A stretch of 50,798 bases of DNA from a virus. The stretch lies in the IMG/VR virus record IMGVR_UViG_3300042895_002011, positions 1-50,798 of that record. One strand, written 5' to 3'. The notes under the pieces were generated by a model. The model ran no database searches, was not told the origin of the DNA, and saw only the letters and a list, made by a program, of their open reading frames with translations. Shown here in pieces: positions 1-50,798 of the stretch (positions are counted from its first letter, which is position 1; each line of letters opens with the position of its first letter). A program made the translations under genes and the position numbers.

Positions 1-1625
1 GACCCTTGATTGCCTTGTAATGCAAGTGAAGTTAGTACAAAGTCATCATAATCACCGATATAATCACGAATGATTTCATTTGTGCTTCTGCGAGCTTCAC
101 TATTGAGGCTAATTTTTTCTTCTTTCTCCATCTTATAGAAGTTTACATCAACTTTTACATTGCCCTTTTTATCTCTGATGCCTTTGCGTTCAATAACATA
201 TTGTATGTCATTTATCTCAAATGTAAACTTGCCATGAAAAGACATTTTTTGTGAGTTCATCACATGAGTTGCTTTGAATGCTCTGGCACTTTTATCAAAT
301 GCTGTAAAGCATAATGCATCCATCAATGATGATTTTCCGCTCGCATTGTTTGCAAACAATCCATACACAGATTCTAGTTTGGTAAAGTCAATAACATTGT
401 TTTCACCATAACTAAACATATTACTAAACTCAAACTTGATTGGCTTCCAACGAATATTGCGTGAAGTGTCATCTTTGCTCAAATCCGCATTGAGTTCTTT
501 ATTGATTTTATGAACAGATGCAAGTGTGTCATCATCCATAATATCTGGATATTTAGATTTGAGTGCTTCACTAATAAGTTTATTTTGATAATCAACATTG
601 CCAATCTGACTCAAGTTGGCAGCAGCTTGAACACTTACAACTTTAGAAGCATCGTCGCCATCAACTCGCATATAAATAATATCGCTGATTTCATGCGTCT
701 TTTTGATTTCATTTACCACCTTTTTTAGTTCAGTAGCAATGGTTTCTTTGCAACGCACACGAAGTTTTGGCTTCTTGGGCATTGTGCTTATATCAGTCAT
801 CAACTTGCCGTCATCAATATCAATAGTAAAATAACCATAATCATTTGGTATTTCTACATGCTTGTATGCTTTGTTCTTTACGTCCCACAAAGAAAATCCA
901 TGACCAAGCAATGCTTCACCGTGATTTTGTTGTATGCACGAACCAGCATAACGAATGATTGGCTTTTCCGCTGCCGGATCATACATTTGCAGATTTTGTG
1001 CCATGTGTATATCTCCAAGCAGTGCCATGTCATGACCATCAAACATATCGTTCGTGATACTCTTGTTGGTTACTGTATAACCCACATCAGTTTTGGCGTC
1101 AAATACACCACCATGATACAGAGCAATCTTTGTATCAAACTCGGTCTTGATTTTCTTGGTCACATCTTTCATTTTTATAAATGAAGTATGGTCGGTGAAA
1201 ATAGACATGTTATTTATAAGAATATTAGCAAATGAATACAACTTGCTTTCTTTTAGATAATAAAGATTGTCGTGCGCCAAATTTTCTACAATAGGAGTCA
1301 AACTATCTAATCTCGTTGTGTTTGTGAGCAAACAATCATGATTACCAGCAATAACAATCGTAGGACGCAAATCAGATAAACTCTTTAGAAGGTCGCTCAT
1401 GAGTTGAACACATTCGGGCGAAAGGTCAACTTTGCTGTGTGTGAGGTCTCCCGCTATAACAACCAATGTGTTTACTGGTGTCTTTTTAACCTCTTCATAC
1501 ACCTTCCCAAACACTTCACGATATTCTTCATGGCGTTTGGTCAAACGAATATGAATGTCCGCCATATGAACAATATAATCCACTCTGGTTAGATTGGTGT
1601 TTAGTTTCTCAAATGTATCTATCAT
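1..1625 (-). CDS. Fused SbcD-SbcC (gp47-gp46) recombination nuclease, C-terminus cut by window edge
   Basis: In T4, gp47 (nuclease) and gp46 (ATPase) are separate proteins that resect DNA ends for recombination. Here both lie in one open frame. The first ~310 residues are a metallophosphoesterase with motifs HMADIH (20-25), AGDLTHSK (from 58), AGNHD (93-97), YHGGVF and LGDIHMAQ. After a linker ending near residue 400 the frame continues into an SMC-type ATPase head. Its Walker A is LFANNASGKSS (423-433), with Ala where the first Gly of GxxxxGKS is usual, followed by LMDALCF. I read codons 420-515 and 720-800 one by one and the rest as continuous protein, and found no stop between the halves. 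The start ATG overlaps the stop of the upstream homing endonuclease (ATGA). The coiled coil, signature motif and Walker B lie beyond the edge. Confidence 0.88.
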   Translation of the reverse strand, partial: MIDTFEKLNTNLTRVDYIVHMADIHIRLTKRHEEYREVFGKVYEEVKKTPVNTLVVIAGDLTHSKVDLSPECVQLMSDLLKSLSDLRPTIVIAGNHDCLLTNTTRLDSLTPIVENLAHDNLYYLKESKLYSFANILINNMSIFTDHTSFIKMKDVTKKIKTEFDTKIALYHGGVFDAKTDVGYTVTNKSITNDMFDGHDMALLGDIHMAQNLQMYDPAAEKPIIRYAGSCIQQNHGEALLGHGFSLWDVKNKAYKHVEIPNDYGYFTIDIDDGKLMTDISTMPKKPKLRVRCKETIATELKKVVNEIKKTHEISDIIYMRVDGDDASKVVSVQAAANLSQIGNVDYQNKLISEALKSKYPDIMDDDTLASVHKINKELNADLSKDDTSRNIRWKPIKFEFSNMFSYGENNVIDFTKLESVYGLFANNASGKSSLMDALCFTAFDKSARAFKATHVMNSQKMSFHGKFTFEINDIQYVIERKGIRDKKGNVKVDVNFYKMEKEEKISLNSEARRSTNEIIRDYIGDYDDFVLTSLALQGNQG

Positions 1626-2557
1626 AAAGTTTTTAGTTCGGCTATAAGATTTGGCTCGTCAAATGTGGTTTCTTTCACCCGAAAGAACTTACATTTTAGG
1701 CACTCTTCTATTTGTTGTTGTCTTATTGTATCTTTTTCTTTTAGCGTTCCATCCACATTATAATGATGCGGTTCGTCCCACTCAATCACTATATTGCGGG
1801 TTGGTTCGTAATAGTCAATCCAATATCCAAGTTTTGCGAGGAAATGTTCTCCGCCATTCATTGCGTGCTTTCCATCCCACCCAAGTGCGGAGTTTATATT
1901 ATCAAATACTTTACACGCGGATTTATTATATGATGGGACTATTTGATGGCCATTGTATTTGTCTTCCGCTATTTCTTTTATTCTTTTCAACCGAAGCTTT
2001 GTTTTGCCTTCTTCCGATATTATTGGACCGGGAATATTTTTTAGTTTTCTTGTTTCGCTTATTTTCTTTCGAGTTTCTAATGTATGATTTTTTCCATACA
2101 TTCCGTTATTCTCTCCCGCGTTGATTTCTTTTAGCCGTTCTATGGTTGCCAATGAGTGTTTTTTTCCCAGCATTGGATGTGTATATTTTTTATGTCTTTT
2201 TACAAGACCGGCGCTGACATTTTTTCTCTGCGCTTCGGTCATTTTTACTCCACCTCTGTATGGAGGTTTATATCCAGCATCCATTCTTTTTTTGGCATGA
2301 CAAGAACCGCATAAAGATTTTCTCTTTTTTCCGATTTGGTATCCACGCTTTGACTCGTATATCAACATCTTATTACACTTTGGGCAGTGTCTTATTCTTT
2401 TCTTTTGATCCCCAATAACGACCCATTCGGTTTTCACAGATAAGTGCTCTATGACGACTATAGTATAGTTTTGCTCGCTTCCGATTGTCTTCTCGGATTG
2501 ACTCTGCGGTTCTTGTTTTTTTTCTTCCCATGATGATGTTGTGTTTGTATTGTTCAT
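1622..2557 (-). CDS. Free-standing homing endonuclease (NUMOD repeats, EDxHD/Vsr-like nuclease)
   Basis: Probable mobile endonuclease of 311 residues. Residues 58-86 form a Cys4 zinc finger (CPKC then CGSC). Two NUMOD3-type DNA-binding repeats follow: GKKHSLATIERLKE (131-144) and GKNHTLETRKKISE (155-168). The C-terminal 75 residues resemble Vsr/EDxHD-fold nucleases such as I-Bth0305I, with a likely active-site cluster IEWDEPHH (258-265) and a downstream RQQQIEECLK helix. It sits directly upstream of the recombination nuclease gene with an ATGA stop-start overlap, so it may be read on the same message. Homing endonucleases typically insert beside conserved genes, which fits. The exact nuclease family is inferred from a short motif. 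Confidence 0.8.
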   Translation of the reverse strand: MNNTNTTSSWEEKKQEPQSQSEKTIGSEQNYTIVVIEHLSVKTEWVVIGDQKKRIRHCPKCNKMLIYESKRGYQIGKKRKSLCGSCHAKKRMDAGYKPPYRGGVKMTEAQRKNVSAGLVKRHKKYTHPMLGKKHSLATIERLKEINAGENNGMYGKNHTLETRKKISETRKLKNIPGPIISEEGKTKLRLKRIKEIAEDKYNGHQIVPSYNKSACKVFDNINSALGWDGKHAMNGGEHFLAKLGYWIDYYEPTRNIVIEWDEPHHYNVDGTLKEKDTIRQQQIEECLKCKFFRVKETTFDEPNLIAELKTL

Positions 2558-2563
2558 ATAAAC

Positions 2564-2573
2564 ATAAATATAT
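2564..2573 (-). promoter_or_regulatory. Putative late promoter (ATATATTTAT) before the homing endonuclease
   Basis: The coding strand reads ATATATTTAT ending 7 bases before the ATG at 2557. It matches the element before the tail operons. The spacing to the start is unusually short. Confidence 0.4.
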
Positions 2574-2614
2574 GTTGTTAGAACAAAAAGTGTTAGAACA
2601 TACTTATTATATTA

Positions 2615-3586
2615 TTATTCCAATCTTAGCATGGTCAGTGCTCTAAAGTCAAGCACTTCTGTTTTTCTAATCTTTTCCATTGTTGCAGCAAAACCCAAAA
2701 CATTTGGATCTTTGCCTTGCAGTTGTATCAACTTGGATACTTTACCAATAGAGTTTATATATTCTGCGATGCGAATTGCATTATTCAATGCATCATCATC
2801 CAACACAATATTCACTTCTGGACATTTGCTTTGTACAATTGTTGCTTTTAGTTTTGCGCTCAAAGTTTTTCCAAAAAGTGGAATTGCATTTCTTTTTATT
2901 GAGATGGCATCTAAAGCACCCTCACATAAATAAATTGGAAAATCAAAATCAACAAGGTTTTCAAATCCTACAATATTTTTACTAAACTCGCTGTTTTTGT
3001 ATTTGTAGCCATCATCATAATAACTGCGACAACTATAAAAGTTTAAGTTGTTATTTTTATCATATGACGGAAATACAAGTCGGTTAGCAAATGGTCCTTT
3101 GCTGCAATATCCAATGTTGTATTTTATAATATCACAAAATGATAGTTTGCGTTTTTTTGCATAGTTTAATGCAACACGATATTCTATACTAGCATCATTT
3201 TCCGCCAAACTTTTAAATTCATCTGGCAAACATAATATTTCACCACTATCTTCATATACTTTATTTGAAGTTAGTGAAGCAATCTTTTTATCAAACTCTG
3301 ATAAACTATTTTTAGAAACATGTGCTCCTACAAGAGATTCCAACTTGTTGAACTGTTCTTGCGTGGCTTGTGCAAGTTTCAACAACCAATATAATCCTCT
3401 GCCTTTTATATTACATGTCCAACAATGCCAAGCATTTGGAGCATCAAGACACACTTCCAATTTTCGCTTGCGATGATGACATTTTGGACAATGATATTGT
3501 AAATTATTTCCTTTACGCAGTCGTCCTGTGTCTTTTAGAACATTATTTACTAAAATTGTGAGTTCTGATGTTTTTAGCGACGACAT
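2615..3586 (-). CDS. 61: DNA primase, gp61-like (CHC2 zinc finger plus Toprim)
   Basis: A primase of 323 residues, close to T4 gp61 (342), expected to make RNA primers with the replicative helicase. The N-terminal zinc finger has Cys33, Cys36, Cys55 and Cys58 (HCPKC then WHCWTC). The Toprim core shows YLCEGALDAISI near residue 220 (catalytic Glu) and VLDDDA near 260 (metal-binding Asp run). It has its own sigma70-like promoter just upstream and is insulated from the preceding gene by the terminator at 3631-3657. It probably belongs to a unit with the endonuclease and SbcDC genes that follow. Confidence 0.92.
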   Translation of the reverse strand: MSSLKTSELTILVNNVLKDTGRLRKGNNLQYHCPKCHHRKRKLEVCLDAPNAWHCWTCNIKGRGLYWLLKLAQATQEQFNKLESLVGAHVSKNSLSEFDKKIASLTSNKVYEDSGEILCLPDEFKSLAENDASIEYRVALNYAKKRKLSFCDIIKYNIGYCSKGPFANRLVFPSYDKNNNLNFYSCRSYYDDGYKYKNSEFSKNIVGFENLVDFDFPIYLCEGALDAISIKRNAIPLFGKTLSAKLKATIVQSKCPEVNIVLDDDALNNAIRIAEYINSIGKVSKLIQLQGKDPNVLGFAATMEKIRKTEVLDFRALTMLRLE

Positions 3587-3596
3587 TTACACTGTC

Positions 3597-3624
3597 ACTA
3601 TACACAGAACATTCAATCAGTCAA
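3597..3624 (-). promoter_or_regulatory. Sigma70-like promoter for the primase gene
   Basis: The coding strand has TTGACT (3624-3619), a 16-base spacer and TATAGT (3602-3597). The ATG follows 10 bases after the hexamer, so the transcript leader would be only a few bases long. Confidence 0.5.
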
Positions 3625-3630
3625 CCAATA

Positions 3631-3657
3631 AAAAACCCGCCAAATACGGCGGGTTTT
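3631..3657. terminator. Bidirectional intrinsic terminator
   Basis: Arms ACCCGCC and GGCGGGT around a 6-base loop, flanked by an A-run on one side and a T-run on the other, so it can work on both strands. It ends the transcript of the gene at 3684-4217. Confidence 0.85.
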
Positions 3658-3683
3658 GTAATTTATAATCTTTCAAGCTTGTT

Positions 3684-4217
3684 TTATGCTCGGCTGTCAA
3701 TTGACATATCTTCTGGTATGGCTTTTTTAAATTTTTTTATAAAGTCCACATAAATTTTTTCAAGATTGTCTAATTGTTTGTTTTCTTCATTTGAAAGCAT
3801 AAAATCTCCTTCAGTATCTATCTTTTGTTCCAGCACCATCATAAAGTGAGCGAATTTATGCCTGACATCGCCCGCTTCTGAATATAATTTTTTGATTTCG
3901 GGCCTCTTATCCGGAGATGACTGCGCGTATGCGCCTCGAATGAATTCTACAATCTCGCGGGATGATTCCATTATTTGCTTCATATACCTGACGCCCTCCT
4001 GTGCGCGACCCCTGTCATTCGAGTCAAACCCGGAGCTGATTGCATTTTTTGCTTTTAAAAATAATGATTTTGCAGTTTTCCCCACAGCCTTGATATCATC
4101 TTTAAAATCGTCAGCGCCATATTCGTTAATTGCGTTTGACTGGCGGTGTTTGATTGCCGATCTGGTTTGCTCTTGAATCACTTCTTTAATCAACTGTTTT
4201 AATTCGCTTCTTTTCAT
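3684..4217 (-). CDS. Unknown helical protein with possible capsid-targeting N-terminus
   Basis: A 177-residue charged, mostly helical protein that I do not recognise. It opens with MKRSELKQLIKEVIQE, a KxxELxxxIKExxxE pattern also seen at the start of the 150-residue protein at 19131-19583. In T4, head-internal proteins carry short N-terminal capsid-targeting peptides cut by the prohead protease after (L/I)xE, and IQE at 14-16 would fit. That is inference only. It has a late-type element 31 bases upstream and a strong terminator downstream, so it appears to be a single-gene transcript. Confidence 0.75.
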   Translation of the reverse strand: MKRSELKQLIKEVIQEQTRSAIKHRQSNAINEYGADDFKDDIKAVGKTAKSLFLKAKNAISSGFDSNDRGRAQEGVRYMKQIMESSREIVEFIRGAYAQSSPDKRPEIKKLYSEAGDVRHKFAHFMMVLEQKIDTEGDFMLSNEENKQLDNLEKIYVDFIKKFKKAIPEDMSIDSRA

Positions 4218-4248
4218 AATATTATGTTTGTTTGTTAAATGTTATATC

Positions 4249-4258
4249 AATAAATATA
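4249..4258 (-). promoter_or_regulatory. Putative late promoter (TATATTTATT)
   Basis: The coding strand reads TATATTTATT 31 bases before the ATG at 4217. It is the late-element class. Confidence 0.5.
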
Positions 4259-4296
4259 TGATAATATCAAAAAAATCAAAAAAAACGAAATATATA

Positions 4297-4788
4297 TCAA
4301 CCCGCCAAACTTAATACTATAGCATCTCTAACATCTTCCATTCTTTTTTCTTCATTGCCCTTTTTATTAAGAATAGTCCAAGGCTTCATGTCATATAGTT
4401 TCTCAACTTGTTCTTTTACAAACACTTTTGACTTCATTCCTTTGATTCTTGCTATGCCAAATGCTTTCTTTCGCGCCGTTTGAGCATGTATGCTTTCTAC
4501 TTTCAATTTATAATGGTTTTCTAATATATAACCAACAACTGCCTTGTTTTTCACAAGTTTGATTATAACTTGTTGCGAAGTGCCTCCGCCAGCAAATCCA
4601 AACAAGCTTTCTTCAATCATTATTTTCTCAAAAGTTTGATCTTTTAAAGCAGTTATAATAAGTTCTGCTTTAGCAGCATACTCAATCACATCAGAAATAT
4701 CAACAAACCCAGCACCAATAATAATCTTATTTTCTGATACAGCCCAACCACAAGTTGTGGTGGATAAATCCAATCCCAATACTTTCAT
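4297..4788 (-). CDS. RuvC-like Holliday junction resolvase
   Basis: A 163-residue RuvC/RNase H-fold nuclease that would cut branched DNA during recombination or before packaging. The acidic tetrad is visible: Asp7 in VLGLDLS, Glu59/Glu60 in IMIEES, and Asp152 with Asp155 in EDVRDAIVLSLA, which is the usual DxxDA helix. Length matches bacterial and phage RuvC. It follows the 108-residue gene by 20 bases with no promoter visible, so it is probably read from the element at 5159-5169. It takes the place of an endonuclease VII type resolvase. The Gly-rich stretch FGFAGGGTS follows the second catalytic Glu. Confidence 0.85.
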   Translation of the reverse strand: MKVLGLDLSTTTCGWAVSENKIIIGAGFVDISDVIEYAAKAELIITALKDQTFEKIMIEESLFGFAGGGTSQQVIIKLVKNKAVVGYILENHYKLKVESIHAQTARKKAFGIARIKGMKSKVFVKEQVEKLYDMKPWTILNKKGNEEKRMEDVRDAIVLSLAG

Positions 4789-4808
4789 ATAACCTTTTTT
4801 TATTTTAA

Positions 4809-5135
4809 TTAATAATAATTACGATTATCGTGATTGTATGCATTTTGAGCATATCTCAGCGAATATCCATTGAATGATGTGACTCTTAGTGGAGCATATA
4901 CTAAAAATTGACTTGGCTGGAATGTGCGTTCATACTGCGTATCCGCATTACGACGTGTTGTCATATAATTTGGAGCACCTGCCTGTTTGCCCAGACCCCA
5001 AGCCATGCTGTTTATAGTATTTCGTGTAAGATGTGAGCGTATACCAGATGGTTGACTGGTGCGAATATTTTTATATAGATCAAGCAGCGATTCTGTTGAT
5101 GATGGTCTTGGCGTCGGTCTTAGTATTTCTGGCAT
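4809..5135 (-). CDS. Small unknown protein at the end of the tail gene block
   Basis: A 108-residue protein rich in Arg, Asn and Tyr, not recognised. It starts MPEILRPTPRPSSTESLLDL and has no transmembrane segment. It is one of the few genes here with a good ribosome binding site (AGGAGA 8 bases before the ATG), and a late-type element lies 24 bases upstream. A minor virion protein is plausible from position only. Confidence 0.7.
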   Translation of the reverse strand: MPEILRPTPRPSSTESLLDLYKNIRTSQPSGIRSHLTRNTINSMAWGLGKQAGAPNYMTTRRNADTQYERTFQPSQFLVYAPLRVTSFNGYSLRYAQNAYNHDNRNYY

Positions 5136-5158
5136 AATGATATTCTCCTATTTGTTTA

Positions 5159-5169
5159 TTATAAATATA
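5159..5169 (-). promoter_or_regulatory. Putative late promoter (TATATTTATAA)
   Basis: The coding strand reads TATATTTATAA 24 bases before the ATG at 5135. This leaves room for a short leader that contains AGGAGA. It is the best-formed example of the late element. Confidence 0.6.
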
Positions 5170-5172
5170 ATG

Positions 5173-8100
5173 TCATGTATCAAAACGAACAATGATATTA
5201 ACGGGCCAATCTATTAAATTTTTAACAGGTCTGCCCAATTTTCCAACCGCCACAAGCTCATTTCCATCATATAATCCAACAGTTGTTATAAATGGTGCCA
5301 GATATGAACCGGTGGGATCATATGATGAACTATATTCATATTCCAAGAAATGTGGATTGACCTTGTGAATATCAGTATGGCAATATGGATTGAGATAATC
5401 ATTTATATCCCTTACATATTTTCTTGTTGAGGCCGGTGATAATAAAGGTATCAGATTTTGTGGAACAAGTCGTTCTAAATAATATAATGCAAGTATGTTC
5501 GCATCATTCATGTTGATTTTACCGTCGCCATCTATATCAAGCAATTCCGTGTCAACAAGATTGCTCTGGATATAGTCATATGCAGTTTTTGTGAAAGCAT
5601 TGAATGAAGAACTTGCAATATAAGCTGCACTGCCTGTTTGTTCCTGAAGCAGTACGTCTTCGGATTCAAGTTGTAGAAGATCATCTCCCCACCAACTGTT
5701 ATCAGCGTTTGAATTTTGTTCAAGTACTACACCATTATCGTCGAAAATAAATTCTTCAAAGAATTTTCTTTTTTGAAAAAATCTCATTATCAAATCAACG
5801 TCAAGAAAATCAAACACACCATCTTGGTTTACGTCAAACATTAATGGAGTTTTTACCAATGATGTTGGATTTGTACTATAATTAAATTCGCCGGGTCGAA
5901 TAGATGTCAGATATTCGTGTTCATAAATTGTATGTGACCCTTGATACGTTAGGTCAAACCCACCCGATCCGGTTTTTGTAAATATATCACGGTAATTTGA
6001 CCCCGTGTGAGTAAGTGCGAAATATCCATTTTTGTAAAATACATTTCCTATAAGCGGATTGTCCTCAAGATTTGTGACGTTGTAAACATACACAGAACCG
6101 GAGCAATTTGCCGGAAAATCAACAAGGTTGTTTGGATCGTACACCGAAGCCGTGGCGCTCGCAGTTGCAAAATGAACAACCGGTGCACCCACAACCATGA
6201 AATCTGAGCATAAGCAAACTGAATATCCATAAATATTTGATGGCTTATTTGCTTCTTTGTTGCGTCGTATGGTTTCTGTCAATTGCCATGTTTCATTTAC
6301 ATCACTGTATTTGTATATGGCAACTCTACCCAGCACTCCATTTGGATCATCCGATGAACTTGCTTGGTATAATAAATCGTCTATGATATATTCACCATCG
6401 AAGTAATCAACATTTCTTCCCACTTTGTCGGACCAAGAAGTGATCGCGCTATATAATCCTCCCAGAGACACGGACTTCCCAAAATTATTATTATACTGAT
6501 ATTTTCTATCGCCAAATGTTTTCAATACTTGCCAATATCCCAAAGAACCGCAGCGATAGTCATTTCTATAAAAATACGCAGAACCCAGACTGGTCGGTGA
6601 TCCTGTATATGAAGCATATGGAATAAATGCCTTGTCGCGAAGACATCCAATTACAAGGTTTTTTCCACCAATCGCAACCGACGTACCAAATCCATCGTCC
6701 GATATTGATACACCCGTCACGTCAATTGAATAGAATTGAGAAGACATATCCAAGTCACCATATGTACCATCTCTTCTGAATGTTTTTGCTTCTCCCCAAG
6801 AAGCCGTTGGACAATCGCCGACGGAAGATGAGTAATAAGAGCATGTAAACAATGTTGCATACCCATTTCCAGTCTTGTTTGTTCCAACAAACAAGCTGCC
6901 AGAATCAAGTGCAACGCACCATCCAAAGTTGTCTCCCAATGATAAAACACTGGAAGTGAGGATGGCTTCATATTCCCAACTATAACTTCCAGACCAAGCG
7001 CCATTTTCAACTCGATAATATGAACTTGATACTCTTCTTGTATCTGTAGAATTTGGATCATAAGATGCCGACATTGATCCGCTTAGAAGTTCGATGCTTG
7101 AACTTGTATATGCCATCGACGAGTATGTCCAAGGAATTGGTCTTTCGCTGTATATAATCAAAGAACCGGATTCTGATATAATTTCGTCGCACAAGTCCGT
7201 TTCCGGAGATAATGTTTGCCAAAAAGAACTTGTTTCAATTGCATCGCATCCACTGCTCATGTATTGTTTTCGTCTGAAGATATACACGGCACCCGAACCG
7301 CTGACTCCCGGTGCGCCTATGGCGAGGGTATCTCTGTCCAATGAAACCGATTTACCAAAATTATCTCCATTTGAATTTCCTTGTATAATATTTATCAACC
7401 CCCAATTATCGGTTCCGCCTTTGTATTTATCATACACAAACACATATCCTGGATATGAACCGGTTGGAAAACATATTGAACCGGACGATGACCCAACTGC
7501 CAAAAAGTTATCACGGACAGACACAGACTGTCCAAATGTGTCAGTAAAATACGAACCACTATTTTGCAAATTCTCCACAGTGTATGGAAATGTCTTGTCT
7601 ATATCAAAGTCTTGCAAGAATCCAACGTCTCTCAACGGCGATGTAAATTTCTTTATTGGTCTGTGAATTCCCAAATTATCATCATATTTGAATATGGCCG
7701 CATAGCCTTGACTTCCCGTATTCAAATTATATTTGTCTATAGATGAACCGGCCACAACATATTTATACCACGAGCTGACTGCTTCTCCGAAGTGTTCATT
7801 GTCCGATTGAAATGTATCAACCAACGAACTTGAATCGTATAAATAATCGGATGTACCGGTGTACGAAACATTCATACCAAGTTTGAGATATTCTTTTGCG
7901 GTATCAACATCTATATGCTTGGATTCTCCGTCTAATAAATTCAAATAAAATTCCCCACTTGAAGTGTTCCAATACGGTCGAGGATATATGTTCCTCATTG
8001 CACTCAAATACGTGTAATCAGAGAAATGTGATCCCGAGATATAAAGATTGGTATATCCATCATCTTTGATGATATATGTGGCATGTGGATTGGAATTGTC

Positions 8101-8535
8101 CACTATTTCAACGGTTTCCGGTCTTATTTTTTCACCAAAATTTGTTTGATTTAGTGCCAAAGTAACAACTCTATCGTGTATATTTCTTACTTCCTTTTTT
8201 CCAGTTGCCGTGTCGGTTACAATACTTTCAACACCAAACAACTCCATAAAATTTTTCTTGTTACGATAAAACATGGAGTCTGTGAGGCTGTATATATTTC
8301 TGGCATATTTTCCAGATGGATTAATCAATTCAACTGACGCTGTATAATATGAACTCCCAGATGGATAAAATATGGAAGTATTTTTTATTCCCTCATTAAC
8401 TTCGCACAGACTATCATAATAAGTATTAAATCCATATGCATCCTTATGACCAAGATGTACACTCTGAACGCTCCAGTGTTTGAAAGTCTTAAATGGTCTT
8501 ACTGTGATATCTCCTGCGGAGAACTGCTTTATCAT
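5173..8535 (-). CDS. Large tail/fibre protein with FG-GAP beta-propeller and dockerin-type calcium loops
   Basis: A 1120-residue virion protein. Residues ~1-200 and the C-terminus (TTVGLYDGNELVAVGKL, from 1085) match the neighbouring 369-residue protein. Into this scaffold are placed two blocks. The first (~230-850) has seven FG-GAP/integrin-alpha-like blades, each of the type FGKSVSLDRDTLAIGAP then GAVYIF. The second (~895-1060) has two dockerin-type F-hand loops, DVNQDGVFDFLD (901-912) and DIDGDGKINMND (1000-1011), separated by about 87 residues instead of the usual short linker. A receptor- or polysaccharide-binding fibre role is inferred. Late-type element TATATTTATC lies 7 bases before the ATG. 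Confidence 0.85.
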   Translation of the reverse strand: MIKQFSAGDITVRPFKTFKHWSVQSVHLGHKDAYGFNTYYDSLCEVNEGIKNTSIFYPSGSSYYTASVELINPSGKYARNIYSLTDSMFYRNKKNFMELFGVESIVTDTATGKKEVRNIHDRVVTLALNQTNFGEKIRPETVEIVDNSNPHATYIIKDDGYTNLYISGSHFSDYTYLSAMRNIYPRPYWNTSSGEFYLNLLDGESKHIDVDTAKEYLKLGMNVSYTGTSDYLYDSSSLVDTFQSDNEHFGEAVSSWYKYVVAGSSIDKYNLNTGSQGYAAIFKYDDNLGIHRPIKKFTSPLRDVGFLQDFDIDKTFPYTVENLQNSGSYFTDTFGQSVSVRDNFLAVGSSSGSICFPTGSYPGYVFVYDKYKGGTDNWGLINIIQGNSNGDNFGKSVSLDRDTLAIGAPGVSGSGAVYIFRRKQYMSSGCDAIETSSFWQTLSPETDLCDEIISESGSLIIYSERPIPWTYSSMAYTSSSIELLSGSMSASYDPNSTDTRRVSSSYYRVENGAWSGSYSWEYEAILTSSVLSLGDNFGWCVALDSGSLFVGTNKTGNGYATLFTCSYYSSSVGDCPTASWGEAKTFRRDGTYGDLDMSSQFYSIDVTGVSISDDGFGTSVAIGGKNLVIGCLRDKAFIPYASYTGSPTSLGSAYFYRNDYRCGSLGYWQVLKTFGDRKYQYNNNFGKSVSLGGLYSAITSWSDKVGRNVDYFDGEYIIDDLLYQASSSDDPNGVLGRVAIYKYSDVNETWQLTETIRRNKEANKPSNIYGYSVCLCSDFMVVGAPVVHFATASATASVYDPNNLVDFPANCSGSVYVYNVTNLEDNPLIGNVFYKNGYFALTHTGSNYRDIFTKTGSGGFDLTYQGSHTIYEHEYLTSIRPGEFNYSTNPTSLVKTPLMFDVNQDGVFDFLDVDLIMRFFQKRKFFEEFIFDDNGVVLEQNSNADNSWWGDDLLQLESEDVLLQEQTGSAAYIASSSFNAFTKTAYDYIQSNLVDTELLDIDGDGKINMNDANILALYYLERLVPQNLIPLLSPASTRKYVRDINDYLNPYCHTDIHKVNPHFLEYEYSSSYDPTGSYLAPFITTVGLYDGNELVAVGKLGRPVKNLIDWPVNIIVRFDT

Positions 8536-8541
8536 ATATAG

Positions 8542-8550
8542 ATAAATATA
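8542..8550 (-). promoter_or_regulatory. Putative late promoter (TATATTTAT)
   Basis: The coding strand reads TATATTTATC just before the ATG at 8535. The gap of ~130 bases to the previous gene otherwise holds a weak hairpin (TTAACT/AGTTAA near 8650) and a degenerate early-like element (TTGTCAATTGTAAAAACTC, near 8580-8605). Confidence 0.4.
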
Positions 8551-8665
8551 ATCAATGTTTGAGTATTCACTTGCCGATGGAGCGAGTTTTTACAATTGAC
8601 AACATTTCTTTATAACCCATCCCAAAACACACTACTTAAACAATGTAAAATTTAACTTTTATTAG

Positions 8666-9775
8666 TTAAACATCTATCTTAATTTTTATAAGGCACTCGT
8701 TGGTAAAGTCTTTTAACAACGGCTGACTCAGTTTTGCAACAGCAACCAAGTCGTTTGTTTCATTATATAGACCAACCGAGGTTACATATACTTTTGGATT
8801 GGTATAAAAATCGGTGAATCTCAATTTACCATACTCCGAACTAGATTTGTCAGATATAATAAATGTTGGATTGTTGCTGTAATTATACTCTTGGTTCTTT
8901 ACTCTCACAAAATAATGACGAGCGGGAACATATTCAGTTACTCTCGCTTTCATTGGCAACGCAGCCGCACCCTGTTTTATAGATGCGAAGAGAACATTCT
9001 GCATTCGTGCAAATCCATCACCCCAATAGTTTGAAGTATAATCGTTCAAGGATATTCCGCCAACATTTCCAACCAACGACTGAAGAACTGTCGGGTTCAA
9101 TATGATTATTCCCAAGTCTGGGTATATAGATCCAATTGCTTCGTAATTTTTTGTTGTGGACAAAGATCCGCTTTCAATCGAACCTCGTATAAGATTATAA
9201 CGCTTTCCACCAGTCTGCACACCAGTTTCCGGATTAATTCTGGAATCATCGATCAGTGTAATTTTTCCATTTGCTCCACTGGACCCACTTAGTGTAAATT
9301 CAAATTGACCAGGATCTAAACGATCTTTGTATTTTGTGCCTCTAAATGAAATTGCGTAAATATCATCAGAATCAATCTGTGTCTGGTTTCCGTTATTATC
9401 CGATTTAACAAATGTAAATTTAGAATCACCGGGTGCTAACAGTAAATTTCGGTATTGATTGTATATTGCCTTTGTTGGATATATCAAACTTCCCTGTGAC
9501 GCGTTTTTGTCGAATGTTGAAGAACCCGATCCTGCGGAGTGACCATACGTAATCGAAAAATATACGTCGGAACTGGCGGACGCTACTGGATAATCATAAA
9601 CGTTGGTATAATACAGTCCATTTAACGGTTCATACAGCGATGATGACTGCGTCGTTTGAATACTGCTGGTATAAAACTGAGACCAGTTCGTTTCGCCGTC
9701 GCTCCACATTCCAGTGGACACTGGTTGGGATCTTCCCGCCACTATGTCCGTTTGATCAAATTGCTTGAAGATCAT
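8666..9775 (-). CDS. Tail/fibre scaffold protein, short paralogue of the 1120-residue protein
   Basis: A 369-residue structural protein. Three stretches align by eye with the 1120-residue neighbour: RLDPGQFEFTLSG...LIDDS with its KIRPETVEIVDNS; IGSIYPDLGIIILN with its IGNVFYKNGYFALT; and EYNYSNNP (296-303) plus VTSVGLYNETNDLVAVAKL with its EFNYSTNP and TTVGLYDGNELVAVGKL. It lacks both the propeller and the calcium loops, so it looks like the basic form of the fold. It starts 10 bases after the previous stop and is probably cotranscribed with it. The exact tail location is not known. Confidence 0.8.
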   Translation of the reverse strand: MIFKQFDQTDIVAGRSQPVSTGMWSDGETNWSQFYTSSIQTTQSSSLYEPLNGLYYTNVYDYPVASASSDVYFSITYGHSAGSGSSTFDKNASQGSLIYPTKAIYNQYRNLLLAPGDSKFTFVKSDNNGNQTQIDSDDIYAISFRGTKYKDRLDPGQFEFTLSGSSGANGKITLIDDSRINPETGVQTGGKRYNLIRGSIESGSLSTTKNYEAIGSIYPDLGIIILNPTVLQSLVGNVGGISLNDYTSNYWGDGFARMQNVLFASIKQGAAALPMKARVTEYVPARHYFVRVKNQEYNYSNNPTFIISDKSSSEYGKLRFTDFYTNPKVYVTSVGLYNETNDLVAVAKLSQPLLKDFTNECLIKIKIDV

Positions 9776-9785
9776 ATGATTTTAA

Positions 9786-10415
9786 TTAATTTCTCACGTT
9801 AACAGTGACTGGGATCGAAATTGACCCGCCACTCTCGTTGCCAATGATTGTTAGAGTAGTTCCAGTTGTAGTGGTCAATGACATATTTGGTACAAATCTA
9901 AATCTTAATCCAAGTGCCACTTGTGCAGTTGTGGACGAAACATCCCCGATGAATGTTGGAATTGTTGCAGTTGTTGCAGTCTGAAGCTGCTCTCCAACAA
10001 TAGTGCCAACGGTTTTATTAGCTAAAATTGCAGTGTATCCAAGTGTAGTGTTGTATGCTGGATTTGTGCTTGGAACAACAACAACCTCTCCTTTGTAATC
10101 ATTGTCAACGTTGATGGAACTTTGACCAAGACTGATAACTGGGATTGAAGTCTGTCCAGAAGGCAATGTTACTAGCTTATATTTTAAAGCTTGAGTTTCA
10201 TCTGTGAATGCTTCAAACACCGGAGTATTACGAACGGCGAGGTCATAATATGCCGATCCCTGTGGGTGATTTGGTTGATACAAACTATAATCAATTTCAT
10301 CATCCGAAAGAGCATACGATGTGATATTAAGACCGCCTTTTGCCGCCAGCAATTCTCTGCCCTTTTTTGTGAGAACCGCATCCACAGTGATTGTCTGATT
10401 ATTGATATACGCCAT
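9786..10415 (-). CDS. Putative virion structural protein (TVDAVLTKKGRELLA family)
   Basis: A 209-residue protein opening with INNQTITVDAVLTKKGRELL and then YALSDDEIDYSLY. I recall this N-terminal pattern from structural proteins of uncultured large phages, but I cannot name a T4 equivalent. The C-terminal half is Thr/Ser/Val-rich and probably beta-structured. It has a GGAAAG-like ribosome site and a late-type element. Its place between the giant wedge protein and the fibre scaffold proteins suggests a baseplate or fibre-connector role. Confidence 0.75.
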   Translation of the reverse strand: MAYINNQTITVDAVLTKKGRELLAAKGGLNITSYALSDDEIDYSLYQPNHPQGSAYYDLAVRNTPVFEAFTDETQALKYKLVTLPSGQTSIPVISLGQSSINVDNDYKGEVVVVPSTNPAYNTTLGYTAILANKTVGTIVGEQLQTATTATIPTFIGDVSSTTAQVALGLRFRFVPNMSLTTTTGTTLTIIGNESGGSISIPVTVNVRN

Positions 10416-10432
10416 ATAGTGTTACTTTCCTA

Positions 10433-10442
10433 ATAAATATAT
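10433..10442 (-). promoter_or_regulatory. Putative late promoter (ATATATTTAT)
   Basis: The coding strand reads ATATATTTATTA 18 bases before the ATG at 10415. It is the late-element class. Confidence 0.5.
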
Positions 10443-10468
10443 ACGCCATTCTCTTTTTTCTTATTTTT

Positions 10469-13400
10469 TTATATAGTTTTCACAATAACCGCATCAGTAT
10501 TGTCGGTCAATCCAGTCTTTGGATCTACAGTAGTTTTTTTATTTTGACTACTACGTTTCCATTTATAATTGGTTTGGACTTTGGTTATTGGATTTGTTTG
10601 ATATGCGTTAATTTCTTTTTGAGAAAACTGCAATTTGCTATATTTGTGATGAGTTTCCATGTAACCATTCAATAATTTGGAGCTTGTTGGATAGTATTCC
10701 ATGGAGTAAATCTTGCGATAATTTAGACCAGAAGCCAGCGGCGCAAATAAATCGCCCGAACCATGTGTGGAAAATATATTAAATATCGACGATGTGGGAG
10801 CTTCTGATATAAATTGAATATTATACACCGTTCGTTCATATATTGAACTTGAATAATTCCCAGCAAAAAAACTTCCACTGAAATGCCCGTATATATAGCC
10901 TTCAAACGATTGAACACCACCATCAACATCAAAATATCCAGAATATGTAACTGGACATCCATTTTGGAACATACTTCCCGATATAATAATTCCTGGATTT
11001 ACAATCGTACCATTCGTAATTGCACCGTATATTGGATCTATGTAAGGATACTGCACTACATCCAATCCATTTACCGAACCGGATATTATTCCCATAAGGT
11101 TATGAGAATTGGTTGTAGCATAATCTTGCCAACCGCGCATACCGGCATCAAAATATAAACTTCCGCTGAAATATGTTTTTGGTATAGATTGGCCTCTTGG
11201 AGAAACCGATGCAGTCATTGGATATCTGTCCACAACCGGCAATTTTGCAATATTAACCTTATAATAAGTGTTTGTGATTGTTTCCGTTTTTCCCGAAAAA
11301 TCATTCACTATCTGGTTTTCATTCAATTGAGAATATGGAGCAACGTATTTTTGCGACACTTGATATTTTTTCGTGTATGGTATTACATCCGCCCTATAAT
11401 AATTTCCATTATAATATGTCAATCCGTTATTTCCATAAATTTCAAAACCATATTGATCTTGTTCCGCCGGAAAAAATACTTGATTTACATCCGAATATGT
11501 TGCAATTCCTCTGTATTCCTGTCCCAATATTCCAACTCTATCCGGATCTTTTACAACGCTAATTTTACTTTTTGAATAAGTTTCGCCAGTTTTTTGATCT
11601 ATGTTCTCTTTCACCAGCGGCTTCAATTGTAACTTTGGTCTTTCCAGTATGCTCGGTTCAATCAATATACCGTCCACTAATTTTGCTCTGGCCGGAATTA
11701 TCCCTTTTATATATTTGAACATTGCCTTGTCAAAATAGAATCGAACAATATTCATGAAGAATGTGAAATCAATATTTCCAAATCCTTGGTCGTAATATAT
11801 CTGTCTAAATCTTTCAAATTTATCGTAAGAATTTTTGTAAACGGATGCCGGATCTCCAATCAAATCTCCCAATGGAAATTCACCAAAGAACTTAATGATT
11901 TCCGTATTTTGCATTTCCGACGGAGAGAAAAATATTCCAAGCTTGTTTGAATCTGTACTTATCAGTTCACTCGTCATATATGACGCTCGTGTATCTGGAG
12001 AAAGATTTGTGGAAAGTTCTTGTTCCACATAATTAATTTTATTACTTCTGAATTTACTGGACCCATAATCGGGAATTTTCATTATCATTCGCACGTCCTT
12101 GCGAGAAAACTGATATGGAAACGACGGGCCTTCGGATGGGTCGCAATATGACAATCTCTCCAATTTACCAAAAGATTCTGGAAAGTTTGCGGCTCCAAAT
12201 GTTGGAAAATCTTTTCTAAATGATAAATTATTCAAGTTCACCGCGTATGATTCGGTAGTATAAAGATCGACTGGTCGCTCAAATGATATTCTATACAAAT
12301 TATCAGAAATCATTTCCATAGGATCTTCGAGGTCATATGCATTTCTGTGAAGTGTGTGTGCCTCAAAACGTGCGGTCGATAATGGAGTTTCCCATACTCG
12401 TATATCGTCAATATTTCCAAAAAAAGCCTCTGGGTCGATATTTAAAGACGCAGTACTTTGATTGTAATTTCCTATATACAGATACTCACCAGTACCAAAA
12501 GAATTATTGAAACTTCCACTCACGAACATACTGGAAGTTACACTGTAAGTTATTCTATCATCTTCCGATTTTTGAAGAAGTAGGTCATATCTGGTTGGAT
12601 ATTCATCCAAATTTATAGTTGCATTGAAATGAACATCAACATCGTTTCTCTTTACCATTGCGTGGTAAGAATTTCCATCAAATATTGGGGCGCGTGATGT
12701 AACGGCGGTCTTAACATTTCCATACCCATCATCTATACTGAAAAATAATTTCCCCCAATCATTTCCTCTGTCGCGAACAGCACCAACCACCCAATTATCA
12801 GAACAATTTGCCAATCTAAAAACCGTACCAGATTCACTTGTTTTTGCTGGATCAAATCTGAAATTGAATTCAATTGTCTTTGCACTACCGGTCCAATTAA
12901 GAACGAAATACTCAAAACTTCCGCTGAAATATGGCTCGTATTTTACTTCTTCCACGATATGTTCTGTAGTATCGGTAAGATTGCTAGTATTTAATATTCC
13001 GCCATATTCTTTTATTTTAATGATATTCTTTGGAACGCCAAAGCATGAAATTAATGCATTCAATGATGCTTCCGTCCCCTTCGCTTTGTATATGAAAGGA
13101 AGACTATTCAATAATCTTTTCCATATTATTTGGTTTCTTTGTTCTTCGGAAAGATTTCTGGCTTGAGAATAAAATTCAGATTCTGGGTCAAAATCGTTTT
13201 TTGAGAATGACGCCAGAATAAGCGGAAGGTTATCTTTTGATATTTCCGCATCCCACCCAAGTGAACGAAGCATATCTCCAACAATATCCAAGGATATTCC
13301 AAAATTTGGAGAACTTGAATAATTATTTTTTTCAGTTAACTGTTTTATAGTCAATGAAATATTATCAAAAAAATGACCAACCATGGCCACAAACTTTATA

Positions 13401-15199
13401 TAATCGGCATTGTTGCTTGCGTCCTCTATAATGAACTGTGGCAAATTATTTATCAATGAGCCTCCATTATTTTTATCATAGAATGATGCCGACGTGTATC
13501 CATCAACTCCCTCTCCATGTTTTATATACCAACCGGGATTTTCATACAAAAATATTTCATATCCATCCATTCCAGCCTCCAACTCATCTATTTGAGAATT
13601 TGCATCAGATTTTTCTTTTAAATAAAATGCATCATTTGGATTTGAAACAAGTTTGGCGTTAATGGTGTCTATTTCATAATACAAAGAATCGATTTGCTTT
13701 CTTTTACCACCAAATGCTTGAAGTCTAATATCCGCCGAAGAAAAATTTACAAAATTTTCAAAGTTTCTGTAATTTGTAGTATCAATCAGTTGGTTTTCAC
13801 GCGAACTTATCTTCTTTGCCAATTCATTGTATGCACTTCCGGTGACAGAAATTAGTTCATCCATCGACAAAGCTTGCGTGGAATTTCCCTCATTTTCTAT
13901 TTTTACAAGAAAATTTGGTCCTCTCAACGGTATTGTTTTAATTTCTACTTTTGAAAAATAAAATAAATTCTGTACAATTGGCAAGAATCCGAAATCACAT
14001 GTGATCCACGCCTCTGCACCCAAGTCAAAATTTTGTGGCAATGGATCTATTATTTTAAGTGCTAAATAATCATAGAACCTTGGATCTTGAGTTGGAATCA
14101 ATTTTTGATTGATTATTGATATTTTTTGACCATTTGTAAAATTTAAGTAATACTTAAAATACCCAGATAAATCTATATTTCGCTTGAGTTCTGCCTCATA
14201 AATCGCGGGATAAAATATTTCGTTATAAAATATAGTTTGTAAAAATTCAACAATTTGAGGAAAACTATCTGGACGTTTGTTTGTGATATTGTTGAGTTCT
14301 CTATCAACAATAAACAAAAACAAACTGTAATAATAATCCTGTATAATTTGGAATGTAACTCCAGCTTCATAATTCTGATACATCCAATTATTGAACTGAT
14401 TATATATTCCAAGAATATTATTGTTGGCAATTTGTCTATTTGATTTGTAATTTCCGGTTGATACTCCGTAATATATGTCGGTCAAAAAGTTTATTACGTC
14501 AACGTCCGTTTTGAGTCCATAATTATACTTCAGAGCAGCCGATCCACTTGGATTGGATTCCATCACTAGATTATAAATGTTGTATATTTGGGGATTGGAA
14601 ATATTCGTTGATATTTCTTCAACAACATCTTTCAATTGAAGTCGACTGTTGGAAAATATATCATATTCTCGATTTATTTCCGAATCGGTACCTCTCAGCG
14701 TTTGAGGTATCAATGTTATTTCTTGTCTTCCGGTAGAAATAGTATTGATGATAAGTCTCTCGCCGTTTTGTTTTTCATTTCCAACAATATTTCTATTTAA
14801 TTCAACATATAGCTTATAATTCCCATCCTGCACTCCAATAGAATTCAAGCATCTGCTTACATCAAATAGCAGTGACTTTTGGTCGCTACCAACAATGAAA
14901 AAATCACTATTATATTTCTTGTATGAGTATTGATTATACTGATTAAAAGAATCATAATATGACGCGGTGTGTTTTGTGTAAGAACCACTGGAATAAATGG
15001 TTGTGGAAGCAACAAATTCACCACTTAGCTCATATACGCCAACATTTATGATGTCTTTTTCCGATTTACCGAACGGAAAATTGCTGGAAGTTTGATTTTC
15101 TGTGTAAAAAATAATGTCCGACTGGGACAAGGTAGATCCATGACCCAAAGATTTCGAGGGATATGATATGAATTGCAAACTATTATTCAAATTTTCCAT
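10469..15199 (-). CDS. Giant baseplate wedge/tail protein with gpI-like segment and LamG-like domain
   Basis: At 1576 residues this is the largest gene in the window. Around 680-720, QIIWKRLLNSLPFIYKAKGT followed by EASLNALISCFGVP resembles the helical core of P2 gpI-type baseplate proteins. Residues ~766-935 form a LamG/pentraxin-like jelly-roll (KTIEFNFRFDP ... GNIDDIRVWETPLS), a fold often used for sugar binding. It lies downstream of gp6 in the place T4 has gp7, so a wedge role is likely, but similarity to gp7 itself is not visible. It follows the 73-residue gene by 5 bases and is part of the same late unit. Confidence 0.85.
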   Translation of the reverse strand: MENLNNSLQFISYPSKSLGHGSTLSQSDIIFYTENQTSSNFPFGKSEKDIINVGVYELSGEFVASTTIYSSGSYTKHTASYYDSFNQYNQYSYKKYNSDFFIVGSDQKSLLFDVSRCLNSIGVQDGNYKLYVELNRNIVGNEKQNGERLIINTISTGRQEITLIPQTLRGTDSEINREYDIFSNSRLQLKDVVEEISTNISNPQIYNIYNLVMESNPSGSAALKYNYGLKTDVDVINFLTDIYYGVSTGNYKSNRQIANNNILGIYNQFNNWMYQNYEAGVTFQIIQDYYYSLFLFIVDRELNNITNKRPDSFPQIVEFLQTIFYNEIFYPAIYEAELKRNIDLSGYFKYYLNFTNGQKISIINQKLIPTQDPRFYDYLALKIIDPLPQNFDLGAEAWITCDFGFLPIVQNLFYFSKVEIKTIPLRGPNFLVKIENEGNSTQALSMDELISVTGSAYNELAKKISSRENQLIDTTNYRNFENFVNFSSADIRLQAFGGKRKQIDSLYYEIDTINAKLVSNPNDAFYLKEKSDANSQIDELEAGMDGYEIFLYENPGWYIKHGEGVDGYTSASFYDKNNGGSLINNLPQFIIEDASNNADYIKFVAMVGHFFDNISLTIKQLTEKNNYSSSPNFGISLDIVGDMLRSLGWDAEISKDNLPLILASFSKNDFDPESEFYSQARNLSEEQRNQIIWKRLLNSLPFIYKAKGTEASLNALISCFGVPKNIIKIKEYGGILNTSNLTDTTEHIVEEVKYEPYFSGSFEYFVLNWTGSAKTIEFNFRFDPAKTSESGTVFRLANCSDNWVVGAVRDRGNDWGKLFFSIDDGYGNVKTAVTSRAPIFDGNSYHAMVKRNDVDVHFNATINLDEYPTRYDLLLQKSEDDRITYSVTSSMFVSGSFNNSFGTGEYLYIGNYNQSTASLNIDPEAFFGNIDDIRVWETPLSTARFEAHTLHRNAYDLEDPMEMISDNLYRISFERPVDLYTTESYAVNLNNLSFRKDFPTFGAANFPESFGKLERLSYCDPSEGPSFPYQFSRKDVRMIMKIPDYGSSKFRSNKINYVEQELSTNLSPDTRASYMTSELISTDSNKLGIFFSPSEMQNTEIIKFFGEFPLGDLIGDPASVYKNSYDKFERFRQIYYDQGFGNIDFTFFMNIVRFYFDKAMFKYIKGIIPARAKLVDGILIEPSILERPKLQLKPLVKENIDQKTGETYSKSKISVVKDPDRVGILGQEYRGIATYSDVNQVFFPAEQDQYGFEIYGNNGLTYYNGNYYRADVIPYTKKYQVSQKYVAPYSQLNENQIVNDFSGKTETITNTYYKVNIAKLPVVDRYPMTASVSPRGQSIPKTYFSGSLYFDAGMRGWQDYATTNSHNLMGIISGSVNGLDVVQYPYIDPIYGAITNGTIVNPGIIISGSMFQNGCPVTYSGYFDVDGGVQSFEGYIYGHFSGSFFAGNYSSSIYERTVYNIQFISEAPTSSIFNIFSTHGSGDLFAPLASGLNYRKIYSMEYYPTSSKLLNGYMETHHKYSKLQFSQKEINAYQTNPITKVQTNYKWKRSSQNKKTTVDPKTGLTDNTDAVIVKTI

Positions 15200-15204
15200 A
15201 TAAC

Positions 15205-15426
15205 TTATAATTCGTAAAATGTAGGATCAATCTTCGTCTCTACTTTAGTTGGAATATACACAGCATTTATCAACTCTATTGTAATAGATGAACTATATAT
15301 CTGATCAGGAGCATTCTGTATTATCAAATTTCCACTACTATCAATATTTGGAATGATCGAACCGCTGCGAGTTAGTTTTTCTATGTCGGTTTGATTGTAT
15401 CCTTGCAAAGTTGGGTTTGGATTCAT
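15205..15426 (-). CDS. Small baseplate-region protein, unknown
   Basis: A 73-residue protein, MNPNPTLQGYNQTDIEKLTR onward, acidic, with a likely beta-rich second half. Its ATG overlaps the stop of the DNRLRE-type gene (ATGA), and the giant wedge gene begins 5 bases after it, so the three are translationally linked. No function is recognisable. Confidence 0.75.
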   Translation of the reverse strand: MNPNPTLQGYNQTDIEKLTRSGSIIPNIDSSGNLIIQNAPDQIYSSSITIELINAVYIPTKVETKIDPTFYEL

Positions 15427-16709
15427 CTTGAAATCTTAAATGGTGTTGGGATATCAAATGTCATTATAGACCCGCTTTGCTCTGTTCTTATTTGAACCTT
15501 GTAGTATCTTTCCGACGGTAGACCAGTTGTGTCTAGCATGAAATAATTTCCATTTGAATCAAAGCTCAAACGAGTAAAATTATCATATGGCAATATATTT
15601 TCCTCGCTCTCGGCGTCCTTTATTTGATAAAAGCTAGATGATGGTAGATAGTACTGTGATAAATAATCGGAAAGTTTGTTCGTAAATGTCTTTTGAGGAT
15701 ATCTTTTTCTGGGACTAACATCCAGTCTGATGATTGATCCAAACTTATATTCCGTGGCCATGTTTTTTATGCCAACTACGGCATCTCGAATTTGAATTGG
15801 GCTGGCACTTCCTGTATCAAATCCTGGTGACTCCCAACTTAAAACAGAGTCATCCCACGCAACATCCAGATATGGTGAATATATAGTATTTGTTTCTTTG
15901 CTGAAGAATTTCAAAGTTCCATATTCAACAGAACTTGATTCATCGCTGTGCATCAAAATTAAACCATTATTTTCAATTTCTTCATTTAACCACCCAAGCA
16001 CCATGCTAGTTACTTCCATTTTAACATCGCTTGTTTGATAATCAAAGTCCTGTTTGGCACTATAGCTTCCAGAAATATATATATGTGTGTCAATGGCTGA
16101 ACCGGATTTTTTGGTATTGCTGTCTATCCACCACACACCGCCGCCACTGCAATCCGTAAATGACCCCGTACTCCACCACTTTTCAATCTGATCCGCTCTA
16201 CTGAATTTCCAATTTACACCATCCGGTGAGGTTGATCCGTCATATTTATAACCGGTGCCCATATCCCAAGATTGAGAAATTGGATAAGCAAATAATGTGT
16301 ATTTTGTTGGAACTTCAACGGACTCACATATTTTCAGATTGAGGTAAAATTTAGGGTTTATTATTTCGTTATTTGTTATTGCGGTTGCAACATCGTCCAA
16401 ATCAAAACGAAGTAGTGCTCTTGAAACAACCGAACTCATTGTGTTGGTGTATCTTGGTTCGTATGAACTGGAAATGACAACAGAACTGGTTGACTCCGGA
16501 TTAAATGATCCCGAAAATGAACCACTCAACAATTCGCAACTTGATGCCGTGTATCCGACCAGTTCCGTATATTGAACTACGCTGGAGCATCCGTTGGTAG
16601 ATATTCGCTTTTCCACTTCAAGCAGTTCGTCCAATCCTGTATTTTTATACATATAGGCTGGAAGATTGCTTATGTATGCGTCTTTAGTTGGATATAAAAA
16701 GTAGTGCAT
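15423..16709 (-). CDS. DNRLRE-type virion protein, possible carbohydrate-binding
   Basis: A 428-residue protein with features of DNRLRE/CBM96-type beta-sandwiches: YPTKDAYISN at 6-15, SRALLRFDL, the segment KMEVTSMVLGWLNEEIENNG then LILMHSDE, and SPYLDVAWDD. Such domains occur in secreted and surface proteins and in phage fibres. Residues ~53-87 (ELLSGSFSGSFNPEST) resemble a stretch near residue 475 of the 1120-residue tail protein. It is the first gene after a late-type element and leads into the 73- and 1576-residue genes. A fibre or wedge-accessory role is inferred. Confidence 0.78.
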   Translation of the reverse strand: MHYFLYPTKDAYISNLPAYMYKNTGLDELLEVEKRISTNGCSSVVQYTELVGYTASSCELLSGSFSGSFNPESTSSVVISSSYEPRYTNTMSSVVSRALLRFDLDDVATAITNNEIINPKFYLNLKICESVEVPTKYTLFAYPISQSWDMGTGYKYDGSTSPDGVNWKFSRADQIEKWWSTGSFTDCSGGGVWWIDSNTKKSGSAIDTHIYISGSYSAKQDFDYQTSDVKMEVTSMVLGWLNEEIENNGLILMHSDESSSVEYGTLKFFSKETNTIYSPYLDVAWDDSVLSWESPGFDTGSASPIQIRDAVVGIKNMATEYKFGSIIRLDVSPRKRYPQKTFTNKLSDYLSQYYLPSSSFYQIKDAESEENILPYDNFTRLSFDSNGNYFMLDTTGLPSERYYKVQIRTEQSGSIMTFDIPTPFKISR

Positions 16710-16726
16710 GTGCTATATTATTCACA

Positions 16727-16737
16727 TTATAAATATA
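16727..16737 (-). promoter_or_regulatory. Putative late promoter (TATATTTATAA)
   Basis: The coding strand reads TATATTTATAA 18 bases before the ATG at 16709. It is identical to the element at 5159-5169. Confidence 0.6.
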
Positions 16738-16765
16738 CGCCGCCTCAAATAAATTTGAGCTATAT

Positions 16766-18721
16766 TTACGCTACACGCCCCACTATATCTTTTGATGGAA
16801 AACGGACTTCAAATACACTTGGATCAATTGATGGATATATAACTCCATCAACAGTGGCTTTTCCTATATTATACTCATGCGGAGAATAATCCCCATCTTT
16901 TAATGTTAAATTCTTGACATTCAAATATGTCACAGATTGTACTCCATCCACTTTTGCGATTTCCAATTGAAGGCGACTTAAATTAATAGGTTGACAGAAT
17001 TTAATGTTATTAATATCAAAAAATTGTTGAACCAATGTTAAACAATTTGCCAGAACTTCTCGTTTATTATAATTCTTGTATACAATTACCGTAAAATCTA
17101 TTCCTATATTTATGATATATCCATCAATCATATTTACACTGTCTGTCAACATTCTATATTGATTTAGATAATTTTTCAAATTTTGGCGAATAGCTTCGTT
17201 TGATGTGATTAACCGCTGGTTGTTGTCATAACATAAGATATAAAGATTTATAGCGAACTGATTATTTTTATCTGGGTTGACTTTGTTAATTGTGCCCGGA
17301 GAAAAACGGCCCGATTGAGTTTCCGTCGGAGTCGCTTGTATGTTTGCCATATCAAGTTGCGTATCAGTTACTGCATAAACTTTTGCTATAGATCCATATT
17401 TTGATGGCATTGCAAATGTTCTTACCTCGTAATCTCCCTGAGTAACAACTCTGTTTTGTGCGGCGAAATAAGCAAGTGCGTTATTTCTTATTTCATCGTT
17501 TGTTTCGGCGCTTCTTCCACCCGACGCGGAAATGGGATTATTTACTTTGACGGAACGGCGTACGAGATTTGTAAGATCCAATTCAAGCTTTCCTATCTCG
17601 GTCAAATCTCCGAAAAATTCCACCGAGCTAATATTTTTTATGGAGTTGGAATTTATATTGCTAGTTATTCCTCCACCAACAACATATCTAATTGTCAGGG
17701 TGGTGTTTGATGGAGCCTGCCCGAATGACTTTGACGACAGAAAGTTAGATGGATCATATGCAATATTCTCAGCTCTGAATGTGGTAGGCTTACTAACGGT
17801 GAATGCGTTTGGAACAATGAGTTCGTCTTCTTTGATACTTGTGCCAGACCCAAATTCCAAAAATGTGGTATTGTCGGCACCAACTCCTGTCACAAATCTT
17901 TTTGCCGTGCGCAAATATCTCAACAAAAACGGAGAAGTATCTCTGTATACCGATAGAGTATTATCGTTTTTATAAATATTCTCGTAGTTGACTGGTACAA
18001 GATCTTGTGCGAGATAATCCGTTTCATGCCAGCGATTTCCATCGGAATCGTATATATCCATTACCTCAATTACATTTGGTTCGTCCAAATATACTTTTAA
18101 GAATGGAGACGGATTTCCAATAGACACCGTTTTTGTAACAATTCTACCAGAAAATGCATCAACCGTCTTTTTTAACACAAAAAAATCGGGTTGACCGGCT
18201 GCATTGCGTTGAAACACGGATACCTCCAGTGGATCGTTTTTTGTATCCACTGTAAAATCTACAGGAGAATTTGTTAAAAATGATATTCCGCTATCACTGG
18301 TAGTTGACATACCAGCTTTTATGATTTGAGAATAGTTTAGGTCGGGAACCATTTGACCGCCTGTGTTCATCTTCGATGGCACAAGTTGATATACATCCAA
18401 CTTTGTGACTGATGGTGATATTGGCTTCATCTTATATCCCATCGATCTAGCGGCATCGATTATGTTCTTACGTTCTTCCGAATTAACCAACATAGATTCT
18501 TTAAATTGATAATCTATATAATACGACAACACATCTCCAACATATGCAGCCATTTCAATAAACATCATGCCCGCAGAAGCATCGCTAAAATCCTTGTATG
18601 TGTTTGGATAGTATGTTTTAGCAAAATCCATCAACGATTGTTTCAACTGAGTGAAATCTTTATTGAGATATTTTACATCTTTTTTATCCGGCTGAAATGA
18701 TTTTGGTGTATCTAGTATCAT
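16766..18721 (-). CDS. 6: Baseplate wedge protein gp6 (baseplate J-like)
   Basis: A 651-residue protein, near T4 gp6 (660), the core of the baseplate wedge that joins inner and outer baseplate. The N-terminus (LNKDFTQLKQSLMDFAKTYY) and the helical segment FIEMAAYVGDVLSYYIDYQF are typical of T4-like gp6. Near residues 410-450, NDEIRNNALAYFAAQNRVVT then QGDYE is the baseplate-J signature. Its ATG overlaps the gp25 stop (ATGATA), so the two are coupled, and this matches the gp25-gp6 gene order of T4. Confidence 0.93.
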   Translation of the reverse strand: MILDTPKSFQPDKKDVKYLNKDFTQLKQSLMDFAKTYYPNTYKDFSDASAGMMFIEMAAYVGDVLSYYIDYQFKESMLVNSEERKNIIDAARSMGYKMKPISPSVTKLDVYQLVPSKMNTGGQMVPDLNYSQIIKAGMSTTSDSGISFLTNSPVDFTVDTKNDPLEVSVFQRNAAGQPDFFVLKKTVDAFSGRIVTKTVSIGNPSPFLKVYLDEPNVIEVMDIYDSDGNRWHETDYLAQDLVPVNYENIYKNDNTLSVYRDTSPFLLRYLRTAKRFVTGVGADNTTFLEFGSGTSIKEDELIVPNAFTVSKPTTFRAENIAYDPSNFLSSKSFGQAPSNTTLTIRYVVGGGITSNINSNSIKNISSVEFFGDLTEIGKLELDLTNLVRRSVKVNNPISASGGRSAETNDEIRNNALAYFAAQNRVVTQGDYEVRTFAMPSKYGSIAKVYAVTDTQLDMANIQATPTETQSGRFSPGTINKVNPDKNNQFAINLYILCYDNNQRLITSNEAIRQNLKNYLNQYRMLTDSVNMIDGYIINIGIDFTVIVYKNYNKREVLANCLTLVQQFFDINNIKFCQPINLSRLQLEIAKVDGVQSVTYLNVKNLTLKDGDYSPHEYNIGKATVDGVIYPSIDPSVFEVRFPSKDIVGRVA

Positions 18722-19128
18722 ATATTTCCAGAATTTACGGCAACTTCGATGGTTTGTGTTTTGTTGATACCCGCACTTGGTACCGTGAATAATACTTTTA
18801 CTCCAACTTTGTTTTTGTCTTTGTATTCCGCGCTACTGGTATAAATTTGAATGTCTTGAATTTTTACATAACTCATCCATTTTGCAATATCTCTTTGTAT
18901 GGAATTTTTTACCATAGGGGTAATATCATCTGTATAATTTTCAAATAAGATGTTCCACAAACCAGATCCAAATTCCGGATTCATTCTACGCTCGCCTTTT
19001 CTCGTTCTCAAAAGTACATTAAGGTTGCTTTTTATCTGTTCGAGAATGTCATAGCTTGAATTAAAAAATCCCTGCGGCCCATGAGTTATAGGCAATAATA
19101 TTCCATATGTCTGTGACGGAGTTACCAT
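18718..19128 (-). CDS. 25: Baseplate wedge protein gp25 (lysozyme-like fold, W family)
   Basis: A 136-residue gp25-like protein, which in contractile tails links the wedge to the sheath and starts sheath assembly. The hallmark ERRMNPEFGSGLWNILFE corresponds to the conserved EPR-type loop, with RRMNPEFG here. Helices before it (SSYDILEQIKSNLNVLL) and the C-terminal strands match the family. It lies 2 bases downstream of the 150-residue gene and overlaps gp6. Confidence 0.93.
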   Translation of the reverse strand: MVTPSQTYGILLPITHGPQGFFNSSYDILEQIKSNLNVLLRTRKGERRMNPEFGSGLWNILFENYTDDITPMVKNSIQRDIAKWMSYVKIQDIQIYTSSAEYKDKNKVGVKVLFTVPSAGINKTQTIEVAVNSGNI

Positions 19129-19130
19129 TT

Positions 19131-19583
19131 TTATACCGGACGTTTTGCTGTTGCCTTGGCGTCAACAGCCTTTAGTAATTTGGAATAATCGCGCGACAGT
19201 GCATTCGCAACTGCCGCCATTTCTTTATTTTCATTCAATGTTTCAATTGGAAGAGTTTTGATGACATCCATTGCCGATGGTGCGGATGCTTCTTCATATG
19301 GAACTCCGCCGACAGTTTCATTCAGAATCTGATTGAGGATTGGATTTTTTGCAAACATCTTCATAGGCGGTGGAGTTTGTTGCTTTGCCGGACCATCAAA
19401 CTTTACATTAAAATTTGTAGTTTTTGTTGGTATCGAAGCCATCGGCCTTTTGGACTCTAATATGGCGTCTGAATTCTGAGTTATTTTTTCAGCCAATACT
19501 TCCATCAGAAGTTGTGGAAGTGCATTATTAACTTCTTCTTTTACGATAGTTCTTATAATATCTACTAGTTCGTTCTTTTTCAT
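19131..19583 (-). CDS. Unknown protein with the KKNELVDIIR N-terminal tag
   Basis: A 150-residue protein of unknown function at the head of the gp25-gp6 unit. The N-terminus MKKNELVDIIRTIVKEEVNN repeats the KxxELxxIIK pattern of the 177-residue protein at 3684-4217. It is followed by an amphipathic helix, a Pro/Gln-rich middle (GPAKQQTPPPMKM) and a helical end. LME at 26-28 and LAE at 30-32 would fit prohead-protease sites of the (L/I)xE type, but this is speculative. A short ribosome site (AAGGAA) and a late-type element lie upstream. Confidence 0.72.
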   Translation of the reverse strand: MKKNELVDIIRTIVKEEVNNALPQLLMEVLAEKITQNSDAILESKRPMASIPTKTTNFNVKFDGPAKQQTPPPMKMFAKNPILNQILNETVGGVPYEEASAPSAMDVIKTLPIETLNENKEMAAVANALSRDYSKLLKAVDAKATAKRPV

Positions 19584-19598
19584 ATATATGGTTCCTTA

Positions 19599-19608
19599 TA
19601 TAAATATA
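19599..19608 (-). promoter_or_regulatory. Putative late promoter (TATATTTATA)
   Basis: The coding strand reads TATATTTATA 16 bases before the ATG at 19583. It is the late-element class. Confidence 0.55.
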
Positions 19609-19623
19609 CAATATTTTTAATTA

Positions 19624-20703
19624 TTATCCGGTTGGTGGAAAGGTATATGTCTTTTGTTGAGAATTTTGACTTATAAATTCCGATTGATTTATCTCCACTT
19701 TTGCCTGAAGTTCAGATGTTATGGACGGAAATGCATCTCCTAACGTGGGTATACCGGATTTTGGTACTTCGGGCGCAATTTCTGTCACGTTACCTTCTTC
19801 ATCAGTTTCCGTTCTGGGCGGGTTTGATATTTTAAAGTTCAATTCAAATTGCCCCTGTGCGGCTCCCAGAACCCCGCCAATTTGGTCTTTTAAGTCTCCT
19901 ATCTTTTCATTTATTCCAGTTTTATCCACAGCATCATTTACTTGATCCATTACTTGACCAACAATATCGTCTGCAATTTGGCTCAAGAGATGTTTCAATA
20001 TTTCGCTTGGACTGTTTTTCATAAGTGCCCTGATAATGGATAGTGCTGCCAACGCCATACCCATATTAATTTTCAAACCTGGAATAAACGGGGGACATAT
20101 CGTAGTATATTTCGCGAGTTGCTCGGCTATCCACTTTTTTCCAGCACCAAGATATAGTCCTATTTTGTCTAATCCTGGAAAATCTGGAATTTTTGGAAAT
20201 TCCAATCCAAGGTCGCCAACTATGACTCTTATATTTGTTGGTATGCCAAAGGTTTTCAATGCCTCATTGAGCGGCGGTAGTGCATTATCCAATTTTCTCG
20301 TTGCGAAAGCAATTGCACCGCCCATGGTTGTTGGTGCTCCATATGCGGATGCAATAGCTCCAACCACTCCGCGAGCATTGGTTGGTATTCCAATTTTTCT
20401 ACCATTTATTGTCGCACTCAAATTCAATCCACCGGTTGATGTACTGACTCCACCTCTACGATAAGATCCAAAAACATTAAAATTTGGAGTCAGTCTCAGT
20501 CTTGGAATTCCAAGCGATGGTGCACGCTGTTGACTCAATAAATTTGATATATTAACTCCACCGGGAGTTGATCTGGCATAATTACCAGGTGCTGTTTCAA
20601 CTGAAAATGCAATATAGCGAGGTTTATTAACAGTAGTATTACTGAGTGTTCTTCGTGTTGGAGGCGCGGTGCTTATGCTTAATATACTCATATTATCATC
20701 CAA
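19624..20703 (-). CDS. Putative tail/baseplate protein, unknown
   Basis: A 359-residue protein with a Ser/Thr/Arg-rich N-terminus (SISTAPPTRRTLSNTTVNKP), a Gly/Pro/Ile-rich middle, and a helical segment around residues 210-290 (MALAALSIIRALMKNSPSEI onward). The start overlaps the stop of the gp5-like gene by 8 bases, so translation is coupled. This context makes it a hub or spike-associated virion protein. I do not recognise a family. It contains repeated low-complexity Gly-Ile-Pro turns (LGIPRLR, IGIPTN, FGIPTN). Confidence 0.72.
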   Translation of the reverse strand: MDDNMSILSISTAPPTRRTLSNTTVNKPRYIAFSVETAPGNYARSTPGGVNISNLLSQQRAPSLGIPRLRLTPNFNVFGSYRRGGVSTSTGGLNLSATINGRKIGIPTNARGVVGAIASAYGAPTTMGGAIAFATRKLDNALPPLNEALKTFGIPTNIRVIVGDLGLEFPKIPDFPGLDKIGLYLGAGKKWIAEQLAKYTTICPPFIPGLKINMGMALAALSIIRALMKNSPSEILKHLLSQIADDIVGQVMDQVNDAVDKTGINEKIGDLKDQIGGVLGAAQGQFELNFKISNPPRTETDEEGNVTEIAPEVPKSGIPTLGDAFPSITSELQAKVEINQSEFISQNSQQKTYTFPPTG

Positions 20704-22117
20704 TAAATACTCGGCTGCTCATCAATGAACTCAATTGAGAGCGAAGGGCAATCAAGCTTGTCTGTGATGCAAAAAGTGATTGCAATTGTTCAATCCACAA
20801 GATCGCCGCTGGAGGCAGAGCCGGTGTGGTCGGCCCAACCTTTGTTATGTGAAAATGTGAGATCAATGCAGATAGCATTTGTATTTGAGTATTTACACTT
20901 AAAAGCATCCAATCGCACAAGGTATACATCCAAAGCACAGTATCTCGTCCCTTCAATACCGGTTGCTCATTTGGAGCATCTTTGTTGAAATTTAAATATA
21001 TCTTTGCCGCGTTCAAAGTCATTATTCCATTTGCAGAAGTTATGGTTGTATTTCCATATGAATTTAAACTTAATACCTGATCCGTAGTTATAGTTATAAA
21101 TTTTTTGGAAAAAAACATCATTTCATTTGATCTGGCCGAAAATATTAATCTATCACTGTTAAATACAATCTGTTCACCGTCCAACTTTGATGGAAATTTT
21201 ATTGATTTGGTTACATTAACCATACCGGTAGTTGTGTTTGGTGTAAAATTTGATTGGGTTTTACCCGAAGTGAGATGAATGGATGAACCATCACTGTTTA
21301 TATTTTCCAGCGTCAATCCTTTGGCAGTTTTACCGTCAGCACCTTTTATCGGAGCTTGTCGGTTTCGTATCAAAATCATTGGATTTCCTCCTTTGTCGGA
21401 ATATTCTCCAAGCCCATTATCATTATTTCTTGTAAAATCGTATGCTCCAAATCTAATCGAAGACCCAAACCTAGATTGAAGAATTGTATCTCCTTCAAAC
21501 GATCTCAATGCTCTTATCTTTGGATTAAATTTGAAATAAGATCCAAGAACTCCGGTATAGTTTGAGCCTCCGGCATAATTCATTGTAGAAACTGGACCGT
21601 TTATCTTCTCTCCATCTTCATCGAGGTTTTCATCAACACCACCGGAAATTCTTTCTGCATAAATTAATGCGTTTGAATTTACATTGTAACTTGTATTGAT
21701 CTTTCTTGTATAAAAATATTGATCCATGTACTTTCCAACAATGACCATTTCATTTATCAATGGATACTCTACAATTCCGGTGTTTTCAATCGGAGATGCC
21801 CAATTTAAAAGTTGCGTTTCAACACCGATGTCACTTTTAAAAAATCTAAACTTTATTTTACCTATCCAAGAATAGTCTGGATCTTTTTCACTTGGAGCAC
21901 TTCCATCTATATTGGGTGGCCATTGTTCAGGATCGAGCGTTGATTTATTAAACATATAATGCGACTCGTCCATTATTACGTCCAATACAACAGCTTCTTC
22001 CAGTTCGTAAAAAAATATGCTGTCGGGTTTTCTTTCAATTACAAACTTCTTGGATGCCAACATGTCATTCTGCTTGACATTCTGCTCACCGCGTCTTTCT
22101 ATTATTGAATGTGCCAT
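20696..22117 (-). CDS. gp5-like baseplate hub/spike protein lacking a lysozyme domain
   Basis: A 473-residue protein resembling the spike of contractile tails. Residues ~95-140 form a probable OB-fold (NTGIVEYPLINEMVIVGKY) as in gp5 and VgrG. The region around 330-400 is a repetitive beta-prism/needle type segment (FSARSNEMMFFSKKFITITT, then SLNSYGNTTITSANGIMTLN). A helical C-terminus follows. T4 gp5 carries a lysozyme domain between OB and needle, and none is visible here, so cell-wall cleavage would need another protein. It is coupled to the 359-residue gene downstream and lies 3 bases after the 127-residue gene. Confidence 0.8.
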   Translation of the reverse strand: MAHSIIERRGEQNVKQNDMLASKKFVIERKPDSIFFYELEEAVVLDVIMDESHYMFNKSTLDPEQWPPNIDGSAPSEKDPDYSWIGKIKFRFFKSDIGVETQLLNWASPIENTGIVEYPLINEMVIVGKYMDQYFYTRKINTSYNVNSNALIYAERISGGVDENLDEDGEKINGPVSTMNYAGGSNYTGVLGSYFKFNPKIRALRSFEGDTILQSRFGSSIRFGAYDFTRNNDNGLGEYSDKGGNPMILIRNRQAPIKGADGKTAKGLTLENINSDGSSIHLTSGKTQSNFTPNTTTGMVNVTKSIKFPSKLDGEQIVFNSDRLIFSARSNEMMFFSKKFITITTDQVLSLNSYGNTTITSANGIMTLNAAKIYLNFNKDAPNEQPVLKGRDTVLWMYTLCDWMLLSVNTQIQMLSALISHFHITKVGPTTPALPPAAILWIEQLQSLFASQTSLIALRSQLSSLMSSRVFIG

Positions 22118-22120
22118 ATA

Positions 22121-22504
22121 CTATTTTGATTGTCTATTTGAAACTTCCTTGGTACTTAGCTGCTTTGCCGTTTCTTCGACTGTTGTCATAAGTTGTTTTC
22201 TTTCTTCGTCGGTAAGCAACATACCTCCACCATCACCGTCCGCACCAACCTTGCCAGCCATCATTCGTTGTATAATTGCTGCAAGTTTTATAAGTTGCTC
22301 ATCGTTTCGCACACCAACATCGAAATACTCTTTTAAAAGAGGAACAATCATTGTAGCATCGTTGATTGTTTTAATCATTTCACGAAGATCCGTGATCAAA
22401 ATATCTATTTGATTCTTTTTTTCTTCACTATTTTTTATTATATCTTTACACAGGTCTGAGAAATTTTTACCTTTGTATATCTCTATGTCACTATTCATGT
22501 TCAT
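22121..22504 (-). CDS. Small helical protein before the spike gene, unknown
   Basis: A 127-residue, charged, helical protein (SDLCKDIIKNSEEKKNQIDI, later LLTDEERKQLMTTVEETAKQ). It has a Gly/Asp turn, GADGDGGGM. Two ATGs, at 22504 and 22498, are in frame. The late-like sequence TATTTATG overlaps the first, so the second (125 residues) may be the true start. It is probably read with the gp5-like gene. No function can be assigned. Confidence 0.72.
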   Translation of the reverse strand: MNMNSDIEIYKGKNFSDLCKDIIKNSEEKKNQIDILITDLREMIKTINDATMIVPLLKEYFDVGVRNDEQLIKLAAIIQRMMAGKVGADGDGGGMLLTDEERKQLMTTVEETAKQLSTKEVSNRQSK

Positions 22505-22526
22505 AAATAGATATTATAATATATAT

Positions 22527-23411
22527 TTAGATAGTTGCTCCACCAATTGTGCCTCTGTTAAGATATTCCTCGGCTATAATTTTTTGAGCAGATTTCATCT
22601 TGTTGATCACTTTGGTAATCTTTTGAGTCGGGCAGTCGGCTATTTCTCGTATATATAGATACAGTGCTTTTTTATTATATACATCTATTCTGTCCGAATT
22701 TCTGAATATTTCAACCACAGCATATGCTATCTTTAAATCCTTCTCTTTGTTGAAAAGTTTGTTAACGTTCTTGTCCCAATAATCAACCATCAACTTAATA
22801 AATTCTTTAGCTTCGCTTTCTCGCTTTCGATGTTCCGGTTCAACCACAAATTCGCCAGATTCACCCGTTTGCTCACAAATTTCAACGTGCTTTTTAAATC
22901 TCCTATAGGTCATGTTGTTGTCCAAGATGAACCAATTTTTAGCAACAATACTGAAGTAGCTGAATGCCTTGCCTTTTCCAGCTTCATATTTGCTCATGTT
23001 TGCCACCATATGTGATATGGCTTGTTTTTGGATTTCAAGAGGACTTACATCAGCATAGCTAAATTTGAAAGTATTATAAATGTTTTCTGCTATTTTTAAA
23101 AAGGCATGCTGAATATGCTCGTTGTATATTCTATCTTTTTCTCTTGCGTCGTCGGTACTATTGTATGCAACAATCGCCGCTTCGGTATCAGGCGTGAAAT
23201 ACACATTCGATATCTTCGGAACTGTTTCTTCTAATTTTTTATTTTTAGTACCCTTGGGCCTGCCTCTTGATCTTTTTAAAATTTCCGATGTATTTTCAAA
23301 AGTTGGATTGATTTTTATTTTTTTCACACGTATAGGTTTTTCTACACGTTTCTTTTCCATTTTTTTTATCTTGGATGTTTTCGACTTTTTCAAATTTTTC
23401 TTTTTATTCAT
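22527..23411 (-). CDS. 55: Late-transcription sigma factor, gp55-like, with N-terminal AT-hook
   Basis: A 294-residue protein whose centre matches T4 gp55-type late sigma factors: YNEHIQHAFLKIAENIYNTF near residue 90, then EIQKQAISHMVANMSKYEAG and KAFSYFSIVAKNWFILDN (sigma region 2-like). It would direct host RNA polymerase to late promoters. T4 gp55 is 185 residues. This protein has a ~75-residue Lys/Arg-rich extension with a canonical AT-hook core, RSRGRPKGTKNKK (47-59). The C-terminus (YIREIADCPTQKITKVINKM) looks like a helix-turn-helix region. The abundant TATATTTATA elements in this window are its likely targets (inference). Confidence 0.88.
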   Translation of the reverse strand: MNKKKNLKKSKTSKIKKMEKKRVEKPIRVKKIKINPTFENTSEILKRSRGRPKGTKNKKLEETVPKISNVYFTPDTEAAIVAYNSTDDAREKDRIYNEHIQHAFLKIAENIYNTFKFSYADVSPLEIQKQAISHMVANMSKYEAGKGKAFSYFSIVAKNWFILDNNMTYRRFKKHVEICEQTGESGEFVVEPEHRKRESEAKEFIKLMVDYWDKNVNKLFNKEKDLKIAYAVVEIFRNSDRIDVYNKKALYLYIREIADCPTQKITKVINKMKSAQKIIAEEYLNRGTIGGATI

Positions 23412-23435
23412 GTTATTTTATTTAAATATTTTTGT

Positions 23436-23690
23436 TCAACCAAATCTATCGTTGAACTCTTTTGTTATTTTTAGTATATCGGAAAAAGTTCCACCCACGT
23501 CGTCATCTTTTTCAAATAAATTTCTATCATCTACCGATTTTATTCTGCTATACATTTGGTTGACCTCGTCTCTAAATTCCGAAACCCAAGACTCATACAT
23601 TTCAATTTTCTTAATCATGTTATAGCATGCATACGATAAGGCACACGTTGATATTAGAAATAATATCATCAATATTATTATTATCCACAT
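23436..23690 (-). CDS. Small single-pass membrane protein, unknown
   Basis: An 84-residue protein. Residues 2-24 (WIIIILMILFLISTCALSYA) form one transmembrane helix or uncleaved signal anchor. It is followed by a charged cytoplasmic-type segment with YESWVSEFRDEV and LFEKDDDVGGTFSDILK. Similar short membrane proteins with a YESW...FEKDDEVG pattern are conserved in large T4-like environmental phages, to my recollection, with no known role. It starts 3 bases after the stop of the acidic 50-residue gene. Confidence 0.75.
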   Translation of the reverse strand: MWIIIILMILFLISTCALSYACYNMIKKIEMYESWVSEFRDEVNQMYSRIKSVDDRNLFEKDDDVGGTFSDILKITKEFNDRFG

Positions 23691-23693
23691 AAG

Positions 23694-23846
23694 TTACTCA
23701 CTTTCTTCTTCCGAGTCTCCGATTTCGTATCCAAGAGACTCTTTCAGTATTTCGAGTGCTTCTTCAACTTCAATCCATCGACGGTTTTCCAGTGCATATT
23801 CAAGCAATTCTTTTGCTTCTTCAAGATTGTCTAGGTTAATGTTCAT
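23694..23846 (-). CDS. Small acidic helical protein (50 aa)
   Basis: A short gene of 50 residues, MNINLDNLEEAKELLEYALE then NRRWIEVEEALEILKESLGY, ending in an acidic tail EIGDSEEESE. Its ATG overlaps the deformylase stop (ATGA at 23846-23843). It is two amphipathic helices by inspection. Tight packing between two good genes and the overlap support it as real. Function unknown. Confidence 0.72.
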   Translation of the reverse strand: MNINLDNLEEAKELLEYALENRRWIEVEEALEILKESLGYEIGDSEEESE

Positions 23847-24457
23847 AGTATTTTCCATCCTTGTTCAACAAATTCCATTGCTTTTTTATATTTTATATAC
23901 TGGGTTTCTCCGTTTTTTTCAATTACTACTTTATCATTTCTTCCATGTTTTATTTTTTTCTCAATATTCTTAACAAAACGAACTCCATCGTCTGTGATAA
24001 GTTTGCCGTTTAAATGGTCTATTTCATGTTGAATACACACACTCTCCAGTACACCATAGTCACTATAAATGCTATCTTTGGTGACTGGCTCATTATCTGG
24101 TCCAAATGGTAATGAATTTGCGTGGTTGAGAGTATTAACTGTAACCTTCATGTTTCGAATTGTGCTACCAGATTTTCCCGGAATACTCAAACAACCTTCT
24201 ATATAAATGATCTTTTCATCACTTTTATCTGTTATCACTGGGTTCATTAATATGATGGGCGGCTGATCTTTTCTTGCTCGCACAATCGAAACACTTTTAG
24301 ATATTCCGATTTGATTGGCGGATAATCCAATTCCCACTTTGTGGAAATCAAGTGCTTCTATAAGTTTATTTGCTATTTGCTGCCCCTCTTCAATAGAAGT
24401 AACTGGAGATGTTGGCTTTCGTAAGAATTCTTTGTCCTTAATAATTTTGTAAATCAT
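23843..24457 (-). CDS. def: Peptide deformylase
   Basis: Removes the formyl group from nascent proteins. All three metal-site motifs are present: GLSANQIG (motif 1, GxGLAAxQ type), EGCLSIPG (motif 2, Cys ligand) and QHEIDHLNG (motif 3, the HExxH His ligands). The C-terminus has an extra ~35 residues (KIKHGRNDKVVIEKNGETQY onward) beyond the usual phage form. I chose the ATG at 24457 (204 residues). An ATG 27 bases upstream is in frame but lies at or before the predicted transcription start. Virus-encoded deformylases are known in marine phages. The stop overlaps the next small gene. Confidence 0.92.
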   Translation of the reverse strand: MIYKIIKDKEFLRKPTSPVTSIEEGQQIANKLIEALDFHKVGIGLSANQIGISKSVSIVRARKDQPPIILMNPVITDKSDEKIIYIEGCLSIPGKSGSTIRNMKVTVNTLNHANSLPFGPDNEPVTKDSIYSDYGVLESVCIQHEIDHLNGKLITDDGVRFVKNIEKKIKHGRNDKVVIEKNGETQYIKYKKAMEFVEQGWKIL

Positions 24458-24489
24458 TGATATGTGAATAGTTTTACTATACAACTCAC

Positions 24490-24518
24490 ATATATATCTA
24501 ATTGTCGGATTTTGTCAA
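24490..24518 (-). promoter_or_regulatory. Sigma70-like promoter for peptide deformylase
   Basis: TTGACA (24518-24513), a 17-base spacer and ATATAT (24495-24490) on the coding strand. The predicted start near 24483 leaves a ~26-base leader to the ATG at 24457. Confidence 0.5.
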
Positions 24519-24534
24519 TATATAATAAAACAAT

Positions 24535-26115
24535 TTATGGTTGTGGGCGACTGAAATACTCAGATTCTCTTAATATAGGAGACGGCACTGGTGGCGATTG
24601 ATTTATTATTACCGATTCCACCATATTTCTCAATGCCATTTCGTAATTATCCTTGGTGACTTCGGAACCTGATGTTGGTTCTGATGTTTTCGTTGGAGTT
24701 GGGGTTGGAGTCGCGGTTTCAATTGGGGTAGTACTTGGAGTTTCTGTTATCGTTGGGGTTGGAGTTATTATCTGTGCTGGAGTGACGCTTGGTGTTGGAG
24801 TGGGTTTTGGAGTGGGTGTTGGAGTGGGTGTAGGTTCCGGCGTCAGTGTTGGAACAATTGCAAGTTGCATATCATCTTTATTTTTCAACATTGTGTTGAA
24901 GGCCAGAACCAACGCTATTGCAAGCGGATCAAAAACCGCCATGATTGACCATATGAAATAATTTACCGCTTTATCCAACGGAATACCCAAACTGTTTGCG
25001 ATGAACTTGAATGTACCAACGTCCGTGTGAACAATTTTTTCTTTTATTGTTGTGTTTTCATTTTTTAGATCCTGTATACTTTTTCTATATTCCGATATTT
25101 TTTTCTTTCCATCTTCAATCAATTCTGTTTTTTTAGAATTCAAAGATACTACCTTACTGTCGGATTCTTTGTTGTATACATCAATTGATGTCATTATTTC
25201 ATCGTTTTCTTTTTCAATTTTTTTGATATTTGATTCTATTTCTCCTCTTTGCGAATTGCTTCTGTTTTCTATTTCAGAAACTCTGTCGTTGTATGCTTTG
25301 ACTTGCAAAGCGTACTGAGAACGTAATTTTTCAATTCTATCTTGTGAAGATTTAATCTGAGCATCTATGTCTGAGCGTTCTTTAGATTGTCCATCTTTAA
25401 CCGTTCTGGCCTTGTCCAACCCATTCTTTTTAAACAATCCACCAGTTCCTTCTTCCATCCATTTCTGCATCTCTTTGTCTAATATTTCCAAACGTGTATT
25501 ATACAGTTTGATCTGTTCAAGTTCTCTGGATATGTCATTGTCAGAGGATGATTTTGAAATCTCAAGTGCCTGTTTTGCTGCCATTACGTCGGAAGACGCA
25601 TCCTTGTTTGTATTTGCTGTTTTACGTATGTTTTCAATTTGTTGATTTTTTTGCGCAACTACTTGAAGTTTTTGTTCTATAAACTTCTTTCTATTGACAT
25701 CAGCGGCAGCAATTTCATCCGCATTATAATCAGACTTCTTTATGATGTCTATTTCACTGTTCATCTCCGCAACTTTTATATTATTTGATTCTATTTGCTG
25801 TTCATATCCTTGCACCGCAATGTTTGTAGCCGTGTATCCCGCACTCAAATATCCGTAAATACCAACCGATGTTATACCCATAAGAAATATGGTGGCAATT
25901 ACCATATATGTTTTCATGAGGATATTTATGTCGTTCCATTTTTGTTTGAGAAATGTGGCAGTAATAAGTTTACCAATTTCAAGAGCACTTCCCATTATTA
26001 TAATTGATATGCCGCCACCAACAAACAACAACTTTAAACCAACGATGCTAAAATAAGCGCCGCACGCAGATATAACAATTGCACTCAATAATACTGAATA
26101 TGCTAAAAATCTCAT
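24535..26115 (-). CDS. Coiled-coil membrane protein with Pro-Thr repeat tail
   Basis: A 526-residue protein with three transmembrane helices near the N-terminus (LLSAIVISACGAYFSIVGL; LFVGGGISIIIMGSALEIG; YMVIATIFLMGITSVGIYGY). Then comes a long charged coiled coil (~90-350) and another hydrophobic segment (YFIWSIMAVFDPLAIALVLA, ~385-410). The tail (~425-495) is Pro-Thr-rich (PTPTPTPKPTPTPS). The layout suggests an inner-membrane protein with a large helical domain. I recall similar proteins in large environmental T4-like phages, without known role. The Pro-Thr tail resembles those of the proteins at 32-35 kb. A late-type element lies 26 bases upstream. Confidence 0.82.
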   Translation of the reverse strand: MRFLAYSVLLSAIVISACGAYFSIVGLKLLFVGGGISIIIMGSALEIGKLITATFLKQKWNDINILMKTYMVIATIFLMGITSVGIYGYLSAGYTATNIAVQGYEQQIESNNIKVAEMNSEIDIIKKSDYNADEIAAADVNRKKFIEQKLQVVAQKNQQIENIRKTANTNKDASSDVMAAKQALEISKSSSDNDISRELEQIKLYNTRLEILDKEMQKWMEEGTGGLFKKNGLDKARTVKDGQSKERSDIDAQIKSSQDRIEKLRSQYALQVKAYNDRVSEIENRSNSQRGEIESNIKKIEKENDEIMTSIDVYNKESDSKVVSLNSKKTELIEDGKKKISEYRKSIQDLKNENTTIKEKIVHTDVGTFKFIANSLGIPLDKAVNYFIWSIMAVFDPLAIALVLAFNTMLKNKDDMQLAIVPTLTPEPTPTPTPTPKPTPTPSVTPAQIITPTPTITETPSTTPIETATPTPTPTKTSEPTSGSEVTKDNYEMALRNMVESVIINQSPPVPSPILRESEYFSRPQP

Positions 26116-26140
26116 GTTGTATATATAATTTGTCTGAACA

Positions 26141-26149
26141 TATAAATAT
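26141..26149 (-). promoter_or_regulatory. Putative late promoter (GATATTTATA)
   Basis: The coding strand reads TGATATTTATAT 26 bases before the ATG at 26115. It is the late-element class. Confidence 0.5.
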
Positions 26150-26189
26150 CAACATTACTGACCATTGCGATGACTTATTATAAAGTTAT

Positions 26190-26222
26190 ATATAAAAACA
26201 GCCTCACATTTCTGTGAGGCTG
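26190..26222 (-). terminator. Strong intrinsic terminator after the small heat-shock gene
   Basis: A perfect 10-bp stem (CAGCCTCACA/TGTGAGGCTG, 26199-26222) with a 4-base loop. On the minus strand it is followed by TTTTTATATA. A second, weaker hairpin (GGGTGAT/ATCACCC, ~26227-26252) lies just upstream of it in the transcript. Confidence 0.9.
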
Positions 26223-26344
26223 AATTAGGGGTGATTGAACTCAATATCACCCTCCACCATCCAATTATCATAAGAACTGGAACTTTATATAACCTTTTAC
26301 AACTGATATATTGTATGAAGATATATCAATTGTCAACACTTATC

Positions 26345-26791
26345 TTATAGCAATTTGACTTTTTGTGGCTTTTGCTCTTCAATTTTAATTCTAGGCAATA
26401 TAATCTTGATTGCTCCATTTTGATAATCAACTTTTATTTTACTTTTATCAATACCTTCACCAACGGCAAAAGAACGAACAAAACTTGAACGCTTTATTTC
26501 TCTATAAACATAACGAGCATTATTGTCTGTTTCAGTTGATGCTGGCTTCTTTCCACCGCGAATGGTTAGAGTATCGCCTTCTAGTTCAACACTTACATCT
26601 TCCTTGTCTAGTCCAGCAACATCTGCTTCTAGCACAAGTTTATCTATATATTCAACCACATCCACTTTTGGAAAACTGGTTTTTGTATATGAACCTATAT
26701 ATGGTGTTACTCCGAAGTTATTGAAAACTTCATCAAACAATCTATCAAAGGGGGTGAGAAACTCATCCCGTGTGTATTTAGTTAGTGACAT
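26345..26791 (-). CDS. Small heat-shock protein, Hsp20/alpha-crystallin family
   Basis: A 148-residue ATP-independent chaperone that would bind unfolding proteins in the infected cell. The alpha-crystallin domain runs from about residue 40 (PKVDVVEYIDKLVLEADVAG) to 135. It includes the beta-strand SVELEGDTLTIRGGKK and the ending NGAIKIILPRIK, where GxIKIxLP is the family hallmark. The N-terminal DEFLTPFDRLFDEVFNNFG is the usual hydrophobic arm. The coding strand has TATAAATAAAGGATA upstream of the ATG, which combines a T4-orientation TATAAATA with a purine-rich ribosome site. Hsp20 genes are recurrent in large T4-like phages. Confidence 0.93.
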   Translation of the reverse strand: MSLTKYTRDEFLTPFDRLFDEVFNNFGVTPYIGSYTKTSFPKVDVVEYIDKLVLEADVAGLDKEDVSVELEGDTLTIRGGKKPASTETDNNARYVYREIKRSSFVRSFAVGEGIDKSKIKVDYQNGAIKIILPRIKIEEQKPQKVKLL

Positions 26792-26953
26792 ATTTTATTG
26801 TATCCTTTATTTATATCGGCTTCATTATGAACACCGACATATACACATTATCATGTTTCGTGCCAAATATTGTGTCACACTGTTTACCTCGTAATTAATA
26901 AAAAATACATATTTTATGTGTATCATTTTGTCACACACATGAGACTATATGTA

Positions 26954-28651
26954 TCAAACTTCTTTTCTTATATCTTTTGCATAATGATGAACTCTGTTGT
27001 GGTTCACCAAACTTGCCATCAACACTGCACTTCTCAATCTTCCTTTCTTCATTATCTGATATGCTTGCGACATTATTGTCTGCTCAAAAGGCGAAGCATA
27101 CACAGTTTCCAAAAATATCTTATAATTACCAGCTTTTGTCATAACGCTTGGCCAATTGCTATAGTAAACATCTCCAATTAAATAACTTAATCCATCAATA
27201 CAGCCAGAATTTTTCCATGCCATTTTATGTGTGCCATCTGGAAAATATCTATTCTTAATGTTTTGTGGAACATTATGCCAAGCCCATTGCTTGTGATGAT
27301 CTCCAAAAAATTCACTAAACGAAATCTTAATAAAGTCTAATTTTTCTTCTTCAATTATTTTGATACATTTGTCGAGCCAGTTGTCACAATGCATATTCAA
27401 TCCATTTTTACAAAGAATATTTTTGTTTTCCATGAGCATATCATCTTCAAACCACACGATATATTTAGCTTTGCTATCATGAAAATGTTGAGCTGCCCAC
27501 TGTCTTGCACCACACACACCCATATTTCCATTGCGTATTAATTCAAATTTATATTTTTTTACAATTTCATCAAACGCGGGTCTAGTACTTTCGTCAATGC
27601 TATTATCAATCAGATACTTGTTTGTAGATGTTAATAGTTCTGGATTATATTTTTCAATACTGTCCAATAGCAATTGAAGCTGCTGTGGAATATTGAAGCA
27701 AGTGATATAAAGATTGGTCCCTTTTCCAGACTTGTTCATATCAACTTCTTTTTCGCTTTGAAAATATTCAACTCCTTCTGGAACATCAACGGTTGATATA
27801 CTAACTTCGCGTTTGGGAATTGGAAGTTTTTTTACTTTTTCAAAAAATGTAGACATGAGTCCATCATTATTGATCATTTCAACATTCACCAGTTCCGGAT
27901 TTGTATATGTGACGAGTGTAAATATACTTTCTTCAGTTCCCATATATCCGTCACTCAAAGAATCATTCAGAAGATTGTAATATATTCCGTTCATTTGACT
28001 CAAAATTTTCTTGTTGCCTCCAAAAAATCCTCCTCTAGCAACTCGATTGACTTTGGCGTTGGCATATTTATTCATACCATCAATTTTAAAGCCATGAACT
28101 TCTGTCGTAGTTTCATATGGAAAACATACATACAAAAATTTATTGAGCAATGGTTCAATCTTTTCTATTACATTATCGTGACTGAAATAACCGGGATGCA
28201 CAGTTTGTGTAAGTCCGGCATCTATCCAGCAATAGTTTTCTGAATCAAATGGGTTAAATATAGCCGCGTCATTGAGCATGAACATTTTGCTCATGACTAA
28301 AGGATTGTATAAATCTAGTTTTGCTTGAGTTGATTCGGCGAGCCATCCAACCTGATTATACCAGTTTGGATCTTGTCTTATAGTATTTACTTTTTCATAA
28401 AATGAAAACCATTTACGAAAATCATCGGCACTTTTTGTTCTTATATCTGTACCAACAGATCCTTGTCTGGCGATATTTATAAAATCTACATGTGCAGGAT
28501 CTACATAAACTACCATTGGAACATTTTTACATGCCCTGAGCAACTTATCAAAATGCTGTAGGTATTGGCTAAATGGACGCTTAAATCCAGTATCCAATTC
28601 ACCTCGCTTTAAATCAAATAATCCGGTAACTAGTGTTGTATTAAAGTTCAT
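26954..28651 (-). CDS. Two-domain glycosyltransferase (HtrL/YibB-like N-terminus, GT-A C-terminus)
   Basis: A 565-residue protein. Residues 1-~290 resemble the HtrL/WlaTC family (TTLVTGLFDLKRGELDTGFK; PMVVYVDP near 45-52), which occurs in surface-polysaccharide loci. The second part, from ~313 (TNLYITCFNIPQQLQLLLDS), is GT-A-like. It has YIVWFEDDMLMENKN near 395, where EDD is the probable nucleotide-sugar/metal motif. The gene ends the four-gene cassette and starts 1 base after the carbamoyltransferase stop. The acceptor could be phage DNA, a virion protein or host surface sugar. The sequence does not decide. Confidence 0.82.
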   Translation of the reverse strand: MNFNTTLVTGLFDLKRGELDTGFKRPFSQYLQHFDKLLRACKNVPMVVYVDPAHVDFINIARQGSVGTDIRTKSADDFRKWFSFYEKVNTIRQDPNWYNQVGWLAESTQAKLDLYNPLVMSKMFMLNDAAIFNPFDSENYCWIDAGLTQTVHPGYFSHDNVIEKIEPLLNKFLYVCFPYETTTEVHGFKIDGMNKYANAKVNRVARGGFFGGNKKILSQMNGIYYNLLNDSLSDGYMGTEESIFTLVTYTNPELVNVEMINNDGLMSTFFEKVKKLPIPKREVSISTVDVPEGVEYFQSEKEVDMNKSGKGTNLYITCFNIPQQLQLLLDSIEKYNPELLTSTNKYLIDNSIDESTRPAFDEIVKKYKFELIRNGNMGVCGARQWAAQHFHDSKAKYIVWFEDDMLMENKNILCKNGLNMHCDNWLDKCIKIIEEEKLDFIKISFSEFFGDHHKQWAWHNVPQNIKNRYFPDGTHKMAWKNSGCIDGLSYLIGDVYYSNWPSVMTKAGNYKIFLETVYASPFEQTIMSQAYQIMKKGRLRSAVLMASLVNHNRVHHYAKDIRKEV

Positions 28652-28652
28652 A

Positions 28653-30254
28653 TCAACGTTTTTTAATAAAAGTGTCTTCGATTACCAGCCCGTCCATCTG
28701 TGTACTATCAAATACAGTAAATGCTTCTTTGACCGTGGATAGTATCGGCTTGCCATTCACATTAAAGCTGGTATTTAACAATACGCCTATACCATTTATC
28801 TTTTCAACCTCTCCTATCAAATCATATAGCCAAGGATTTATTTCTCTCTTCAATGTTTGTACTCTCGCCGTGCCATCAATGTGTGTTATTGATTTCAACT
28901 TTTCTGCATATTCTTGGCGAACCTTGAAAGCAAAGCTCATATATGGAGATTCCTGATATGCCTCGAAATATTTAACGGCGTCCTCAATTCTTACAACCGG
29001 TGCAAATGGTCTGTACCATTCTCTATTTTTTACTTTAGCATTGAGCACATCTTTCATATGTGGAAAACTTGGATCGCAAAAAATGCTTCTGTTACCAAGT
29101 GCTCTTGGACCGTGCTCGGCATTTCCACGAGCAACGCCGACTATCTTACCGTTACAAATATATGTCGCCAGTTCATCGACCGGCGTATTGTGTTTGATAT
29201 CGCAATTATATGAATGCTCATAGATGTAATATCCAACCGAGTCAATGTCCAGTAATGGCATACCGGAATACATAACTTCAATTGGTTTTTCAGGCTTCAT
29301 TACATGCAATAATCCTCCAACCGCCAATCCACAATCACTTGGATTTGGTGGAACAAACATTGGACGGTTATATCTTTTTTTGATTTCTGTATTCAACAAT
29401 ACATTCAATGCACATCCACCGGTCATACCTATAGCATAATCTTTATACTTATCAAAATACTGGTCTGTAACTTCAAAGAATACATCCTCAAATGCCTTTT
29501 GAGAAGTTGCTGCGATGTCATATGCAATGTCACCATCAAATCTATCATTTGAATTAAACTTTAATCCAACCTTTGGACCCAGTTCTGCAAGTTTTTCTTG
29601 AATATTCTTACTATAAACTTCAGTTCTGTAAAATTGGCGAAATGCTTCCAACCATTCTTCTCGCACATTTCCGTATCCACACAGCCCCATCAGCTTGCCA
29701 CTATATACAAGATTGCCATCATCAAATCCACTTTCTTGCATTATTGGTTTTAAATAATGACCAAACGTCATATATGCACCCATATCATATTTCGCAGAGA
29801 ACAGCAGCTTCGGAGCTTCTTTCTTGCTTTCACAAACATAACCATTGAAAAATCCATCATTCCCACCACCATCAAAAGAAATTATTAGCATCTTTTCATA
29901 TGGAGACTGATAATATGCACCTATTGCATGAAGATATTGGTGCGTCAAATCATGCAGCGGCTTTGCGTGTGGAATATTATCTTCATATTTCACATATATG
30001 CTTTCGCCATTGATGATATTTATTGAGTGCGAATAGCTGGTAACACATACATCAAATTTATCTATACCATATCTGCGTTTTATCATTTCACAGATATTCT
30101 TAAGTTGAATATCTGCGTTTGGAATAGACTTGTATTGGCTTATACCAGAATTCTTATAGCCATTGAAGCGTTCCATTTCAACTACATATATTTTGTCACC
30201 AACATTAAATGCAACAGATCCATTGTGCGAACCGTGCATTGAAATAATGTTCAT
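28653..30254 (-). CDS. NodU/CmcH-type carbamoyltransferase
   Basis: A 533-residue member of the family that transfers a carbamoyl group from carbamoyl phosphate, through an adenylate, to a hydroxyl of sugars or antibiotics. The Kae1-like N-terminal domain shows HDLTHQYLHAIGAYYQSPYE and LIISFDGGGNDG, then MTGGCALN near 280. The C-terminal domain has EHGPRALGNRSI (~382-393), NREWYRPFAP and LLNTSFNVNGKPI (~493-505), all family signatures. It overlaps the GT25-like gene by 4 bases and is flanked by glycosyltransferases, so the substrate is probably a sugar moiety. Carbamoylation of phage DNA bases is another possibility. Confidence 0.93.
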   Translation of the reverse strand: MNIISMHGSHNGSVAFNVGDKIYVVEMERFNGYKNSGISQYKSIPNADIQLKNICEMIKRRYGIDKFDVCVTSYSHSINIINGESIYVKYEDNIPHAKPLHDLTHQYLHAIGAYYQSPYEKMLIISFDGGGNDGFFNGYVCESKKEAPKLLFSAKYDMGAYMTFGHYLKPIMQESGFDDGNLVYSGKLMGLCGYGNVREEWLEAFRQFYRTEVYSKNIQEKLAELGPKVGLKFNSNDRFDGDIAYDIAATSQKAFEDVFFEVTDQYFDKYKDYAIGMTGGCALNVLLNTEIKKRYNRPMFVPPNPSDCGLAVGGLLHVMKPEKPIEVMYSGMPLLDIDSVGYYIYEHSYNCDIKHNTPVDELATYICNGKIVGVARGNAEHGPRALGNRSIFCDPSFPHMKDVLNAKVKNREWYRPFAPVVRIEDAVKYFEAYQESPYMSFAFKVRQEYAEKLKSITHIDGTARVQTLKREINPWLYDLIGEVEKINGIGVLLNTSFNVNGKPILSTVKEAFTVFDSTQMDGLVIEDTFIKKR

Positions 30255-30925
30255 TTTCTAAATTCTCCAGCAAATTCCGCGTATGTTGACGTAGTATAAT
30301 AATGATATGTTGTTTTACGTTTCAATAAATCCGACATATCTTCCTGCGGCCAACCGTGATTGATTAGAATAGGATATGATGATATAAAGTTGCGAGTTTT
30401 CTGAAGAGTTGTATAATAATAATGATCAAGCTGATCATATTTTTCATATGACCAATCAAGAATATCCTGATACATACTTTCTTTTACAACAAGTGCATGT
30501 GCGGATTTTGCAGATTGAATTTTTCCAACATTCTCATCCAGCTTAACTAATGGAGAATGCAGTATTGTTCCAAAAAACATAGCATCCCAATTTATCTTAT
30601 CGGCTTGGTCGAGAAACTTGAACATCGTTTCTTTATATGGTAATGAATAATCTCCAATCCCAGTTGATGGAGGGTCCATCACATAAAAATCATCTTCGCA
30701 AATTAGAACAGATTTCCATCCGCGCGATATTGCAATCCTGATGATCTCTTTATGTGCTTCTCCACAACCGGCGTATTCCCCCTTAACAATTCCAGCCATT
30801 CTTTCCATACCAGAAATATCAAACTTGGCAAATTGGTCTTCGCACTGCTTTTTACGATCAGTTCGGTGATCCATGTTGATGTAAAATCCCCCATCTGCGA
30901 CTTTTCTGTTATAAAACGCAATCAT
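30251..30925 (-). CDS. GT25-like glycosyltransferase
   Basis: A 224-residue protein resembling family 25 (LPS-type) glycosyltransferases. The N-terminal GFYINMDHRTDRKKQCEDQF corresponds to the family's I-N-L-xx-R-xxR motif. WKSVLICEDDFYV near residue 70-82 supplies the EDD metal/nucleotide-sugar motif. AKSAHALVVKESMYQDIL matches the usual third conserved block. Its start overlaps the stop of the GlcNAc-transferase-like gene (ATGA-type, 30925/30922), and its end overlaps the carbamoyltransferase start. Confidence 0.82.
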   Translation of the reverse strand: MIAFYNRKVADGGFYINMDHRTDRKKQCEDQFAKFDISGMERMAGIVKGEYAGCGEAHKEIIRIAISRGWKSVLICEDDFYVMDPPSTGIGDYSLPYKETMFKFLDQADKINWDAMFFGTILHSPLVKLDENVGKIQSAKSAHALVVKESMYQDILDWSYEKYDQLDHYYYTTLQKTRNFISSYPILINHGWPQEDMSDLLKRKTTYHYYTTSTYAEFAGEFRK

Positions 30926-32226
30926 AAATTTCCTACAATTCTATCTCCCCAGCCAGTTGATTCGCTGTGTGACCATGCAACCCAATGATGCGGTTGCTCG
31001 GGTGCATTGAATGTTCTCCAAAGTTTAATGTACTTGTCGCCAGATGGATCTCTGGCTTCCGCCAACAACCGTTGTATTTCTGCTTTATCAGCATCCTGTC
31101 GATACAATACTGTGTTATCTTCTCGCTCAAATGCAACGCACCAAAAATCATAGTCATTTAATTTAAATTGATTGATGGGAAGGTCTATGCAATGTTTAAA
31201 AATTTTAAGAAATGAATCCTCCCATTCAGCATCGGTTTTGTATTTGCTACTCTTATTTGGTGGATACGCCTTGTCTAGAGTTTCTTGTTGAACAGCACGC
31301 TTTCCAAAATGTAGACCGGAGTATTTTTCATAATCTTGCAGTGTTCTCTCAGTTCCAAATCCATATACTCCCCAATTAATTGTTTCATGCTTTTCACCAT
31401 CCATTGAAAACAATATGCGATTGCGTCGATGGCATAGGTGGTTTCTTTCACCCCAATCTTTTTTGTCCGGAATTTTGCTTGTATTAGAAGCCGAGTGATC
31501 GTCCCAATGTTTGGCGCGACCTTTGCGAGTATATTCATGCCAAGCCACAAGACGGTGTGGATGAAAAAGATCATACCCATGAGTAAATGCGCGAACTGCA
31601 ATGCTGATTTCTTCTCCGTGAAAATAATATTCGGGATCGTGCTGAACTTCCTTGCAGAATTTTCCACCCGTGAAACAAAAATGTGCGGAGTAAAATCTGG
31701 CGGGTGTGGGCGACGACAGATCCTTCCAATTGTCAATTGACGCTGGTAGAAAAAAAACAGCACCCTCTGGAATAAATCTATCAAAGTCCATTCTCCACGG
31801 AGTTTGTATTCTGGAATCTGGGTCGTTGTCCGGATCAAACGACGGAATGTATCCAGTAAGCAATGGCTTATTGTAGCCCATATTTTTAAGCTGTTTATAC
31901 ATGCCAATTACGACCTCATCCCAATCTTTTACAAACCTGTGATGTGAATCAAGTTGTAGAGTATATTCTTCACCATCATATTGTTGTTGAATTTGATTTC
32001 TCGCCCAACACGCTCCCTTGCTTTGCATGTATGGAATATCAATTATTTTTACATTGGGTAAATCTTTAATATCATCTATTTTTTCATCCTGTGAGTGTTG
32101 CCATGCAATGCAAAACACAAGATTTTCTGGAAATTTTGCATTTGCGATACAATCCTTTATAGTTGGCACCAGTTGCGGATCGCGGTATGACGCGATTTGA
32201 ATAAATATTTTTTTATTAAAATTCAT
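30922..32226 (-). CDS. GlcNAc-transferase-like glycosyltransferase (Skp1 GlcNAc-transferase type)
   Basis: A 434-residue protein, first gene of the sugar-modification cassette. The opening KIFIQIASYRDPQLVPTIKD is the signature of the GlcNAc family of GT-A enzymes related to the Skp1 GlcNAc transferase. SKGACWARNQIQQQY and LQLDSHHRFVKDWD (~88-105, a DxH-type metal motif) follow, then FTGGKFCKEVQHDPEYYFHG. Members occur in eukaryotes, giant viruses and phages. The sugar and the acceptor are inferred. A palindrome and an AT-rich late-like sequence precede it. Confidence 0.85.
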   Translation of the reverse strand: MNFNKKIFIQIASYRDPQLVPTIKDCIANAKFPENLVFCIAWQHSQDEKIDDIKDLPNVKIIDIPYMQSKGACWARNQIQQQYDGEEYTLQLDSHHRFVKDWDEVVIGMYKQLKNMGYNKPLLTGYIPSFDPDNDPDSRIQTPWRMDFDRFIPEGAVFFLPASIDNWKDLSSPTPARFYSAHFCFTGGKFCKEVQHDPEYYFHGEEISIAVRAFTHGYDLFHPHRLVAWHEYTRKGRAKHWDDHSASNTSKIPDKKDWGERNHLCHRRNRILFSMDGEKHETINWGVYGFGTERTLQDYEKYSGLHFGKRAVQQETLDKAYPPNKSSKYKTDAEWEDSFLKIFKHCIDLPINQFKLNDYDFWCVAFEREDNTVLYRQDADKAEIQRLLAEARDPSGDKYIKLWRTFNAPEQPHHWVAWSHSESTGWGDRIVGNL

Positions 32227-32248
32227 ATAACATTTAGTTTACTACGTT

Positions 32249-32264
32249 CTTGTATATATACAAG
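32249..32264. promoter_or_regulatory. 16-bp palindrome, possible operator, upstream of the glycosyltransferase operon
   Basis: CTTGTATATATACAAG is a perfect inverted repeat 22 bases before the ATG at 32226. Beyond it lies ATTATTTATTATAG, a weak late-like element. A dimeric regulator site is possible but unproven. Confidence 0.35.
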
Positions 32265-32279
32265 CTATAATAAATAATT

Positions 32280-33056
32280 TTAACACGATTGGTCAGTTAA
32301 TTCCGCACTACCATATGTCACACTTGTTATTTGATTAGCACAGCCAGCATTTAATATCACTTGACCGGGACTAAAACCATATTGGAAAGATTGCTGTACT
32401 GAGCCAAAACTATCAACATATTCATAGGCTAAATATCCCTGCCAATTGGCAGTTGCGTATATATTATACGTTGGAAGCGATGGAGTGTCTGATATAAAAT
32501 TGGCAGTGATTGTAAAATCGCTGGAAACATAAAAGCCATATGCAATCGGGTTCAACGAATAAGGATCTGATAATACTACACCTTCGGGAGCAGTCCACAC
32601 ACTGAATATAAACCCAGTATCGGTTTCAGCCTTCAATTGCATTGAACCCGACCCAACATTTACCGTGCCACTGTTTGGTCCATCTATTCTGTTTGCCTGT
32701 CCGCCTCCACTTGATACTATACTATAATTGTAATATGTTTTATTGCTGGTACTGCTAGGCGACGGCGACGTTAGTGGACTAGTTTGGCTCACAGAAGGAG
32801 TCTGTGTGGGTGTCCTCGTTATCGTTGGGGTTGGTGTTGGAGTTTGCACCGACTTTGTAACAATCGGAGTTTTAGTGGGAGTTACTGTTACGGTTGGTGT
32901 GGGTGATGGTGTTGGTGGAATTTCTTTCCAACCCGTATTTTTACTATCATTCTCAACTTTTATATAAAGCTTTTCATCGTCCGTAATAATATCCAACCCA
33001 ATCAGTCCAAATACTGATTTTTCGGGATTTCCATGTACTGTCAATTTCTCGTTCAT
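32280..33056 (-). CDS. Pro-Thr-repeat fibre-accessory protein
   Basis: A 258-residue protein. The N-terminus (VHGNPEKSVFGLIGLDIITD, then NDSKNTGWKEIPP) matches that of the next gene upstream (RGNPENSVFGVVGKFLGSD, then DTRNSGWDLYG), so the two are paralogues. A Pro-Thr linker (~48-105, PTPTVTVTPTKTP) leads to a ~150-residue C-terminal domain. That domain is beta-rich with repeated aromatic and Gly residues (SIVSSGGGQANRIDGPNSGT; SVWTAPEGV), typical of surface-exposed fibre tips. It lies directly downstream of the large fibre gene, so it may be a head or fibre decoration. Confidence 0.75.
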   Translation of the reverse strand: MNEKLTVHGNPEKSVFGLIGLDIITDDEKLYIKVENDSKNTGWKEIPPTPSPTPTVTVTPTKTPIVTKSVQTPTPTPTITRTPTQTPSVSQTSPLTSPSPSSTSNKTYYNYSIVSSGGGQANRIDGPNSGTVNVGSGSMQLKAETDTGFIFSVWTAPEGVVLSDPYSLNPIAYGFYVSSDFTITANFISDTPSLPTYNIYATANWQGYLAYEYVDSFGSVQQSFQYGFSPGQVILNAGCANQITSVTYGSAELTDQSC

Positions 33057-33059
33057 AAA

Positions 33060-33401
33060 TTATACAGACCAATACATAGTTTTGGTTGGAGTTGCGGTTG
33101 GAGTTGGAGTTTTTGTTCTCGTCACTGTTAGCGTCGGGGTAAAAGTTCTGGTGGTAGTTGTGGTTGGAGTCAACGTCGGAGTTCTGGTCACGGGTGGTGT
33201 ATATGACGGTGTTGGTGTTGGTGTTGGCGTTGGAGTGGGCGTCTGTGTCGAATTGTCGTCTCCATACAAATCCCAACCACTATTGCGAGTGTCCTCTCGT
33301 CTTTTCGAATAATAATTACCATTATCCGACCCGAGAAATTTACCAACTACTCCAAATACGGAATTTTCTGGATTTCCTCTTGGATGTATGTGCCGTTTCA
33401 T
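33060..33401 (-). CDS. Short Pro-Thr-repeat protein, paralogue of the next gene
   Basis: A 113-residue protein using the ATG at 33401 (MKRHIHPRGNPENSVFG), 5 bases after the fibre stop. A longer upstream start would overlap the fibre gene by 90 bases and is unlikely. The first ~45 residues are shared with the 258-residue gene. The rest is almost entirely (PT)n with TRTPTLTPTTTTTRT and ends in MYWSV, so it lacks the C-terminal domain. It may be a truncated duplicate or a real spacer protein. Confidence 0.65.
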   Translation of the reverse strand: MKRHIHPRGNPENSVFGVVGKFLGSDNGNYYSKRREDTRNSGWDLYGDDNSTQTPTPTPTPTPTPSYTPPVTRTPTLTPTTTTTRTFTPTLTVTRTKTPTPTATPTKTMYWSV

Positions 33402-33406
33402 ACACT

Positions 33407-35869
33407 TTATGGAGTGATTGTTGGATACACATAATATGGAGTTCCGCTGTAAACTGTGGCCGCGCTTCCAAACAATCCATCTGAATACTTTATCCAATAC
33501 AATTCAAATCTGTATGAATAACTGGAATCGAGTGGTGGATGTATTGTCTCATATTGATTATTCCATGCAACGGCTGAGTGATCTCCAGAGTGAGACCATT
33601 CGGAAGTTGCCGGAAGCCATTTCCAAATCTTGCATCGCAATCTGTAAGATCCTGTAGCGGATGCTGCAAGAACGGTTGGGTCTGTAGTATAAATATAAGG
33701 AGGATTATTTCCTTTAAACGTTGTTGTACTACCCGTTGTATAACTTAAATATACGTTGGGATGTCCCGATGAAGTATATGCCGGTGGAGCGACCGGCAAA
33801 AATCCAGACGCCGTAGTGCATGACATTGTTACAAAATTCCATGACGATGTCTGTGCCGCTCCGTTACCAGCATTGTCGTATGTGATCCAATATAATTCGG
33901 CGGGTACGACGCCAACTGCCGGTGGTATTATTTGGGAATAGTTATTATTATACGCAACAGTTCTGTGAACAGCCGCCGGGCTCGCGATAGAATAAAGACC
34001 ATCCCCACTTTGGCCCGAAATTTTGCAACGAAGTTTGTATCTATTATAACTTAGTACAGACGTGTTTCCTGTGTAAACATATGGAGGATTGTTAAGCGAG
34101 TATGTTAATGCGGACAAATACACATTACTTGTTCCTGGAAAAAGTGGAGCAACAAACGTTGATGCAGTTGCAACACTCATAGTAACAAGTGTAAATGGAG
34201 CCCCGCCGTTTACCGAAATACCGGGATAATTTCCGTATATATCCGGTGTATTTCCATACTCCACATAATACAGTTCTGTGTTGTATATTCCCACGGGAGG
34301 AACATTCAATGGAGAATAATTTTGATTAAAGCCAGCATCTGTTTGGGTTGCTATGTGCTCTCTTGCCAAGTGCGGATCTACACCAATCAACTCGACCACC
34401 TTTGCTCTCAATTTCCAACGAGTGAGTGATGTAATTGCTGTATTCGTGGTAAACACGAACGGACCATCGTCCAGTCTGAAACTGTTTGCACTTAAGTATA
34501 TTCCTGGCGGAAGTGGTGGCGTTGGTGTCGGCGTGCCCGTCATAGTAGGCGTCGGCGTAGGCGGCATTGGCGACGGTGTAATTGTAATTGTAGGAGTAGG
34601 AGTAGGCGTCGGAGATGGTGGAATGTAATTGATTGCTCCATATTTGGACGTGTATCCTTGAAAACTAAAAGTGCATGGTGCCGCACTTGCGCTATAAAAT
34701 ACATATAAGCTCTTGTCCTTATGAACAACTCCAAGTTCAAGTAACGGCAATACATTTCTGCTGTATGACGCGCTTACTAATGGAACTCTGTTGTTATTGA
34801 ATGAATCTATTCCACTTGCATTTTCATATGCAACATCGTCGGTAGATCCTATCGACAACAGTGGAGCACCGGGTGAATACACAAAGCAGTCTGTTAATAC
34901 ATAATTGTCTGGCAGTACATCTCGTTGAGTTCCATTTCCGAGATATCCGGAAGTACCGTCGCTGAAAAATATCAATCCAAATTGCTTGTTTGGACTTGTT
35001 GCCTCAGCACCGGCTCTTGGTAAAAGCAAGTGGTTGTCACCCACGGAATCCAACCATTGCGTTGGACCGGGATTTAAATTCTCTGGACGATATGATGAAA
35101 CAAGAGTTGCTTCGTTGTTTCTTGTTCCGCCATAATAATTTTGTGCAACTTGCGCTCCCGACAATCCAGAATTAAAAACATGAGCTTCATAAATTACACA
35201 GTTGATATTCCAATGACTACCAGACTGACCATTGCCCATTGTTGTATACGAGCTATTTATAGCATTTGGTATGCCGGTCAATGTGCCAACCAATTCCGCA
35301 TTTACATAAAATTTGAAATTACCAATATAATCTTTTGTTATAGTTGCATCAAATGCCCTGTTTGGAAACTTTTTGATAAAATCCGGATATTCGATTATTT
35401 TTTCAACCACACCATCGTTCACATATCCAATCAAACTACTAGATTGAACTCCAATATATGCGCGAGTGCCATAATCCGCCATTCCTATAACCTGTGAACC
35501 TACGCCGAATAACACTCTACTTCCAGTATCATTCAACAACGAATCGGACGGAATAAATGCACGAACGTTGAGAGAGAAATTATCTCCAAGATTATTCGCA
35601 TTTCCATAACAGTGCATATTCAATTCATCCAATGGGGCAAAATTCGGTGCAAAGGATAATCCATTTGAATTTTGATATCCATGTTGTGGAACGGCGTAAT
35701 TTACAAAGCCTCCGGACACAATATACTCAGACAAATCGGATGCTGAGATTTTTTTTGTTTCTCCGGTCGGACTCGTCAGTTCACTAACATCCACAATTGG
35801 AATCCAGTCTCCTCTGGATACATCGGTTGCGGTAATCGTGCGTAATTCAGTTGTCTTCTGATTTGACAT
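33407..35869 (-). CDS. Modular tail fibre: LamG-like domain, Pro-Thr linker, three repeats
   Basis: An 820-residue likely receptor-binding fibre. Residues 1-60 hold a fibre-type entry segment (TITATDVSRGDWIPIVDVSE). About 65-260 is LamG-like (DNFSLNVRAFIPSD ... WNINCVIYEAHVFNSGLSG). About 416-452 is a Pro-Thr linker (PTPTPTITITPSPMPPTPTP). Three repeats of ~115-125 residues follow, starting near 456, 581 and 704: IYLSANSFRLDDGPFVF, VYLSALTYSLNNPPYVYT, and VYLSYTTGSTTTF...NNPPYIYT. Each continues with RYKLRCKI and ELYWIxY. Late-type element at 35888-35898. Confidence 0.85.
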   Translation of the reverse strand: MSNQKTTELRTITATDVSRGDWIPIVDVSELTSPTGETKKISASDLSEYIVSGGFVNYAVPQHGYQNSNGLSFAPNFAPLDELNMHCYGNANNLGDNFSLNVRAFIPSDSLLNDTGSRVLFGVGSQVIGMADYGTRAYIGVQSSSLIGYVNDGVVEKIIEYPDFIKKFPNRAFDATITKDYIGNFKFYVNAELVGTLTGIPNAINSSYTTMGNGQSGSHWNINCVIYEAHVFNSGLSGAQVAQNYYGGTRNNEATLVSSYRPENLNPGPTQWLDSVGDNHLLLPRAGAEATSPNKQFGLIFFSDGTSGYLGNGTQRDVLPDNYVLTDCFVYSPGAPLLSIGSTDDVAYENASGIDSFNNNRVPLVSASYSRNVLPLLELGVVHKDKSLYVFYSASAAPCTFSFQGYTSKYGAINYIPPSPTPTPTPTITITPSPMPPTPTPTMTGTPTPTPPLPPGIYLSANSFRLDDGPFVFTTNTAITSLTRWKLRAKVVELIGVDPHLAREHIATQTDAGFNQNYSPLNVPPVGIYNTELYYVEYGNTPDIYGNYPGISVNGGAPFTLVTMSVATASTFVAPLFPGTSNVYLSALTYSLNNPPYVYTGNTSVLSYNRYKLRCKISGQSGDGLYSIASPAAVHRTVAYNNNYSQIIPPAVGVVPAELYWITYDNAGNGAAQTSSWNFVTMSCTTASGFLPVAPPAYTSSGHPNVYLSYTTGSTTTFKGNNPPYIYTTDPTVLAASATGSYRLRCKIWKWLPATSEWSHSGDHSAVAWNNQYETIHPPLDSSYSYRFELYWIKYSDGLFGSAATVYSGTPYYVYPTITP

Positions 35870-35887
35870 AAAAATGATATCTTTTGA

Positions 35888-35898
35888 TTATAAATATC
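35888..35898 (-). promoter_or_regulatory. Putative late promoter (GATATTTATAA)
   Basis: The coding strand reads GATATTTATAA 19-20 bases before the ATG at 35869. It is the late-element class. Confidence 0.55.
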
Positions 35899-35945
35899 AA
35901 TAACCAACCAAAATATATATCATTTTTTCAATAGGAGTTATTATA

Positions 35946-36725
35946 TTACCCAAGTCTTTTTATCTTTTTTACAATAAACTTGGTCAATGCACTGCGAAGA
36001 ATGTCATCATCTGTGAATTCAAATGTATATATGCCATTTTCTTTGCTGTCATCATCGTTGAACAAGTTGAATATATCTCCAAAACCAGATCTTGTTCCAA
36101 TGTCAGATTGTTGTGGATCTCCGCACATAAATACTTTACAAAATTCTCCAGTTCTTGTCATCATGGTGATCAATTCTTTTCTGGTGCAATTCTGTAACTC
36201 ATCACCAACCACAGCCTTTGCATTCCAGTTTAATCCTCTCAAATATCCAATTGGCAATCCTTCTACTCTATTTTCTTTTATCAAATATTGAATATCTTCT
36301 TTTGGTAGAAGTTCATCCATTTTGTCTATCAATGGTCGTTTGAATGGAGATAATTTGTCTTCGGCTTCACCGGGTAATGTGCCCATTTTAACATCTGCAC
36401 TTTCAACAATACTTCTTACATAAAGTATGTCGCTAATTTTTTTCTCATTCATGAGCATCAATGATGCTAGTACAGACAAATATGTTTTTGTAGAACCTGC
36501 TGGACCGGAAATCAACAACAGTTTTACTTTGCGATCCATTGCCAATTCCATAAACAATTTTTGTTTTGGAGTTAGTTCTCTGTGCAATATGGTCAAATAA
36601 TGATCTATTTTATTTCTTTGATGAACAACCGGACTTTTATCTTTGGTAGTTTGTTGAGATGAAGTTGGAGTTTGGCTTGGTGCGTTATTTTTCTTCTTGT
36701 TGTTCAGTCGTTTTTGTTTTGACAT
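35946..36725 (-). CDS. phoH: PhoH-like ATPase
   Basis: A 259-residue P-loop ATPase of the PhoH family, common in large phages, with suspected RNA helicase or nuclease-linked roles. Walker A is SGPAGSTKTYLS (73-84). The Walker B region is NAKAVVGDELQNCTRKEL near 167-184. The third motif KVFMCGDPQQSD follows near 200. A ~40-residue Lys/Asn/Ser/Thr-rich N-terminal tail precedes the core. It starts 1 base after the 123-residue gene's stop region and is presumably cotranscribed with it. Confidence 0.93.
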   Translation of the reverse strand: MSKQKRLNNKKKNNAPSQTPTSSQQTTKDKSPVVHQRNKIDHYLTILHRELTPKQKLFMELAMDRKVKLLLISGPAGSTKTYLSVLASLMLMNEKKISDILYVRSIVESADVKMGTLPGEAEDKLSPFKRPLIDKMDELLPKEDIQYLIKENRVEGLPIGYLRGLNWNAKAVVGDELQNCTRKELITMMTRTGEFCKVFMCGDPQQSDIGTRSGFGDIFNLFNDDDSKENGIYTFEFTDDDILRSALTKFIVKKIKRLG

Positions 36726-36726
36726 A

Positions 36727-37098
36727 TTATTTTTTTATTTTTTTGTATGTGAATATAGTACTCAATTTATCCAATTTACTTATAATTTTTTTAATTCTTG
36801 CACAAATTTGAAACTGTTGATGGTCCATACTGAACTCAAAGACAGTTTCTAAACTTTCCTTGAAATCTTTTCTTTGCAAGACCACCACAAAACTTGAATT
36901 TTTAAAACAGAATAATTCTATTCCGCCAAGTTTGTTGGCTATTGCATACTCTATTGTATTTACAATCTTGTTGTTTATTTCTTTTCTGTTTTCCTGCACA
37001 TACTTTTCCATATCGGAATTGTCGCTTGGAAGTTCAACAACTTCATATTCTGAATTTAAAACTTTATTAGACTTCTTCTTACGCGGAGTCTTTTTCAT
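36727..37098 (-). CDS. Unknown 123-aa protein
   Basis: A 123-residue protein starting with a basic stretch (MKKTPRKKKSNKVLN), followed by an acidic linker and an alpha/beta core (GGIELFCFKNSSFVVVLQR; FSMDHQQFQICARIKKIISK). Its start lies 20 bases inside the end of the HExxH gene upstream, so the genes overlap and are coupled. It sits immediately before phoH. No family is recognised. A small accessory protein of the PhoH unit is a guess from context. Confidence 0.7.
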   Translation of the reverse strand: MKKTPRKKKSNKVLNSEYEVVELPSDNSDMEKYVQENRKEINNKIVNTIEYAIANKLGGIELFCFKNSSFVVVLQRKDFKESLETVFEFSMDHQQFQICARIKKIISKLDKLSTIFTYKKIKK

Positions 37099-37456
37099 AT
37101 ACTGAAGATAAATATATCTCTAGCCATGCTTTACCCATCATATTCACAAATTTTTCGTTCTGAGAAAGTTTTAGTTCTCCTGTAGAATCTAATATAATAT
37201 GTACAACTTCGTGAAAGAATGTTTCTATCATTGTTTCTTCTGTAATGATTAACTTTCGTTCCACCATTTTGCCGTCTTCTTTATATCGTTTTGTTACTTC
37301 TCCCAAATCTTGAATTTGAATCAACTTCAAATCTTCGTCCGCGTTTCCATAACAATCCTCGGTTTCAAACAAATCTTTTTTTATAACAACGGTATATTTG
37401 TGTCCAAGTAGTGTAAATTCTTTCGGAATATTGATTTTTTTAATTGGATTCAGCAC
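37079..37456 (-). CDS. Small HExxH metallopeptidase-like protein
   Basis: A 125-residue protein with a zinc-peptidase helix, ETFFHEVVHIILDSTGE (His82, Glu83, His86). A family such as ImmA/IrrE or SprT is possible but not demonstrated. The N-terminal strand ITKxFTLLGHKYTVVIKK pattern is common in phage copies. The start is a GTG at 37456. No ATG is available upstream before the divergent gene. Its promoter region would overlap the plus-strand gene starting 15 bases away, so expression could compete with that gene. Confidence 0.75.
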   Translation of the reverse strand: MLNPIKKINIPKEFTLLGHKYTVVIKKDLFETEDCYGNADEDLKLIQIQDLGEVTKRYKEDGKMVERKLIITEETMIETFFHEVVHIILDSTGELKLSQNEKFVNMMGKAWLEIYLSSVYEKDSA

Positions 37457-37470
37457 TACATATAAGTATC

Positions 37471-37827
37471 ATGGAAAATAGAAAAGAACCTAATTTAGTT
37501 GATAAAGCAAGAAGTTTGGGAACTGCTGTATATAATTGGGCAGCAAAAGATGGACTTCACAGAGTTTCGCCACAAGTACTTGAATTTAGGAAAAATATAT
37601 GCAATTCTTGTGAACATTGGGATAAAGAAGCATTTGGATGCATGGGAAAATGCAATATATGCGGATGTTCGGCAGCAAAATTATATATTCCGAGCGCATC
37701 ATGCCCACTACCAACTCCAAAATGGAATTCAATAACTTCTACCGATCCACAAGGAAATTCAATTTATTTAGAAAAAAAACCATCCTTAGTGGTGACAAGA
37801 AGCCAGCCGACGGGTTCTAATTATTAA
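37471..37827 (+). CDS. Cys-rich zinc-binding-type protein, the only plus-strand gene
   Basis: A 118-residue protein from the ATG at 37471. An in-frame TTG 27 bases upstream would lie inside the divergent gene and is less likely. Cys44, Cys47, Cys57, Cys61, Cys64, Cys66 and Cys78 (CNSCEHWDKEAFGCMGKC, CGCS, SCPLPTPKW) form a probable zinc or metal cluster. Similar CNxCxHW...CGC proteins are conserved in marine T4-like phages as I recall, without known role. It is divergent from the HExxH gene and convergent with the 69-residue gene, overlapping it by 11 bases. Confidence 0.8.
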   Translation: MENRKEPNLVDKARSLGTAVYNWAAKDGLHRVSPQVLEFRKNICNSCEHWDKEAFGCMGKCNICGCSAAKLYIPSASCPLPTPKWNSITSTDPQGNSIYLEKKPSLVVTRSQPTGSNY

Positions 37828-38026
37828 ATTTGCATTTACTGCATTTTTTCAATGTGGCAAAGCATTCGTCGCAAACTCCATCAAATATTTGGTGTATCTT
37901 GTTTGGCTTATATGCCAACAATACTATTTTATTTTTAAAGTCTCGACATGACTGGCATACATAAACTGAGCCATTACTCTTCAATATATCAAGCTCTTGT
38001 TTGGTTATGATTATTACCTCAGACAT
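37817..38026 (-). CDS. Small zinc-finger protein
   Basis: A 69-residue protein with three CxxC pairs, Cys24/27 (VCQSC), Cys52/55 (VCDEC) and Cys62/65 (KCSKC), probably one treble-clef or two zinc sites. The ATG lies within the end of the 152-residue gene (13-base overlap), so it is coupled to it. It is convergent with the plus-strand Cys-rich gene. Nucleic-acid or protein binding is plausible. Confidence 0.72.
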   Translation of the reverse strand: MSEVIIITKQELDILKSNGSVYVCQSCRDFKNKIVLLAYKPNKIHQIFDGVCDECFATLKKCSKCKFNN

Positions 38027-38472
38027 TTTTGCAACAGTTTATAATAATAAGTATAGTCCATTCTGCGCTTAACACTGCCAGATTTGTGCTTGAATACACT
38101 TTTTATAGTAACAAAATCGTCTCCAATTTTTTCTGTATCAAACATAGTTGACAGATATTCATTCACCACAATATCTTGTGCAATATTTGCCCATTCTCTA
38201 TCATGTTTTGGATTTATAATCCAGTGTGCAAACATAACATGACACATTTCATGGCAGATAATAAATACTTTTTTTGTATCATCACATTTCTTCCAAAAAT
38301 TTGGATTGGCAACAATTCTAAAATTATTATTGTGTATTTCTAACTCAACACTTTCAGCATCTTTGTTAAATACCATATGCTCAAATGTTCTCCACATACC
38401 ATCAAACAATGGATTGACGCACAAAAGTTGCATTGACAACCAACCAAAATCTTTCTTGTTCAATTTTTTCAT
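38014..38472 (-). CDS. Metallopeptidase-like protein (DUF2201/VWA-associated type)
   Basis: A 152-residue protein with KKVFIICHEMCHVMFAHW (His74, Glu75, His78), and then WANIAQDIVVNEYL, the helix that carries the third ligand in the metallopeptidase part of DUF2201-type proteins. The usual von Willebrand A partner domain is absent; this corresponds only to the N-terminal half. The ATG lies right after the T-run of a terminator hairpin (38475-38500), so message must come from read-through or start very close to the ATG. Confidence 0.75.
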   Translation of the reverse strand: MKKLNKKDFGWLSMQLLCVNPLFDGMWRTFEHMVFNKDAESVELEIHNNNFRIVANPNFWKKCDDTKKVFIICHEMCHVMFAHWIINPKHDREWANIAQDIVVNEYLSTMFDTEKIGDDFVTIKSVFKHKSGSVKRRMDYTYYYKLLQKCLR

Positions 38473-38474
38473 AA

Positions 38475-38500
38475 ATAAAAAAGGGGAGCATATGCTCCCC
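38475..38500 (-). terminator. Intrinsic terminator with perfect 18-base palindrome
   Basis: GGGGAGCATATGCTCCCC (38483-38500), then TTTTTTAT on the minus strand. It follows the 67-residue basic protein gene and abuts the next ATG at 38472. Confidence 0.85.
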
Positions 38501-38506
38501 TATATT

Positions 38507-38710
38507 TTATCGGCTACGGCGAGCCTTTTTCTTGGGCCTCTCGGTCTTGGTGGCAACATACTTTTCACCAGCAGACTTTCTGCGTGCTGCATTTACCCAC
38601 GAGTTGCGCGTCTTGCGACTAGCAAACTCGTATGTTTTGCCTTGTGCCAGCAGACTTTTTACCTCTTCCTCGGAGGTTGCCAGCAGGATTTTTTGCTTTA
38701 GTCCAGTCAT
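38507..38710 (-). CDS. Small basic protein, unknown
   Basis: A 67-residue protein with helical N-terminal part (LKQKILLATSEEEVKSLLAQ) and very basic C-terminus (NAARRKSAGEKYVATKTERP, then KKKARRSR). Nucleic-acid binding is possible. It is 3 bases downstream of the 64-residue gene and ends at a strong terminator. Confidence 0.72.
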   Translation of the reverse strand: MTGLKQKILLATSEEEVKSLLAQGKTYEFASRKTRNSWVNAARRKSAGEKYVATKTERPKKKARRSR

Positions 38711-38713
38711 AAA

Positions 38714-38908
38714 TTAACGACGATAGTTGAGTTGACGAACATCAAGCTTGCTACCATCTGGATTGCGCTTGATAATACCTGCCCAATACTCATACTCCCT
38801 TTGGGCATCTAGCTTGGAGTCATACTCCGAATCGCTCACGCGGATGCCGTTCCGAAAAATGGCATACATTGCAGTTTCAGTTTGATTGTCAACTGTGTTA
38901 TTTTGCAT
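38714..38908 (-). CDS. Small unknown protein (64 aa)
   Basis: A 64-residue protein, MQNNTVDNQTETAMYAIFRN then GIRVSDSEYDSKLDAQREYE. The middle resembles the small phage modules that read aYAIFRNGxRVSxxxYxxKxDAQxEY in related phages, from memory. It follows the 62-residue gene by 12 bases. No function is known. Confidence 0.68.
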   Translation of the reverse strand: MQNNTVDNQTETAMYAIFRNGIRVSDSEYDSKLDAQREYEYWAGIIKRNPDGSKLDVRQLNYRR

Positions 38909-38920
38909 ACTTTTTGTTTT

Positions 38921-39109
38921 TTAGTCGTTATACTGAGAATAGGCATAACTGTCAAGCATAGACAGTTCGTCTGTGATGTCATGAATTGTGGGCTCAATCA
39001 TAGCTGGTAGCCCAACCATCTTAACAGGCTGTTGTGTGTCCACAGAAACACTGTTCTTGGGACGACCAACGCCGCGAGTTTGTTTAGTTGTATTGGATGT
39101 TTTATTCAT
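38921..39109 (-). CDS. Small protein with AT-hook-like core (62 aa)
   Basis: A 62-residue protein from the ATG at 39109 (MNKTSNTTKQTRGVGRPKNS). A longer start would run through the upstream early-type element, so the shorter one is chosen. RGVGRPKNS (12-20) resembles an AT-hook. The acidic C-terminus is IHDITDELSMLDSYAYSQYN. It heads a three-gene unit that ends at the terminator 38475-38500. Confidence 0.68.
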   Translation of the reverse strand: MNKTSNTTKQTRGVGRPKNSVSVDTQQPVKMVGLPAMIEPTIHDITDELSMLDSYAYSQYND

Positions 39110-39123
39110 CTTGTATATACTGG

Positions 39124-39145
39124 CTGCGCATTTAATAAAAGTCAA
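39124..39145 (-). promoter_or_regulatory. Early-type element, diverged copy
   Basis: The coding strand has TTGACTTTTATTAAA, then 11 bases later TATATA 5 bases before the ATG at 39109. It is an outlying member of the 41-51 kb element family. Confidence 0.5.
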
Positions 39146-39324
39146 ACACTTTTTTCGTAAATATACTATTTATAATAACCCCGCATGAAAAATAGCATAT
39201 ACACATTTTTTGATAGAATGAGGCATGCTGGTATACATTGTAAATGCATAATAAAATGTATAAAATTAAAAAGAAATCCTATGTTTTATATCAAAGGATT
39301 ATGCCGTACATTATTTACTATAAA

Positions 39325-41061
39325 TTATTGACCAGACTCATTCACATTCATGATGTTATTAAACTCTGCCACAGTCATGCCAAGTGCATCTGCAATTTCA
39401 ATTGCTTTTATATTTTTGTATCCCATTGCCAACAATGCTTCACGCTTTTTTGCTGGTGGTAATAGATGAATCTTTTTATTCAATTTTTCAATTTCTTCTG
39501 GTGACAATGATTTGATTTTTTTCACATCACCAAACAGTGTAGAAATAAAATCTTGTTGATTTGCATCTGGCTTGCCGGTGTTGGCATCAACATCACTTGC
39601 TTTGGTCAATGGCGTCATTGATGCATTGCGACTTCTTTCCAACCAATCAATTTCATAATCATTCAAGTCGCCAGTTAATTTTTGCATGTTGTTGAAATAG
39701 TTTTTTACCCAATTCCAATTTTTCACAACTTTTTGTGTATTATTCCAAAAACTCATCAGTTTCTTTCTATACCACAAACGACCAAAAATTGTTCCTTGTA
39801 TGTTTCTGAAATTAATACCTTGGTTTCCGGTTCTGCCGCCGTTTTTTAAATATTCATGAAATGCACTTGGTTGCGTCAACAGTTCTCTTAACGCAACTAT
39901 ATTGTCGGTATTTATGCCATTCTTTTCAAGTCTTCTTTGCAAACTTGCGTCGTTGGCATCTGGGCGGTCCAGTAAATATATATACAAAGTTTCCATTGTA
40001 TCCATGATGTCAGCGTGTATTCCACCCACATTGACTATGCTGCATTTTTGTGTGATAATAAAAGCAACAGCATCTGCATCTGTCCATTCAGAAATTTCTT
40101 TTCCCGACAAACCAACCACAGCGTCAGGATCTTCATTTATCAAATCTTTTAGTTTGATATGACCTTCCAGTGCTGGTACAGCAGCATCTGCTCTAGCAGC
40201 ATAATCAAACCCTTTGGCAGCTTTTTTCAAGTGATCTGCTTTATATGTTGATCCAGCTAATTTTTTCTTTGCTTTTGAATCCAGATGTTGAACCGCCAAT
40301 AGTTTTTTTATTTCTTCTGGACTCAATTTTTCTTTGTTTGAATTGCCCACAAGTTCTGAATATGCAAACAAACCTCGCGTGTCCACAAATTCATAAGCAA
40401 ACTTTGTTTTATCAAGTTTCATTGCACTCATCAACTTTTCAACAAGTTGGAAATTTTCATTTACAATTTCATCCTTGCTGTTCCAAAAACTGATTGCATT
40501 TTTCTTGATCCAAATTCTACCAGCCGGAACAGTGGCTGAATCGTCCGCGTTTCCTCGAATATTCAATTGACGAAAACGCAGTCTATTGTTGTGTAAATAA
40601 TTTCTGATTGTTTCAACATCATCACCTTGTTGCTGCAAACCAACAAAACCCACAGTTGCTGCATCATCACCATCATCTTCTTTTTCTGCGTATGAATATG
40701 CAGATATATTACCAAACACATCACGCTTGATTTTATACATGTTTTTGAACGTGGCGGCATATAAGGTGGCTTTATGTGAAGCTGTTTGCAACATTTCTTC
40801 CATGCTGCCATGGGTGTTTTTTTCAGAATACATTATTACACCAGTTTCAACATCAAAGAAAAAAGCATAAGCATCATTAGATAAATATTTGAATGTTGCA
40901 CCAGTTTTTGGCACAGCTGCACCAAGACTGTTTAGTCTTTCTGCATCAGATTTTTTTGTTTTATCATTTGAATTTCCCGACAAATCAATTCTGTCAGGAG
41001 ATTCATCCAATATACTTTCCAACAAAAATTCTATATCAAATGGCAATCTGGGCTTGTTCAT
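39325..41061 (-). CDS. 578-aa protein with internal duplication, unknown
   Basis: A 578-residue protein containing two similar halves. Residues ~150-272 (LNIRGN...GRIWIKKNAISFWN ... LSPEEIKKLLAVQHLDSKAK) match ~400-547 (FRNIQGTIFGRLWYRKKLMSFWN ... LSPEEIEKLNKKIHLLPPAK). The C-terminus has a helix-turn-helix-like end (NIKAIEIADALGMTVAEFNN). The N-terminus (LPFDIEFLLESILDE) carries possible prohead-protease (L/I)xE sites. It is not recognised. Late-type elements precede it and suggest a virion or late protein. A weak hairpin (AATCCT/AGGATT) with TCTTTTT lies about 40 bases downstream. Confidence 0.75.
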   Translation of the reverse strand: MNKPRLPFDIEFLLESILDESPDRIDLSGNSNDKTKKSDAERLNSLGAAVPKTGATFKYLSNDAYAFFFDVETGVIMYSEKNTHGSMEEMLQTASHKATLYAATFKNMYKIKRDVFGNISAYSYAEKEDDGDDAATVGFVGLQQQGDDVETIRNYLHNNRLRFRQLNIRGNADDSATVPAGRIWIKKNAISFWNSKDEIVNENFQLVEKLMSAMKLDKTKFAYEFVDTRGLFAYSELVGNSNKEKLSPEEIKKLLAVQHLDSKAKKKLAGSTYKADHLKKAAKGFDYAARADAAVPALEGHIKLKDLINEDPDAVVGLSGKEISEWTDADAVAFIITQKCSIVNVGGIHADIMDTMETLYIYLLDRPDANDASLQRRLEKNGINTDNIVALRELLTQPSAFHEYLKNGGRTGNQGINFRNIQGTIFGRLWYRKKLMSFWNNTQKVVKNWNWVKNYFNNMQKLTGDLNDYEIDWLERSRNASMTPLTKASDVDANTGKPDANQQDFISTLFGDVKKIKSLSPEEIEKLNKKIHLLPPAKKREALLAMGYKNIKAIEIADALGMTVAEFNNIMNVNESGQ

Positions 41062-41067
41062 ATATTT

Positions 41068-41084
41068 TATAAATATAAATATAC
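41068..41084 (-). promoter_or_regulatory. Tandem late-type elements
   Basis: The coding strand reads GTATATTTATATTTATAAAA, two overlapping TATATTTATA-like copies just before the ATG at 41061. Confidence 0.45.
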
Positions 41085-41097
41085 GAAACTACTGACA

Positions 41098-41292
41098 TTA
41101 TAGCGGTTTTGGTGGTGTTACTCTACCCAGTGGCTTGGTCAAAACTGTTTCATAACCCATACGAGCATTGGTCTTGTCAACAATACCCTGTTTCACAATC
41201 TCAGCAGCAGCTGCATTATAGTTTGGTGCAGAAGTGACATCTTTGGTCATGTCTTTTACAATTTTTCCAATTTCGGAGATATTTGGTTTCAT
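41098..41292 (-). CDS. Small helical protein (64 aa)
   Basis: A 64-residue protein from the ATG at 41292, MKPNISEIGKIVKDMTKDVT then SAPNYNAAAAEIVKQGIVDK. A longer frame upstream starts in AT-rich spacer and is less likely. The C-terminal ETVLTKPLGRVTPPKPL is Pro-rich. It is unknown. It lies next to the gene-free spacer and may share a late transcript with the 578-residue gene. Confidence 0.62.
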   Translation of the reverse strand: MKPNISEIGKIVKDMTKDVTSAPNYNAAAAEIVKQGIVDKTNARMGYETVLTKPLGRVTPPKPL

Positions 41293-41575
41293 ATATATCA
41301 ATAAGTATATGCTCAAAAAATTTATGTACATATATACAAAAACTATATAACAAAAATCTATATGTTGCGTAAATTGAATAATATAAGGATATATACAAAA
41401 AGTCTATATACAAAAATTGGAAAAATTCTAAATTCAAAAATTAGAGTATAATATCATAAAAGTGTGTATAGGATATATGATATTTTAACTATATGATAAA
41501 TATATGCACAACATATGCTTTTTGTATATATGAAAAGTGTATAAGAAAAATTGACCTCGAATAGAGAATGAATAT
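41293..41575. other. Gene-free AT-rich spacer with 12-mer repeats
   Basis: No gene is visible here. The 12-mer TATATACAAAAA occurs at 41331, 41390 and 41405 in the same orientation and inverted at 41519-41530. The stretch is almost pure A/T. Candidate roles are origin, enhancer or promoter region between the late and early gene blocks. Confidence 0.55.
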
Positions 41576-41699
41576 GGACCCCCGTGGGGGGTGGGGGTTT
41601 ACCCCACCTAGAAGGCACCAAACACCCCACCTAGAGGGGGGAGGGGTGGGGGGTTAAAGCCACCGTCCCCCCCCGCCCCCCGTGCGGGGGTGGCGTGGA
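41576..41699. other. G/C-rich block with G-runs, direct repeat and hairpins
   Basis: It is sharply different from the AT-rich sequence beside it. Features are ACCCCACCTAGA twice (41601-41612, 41624-41635); G6-A-G4-T-G6 at 41636-41653 on the plus strand; G6-C-G8-type runs on the minus strand near 41667-41681; and hairpin arms GTGGGG/CCCCAC. It could form quadruplexes or strong stems. Confidence 0.6.
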
Positions 41700-41710
41700 T
41701 CACGCCACCC
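41688..41710 (-). other. GC-rich hairpin over the stop of the 94-aa gene
   Basis: Perfect 10-bp arms GGGTGGCGTG/CACGCCACCC around a 3-base loop, overlapping the TGA at 41702-41700. There is no T-run, so it is not a standard terminator, but it could pause RNA polymerase. Confidence 0.55.
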
Positions 41711-41984
41711 GCTCAACATAGAACGTGGTGCCAGCCACATCAACCTCCGTGCTGTCACGAAAGGTGTCGGTGGCAGCGTCGTAGAAGCATACGTCGCCGA
41801 AGTTGGCATTGCGAACGTCGTTGGGAAACGACACCTTACCCGTGAGGACACGGCGGTCGCCCTCTGTGCGGTACACGCGATAGTCGGCGTACTTGGCATT
41901 GGCGGCTGCGACCGCATTGGCGGCGTGAAAGGCGGCGTGAAAGGCGGCGACACGAGCGGCGAACGAGGCAGTGGTGTTCATCAT
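41700..41984 (-). CDS. Early small protein (94 aa), Ala-rich N-terminus
   Basis: A 94-residue protein. The first 33 residues are an Ala/His-rich helix (ARVAAFHAAFHAANAVAAAN), and the rest is a small beta domain with GDVCFYDAATDTFRDS. The latter resembles GVYCFYDVATGDLLKGT in the gene at 50298-50660, so the two are probably related. The gene is more G/C-rich than its neighbours. Two tandem ATGs (41984, 41981) could start it. Confidence 0.7.
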   Translation of the reverse strand: MMNTTASFAARVAAFHAAFHAANAVAAANAKYADYRVYRTEGDRRVLTGKVSFPNDVRNANFGDVCFYDAATDTFRDSTEVDVAGTTFYVERVA

Positions 41985-41996
41985 TCAGATACTCTA

Positions 41997-42018
41997 GCAC
42001 ATTTATTATAAATTGCAA
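41997..42018 (-). promoter_or_regulatory. Early-type element, diverged copy
   Basis: TTGCAATTTATAATAAATGTGC on the coding strand before the ATG at 41984. It keeps the TTGC and TTTATAA parts but not CTCTG. Confidence 0.45.
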
Positions 42019-42019
42019 T

Positions 42020-42046
42020 AAAAAAAGGAGGTTATTTCCTCCTTTT
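42020..42046 (-). terminator. Intrinsic terminator
   Basis: Arms AAAGGAGG/CCTCCTTT with a 6-base loop and a run of seven T on the minus strand. It ends the unit of the 46-residue gene. Confidence 0.82.
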
Positions 42047-42049
42047 GTT

Positions 42050-42190
42050 TTATTTCATGAACTCGTCGATGGTGTTCAGCAACTGTTCTTGTGTGTCTGC
42101 TTCATATGATGTTGCATATGCATGTTGTGCAACATATTTGCTGTTATAGTAAAATACATACCAGCCTCTGTAAGTGTAGGTGATTTTCAT
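42050..42190 (-). CDS. Small protein (46 aa), Tyr-rich
   Basis: A short gene of 46 residues, MKITYTYRGWYVFYYNSKYV then AQHAYATSYEADTQEQLLNT, ending IDEFMK. The start lies 10 bases after the stop of the 107-residue gene, and the stop is followed at once by a terminator. This supports it as a real last gene. Function unknown. Confidence 0.65.
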   Translation of the reverse strand: MKITYTYRGWYVFYYNSKYVAQHAYATSYEADTQEQLLNTIDEFMK

Positions 42191-42199
42191 GTTTTTTAT

Positions 42200-42523
42200 T
42201 TAGATGATGCCCGCGACCAGCATCCAACTTGGACTGCCTTCGCTGTCATAGCCGTCTGGCTCAACTACCTGACCAAGCATTGACTTGGCAACACCATCGT
42301 CGCTCCATTTTTCCATGGTCTTGAGCGAAGGAGCCTTGAACTTAGTGAAGTAGCGTGGCAGACTAGAGCAGCGCAGCTTCATGGTCACAGGAACGCCGCC
42401 AGCACTGCCACCAGCCAGTGCGCAAACAGTGCCACCATCCTTGAAGATCACATTTAGGTTTGTGCCAACAGGAATAACCAGACCGTTCTTGAACTTGATT
42501 TCTTTGTTATTAACGAGGTTCAT
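42200..42523 (-). CDS. Early small protein (107 aa), unknown
   Basis: A 107-residue protein starting MNLVNNKEIKFKNGLVIPVG. Strand-rich N-terminal half (TNLNVIFKDGGTVCALAGGS) suggests a small SH3-like barrel: it carries a GLxIPxGT turn. The frame extends upstream through the early element, where it would read FYKNSVSIYNM. That extension recurs before other genes only because the element is conserved, so the ATG at 42523 is chosen. Confidence 0.68.
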   Translation of the reverse strand: MNLVNNKEIKFKNGLVIPVGTNLNVIFKDGGTVCALAGGSAGGVPVTMKLRCSSLPRYFTKFKAPSLKTMEKWSDDGVAKSMLGQVVEPDGYDSEGSPSWMLVAGII

Positions 42524-42535
42524 GTTATAAATACT

Positions 42536-42558
42536 GACAGAGTTTTTATAAAAGTCGA
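42536..42558 (-). promoter_or_regulatory. Early-type element
   Basis: TCGACTTTTATAAAAACTCT then GTC on the coding strand, with TATTTA 19 bases after the TCGACT box and 3 bases before the ATG. It overlaps the last codons and stop of the upstream gene. Confidence 0.6.
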
Positions 42559-42821
42559 GCAATAATTTTATCCAGTGCGTCTATGCTGCGCTGCAAACTT
42601 TCTTTTTCTTGCTTTGCACGCAGTTGCAAGTATTCAACACTAACGTTTTGATAAAAATTCTTGATGTATTCTTTGTTGGTGCTGTTAACATTTCCGTTCA
42701 TGATGTCACGAATGCATTCGGCGCGACTGGATTCATAACTGTCATAATCCAAATTGTCTATTTCCCAAAGCAAAATTTCTTGCAAGACGCCAGGCAGATC
42801 AAAGAAGGATGTTGGTTTCAT
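42546..42821 (-). CDS. Early small protein (91 aa), helical
   Basis: A 91-residue protein from the ATG at 42821, MKPTSFFDLPGVLQEILLWE onward. The C-terminal third is a coiled-coil-like helix (LQLRAKQEKESLQRSIDALD). Its ATG is one base after the upstream stop and no element lies between, so it is read with the membrane-protein gene. The final residues ARLL and the TAA stop are encoded inside the next early element. Confidence 0.7.
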   Translation of the reverse strand: MKPTSFFDLPGVLQEILLWEIDNLDYDSYESSRAECIRDIMNGNVNSTNKEYIKNFYQNVSVEYLQLRAKQEKESLQRSIDALDKIIARLL

Positions 42822-42822
42822 G

Positions 42823-42975
42823 TTATAGGGTGCTGCCAATGTATGAGAGAATCAATCCAATACAGCACAGCAGTAATGCCAATTTACGGTATTTACCTTG
42901 CCCAATAGAATGGTTGTAAATAAAAAAGCCAGCGATAGAGAGCAAGCAGCCGAATAAGAGCAGGAATGATTTCAT
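42823..42975 (-). CDS. Small two-pass membrane protein (50 aa)
   Basis: A 50-residue protein, almost entirely two hydrophobic helices: SFLLLFGCLLSIAGFFIY and KLALLLCCIGLILSYIGS, joined by NHSIGQGKYR. An early element precedes the ATG at 42975. The longer upstream frame is rejected because it runs through the element. Function unknown; small phage membrane proteins may act on the host envelope. Confidence 0.68.
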   Translation of the reverse strand: MKSFLLLFGCLLSIAGFFIYNHSIGQGKYRKLALLLCCIGLILSYIGSTL

Positions 42976-42987
42976 GTTATAAATACT

Positions 42988-43010
42988 GACAGAGTTTTTA
43001 TAAATGTCAA
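42988..43010 (-). promoter_or_regulatory. Early-type element
   Basis: TTGACA, TTTATAAAAACTCTGTC, then TATTTA with a 19-base spacer and ATG 3 bases later. The TGA inside TTGACA is the stop of the upstream gene (43009-43007). Confidence 0.62.
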
Positions 43011-43213
43011 GGATTTTTATGGTCGCCAAACCAGATTCCGATGGGCGACTTGGAACGATCATATGCGCCATTCGCGCCGATAGGATAAATAAGATCAAGC
43101 GCATTTATGCCAGAAAATCGACCAGTTACACCGTTCATAACATCACAGCTAATGTCTCCACCGTGAACTTTCTTGATGTCGTTGAGTTGCTTGATAAGGT
43201 CTTTAAGTTTCAT
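43007..43213 (-). CDS. Early small protein (68 aa)
   Basis: A 68-residue protein with a helical start (MKLKDLIKQLNDIKKVHGGD) and a Gly/Asp-rich remainder (NGVTGRFSGINALDLIYPIG; IGIWFGDHKNP). Pattern LxxLIxxLxxIxxxHGxDxxV is common in small phage proteins of unknown role. The stop lies inside the next early element. Confidence 0.7.
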   Translation of the reverse strand: MKLKDLIKQLNDIKKVHGGDISCDVMNGVTGRFSGINALDLIYPIGANGAYDRSKSPIGIWFGDHKNP

Positions 43214-43225
43214 GTTATAAATACT

Positions 43226-43248
43226 GACAGAGTTTTTATAAAAGTCAA
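43226..43248 (-). promoter_or_regulatory. Early-type element
   Basis: TTGACTTTTATAAAAACTCT then GTC, with TATTTA at a 19-base spacing. Its TGA is the stop codon of the upstream 82-residue gene (43247-43245). Confidence 0.62.
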
Positions 43249-43493
43249 GTCAGATATGCCTTCAATTCTTTAAAAGTTTCAAATCGGTCATATTCATCTT
43301 CATATTGACAAGTATCCTCATCCCATTTGCGAGTGCGGAGAGTGAAGGGAGCGGGGTGTCCAACGTAAAGGGGATCGTATGAAACGCCCATTTCGTATTC
43401 ATTTGCATTGCTGATATACTCTTTTGAACTTCTGCTGTAATAGAATCCAAACCCCAACTTGTTCAACTCGTCTATTTGTTCAGTGGTGATCAT
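43245..43493 (-). CDS. Early small protein (82 aa)
   Basis: An 82-residue acidic, Tyr-rich protein (LGFGFYYSRSSKEYISNANE; RKWDEDTCQYEDEYDRFETF). It is unknown. An early element precedes the ATG at 43493, and the stop is supplied by the following element. Confidence 0.68.
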   Translation of the reverse strand: MITTEQIDELNKLGFGFYYSRSSKEYISNANEYEMGVSYDPLYVGHPAPFTLRTRKWDEDTCQYEDEYDRFETFKELKAYLT

Positions 43494-43505
43494 GATTAAG
43501 AGAGT

Positions 43506-43528
43506 AGCAGAGTTTTTATAAATGTCGA
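43506..43528 (-). promoter_or_regulatory. Early-type element
   Basis: TCGACATTTATAAAAACTCT then GC, with TACTCT at a 16-base spacing; ATG 10 bases later. Confidence 0.55.
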
Positions 43529-43531
43529 GAC

Positions 43532-43693
43532 TTATTTTTTCTTTTTAAACAAAATGTTATGGATGGCATTTATGTCGTCGGCTGAAATTTCATCGGTTTT
43601 GAGAAACGAGGTGAACACATTTCGGATGTCTCTTTTCATTGAGTCAAGCTTGATCCACTCTGCAATGTCAATGTTTTTTTGATTTGGTTTCAT
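43532..43693 (-). CDS. Small protein (53 aa)
   Basis: A short gene of 53 residues, MKPNQKNIDIAEWIKLDSMK then RDIRNVFTSFLKTDEISADD, ending in a Lys-run. The ATG shares one base with the upstream stop (TAATG at 43695-43691), typical of coupled genes. Function unknown. Confidence 0.66.
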   Translation of the reverse strand: MKPNQKNIDIAEWIKLDSMKRDIRNVFTSFLKTDEISADDINAIHNILFKKKK

Positions 43694-43968
43694 TAGCTTT
43701 CTTCCCATTTGCCAATCGTGCGGAGAAACGCCTCTGCTCGTTGATTGGCGGTGGCATGGAACGGATAAACTGCAAATTGGAAGGAAACACTATCCTCCAT
43801 TTCGCGAAGCTGATTGTAATCAAGCACCTTCTCCGCTTCGTGCATTGCGTTGAGGTCGTTGAGGTAGTCGGGGACGCCACAACCAATAGTCTTGGTCGGC
43901 AGCGCGTAGCTCCATTTCATTGTGCCACACGCTTCTGCGATGGCGGTTCTTTGTTTTTCAGGTTTCAT
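43693..43968 (-). CDS. Phage ABA-sandwich-type protein (91 aa)
   Basis: A 91-residue protein with the layout of the phage ABA sandwich domain: IAEACGTMKW near 10-18, PDYLNDLNAMHEAEKVL near 33-49, and the closing helix ATANQRAEAFLRTIGKW. Such domains are frequent in phages and their role is not known. An E-type early element precedes it and it is coupled to the 53-residue gene. Confidence 0.75.
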   Translation of the reverse strand: MKPEKQRTAIAEACGTMKWSYALPTKTIGCGVPDYLNDLNAMHEAEKVLDYNQLREMEDSVSFQFAVYPFHATANQRAEAFLRTIGKWEES

Positions 43969-43980
43969 ATTTAAAACTAT

Positions 43981-44003
43981 GAACTATTATTTATAAAAGT
44001 CAA
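43981..44003 (-). promoter_or_regulatory. Early-type element, TAATAG variant
   Basis: TTGACTTTTATAAATAATAG then TTC, with TAGTTT at an 18-base spacing. The TGA ends the upstream 71-residue gene. Confidence 0.58.
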
Positions 44004-44215
44004 GCAGCCTTTTCACCTTTGATAAACAGCAATTCTTTGACCTGCTTGATCTTGACAGTTTGACCTTCATCTGCCAGAATTTTTGCTTCTTTTATAGCAG
44101 ATTTGAGTGTTTTGAGTGTGGTGTCCAAGGTTTCATCGTCATATTCTCCCCAACCACTTGTGGCACCAATCGTGTAGAGTTCAAAGTATGTCTTGGTAAG
44201 TTTCTTGGATTTCAT
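44000..44215 (-). CDS. Early small protein (71 aa)
   Basis: A 71-residue protein, MKSKKLTKTYFELYTIGATS then GWGEYDDETLDTTLKTLKSA, predicted beta-alpha-beta. It is unknown. The stop TGA lies within the following element's TTGACT box. Confidence 0.68.
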   Translation of the reverse strand: MKSKKLTKTYFELYTIGATSGWGEYDDETLDTTLKTLKSAIKEAKILADEGQTVKIKQVKELLFIKGEKAA

Positions 44216-44227
44216 GTTATAAATACT

Positions 44228-44251
44228 GACTTACTTATTATAAAATGTCAA
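44228..44251 (-). promoter_or_regulatory. Early-type element, variant
   Basis: TTGACATTTTATAATAAGTA then AGTC, with TATTTA at a 20-base spacing, 3 bases before the ATG at 44215. Confidence 0.55.
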
Positions 44252-44466
44252 GCACTCAATGCAAAATTGCTGCCAAATTTTCCAGTAATATTGCTGCGTT
44301 CAAAAGCAACAATGTCATTGTTCACAGAAAAAACAATTGAACGTATGATGCCATATTCATCAAATTGAATGTTCAACAGTTTATATGATGTGTTGGGTGC
44401 TACAACAATCCAAGTGTTGTTGTAGGTTTTCAAATTGGCGGCAATGTTGAAGATAACAAATTTCAT
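44248..44466 (-). CDS. Early small protein (72 aa)
   Basis: A 72-residue beta-rich protein (MKFVIFNIAANLKTYNNTWI; YKLLNIQFDEYGIIRSIVFS). It is not recognised. An early element of the TAATAG type precedes it and the stop lies in the next element. Confidence 0.68.
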   Translation of the reverse strand: MKFVIFNIAANLKTYNNTWIVVAPNTSYKLLNIQFDEYGIIRSIVFSVNNDIVAFERSNITGKFGSNFALSA

Positions 44467-44480
44467 CTTGGTTAAACTAT

Positions 44481-44504
44481 GAACTATTATTTATAAAAAG
44501 TCAA
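44481..44504 (-). promoter_or_regulatory. Early-type element, TAATAG variant
   Basis: TTGACTTTTTATAAATAATA then GTTC, with TAGTTT at a 19-base spacing. Supplies the TGA of the upstream 99-residue gene. Confidence 0.56.
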
Positions 44505-44800
44505 GCTCGCAGCGGCGATACTTTGATTTCTTTGGTGGTGATAGTGATGGTCTTTTTGCCGTTCTTGGTGGTGGTGGTCTTGGTTTCTGCAAACCACTTG
44601 ACCCGCAGGTTCTCCACGGGAATGACCTCGTTATCACCATGACCCAGAACAATGGTGTGGGGCCACGGATAGTAGGTGGCGTTGGCGTTCTTTCGCGTTT
44701 CCAGCACCCTGCCAGCTCGCACGGTGGTATTGCCGCACAGTGTGGTGTAGGCAAATGGCTTGGCGACAATCAGCTTGGTGATGTATTTGGTGGTCTTCAT
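44501..44800 (-). CDS. Early small protein (99 aa), Thr/Lys-rich
   Basis: A 99-residue protein with a strand-rich N-terminus (ITKLIVAKPFAYTTLCGNTT) and a Thr/Lys run near the end (AETKTTTTKNGKKTITITTK). It is unknown. The stop is the TGA of the next element. Confidence 0.68.
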   Translation of the reverse strand: MKTTKYITKLIVAKPFAYTTLCGNTTVRAGRVLETRKNANATYYPWPHTIVLGHGDNEVIPVENLRVKWFAETKTTTTKNGKKTITITTKEIKVSPLRA

Positions 44801-44814
44801 CTTGAATACAGTAT

Positions 44815-44838
44815 GAACTATTATTTATAAAAAGTCCA
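44815..44838 (-). promoter_or_regulatory. Early-type element, TAATAG variant
   Basis: TGGACTTTTTATAAATAATA then GTTC, with TACTGT at a 19-base spacing before the ATG at 44800. It follows a terminator, so this gene must start its own transcript here. Confidence 0.6.
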
Positions 44839-44851
44839 GACAAAAGCATAT

Positions 44852-44886
44852 AAAAAAAGAGGGAGTCGCCACCACGCGACTCCCTC
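44852..44886 (-). terminator. Strong intrinsic terminator
   Basis: An 11-bp stem (GAGGGAGTCGC/GCGACTCCCTC) with a 6-base loop and seven T on the minus strand. It ends the unit at 44912-45265. Confidence 0.9.
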
Positions 44887-44911
44887 AACTATGAACACTC
44901 AACCTAAAATC

Positions 44912-45265
44912 TTAGTGGTGGTTATAACAAGAAATCGGATTGCCACTCCAAACATAATAGTTGCTGTAGCTGTTGTTCTTGACCCTATAGCCGTCGCCAT
45001 CAGCAGTAAAACGCTTGGTCTCGGTATCACCCTTGATGCGATCCGTAGCAGGCGTGCTGATCCATTCCATGCCACCGCCGCCAGTGTATTTGTTGTCGGC
45101 GGGCAAGCGCACAATCTTGACGCTCTTGCCAGTCACACCCACAACCTTGGCCCAACTAGCAATGCTGGCTTCATAGCCAGATACGCTGACCAGAATATCG
45201 CCCACCTTGGGACCATTCACAACAACCGTCTTGTTTTGCAGATCAGGAGAAAAGATAGAGTTCAT
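44912..45265 (-). CDS. Early protein (117 aa), unknown
   Basis: A 117-residue, probably beta-barrel protein (KTVVVNGPKVGDILVSVSGY; WAKVVGVTGKSVKIVRLP), with DGDGYRVKNNSYSNYYVWSG at the end. The N-terminal part looks SH3- or KOW-like, but the match is weak. It is a single-gene unit: an early element lies upstream and a strong terminator downstream. Confidence 0.72.
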   Translation of the reverse strand: MNSIFSPDLQNKTVVVNGPKVGDILVSVSGYEASIASWAKVVGVTGKSVKIVRLPADNKYTGGGGMEWISTPATDRIKGDTETKRFTADGDGYRVKNNSYSNYYVWSGNPISCYNHH

Positions 45266-45277
45266 ATTATAGATACT

Positions 45278-45300
45278 GACAGAGTTTTTATAAAAAGCAA
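45278..45300 (-). promoter_or_regulatory. Early-type element
   Basis: TTGCTTTTTATAAAAACTCT then GTC, with TATCTA at a 19-base spacing. Flanking AGAGTT/AACTCT forms an inverted repeat. Confidence 0.62.
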
Positions 45301-45309
45301 CTCTATTTT

Positions 45310-45600
45310 TTAGTCAAACGCAGGATGACTGGCATTTGCAACATAAATGTGAAAATGTGCTGTGCTGCGTGGAGCACGATATGTGTCAAGATTTACGTGG
45401 TTTACGTTGACCATCTCGCTGCGAGCACGCACCCAACGCAACAGTTTCTGAGCATCTCCGGTGCTGCCGTCAATAGCCCAAGCCACACGGCTGGCTCCAC
45501 CTGTTGCTCCACCCCAGCCGCTCATGCACTTGTCCTTGGCAACGATTGCCCACTTGTGGGTGATTTTCTGAGATTCATTGCGATCATCTACGGTTTTCAT
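45310..45600 (-). CDS. Early protein (96 aa), unknown
   Basis: A 96-residue protein from the ATG at 45600, MKTVDDRNESQKITHKWAIV onward. It contains a Gly-rich turn (SGWGGATGGASRVAWAIDGS) and an Arg-rich strand-helix (KLLRWVRARSEMVNVNHVNL), and a C-terminal HFHIYV. It is unknown. The longer upstream frame runs through the element and is rejected. Confidence 0.68.
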   Translation of the reverse strand: MKTVDDRNESQKITHKWAIVAKDKCMSGWGGATGGASRVAWAIDGSTGDAQKLLRWVRARSEMVNVNHVNLDTYRAPRSTAHFHIYVANASHPAFD

Positions 45601-45612
45601 ATTATAGATACT

Positions 45613-45635
45613 GACAGAGTTTTTATAAAAAGCAA
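45613..45635 (-). promoter_or_regulatory. Early-type element
   Basis: Identical in core to the copy at 45278-45300, including the TATCTA hexamer and spacing. Confidence 0.62.
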
Positions 45636-45643
45636 CTCTATTT

Positions 45644-45775
45644 TTACTGCCACTTGTTGTTTCTGTTCTTGCGAGTGTAGGCACCTTTGCCTTTTTTGGT
45701 CTTGTGAATCTGATTGCCCAGATTCATGCCAGAGCTAAACACGCTGCGAAGTTTGATTTGATTGTTGGTCTTCAT
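45644..45775 (-). CDS. Small basic protein (43 aa)
   Basis: A short gene of 43 residues, MKTNNQIKLRSVFSSGMNLG then NQIHKTKKGKGAYTRKNRNN, ending KWQ. It is strongly basic. It has its own early element and fills the space between two others, which supports it as real. Nucleic-acid binding is possible. Confidence 0.68.
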   Translation of the reverse strand: MKTNNQIKLRSVFSSGMNLGNQIHKTKKGKGAYTRKNRNNKWQ

Positions 45776-45787
45776 GACACTAACTAT

Positions 45788-45810
45788 GTCAGAGTTTTTA
45801 TAAAAAGCAA
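45788..45810 (-). promoter_or_regulatory. Early-type element
   Basis: TTGCTTTTTATAAAAACTCT then GAC, with TAGTTA at an 18-base spacing; ATG 6 bases later. Confidence 0.6.
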
Positions 45811-45812
45811 GT

Positions 45813-46040
45813 CTATTTCGTCAATTTGGTGTTCACAATATACTTGATCAGGTGGTTGAGACCCTTGCCCACATACTTGCAACGCTTGAGCAAGTATTTG
45901 CTGTCATAATTCGGAAACCCACTTTCTTCTTCAATCTCATCGGGTGAAAGAAAAACCCACTTATTTTCTGCCCTGAGATACAGATAAATAAAACCTTCTT
46001 TATTTTCAACGTAATAACCGGGTTTTGGTGATTTGCTCAT
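45813..46040 (-). CDS. Early small protein (75 aa)
   Basis: A 75-residue protein, MSKSPKPGYYVENKEGFIYL then YLRAENKWVFLSPDEIEEES. Beta-rich start and Lys-rich end (LLKRCKYVGKGLNHLIKYIV). It is unknown. An early element precedes it. Confidence 0.68.
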   Translation of the reverse strand: MSKSPKPGYYVENKEGFIYLYLRAENKWVFLSPDEIEEESGFPNYDSKYLLKRCKYVGKGLNHLIKYIVNTKLTK

Positions 46041-46051
46041 GTTGTTAGAAT

Positions 46052-46074
46052 GTCAGAGTTTTTATAAAAGTCAA
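46052..46074 (-). promoter_or_regulatory. Early-type element
   Basis: TTGACTTTTATAAAAACTCT then GAC before the ATG at 46040. The downstream hexamer is weak (TTCTAA). Confidence 0.55.
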
Positions 46075-46101
46075 ATCTATTTTATCCAATCTGCTGTTTT
46101 T

Positions 46102-46329
46102 TCAACCAAACAAATCTTCAAGTGTCAACAGGCTGGTATTTTGATGAACGTAAGTGTATGATAAAGGATTGATTTCTTTCCAAAATTTAGAAGCAGCAAG
46201 ACCTGTGGCTTCAAGACTGTTGGTTGCTGAAATAACATAACTGCGTTCTACTGTTTCATGATTATTGACAGAGTTTTTATAATAATCAACTCTATTTTTT
46301 ACAGCACAAATTGTGGTGATATATTGCAT
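46102..46329 (-). CDS. Fused or frameshifted small gene (75 aa as read)
   Basis: The frame begins at the ATG after the element at 46342-46364 (MQYITTICAVKN), then runs straight through another complete element (46267-46289, read as DYYKNSVNN) into VERSYVISATNSLEATGLAA then SKFWKEINPLSYTYVHQN. The natural start would be the ATG at 46259, but there the frame is ATG-AAA-CAG-TAG. One extra base would give MKxVERSYV. So either a one-base loss broke the second gene or it is now made as a fusion. The C-terminal part looks like a normal conserved small phage protein. Confidence 0.5.
   Translation of the reverse strand: MQYITTICAVKNRVDYYKNSVNNHETVERSYVISATNSLEATGLAASKFWKEINPLSYTYVHQNTSLLTLEDLFG
46267..46289 (-). 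promoter_or_regulatory. Early-type element inside a fused reading frame
   Basis: TTGATTATTATAAAAACTCT then GTC. The following ATG at 46259 is out of frame with the protein that follows. Confidence 0.5.
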
Positions 46330-46341
46330 ATTTAAGATACT

Positions 46342-46364
46342 GTCAGAGTTTTTATAAAAAGCAA
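46342..46364 (-). promoter_or_regulatory. Early-type element
   Basis: TTGCTTTTTATAAAAACTCT then GAC, with TATCTT at a 19-base spacing before the ATG at 46329. Confidence 0.6.
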
Positions 46365-46366
46365 CT

Positions 46367-46567
46367 CTATTTTATCCAATCTGCTGCTTTTTCAATCAGC
46401 AACAAAAAGCCAGCAATAACAAGTCCGAAAATCATGATGATTGGGCCAACAACAATAGCCAAACGAAGTGATGGTTTTTTTGCAGCGTCTTCAAGACTGA
46501 ATAGCACACACAGTCCAAACAAACTCCAGATAATAAAAAATGCGGTGATTAAAAATGTATATGACAT
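46367..46567 (-). CDS. Small two-pass membrane protein (66 aa)
   Basis: A 66-residue protein from the ATG at 46567. Helices are YTFLITAFFIIWSLFGLCVL and LAIVVGPIIMIFGLVIAGFL, separated by a charged loop (EDAAKKPSLR). It is unknown. Its second half is hydrophobic to the end, with a short tail EKAADWIK. Confidence 0.7.
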   Translation of the reverse strand: MSYTFLITAFFIIWSLFGLCVLFSLEDAAKKPSLRLAIVVGPIIMIFGLVIAGFLLLIEKAADWIK

Positions 46568-46576
46568 ATATGATTT

Positions 46577-46596
46577 AATTGTTTTATAAATGTCAA
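46577..46596 (-). promoter_or_regulatory. Early-type element, short variant
   Basis: TTGACATTTATAAAACAATT before the ATG at 46567. CTCTG is not conserved. Confidence 0.48.
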
Positions 46597-46814
46597 ACAG
46601 ATATTGGTGATGGGCGACCAGTGGTGTCATCAAAAATATAATTCACTGCATCCTCCGACTCAGCGGCACGACTGTCAATTGGAACATACCAACGAGAAAG
46701 CAATTCATACCCAGCTTTTTCAGCTTCAATTTTGGTGGCAAATCGCAGAGCATTGCTTGCCCAAGATTTTTCGCCTTGATACATTGTGCAAACTTCAGTT
46801 TTCCAAGATTTCAT
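46593..46814 (-). CDS. Conserved-type small phage protein (73 aa)
   Basis: A 73-residue protein with NALRFATKIEAEKAGYELLS then RWYVPIDSRAAESEDAVNY. This RFATxxEAExxxxxLxxRW...ESxDxVNY pattern is widespread among phages, from memory, with no known role. The stop overlaps the following element. Confidence 0.75.
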   Translation of the reverse strand: MKSWKTEVCTMYQGEKSWASNALRFATKIEAEKAGYELLSRWYVPIDSRAAESEDAVNYIFDDTTGRPSPISV

Positions 46815-46826
46815 ATTTAAGATAAT

Positions 46827-46849
46827 GTATGAGTTTTTATAGAAAGCAA
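46827..46849 (-). promoter_or_regulatory. Early-type element
   Basis: TTGCTTTCTATAAAAACTCA then TAC, with TATCTT at a 19-base spacing. CTCTG is changed to CTCAT. Confidence 0.55.
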
Positions 46850-46857
46850 GAAAAATC

Positions 46858-47166
46858 TCAAGCTTTAACTAGCCGATATTTCACACCATCCACTTCAACG
46901 AGATTGCCTTCGCAAGATGATTTTGGCTTGATGTATTCGTTGAACTCTTTTTCGGTCATTGCTTTACCATTAACATACCATGCTTTATAACCATTAGCCT
47001 CTTCAATAGCAGGACCATCAAGGCGATGACGTTTGCCATCAACATACCATGCTTTATCACCATTAGCATATTTAAAAGCAGGACCATCAAGGCGATGAAG
47101 TTTTTCTTTATCGTTATACCAACGAATTGTTTTATATTTATCAACAGTTACTTTGTAAGTTTGCAT
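46858..47166 (-). CDS. HRxDGPA repeat protein, two-repeat form (102 aa)
   Basis: A 102-residue protein from the ATG at 47166. It contains two 23-residue repeats, KLHRLDGPAFKYANGDKAWY(VDG) and KRHRLDGPAIEEANGYKAWY(VNG), of the MORN-like HRxDGPAxxxxxGxxxWYxxG type common in phages. The C-terminal EVDGVKYRLVKA matches that of the gene at 48748-49197, a paralogue with four repeats. Function unknown. Confidence 0.78.
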   Translation of the reverse strand: MQTYKVTVDKYKTIRWYNDKEKLHRLDGPAFKYANGDKAWYVDGKRHRLDGPAIEEANGYKAWYVNGKAMTEKEFNEYIKPKSSCEGNLVEVDGVKYRLVKA

Positions 47167-47178
47167 GAGTGGAAAAGT

Positions 47179-47201
47179 AGCAGAGTTTTTATAAATGTCG
47201 A
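47179..47201 (-). promoter_or_regulatory. Early-type element
   Basis: TCGACATTTATAAAAACTCT then GC, with TACTTT at a 16-base spacing, the best TAnnTTT match; ATG 9-10 bases later. Confidence 0.6.
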
Positions 47202-47204
47202 GAC

Positions 47205-47369
47205 TTATTTTACTTTTTTGGATGATAGTTGAGCTTTCCAAGCAGCAACAACTGCATCAACTGCGAACTTATGTTCGTCTTCGGTGATTCTCAAAGCAGC
47301 ACAAGCTTCGTCCAGCTCAAACACAATGTTGCCAATTTCAACGCCAGTGATAATTGATTTGGAGTTCAT
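47205..47369 (-). CDS. Small protein (54 aa)
   Basis: A short gene of 54 residues, MNSKSIITGVEIGNIVFELD then EACAALRITEDEHKFAVDAV, ending VAAWKAQLSSKKVK. It has an early element upstream and fills a space that would otherwise be empty. It is unknown. Confidence 0.66.
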   Translation of the reverse strand: MNSKSIITGVEIGNIVFELDEACAALRITEDEHKFAVDAVVAAWKAQLSSKKVK

Positions 47370-47381
47370 AAATAAGATAAT

Positions 47382-47404
47382 GACAGAGTTTTTATTAAAA
47401 GCGA
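47382..47404 (-). promoter_or_regulatory. Early-type element
   Basis: TCGCTTTTAATAAAAACTCT then GTC, with TATCTT at a 19-base spacing before the ATG at 47369. Confidence 0.55.
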
Positions 47405-47407
47405 GAC

Positions 47408-47626
47408 TTATTTTAAATTTTCAACGGTATAACCACGCTGCCAAGCATCCATGAGCTTCAACAGTTGCTTGGTAAATTTCCAATCAGCTGTGCTGTATTT
47501 CTTGATGAAATAACTAAACTCAACATCAGATGCACAGGAACACAAGATGCCACGCTGAAAAGCGGCTGCACCCATAACAGTTGCTTTGTTCAAGTCGTTC
47601 TGAAAATCTGCTTTGGTGAGGTTCAT
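47408..47626 (-). CDS. Early small protein (72 aa), helical
   Basis: A 72-residue protein from the ATG at 47626, MNLTKADFQNDLNKATVMGA then AAFQRGILCSCASDVEFSYF. It is probably all-helical (LLKLMDAWQRGYTVENL). Unknown. Confidence 0.68.
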   Translation of the reverse strand: MNLTKADFQNDLNKATVMGAAAFQRGILCSCASDVEFSYFIKKYSTADWKFTKQLLKLMDAWQRGYTVENLK

Positions 47627-47638
47627 ACTTAAAACAAT

Positions 47639-47661
47639 ATCGGACTTTTTATAAAAGTCAA
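47639..47661 (-). promoter_or_regulatory. Early-type element
   Basis: TTGACTTTTATAAAAAGTCC then GA, with TATTGT at a 16-base spacing. Confidence 0.58.
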
Positions 47662-47663
47662 AC

Positions 47664-47846
47664 TCAATCATCAACAACGTTCATGTCGCTCAGAATTTCT
47701 TCGGCAACCTCCCAAGCATCGTTACGATGCTTGACGGGCAGGATACCACAATAGGCTCCGGTCATCTCGTCACCGTCAATGAAGACGGTGTAATATGCTT
47801 CCCCGTGGAAGTCAATTGGTTTTACATCAACTTTTGGTGATATCAT
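47664..47846 (-). CDS. Early small protein (60 aa)
   Basis: A 60-residue protein from the ATG at 47846, MISPKVDVKPIDFHGEAYYT then VFIDGDEMTGAYCGILPVKH, acidic at the end. It is unknown. The element before it is nearly identical to the one before the next gene, suggesting local duplication. Confidence 0.66.
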   Translation of the reverse strand: MISPKVDVKPIDFHGEAYYTVFIDGDEMTGAYCGILPVKHRNDAWEVAEEILSDMNVVDD

Positions 47847-47859
47847 GCTTAAAAACAAT

Positions 47860-47882
47860 ATCGGACTTTTTATAAAAAGCAA
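47860..47882 (-). promoter_or_regulatory. Early-type element
   Basis: TTGCTTTTTATAAAAAGTCC then GA, with TATTGT at a 16-base spacing. It is a sister of the copy at 47639-47661. Confidence 0.58.
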
Positions 47883-47890
47883 CTCTTATT

Positions 47891-48115
47891 TTATTTATCC
47901 AGTTTGGCGGCGGATACCCGTGTGCCTCCTGCCGGAATCATAGCAACAACCTTGCCGAAGCGATACAGCATAGACACTGCGCTTGCTGGGCAAAAGCCGT
48001 GGCTGTCTTCTGGCGCGTGTTCGTCGCGATGAATGCCTTCCAGCACAACTATCATTGATACTTTTTCTTTTCGGGCAACTTGGTTGGCGAGGAGATATGC
48101 GGTGTTGAAGTTCAT
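47891..48115 (-). CDS. Early small protein (74 aa)
   Basis: A 74-residue protein, MNFNTAYLLANQVARKEKVS then MIVVLEGIHRDEHAPEDSHG. Ala/Val-rich core with a C-terminal KVVAMIPAGGTRVSAAK. It is unknown. An early element lies upstream. Confidence 0.68.
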   Translation of the reverse strand: MNFNTAYLLANQVARKEKVSMIVVLEGIHRDEHAPEDSHGFCPASAVSMLYRFGKVVAMIPAGGTRVSAAKLDK

Positions 48116-48127
48116 ATTTAGAATAAT

Positions 48128-48150
48128 GTCAGAGTTTTTATAAAAAGCAA
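48128..48150 (-). promoter_or_regulatory. Early-type element
   Basis: TTGCTTTTTATAAAAACTCT then GAC, with TATTCT at a 19-base spacing. It follows a terminator directly. Confidence 0.62.
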
Positions 48151-48151
48151 G

Positions 48152-48182
48152 AAAAAAGGGGAGGTTTTTTATGCCTCCTCTT
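48152..48182 (-). terminator. Intrinsic terminator
   Basis: Arms AGAGGAGG and CCTCCCCT (one G-T pair) with an 8- to 9-base loop, then TTTTTT on the minus strand. It ends the 48206-48710 unit. Confidence 0.8.
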
Positions 48183-48205
48183 TTCTTATGAACCCAACGA
48201 AAAAA

Positions 48206-48397
48206 TCAAAAGTCAAGAGCGTAATCTGCATTGATGATTTTCACATCATTGTCGTCAAACACAAGACAGTTTTCACCGTCGTCACCGTCAATCCAATATG
48301 TCATGTCACCTGTTGGAGTTTCATGAATAACGGCCACCGTGCCGTTGACATGGCGACCCTCATATTGCATATTTACTCTGTCGCCTACGAGCAGCAT
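48206..48397 (-). CDS. Small SH3-like protein (63 aa)
   Basis: A 63-residue protein from the ATG at 48397, MLLVGDRVNMQYEGRHVNGT then VAVIHETPTGDMTYWIDGDD. The VGDRVNMxYxGxxVxGTVAVI pattern resembles small SH3/hypervariable barrel proteins. Its ATG lies one base after the upstream stop (TAACATG), so the two genes are read together. Confidence 0.7.
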   Translation of the reverse strand: MLLVGDRVNMQYEGRHVNGTVAVIHETPTGDMTYWIDGDDGENCLVFDDNDVKIINADYALDF

Positions 48398-48398
48398 G

Positions 48399-48710
48399 TT
48401 ATTGATCCTCCCCGCCAAAGCTGTCAATAGATGGGCAGTAGTTTTCCTCGTCGTCATAGCCAGCGGAACGCAGAGCGTCAGCATCAGCCTCGCCGTCGTG
48501 GCGAAACTGGTCAGGCTCGTTATCATCAGCAGAGCTACCGAAATCAACAATGCCTTGCTCATGCAACAAGTCCACGAGATAATCAACATCGTCGGTGTTG
48601 ATTGTCATATTGTCATAATCAACACTGTATTGGGGCGTGCTGTCAAGCTCCAGAGCAGTGACGGCGAGCAGAAACAGACCCTTTTCGGTGAAGGTGATGG
48701 AGGAGTTCAT
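48399..48710 (-). CDS. Early acidic protein (103 aa)
   Basis: A 103-residue, strongly acidic protein (DDVDYLVDLLHEQGIVDFGS; DDNEPDQFRHDGEADADALR). A DNA-mimic or inhibitor role is conceivable but unsupported. The start is set by the early element at 48723-48745. Confidence 0.7.
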   Translation of the reverse strand: MNSSITFTEKGLFLLAVTALELDSTPQYSVDYDNMTINTDDVDYLVDLLHEQGIVDFGSSADDNEPDQFRHDGEADADALRSAGYDDEENYCPSIDSFGGEDQ

Positions 48711-48722
48711 ACTTAAAACAAT

Positions 48723-48745
48723 GACAGAATTTTTATAAAAAGCAA
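48723..48745 (-). promoter_or_regulatory. Early-type element
   Basis: TTGCTTTTTATAAAAATTCT then GTC, with TGTTTT at a 19-base spacing. CTCTG is ATTCTG here. Confidence 0.58.
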
Positions 48746-48747
48746 CA

Positions 48748-49197
48748 TCAAACTTCTACCAACTTGTATTTTTTACCATCAATTTCAACTACCTTGCCAG
48801 CGAAAGACGCTTGCTTGGGCTTGGTGTGAGCAAGAAACTGCTCCTGCGTCAGATTCTTACCATCCACATGCCACTCCTTGGTGCCAGATGCATATTCAAC
48901 GGCAGGGCCATCCTCGCGATGACGCTTACCATCCACATACCACTCCGCGCTGCCATTTGGATATTCAACGGCAGGGCCATCCTCGCGATGACGCTTGTCA
49001 TCCACATACCAACACTTGAAGCCCCCCACAAATTCAACGGCTGGACCATCCTCGCGATGACGCTTACCATCCACATACCACTCCGCGCTGCCATCCGCAT
49101 ATTCAAAGGCTGGGCCGTCTTTGCGATGCAGCTTTCCACCGCTGTTGCGCCACTCAATCTGCTTTTTGTCGTTGACCGTTACAGTGTAAGTTTCCAT
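48748..49197 (-). CDS. HRxDGPA repeat protein, four-repeat form (149 aa)
   Basis: A 149-residue protein with four 23-residue MORN-like repeats, each K(R/L)HR(E/K)DGPAxExxxGxxxWYxDx. The second to fourth start KRHREDGPAVE. The DNA repeats (69-bp unit, ~48880-49130) are nearly identical, so copies arose by recent tandem duplication. N- and C-termini (TVTVNDKKQIEW; GKVVEIDGKKYKLVEV) match the two-repeat paralogue at 46858-47166. Function unknown. Confidence 0.82.
   Translation of the reverse strand: METYTVTVNDKKQIEWRNSGGKLHRKDGPAFEYADGSAEWYVDGKRHREDGPAVEFVGGFKCWYVDDKRHREDGPAVEYPNGSAEWYVDGKRHREDGPAVEYASGTKEWHVDGKNLTQEQFLAHTKPKQASFAGKVVEIDGKKYKLVEV
48885..49130 (-). repeat. Tandem 69-bp DNA repeats within the HRxDGPA gene
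   Basis: The segment CATCCTCGCGATGACGCTTA (plus strand) recurs every 69 bases, with close matches on either side. Such tracts can gain or lose units by recombination. Confidence 0.7.
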
Positions 49198-49209
49198 ACT
49201 TAAAACAGT

Positions 49210-49232
49210 GACAGAATTTTTATAAAAAGCAA
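49210..49232 (-). promoter_or_regulatory. Early-type element
   Basis: TTGCTTTTTATAAAAATTCT then GTC, with TGTTTT at a 19-base spacing. It is a sister of the copy at 48723-48745. Confidence 0.58.
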
Positions 49233-49235
49233 CAC

Positions 49236-49481
49236 TTATTTCACAAAAGTTGCGATTGGCGCAATTGTTTCATGCAAGCTGCGAGCAAAATAGCATTGAT
49301 TGGTGTCGCTGTTCCAACCAGTATAAGTGAATTTGCGACCATCATAACTCAAGACCTTTTTGCTGATCTTCTTGACATCGTCCCAACCATTTGGAACATC
49401 AATGGTTAGATATTCACGAGCAACATCTGGACGATATGAGTAAACAACAGAAATGTCGTTGGGAAGAATGGATGCTTTCAT
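49236..49481 (-). CDS. Early small protein (81 aa)
   Basis: An 81-residue protein, MKASILPNDISVVYSYRPDV then AREYLTIDVPNGWDDVKKIS. The pattern DVPNGWDDVKKIxKKVLxYDGxxFxxxGWNSDxxxCYF recurs in phage small proteins. Role unknown. Confidence 0.72.
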   Translation of the reverse strand: MKASILPNDISVVYSYRPDVAREYLTIDVPNGWDDVKKISKKVLSYDGRKFTYTGWNSDTNQCYFARSLHETIAPIATFVK

Positions 49482-49493
49482 GATATGAACAAT

Positions 49494-49516
49494 GACAGAG
49501 TTTTTATAAAATGCAA
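49494..49516 (-). promoter_or_regulatory. Early-type element
   Basis: TTGCATTTTATAAAAACTCT then GTC, with TGTTCA at a 19-base spacing. Confidence 0.58.
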
Positions 49517-49519
49517 CAC

Positions 49520-49648
49520 TTATTTTTTCTTCTTTGGCACACTAACAATGTATTTTCCACTGCGTTCAGAGAAAGCATAATTGCTATTGGCTGGATTTTT
49601 CTTGGCAAATTCAATAACTTGCTGCTTGGTGAATCGTTTGAGTTTCAT
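49520..49648 (-). CDS. Small basic protein (42 aa)
   Basis: A short gene of 42 residues, MKLKRFTKQQVIEFAKKNPA then NSNYAFSERSGKYIVSVPKK, ending KK. The ATG overlaps the upstream stop (ATGA at 49648-49645). It is coupled to it and strongly basic. Unknown. Confidence 0.68.
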   Translation of the reverse strand: MKLKRFTKQQVIEFAKKNPANSNYAFSERSGKYIVSVPKKKK

Positions 49649-49839
49649 TTCAACTGTTTGTTTGAAACAGAATCTCTTGCTTCAATAATTTCTTTGAATG
49701 TGCAATAAGTAATATAAGTTTTTTGAGCTGGACGATATTCGACTCTACCATTTTCATATGACAAGTAAATGCCCCAGTGAGCAAACTCAGCCCCTTTCTT
49801 TACAAGAATACTATCTCCAATTTTCAGTTTTGGTCTCAT
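49645..49839 (-). CDS. Early small protein (64 aa), SH3-like
   Basis: A 64-residue protein, MRPKLKIGDSILVKKGAEFA then HWGIYLSYENGRVEYRPAQK, with a small-barrel pattern. An in-frame ATG two codons upstream (49845) is possible. The spacing seen in the neighbouring copy favours 49839. Confidence 0.68.
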   Translation of the reverse strand: MRPKLKIGDSILVKKGAEFAHWGIYLSYENGRVEYRPAQKTYITYCTFKEIIEARDSVSNKQLK

Positions 49840-49851
49840 GATCATAACAAT

Positions 49852-49874
49852 GACAGAGTTTTTATAAAAGTCAA
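49852..49874 (-). promoter_or_regulatory. Early-type element
   Basis: TTGACTTTTATAAAAACTCT then GTC, with TGTTAT at a 19-base spacing. Confidence 0.58.
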
Positions 49875-49932
49875 GATGAAAATAAAATAAGTGTGCGTGA
49901 GTTGATATGCGCACCCCATCATTGAAATTTAT

Positions 49933-50229
49933 TTAAACGATCTCAACGTCCTTGAAATAACGCTCAGAACGATGCAGAATTTCACTCCAATCATTTTCTA
50001 CGCTGCTTGGAATTTCATCAGCAAAGTGCGGAAACGCTTCGGCACGACCAAGTGCAATGTTCAACGCCAGTTCTGGGTTGAACTTGTCGCCAAGATTAAC
50101 AGCGCACAGGCTGTAACCAAAGCCAACTGTATTGTCGCTGCGCTTCACAGCTACGACCACGCCGACTTTTTGCCGTCGCCGGTTGCGAACATACTGAAAG
50201 ATAGTGTTGTTGGGAGGATTGGCCATCAT
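49933..50229 (-). CDS. Early protein (98 aa), unknown
   Basis: A 98-residue protein from the tandem ATGs at 50229/50226 (MMANPPNNTIFQYVRNRRRQ). The middle KVGVVVAVKRSDNTVGFGYS is strand-rich. C-terminal helix LNIALGRAEAFPHFADEIPS resembles a conserved phage module seen in AlNIALGRAE-type proteins. The leader between element and ATG is longer than usual here. Confidence 0.68.
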   Translation of the reverse strand: MMANPPNNTIFQYVRNRRRQKVGVVVAVKRSDNTVGFGYSLCAVNLGDKFNPELALNIALGRAEAFPHFADEIPSSVENDWSEILHRSERYFKDVEIV

Positions 50230-50266
50230 ATGTATTGTGTTGTTGTTTGACTGAAATAATAATAAT

Positions 50267-50289
50267 GTATGATTTTTTATAAAAAGCAA
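50267..50289 (-). promoter_or_regulatory. Early-type element, distant from ATG
   Basis: TTGCTTTTTATAAAAAATCA then TAC. The ATG at 50229 is about 37 bases downstream, unlike the 10-20 of other copies, so this transcript would have a real leader. Confidence 0.5.
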
Positions 50290-50297
50290 CTCTATTT

Positions 50298-50660
50298 TTA
50301 GCGAAGATACGCAGGACCATGTTCAGTGAACTTGGTCAGCACGTTGGCATCTTTGACGTTGCCGCGCACGCCTTTGGCAACAGGAGCCTTCCAAGTGCCT
50401 TTGAGCAAATCGCCAGTGGCTACGTCATAGAAGCAATAAACGCCAGTGGCTTTGAGCGGACCAGTGCGATGCGGCACGCGCTCACACTTAGCAAGTTTGG
50501 CATAACGCTTGCCCACGCTGTCAACCATGACGACGGGAGCATCATTGTGCGTGAAGTTGTTGCGTTGCCAATAGTCAGTGATCTTCTTGTTCACGCCACG
50601 AATAAAATCCGTGAGCGGCATATCATTTTTCAGAGCATCAATGGTGTCGGTCTTGTTCAT
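50298..50660 (-). CDS. Early protein (120 aa), related to the 94-aa gene at 41700
   Basis: A 120-residue protein from the ATG at 50660, MNKTDTIDALKNDMPLTDFI then RGVNKKITDYWQRNNFTHND. Its ATGVYCFYDVATGDLLKGTW segment is like GDVCFYDAATDTFRDS in the 94-residue gene. The Arg/Lys-rich KRYAKLAKCERVPHRTGPLK could bind nucleic acid. Unknown. Confidence 0.7.
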   Translation of the reverse strand: MNKTDTIDALKNDMPLTDFIRGVNKKITDYWQRNNFTHNDAPVVMVDSVGKRYAKLAKCERVPHRTGPLKATGVYCFYDVATGDLLKGTWKAPVAKGVRGNVKDANVLTKFTEHGPAYLR

Positions 50661-50672
50661 GTTTAGAAATAT

Positions 50673-50695
50673 GTCAGAGTTTTTATAAAAGTCAA
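50673..50695 (-). promoter_or_regulatory. Early-type element
   Basis: TTGACTTTTATAAAAACTCT then GAC, with TATTTC at an 18-base spacing before the ATG at 50660. Confidence 0.6.
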
Positions 50696-50798
50696 TCACC
50701 AATCAAACATTTTGGGAACCATTTTTCCATTCTCACGTAGCCAACCTACGTTTTGAGCGTGCAGGTCAGGAGCATAACCCTTGGCAATGTATGGTGCC
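50696..50798 (-). CDS. C-terminal end of a small protein, cut by window edge
   Basis: An open frame enters from the right edge and ends at TGA 50698-50696: APYIAKGYAPDLHAQNVGWL then RENGKMVPKMFDW. The stop directly precedes the next early element. The IAKGYAPDLHAQNVGWLRENG pattern looks like a conserved phage protein, but I cannot name it. Confidence 0.7.
   Translation of the reverse strand, partial: APYIAKGYAPDLHAQNVGWLRENGKMVPKMFDW

Follow-up and report, generated by a model that had tools for sequence, protein, structure and literature searches.

A repeated promoter-like element at a fixed distance from the start codons of small phage genes

An array of repeated elements among small genes

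The stretch of viral DNA analysed here (the window; 50,798 nucleotides, IMG/VR record IMGVR_UViG_3300042895_002011) carries a block of small genes preceded by copies of one short element. By inspection we counted 28 copies, from 42018 to 50695, and one diverged copy at 39.1 kb, all on the minus strand. An earlier note on this DNA had put the number at about 27 and is therefore right; the diverged copy that it placed at 39124-39145 proves to be a complete promoter with its own ATG at 36 nt. The features are listed below, with the elements named as the promoters we take them to be and distances given from the first base of the -35 box.

50661..50695, minus: promoter element; ATG of 120-aa gene at 50660
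50255..50289, minus: promoter element with leader; start codon of 97-98 aa gene 60-63 nt from -35 start
49840..49874, minus: promoter element; ATG at 49839, second in-frame ATG at 49845
49482..49516, minus: promoter element; ATG at 49481
49198..49232, minus: promoter element, -10 CACTGT; ATG of 149-aa gene at 49197
48711..48745, minus: promoter element, -10 CATTGT; ATG of 103-aa gene at 48710
48116..48150, minus: promoter element; ATG at 48115; terminator-like hairpin immediately upstream
47847..47882, minus: promoter element; ATG at 47846 (36 nt)
47627..47661, minus: promoter element; ATG at 47626
47370..47404, minus: promoter element; ATG at 47369
47167..47201, minus: promoter element, T-first -10 TACTTT; ATG at 47166
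46815..46849, minus: promoter element; ATG at 46814
46568..46596, minus: shortened, diverged element; ATG at 46567 (29 nt)
46330..46364, minus: promoter element; ATG at 46329
46260..46289, minus: element before a 3-codon ORF alone (ATG AAA CAG TAG)
46041..46074, minus: promoter element; ATG at 46040 (34 nt)
45776..45810, minus: promoter element; ATG at 45775, 43-aa ArfA-like gene
45601..45635, minus: promoter element; ATG at 45600
45266..45300, minus: promoter element; ATG at 45265
44859..44886, minus: strong intrinsic-terminator-like hairpin and T tail, between two array genes
44801..44838, minus: diverged promoter element (TGGACT, CATACT); ATG at 44800 (38 nt)
44467..44504, minus: diverged promoter element (TTGACT, CATAGT); ATG at 44466 (38 nt)
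44216..44251, minus: diverged promoter element (TTGACA, CAGTAT); ATG at 44215 (36 nt)
43969..44003, minus: promoter element; ATG at 43968
43494..43528, minus: promoter element, T-first -10 TACTCT; ATG at 43493
43214..43248, minus: promoter element; ATG at 43213
42976..43010, minus: promoter element; ATG at 42975
42524..42558, minus: promoter element; ATG at 42523
42023..42046, both strands: terminator-like hairpin, end of main array
41982..42018, minus: diverged element, -10 TAGAGT; ATG ATG at 41984/41981
39110..39145, minus: diverged copy, complete promoter; ATG at 39109 (36 nt)
22527..23411, minus: candidate gp55-like late sigma factor gene

The array is real, with only 0.2-0.4 copies expected by chance. 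Allowing <=2 mismatches, TTTATAAAAACTCTG occurs 20 times in the window, always on the minus strand and between 42.5 and 50.7 kb; shuffled sequences give a mean of 0.36 and a maximum of 4. A less stringent seed (T[TC]G[AC][CT][TA], then T1-3 ATAA) gives a similar picture: 41.9-50.8 kb contains 20 matches, where shuffles average 0.24, and the remaining 41.9 kb contains two. Terminator-like sites in the array region number 14, versus 10 in shuffles, and strong ones lie in few gaps, making read-through from upstream promoters likely. The element at 46260..46289, with its 3-codon ORF, probably marks where a gene has been lost.

Anatomy of the element and its distance from the ATG

The element comprises, in order, TTGACW (or TTGCTT), TTTATAAAA, a variable filler, the hexamer [C/T]AnnnT, 7 nt and ATG. 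The hexamer sits 16 nt (16-17) after the -35 box, and its A and T are almost invariant at the 16-nt separation. The element thus has the TTGACA-like -35 box of sigma70-type promoters and, within their 15-19 nt spacing, the second-position A and sixth-position T of a -10 hexamer, and differs in the first -10 base, which is C rather than T in 84 of 95 mRNA copies. Sigma70 promoters usually, though not obligatorily, have T there. A C-first -10 is nonetheless weak for ordinary sigma70, nor is a conserved TTTATAAAA, here the most conserved block, typical of sigma70 promoters; a phage factor may therefore take part. In the window's subfamily TG often precedes the hexamer. What the earlier note called the core corresponds to the promoter spacer, of which TTTATAAAA is conserved clade-wide, whereas CTCTG is peculiar to the window's subfamily. 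We also considered TTTATAAA as a palindromic operator, a reading compatible with a promoter; no partner turned up for it.

The main feature, missed in the earlier note, is the fixed distance at which the promoter adjoins the start codon. Measured from the start of the -35 box, the ATG comes at exactly 35 nt in 19 of the 28 window copies and at 34-37 nt in 23; the earlier claim of a varying frame with respect to the following ATG does not hold for most of them. Exceptions occur at 44838 and ~44505 (38 nt), 46596 (29 nt), 50289 (a longer leader) and 46289 (the 3-codon ORF alone downstream). We pooled 143 seeds from the window and four relatives, chosen without any ATG condition: ATG stands at +35 in 95 and at +34 in 14 more, with other offsets at 0.7%, and GTG never stands at +35. 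A scan control with the ATG shifted by 4 nt found no arrays.

A promoter adjoining the start codon at a fixed distance predicts leaderless transcripts. The hexamer ends 7 nt before the ATG, so that the predicted start falls on the ATG, and a Shine-Dalgarno-like 4-mer precedes 0 of 26 array genes versus 7 of 34 other window genes. A pyrimidine lies directly before the ATG in 89 of 95 pooled copies; this is common to many transcription start sites, where a pyrimidine precedes +1, and is also frequent at the window's other genes (29 of 34).

Copies at tRNA genes and in relatives

The fixed ATG distance, the single orientation and the occurrence before genes only would also suit a translation-initiation element, a start-associated sequence acting at the RNA level like a ribosome-binding site. 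The same element, however, lies upstream of tRNA-Met (by 50 nt) and tRNA-Lys (by 61 nt), with TAGAGT as its -10. The hexamer in tRNA copies is TAGAGT or TATAGT, both good -10 boxes, and the -10 is T-first in 9 of 13. The element thus appears to drive phage tRNA genes, with leaders, which argues for a transcription promoter and against a ribosome-binding site. The -35 boxes are, moreover, perfect while the Shine-Dalgarno sequence is absent, and we give the RNA-level explanation only a very slight chance. Beyond tRNA, our search for RNA families found none.

Relatives at 38-51% protein identity keep the boxes and their spacing: positions -20 to -14, within the filler, vary, and TTGACW, TTTATAAAA, the hexamer, the base before the ATG and the spacing are fixed. 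In these diverged relatives the element stands before different genes. The window copies are near identical and recombine, as recombinant junctions and break points show, and could accordingly be taken for a plain repeat, recently duplicated and conserved by copying and recombination rather than function. Fixed boxes, TTTATAAAA and spacing beside a variable -20 to -14 stretch, at such protein divergence, speak against this; we disfavour it and consider it extremely improbable. In one relative, G001, the promoter of the 149-aa gene is fused to the 103-aa gene, an exact two-copy recombinant with one gene missing.

The element was not found in Microcystis phage Mel-JY01, a 484-kb uncultured phage, Flavobacterium phage immuto or Xanthomonas phage XacN1, the sole match across these four being one 3-mismatch chance hit. 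Querying 50,697 phage records at the nucleotide level with 30-50.8 kb gave no match. Single matches of the core in our collection (most of L001-L036) apparently arose by chance; they are without TTGAC/ATG context and often intragenic.

Polymerase, sigma factors and the proposed mechanism

G001 is a T4-type phage, judged by baseplate, gp32 and other genes, and many window copies have TTGCTT, which is similar to the MotA box wwwTGCTTtA (PMC2988021). The copies might thus be T4-like middle promoters, or else promoters of a phage RNA polymerase. TTGCTT is, however, confined to the window's own subfamily, most relatives having TTGACW, and its spacing to the -10 is 14 (by count) against the 12 +/- 1 bp of T4 middle promoters. 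G001 (possibly incomplete) gave no match to MotA or AsiA, for which no control genome was detected either, to a T7-type RNA polymerase, in a search without a detected control, or to a beta-subunit RNA polymerase; only this last search detected controls (14). Promoters of either kind seem very unlikely here, as far as these comparisons and the G001 searches go.

Alternatively, TTTATAAAA, the most conserved block and TATA-type-like, could be a -10-type box for a host or late phage sigma factor, with transcription starting around CTCTG and a leader of ~15-20 nt without a Shine-Dalgarno sequence. One such factor might be the gp55-like sigma candidate, which could recognise a TATAAATA-like box; its protein (22527..23411) is identical to a G001 protein over the 266 aa compared, and that G001 protein matches phrog_234 weakly (E 6.7e-5), while the window's own protein gave no family match. 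Short leaders would leave the invariant TTGAC and the [C/T]AnnnT at 16 nt unexplained, the tRNA copies have their good -10 boxes at the hexamer, and structural genes are preceded by ATATTTAT instead, unlike the array. We therefore consider short leaders unlikely. The T4 late-type TATAAATA was rejected as the array signal, the structural genes carrying ATATTTAT instead. An archaeal promoter (TATA box near -26, leaderless mRNA) was rejected because a relative has bacterial-type promoters before tRNA genes, a gp55-like sigma candidate, and bacterial RecA, CsgG, CHASE2 and TPS-secretion domains.

Overall, we think it likely that the copies are sigma70-type promoters with the A of the ATG as start site, yielding leaderless mRNAs, and that they act as recombination homologies. 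RNA polymerase would bind three parts, TTGACW at -35, the A/T block TTTATAAAA immediately following it and, at about -13 to -8, [C/T]AnnnT, and would start 7 nt past the hexamer, at the A of the ATG. Each small gene would give its own leaderless mRNA, whose translation would begin at the 5'-terminal AUG and need no Shine-Dalgarno sequence; phage tRNA genes would use the same promoter, leader included. The polymerase is presumably the host's, none having been found in the phage. The near-identical copies would provide short homologies through which recombination could remove or insert whole genes with expression unbroken. One promoter per small gene, as first proposed, is supported by the -35/-10 geometry, the tRNA-gene copies and the conservation in diverged relatives, and early timing is plausible given small orphan genes on one strand, host-type boxes and a different motif before structural genes.

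Possible, though doubtful, is a promoter class specific to this jumbo-phage clade, marked by the C-first -10 and the TTTATAAAA block and recognised by a host polymerase that the phage alters or assists. It would define an early regulon of a few dozen leaderless takeover genes in each phage, with translation independent of the anti-Shine-Dalgarno. If this is true, the regulon may, owing to that independence, keep working once normal initiation is shut down.

Comparison with known systems

If the favoured promoter reading is true, a repeated 35-bp part expresses a whole block of small phage genes as leaderless single-gene messages, the compact promoter-plus-start module explains how genes swap in with expression kept, and it becomes testable whether phages use leaderless translation as a programme and not just at single genes. 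The rigid spacing offers a one-line pattern for locating where tiny orphan genes start in the genomes of uncultivated jumbo phages. The array phage is a T4-like jumbo phage, and its repeats are apparently swap points for gene loss and gain.

Leaderless mRNAs of bacteria, as in Caulobacter (PMC4117421) and mycobacteria (PMC4633059), are similar in that promoter geometry sets the start on the first ATG base, without a Shine-Dalgarno sequence; those genes are scattered over genomes, whereas here a compact phage block shares one repeated promoter. The SAS of cluster K mycobacteriophages (PMC3203893) are likewise repeated, in one orientation, beside non-structural start codons and with different genes behind them in relatives. 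They contain AGGAG 3-7 nt from the start codon and resemble ribosome-binding sites, whereas none of 26 array genes has a Shine-Dalgarno-like 4-mer, and the array element is promoter-like and serves tRNA genes too.

The promoter-early stem-loops (PeSLs) of T4-type phages (Arbiol 2010; Comeau 2014), as far as PMC4503421 describes them, share with the array early-type promoters repeated among small genes in a variable region, serving as recombination sites for gene shuffling, of which the G001 junction is an exact instance. They differ from it in that the array unit contains no stem-loop, terminators lying in few gaps, and ends at the ATG, with leaderless mRNA predicted. T4 early promoters use host sigma70 with UP, -35, TGn and -10 elements (PMC2988021). 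The array shares with them host-type boxes at -35 and -10, further conserved positions in the interval and one promoter for small early genes, and departs from them in its C-first -10, the fixed TTTATAAAA beside the -35 box and a start codon on the predicted start site. The closest known systems are thus T4 early promoters and PeSL cassettes, from which the leaderless placement, the conserved TTTATAAAA and the C-first -10 set this array apart.

The element and its distance to the start codon

Across 42.0-50.7 kb of the 50,798-base IMG/VR virus record, nearly every small gene on the minus strand has the same 35-bp element ahead of it. By inspection we counted 28 copies in this array and one more at 39.1 kb, and the copy number of the element core in the window is far above chance. 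The array genes encode products of 43-149 aa, almost none of which falls in a Pfam family; they are coding, with third codon positions varying at two to four times the rate of second positions between orthologs. Column anatomy was derived from one element per gene family, over 43 families from the window and its relatives, each element having its ATG at 35.

Anatomy of the element, in positions relative to the A of the ATG
-35 to -30: -35 box, T[T/C]G[A/C][C/T][T/A]
-29 to -20: TTTATAAAAA, almost invariant
Between TTTATAAAAA and the hexamer: variable stretch, CTCTG in the window's subfamily
-13/-12 and -8: -10-type hexamer, with [C/T]A at -13/-12 and T at -8
-1: C or T, then ATG, usually with AA after it

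The element consists of a -35 box and a -10-type hexamer with a 16-nt spacer between them, and it stops 7 nt short of the start codon. We searched the window and four relatives (G001, a 297-kb record, and G008, G009 and G010) with the seed T[TC]G[AC][CT][TA]T(1-3)ATAA, which demands no ATG. An ATG lies at +35 in 95 of 143 seeds and at +34 in 14, with a frequency of 0.7% at the remaining offsets; no GTG occurs at +35 of any of the 143. Given this fixed distance, the earlier note was wrong for most copies in stating that the frame relative to the next ATG varies.

Elements ahead of tRNA genes

In G001, the same element, here with a TAGAGT -10, begins 50 nt upstream of tRNA-Met and 61 nt upstream of tRNA-Lys. 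Further tRNA genes (in G001, G005, G009, G010 and L035, a stretch from a relative) have a TTGAC-type box with a [T/C]AnnnT hexamer 16 nt away. Since a tRNA gene does without a start codon, the element works in transcription, and we infer that it is a promoter, not a ribosome-binding site. Shine-Dalgarno-like 4-mers 5-20 nt upstream were found for none of 26 array genes versus 7 of 34 other window genes (p 0.016). A C-first -10 is present in 84 of 95 mRNA copies versus 4 of 13 tRNA-gene copies, the other 9 being T-first by hand count (Fisher p about 1e-5, approximate since orthologous copies are not independent).

In the leaders of phage tRNA genes, the promoter and the tRNA are often separated by a stretch with TGTTCTTT (relatives' stretches L038 6925-8160, L040 14929-16528, L108 17870-18410 and L110 11458), a sequence that we take to resemble a boxA antitermination signal. 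At L038 10296-10560 (G001 about 200.3-200.6 kb), neither a start codon nor a tRNA call follows an element with a TAGTGT -10; the conserved-looking non-coding stretch downstream is possibly another small RNA. Of the 34 structural and neighbouring genes within window 1622-41331, 11 have ATATTTAT in place of the element, 14-40 nt upstream, and this sequence is a candidate for the phage's late promoter.

Gene exchange and conservation in relatives

Over most of the first 42.5 kb, identity between the window and G001 is 93-99%, but the array is rearranged. In the window, a left flank and CACTGT promoter precede a 149-aa gene; in G001 the same sequences run straight into the frame of a 103-aa gene. 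By its sequence, the G001 junction is an exact recombinant of two elements, with the gene between them absent. In a second case, in the relative G002, the promoter variant that lies ahead of F14 in G001, G004 and G006 precedes F1, and F14 is absent. Alignment break points fall within 8 nt of an element in 14 of 16 cases against G001 (17% expected) and 18 of 25 against G004, although part of this enrichment is expected from any gene-boundary event, because elements fill most intergenic gaps.

Scanning all viral contigs with the general form TTGACN-TTTATAAAA-N7-CANNNT-N7-ATG matched 31 stretches, and arrays were present in G001, G004, G005, G006, G008, G009, G010 and in contig 3300027983_000058. 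When the ATG was moved away by another 4 nt as a control, the scan returned 18 isolated hits and no arrays. A promoter-plus-ATG model run over the whole of G001 matched one strand 37 times, with 27 of these matches at 190-210 kb, and the opposite strand once; the reversed sequence gave no match. The earlier note had asked whether relatives keep the element: G008-G010 and 3300027983_000058 keep it as arrays, at a median identity of 38-51% to G001 in common homologous genes. Since the boxes are fixed in these four while positions -20 to -14 vary, copying alone is an insufficient explanation.

Several individual genes and sequences were also observed. The C-terminal half of a 43-aa array gene (window 45644-45775, minus strand) matches ArfA, an alternative ribosome-rescue factor, with a Pfam E of 6.5e-5 and a score of 22.8 bits, slightly below the 25.5 cut-off; its family also occurs in G001, G002 and G005, and a search of named phages gave no match. 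Two array genes (48748-49197 and 46858-47166, minus strand) code for repeats of a motif with the form [E/W]WYVDGKRHREDGPA and are one family in two copies, the longer matching DUF6745. Just past the array, window 41560-41700 is very G/C-rich, with C and G runs (ccccgtggggggtgggggtttacccc...) in A/T-rich surroundings. The 23 G001 ORFs of alignment A6 (about 137-213 kb) include one for an anti-CBASS protein of the Acb1-like type, with a Pfam E of 1.6e-9; other parts of G001 encode tyrosinase, CHASE2, CsgG and guanylate-cyclase domains.

Predicted initiation and known systems

We propose that the host's RNA polymerase, carrying its main sigma or in a phage-altered form, would start at the A of the ATG, yielding leaderless single-gene mRNAs. 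That bacteria translate leaderless mRNAs is well established (PMC4117421, PMC4633059). Plain sigma70 does not account for the C-first -10 and the conserved TTTATAAAA, so that a phage factor may take part. G001 gave no match to the RNA polymerase beta-subunit family, for which positive controls matched, and none to MotA or AsiA, for which positive controls gave no match either. One G001 protein has a weak gp55-like late sigma match; window 22527-23411 encodes the same protein, itself without a family match.

Our partial survey of open-licence papers found no array of leaderless promoters in any phage. The closest known systems are T4 early promoters (PMC2988021) and, as cited in PMC4503421, the promoter-early stem-loop (PeSL) cassettes of T4-type phages; the start-associated sequence of cluster K mycobacteriophages (PMC3203893) is like the element in layout but unlike it in content.
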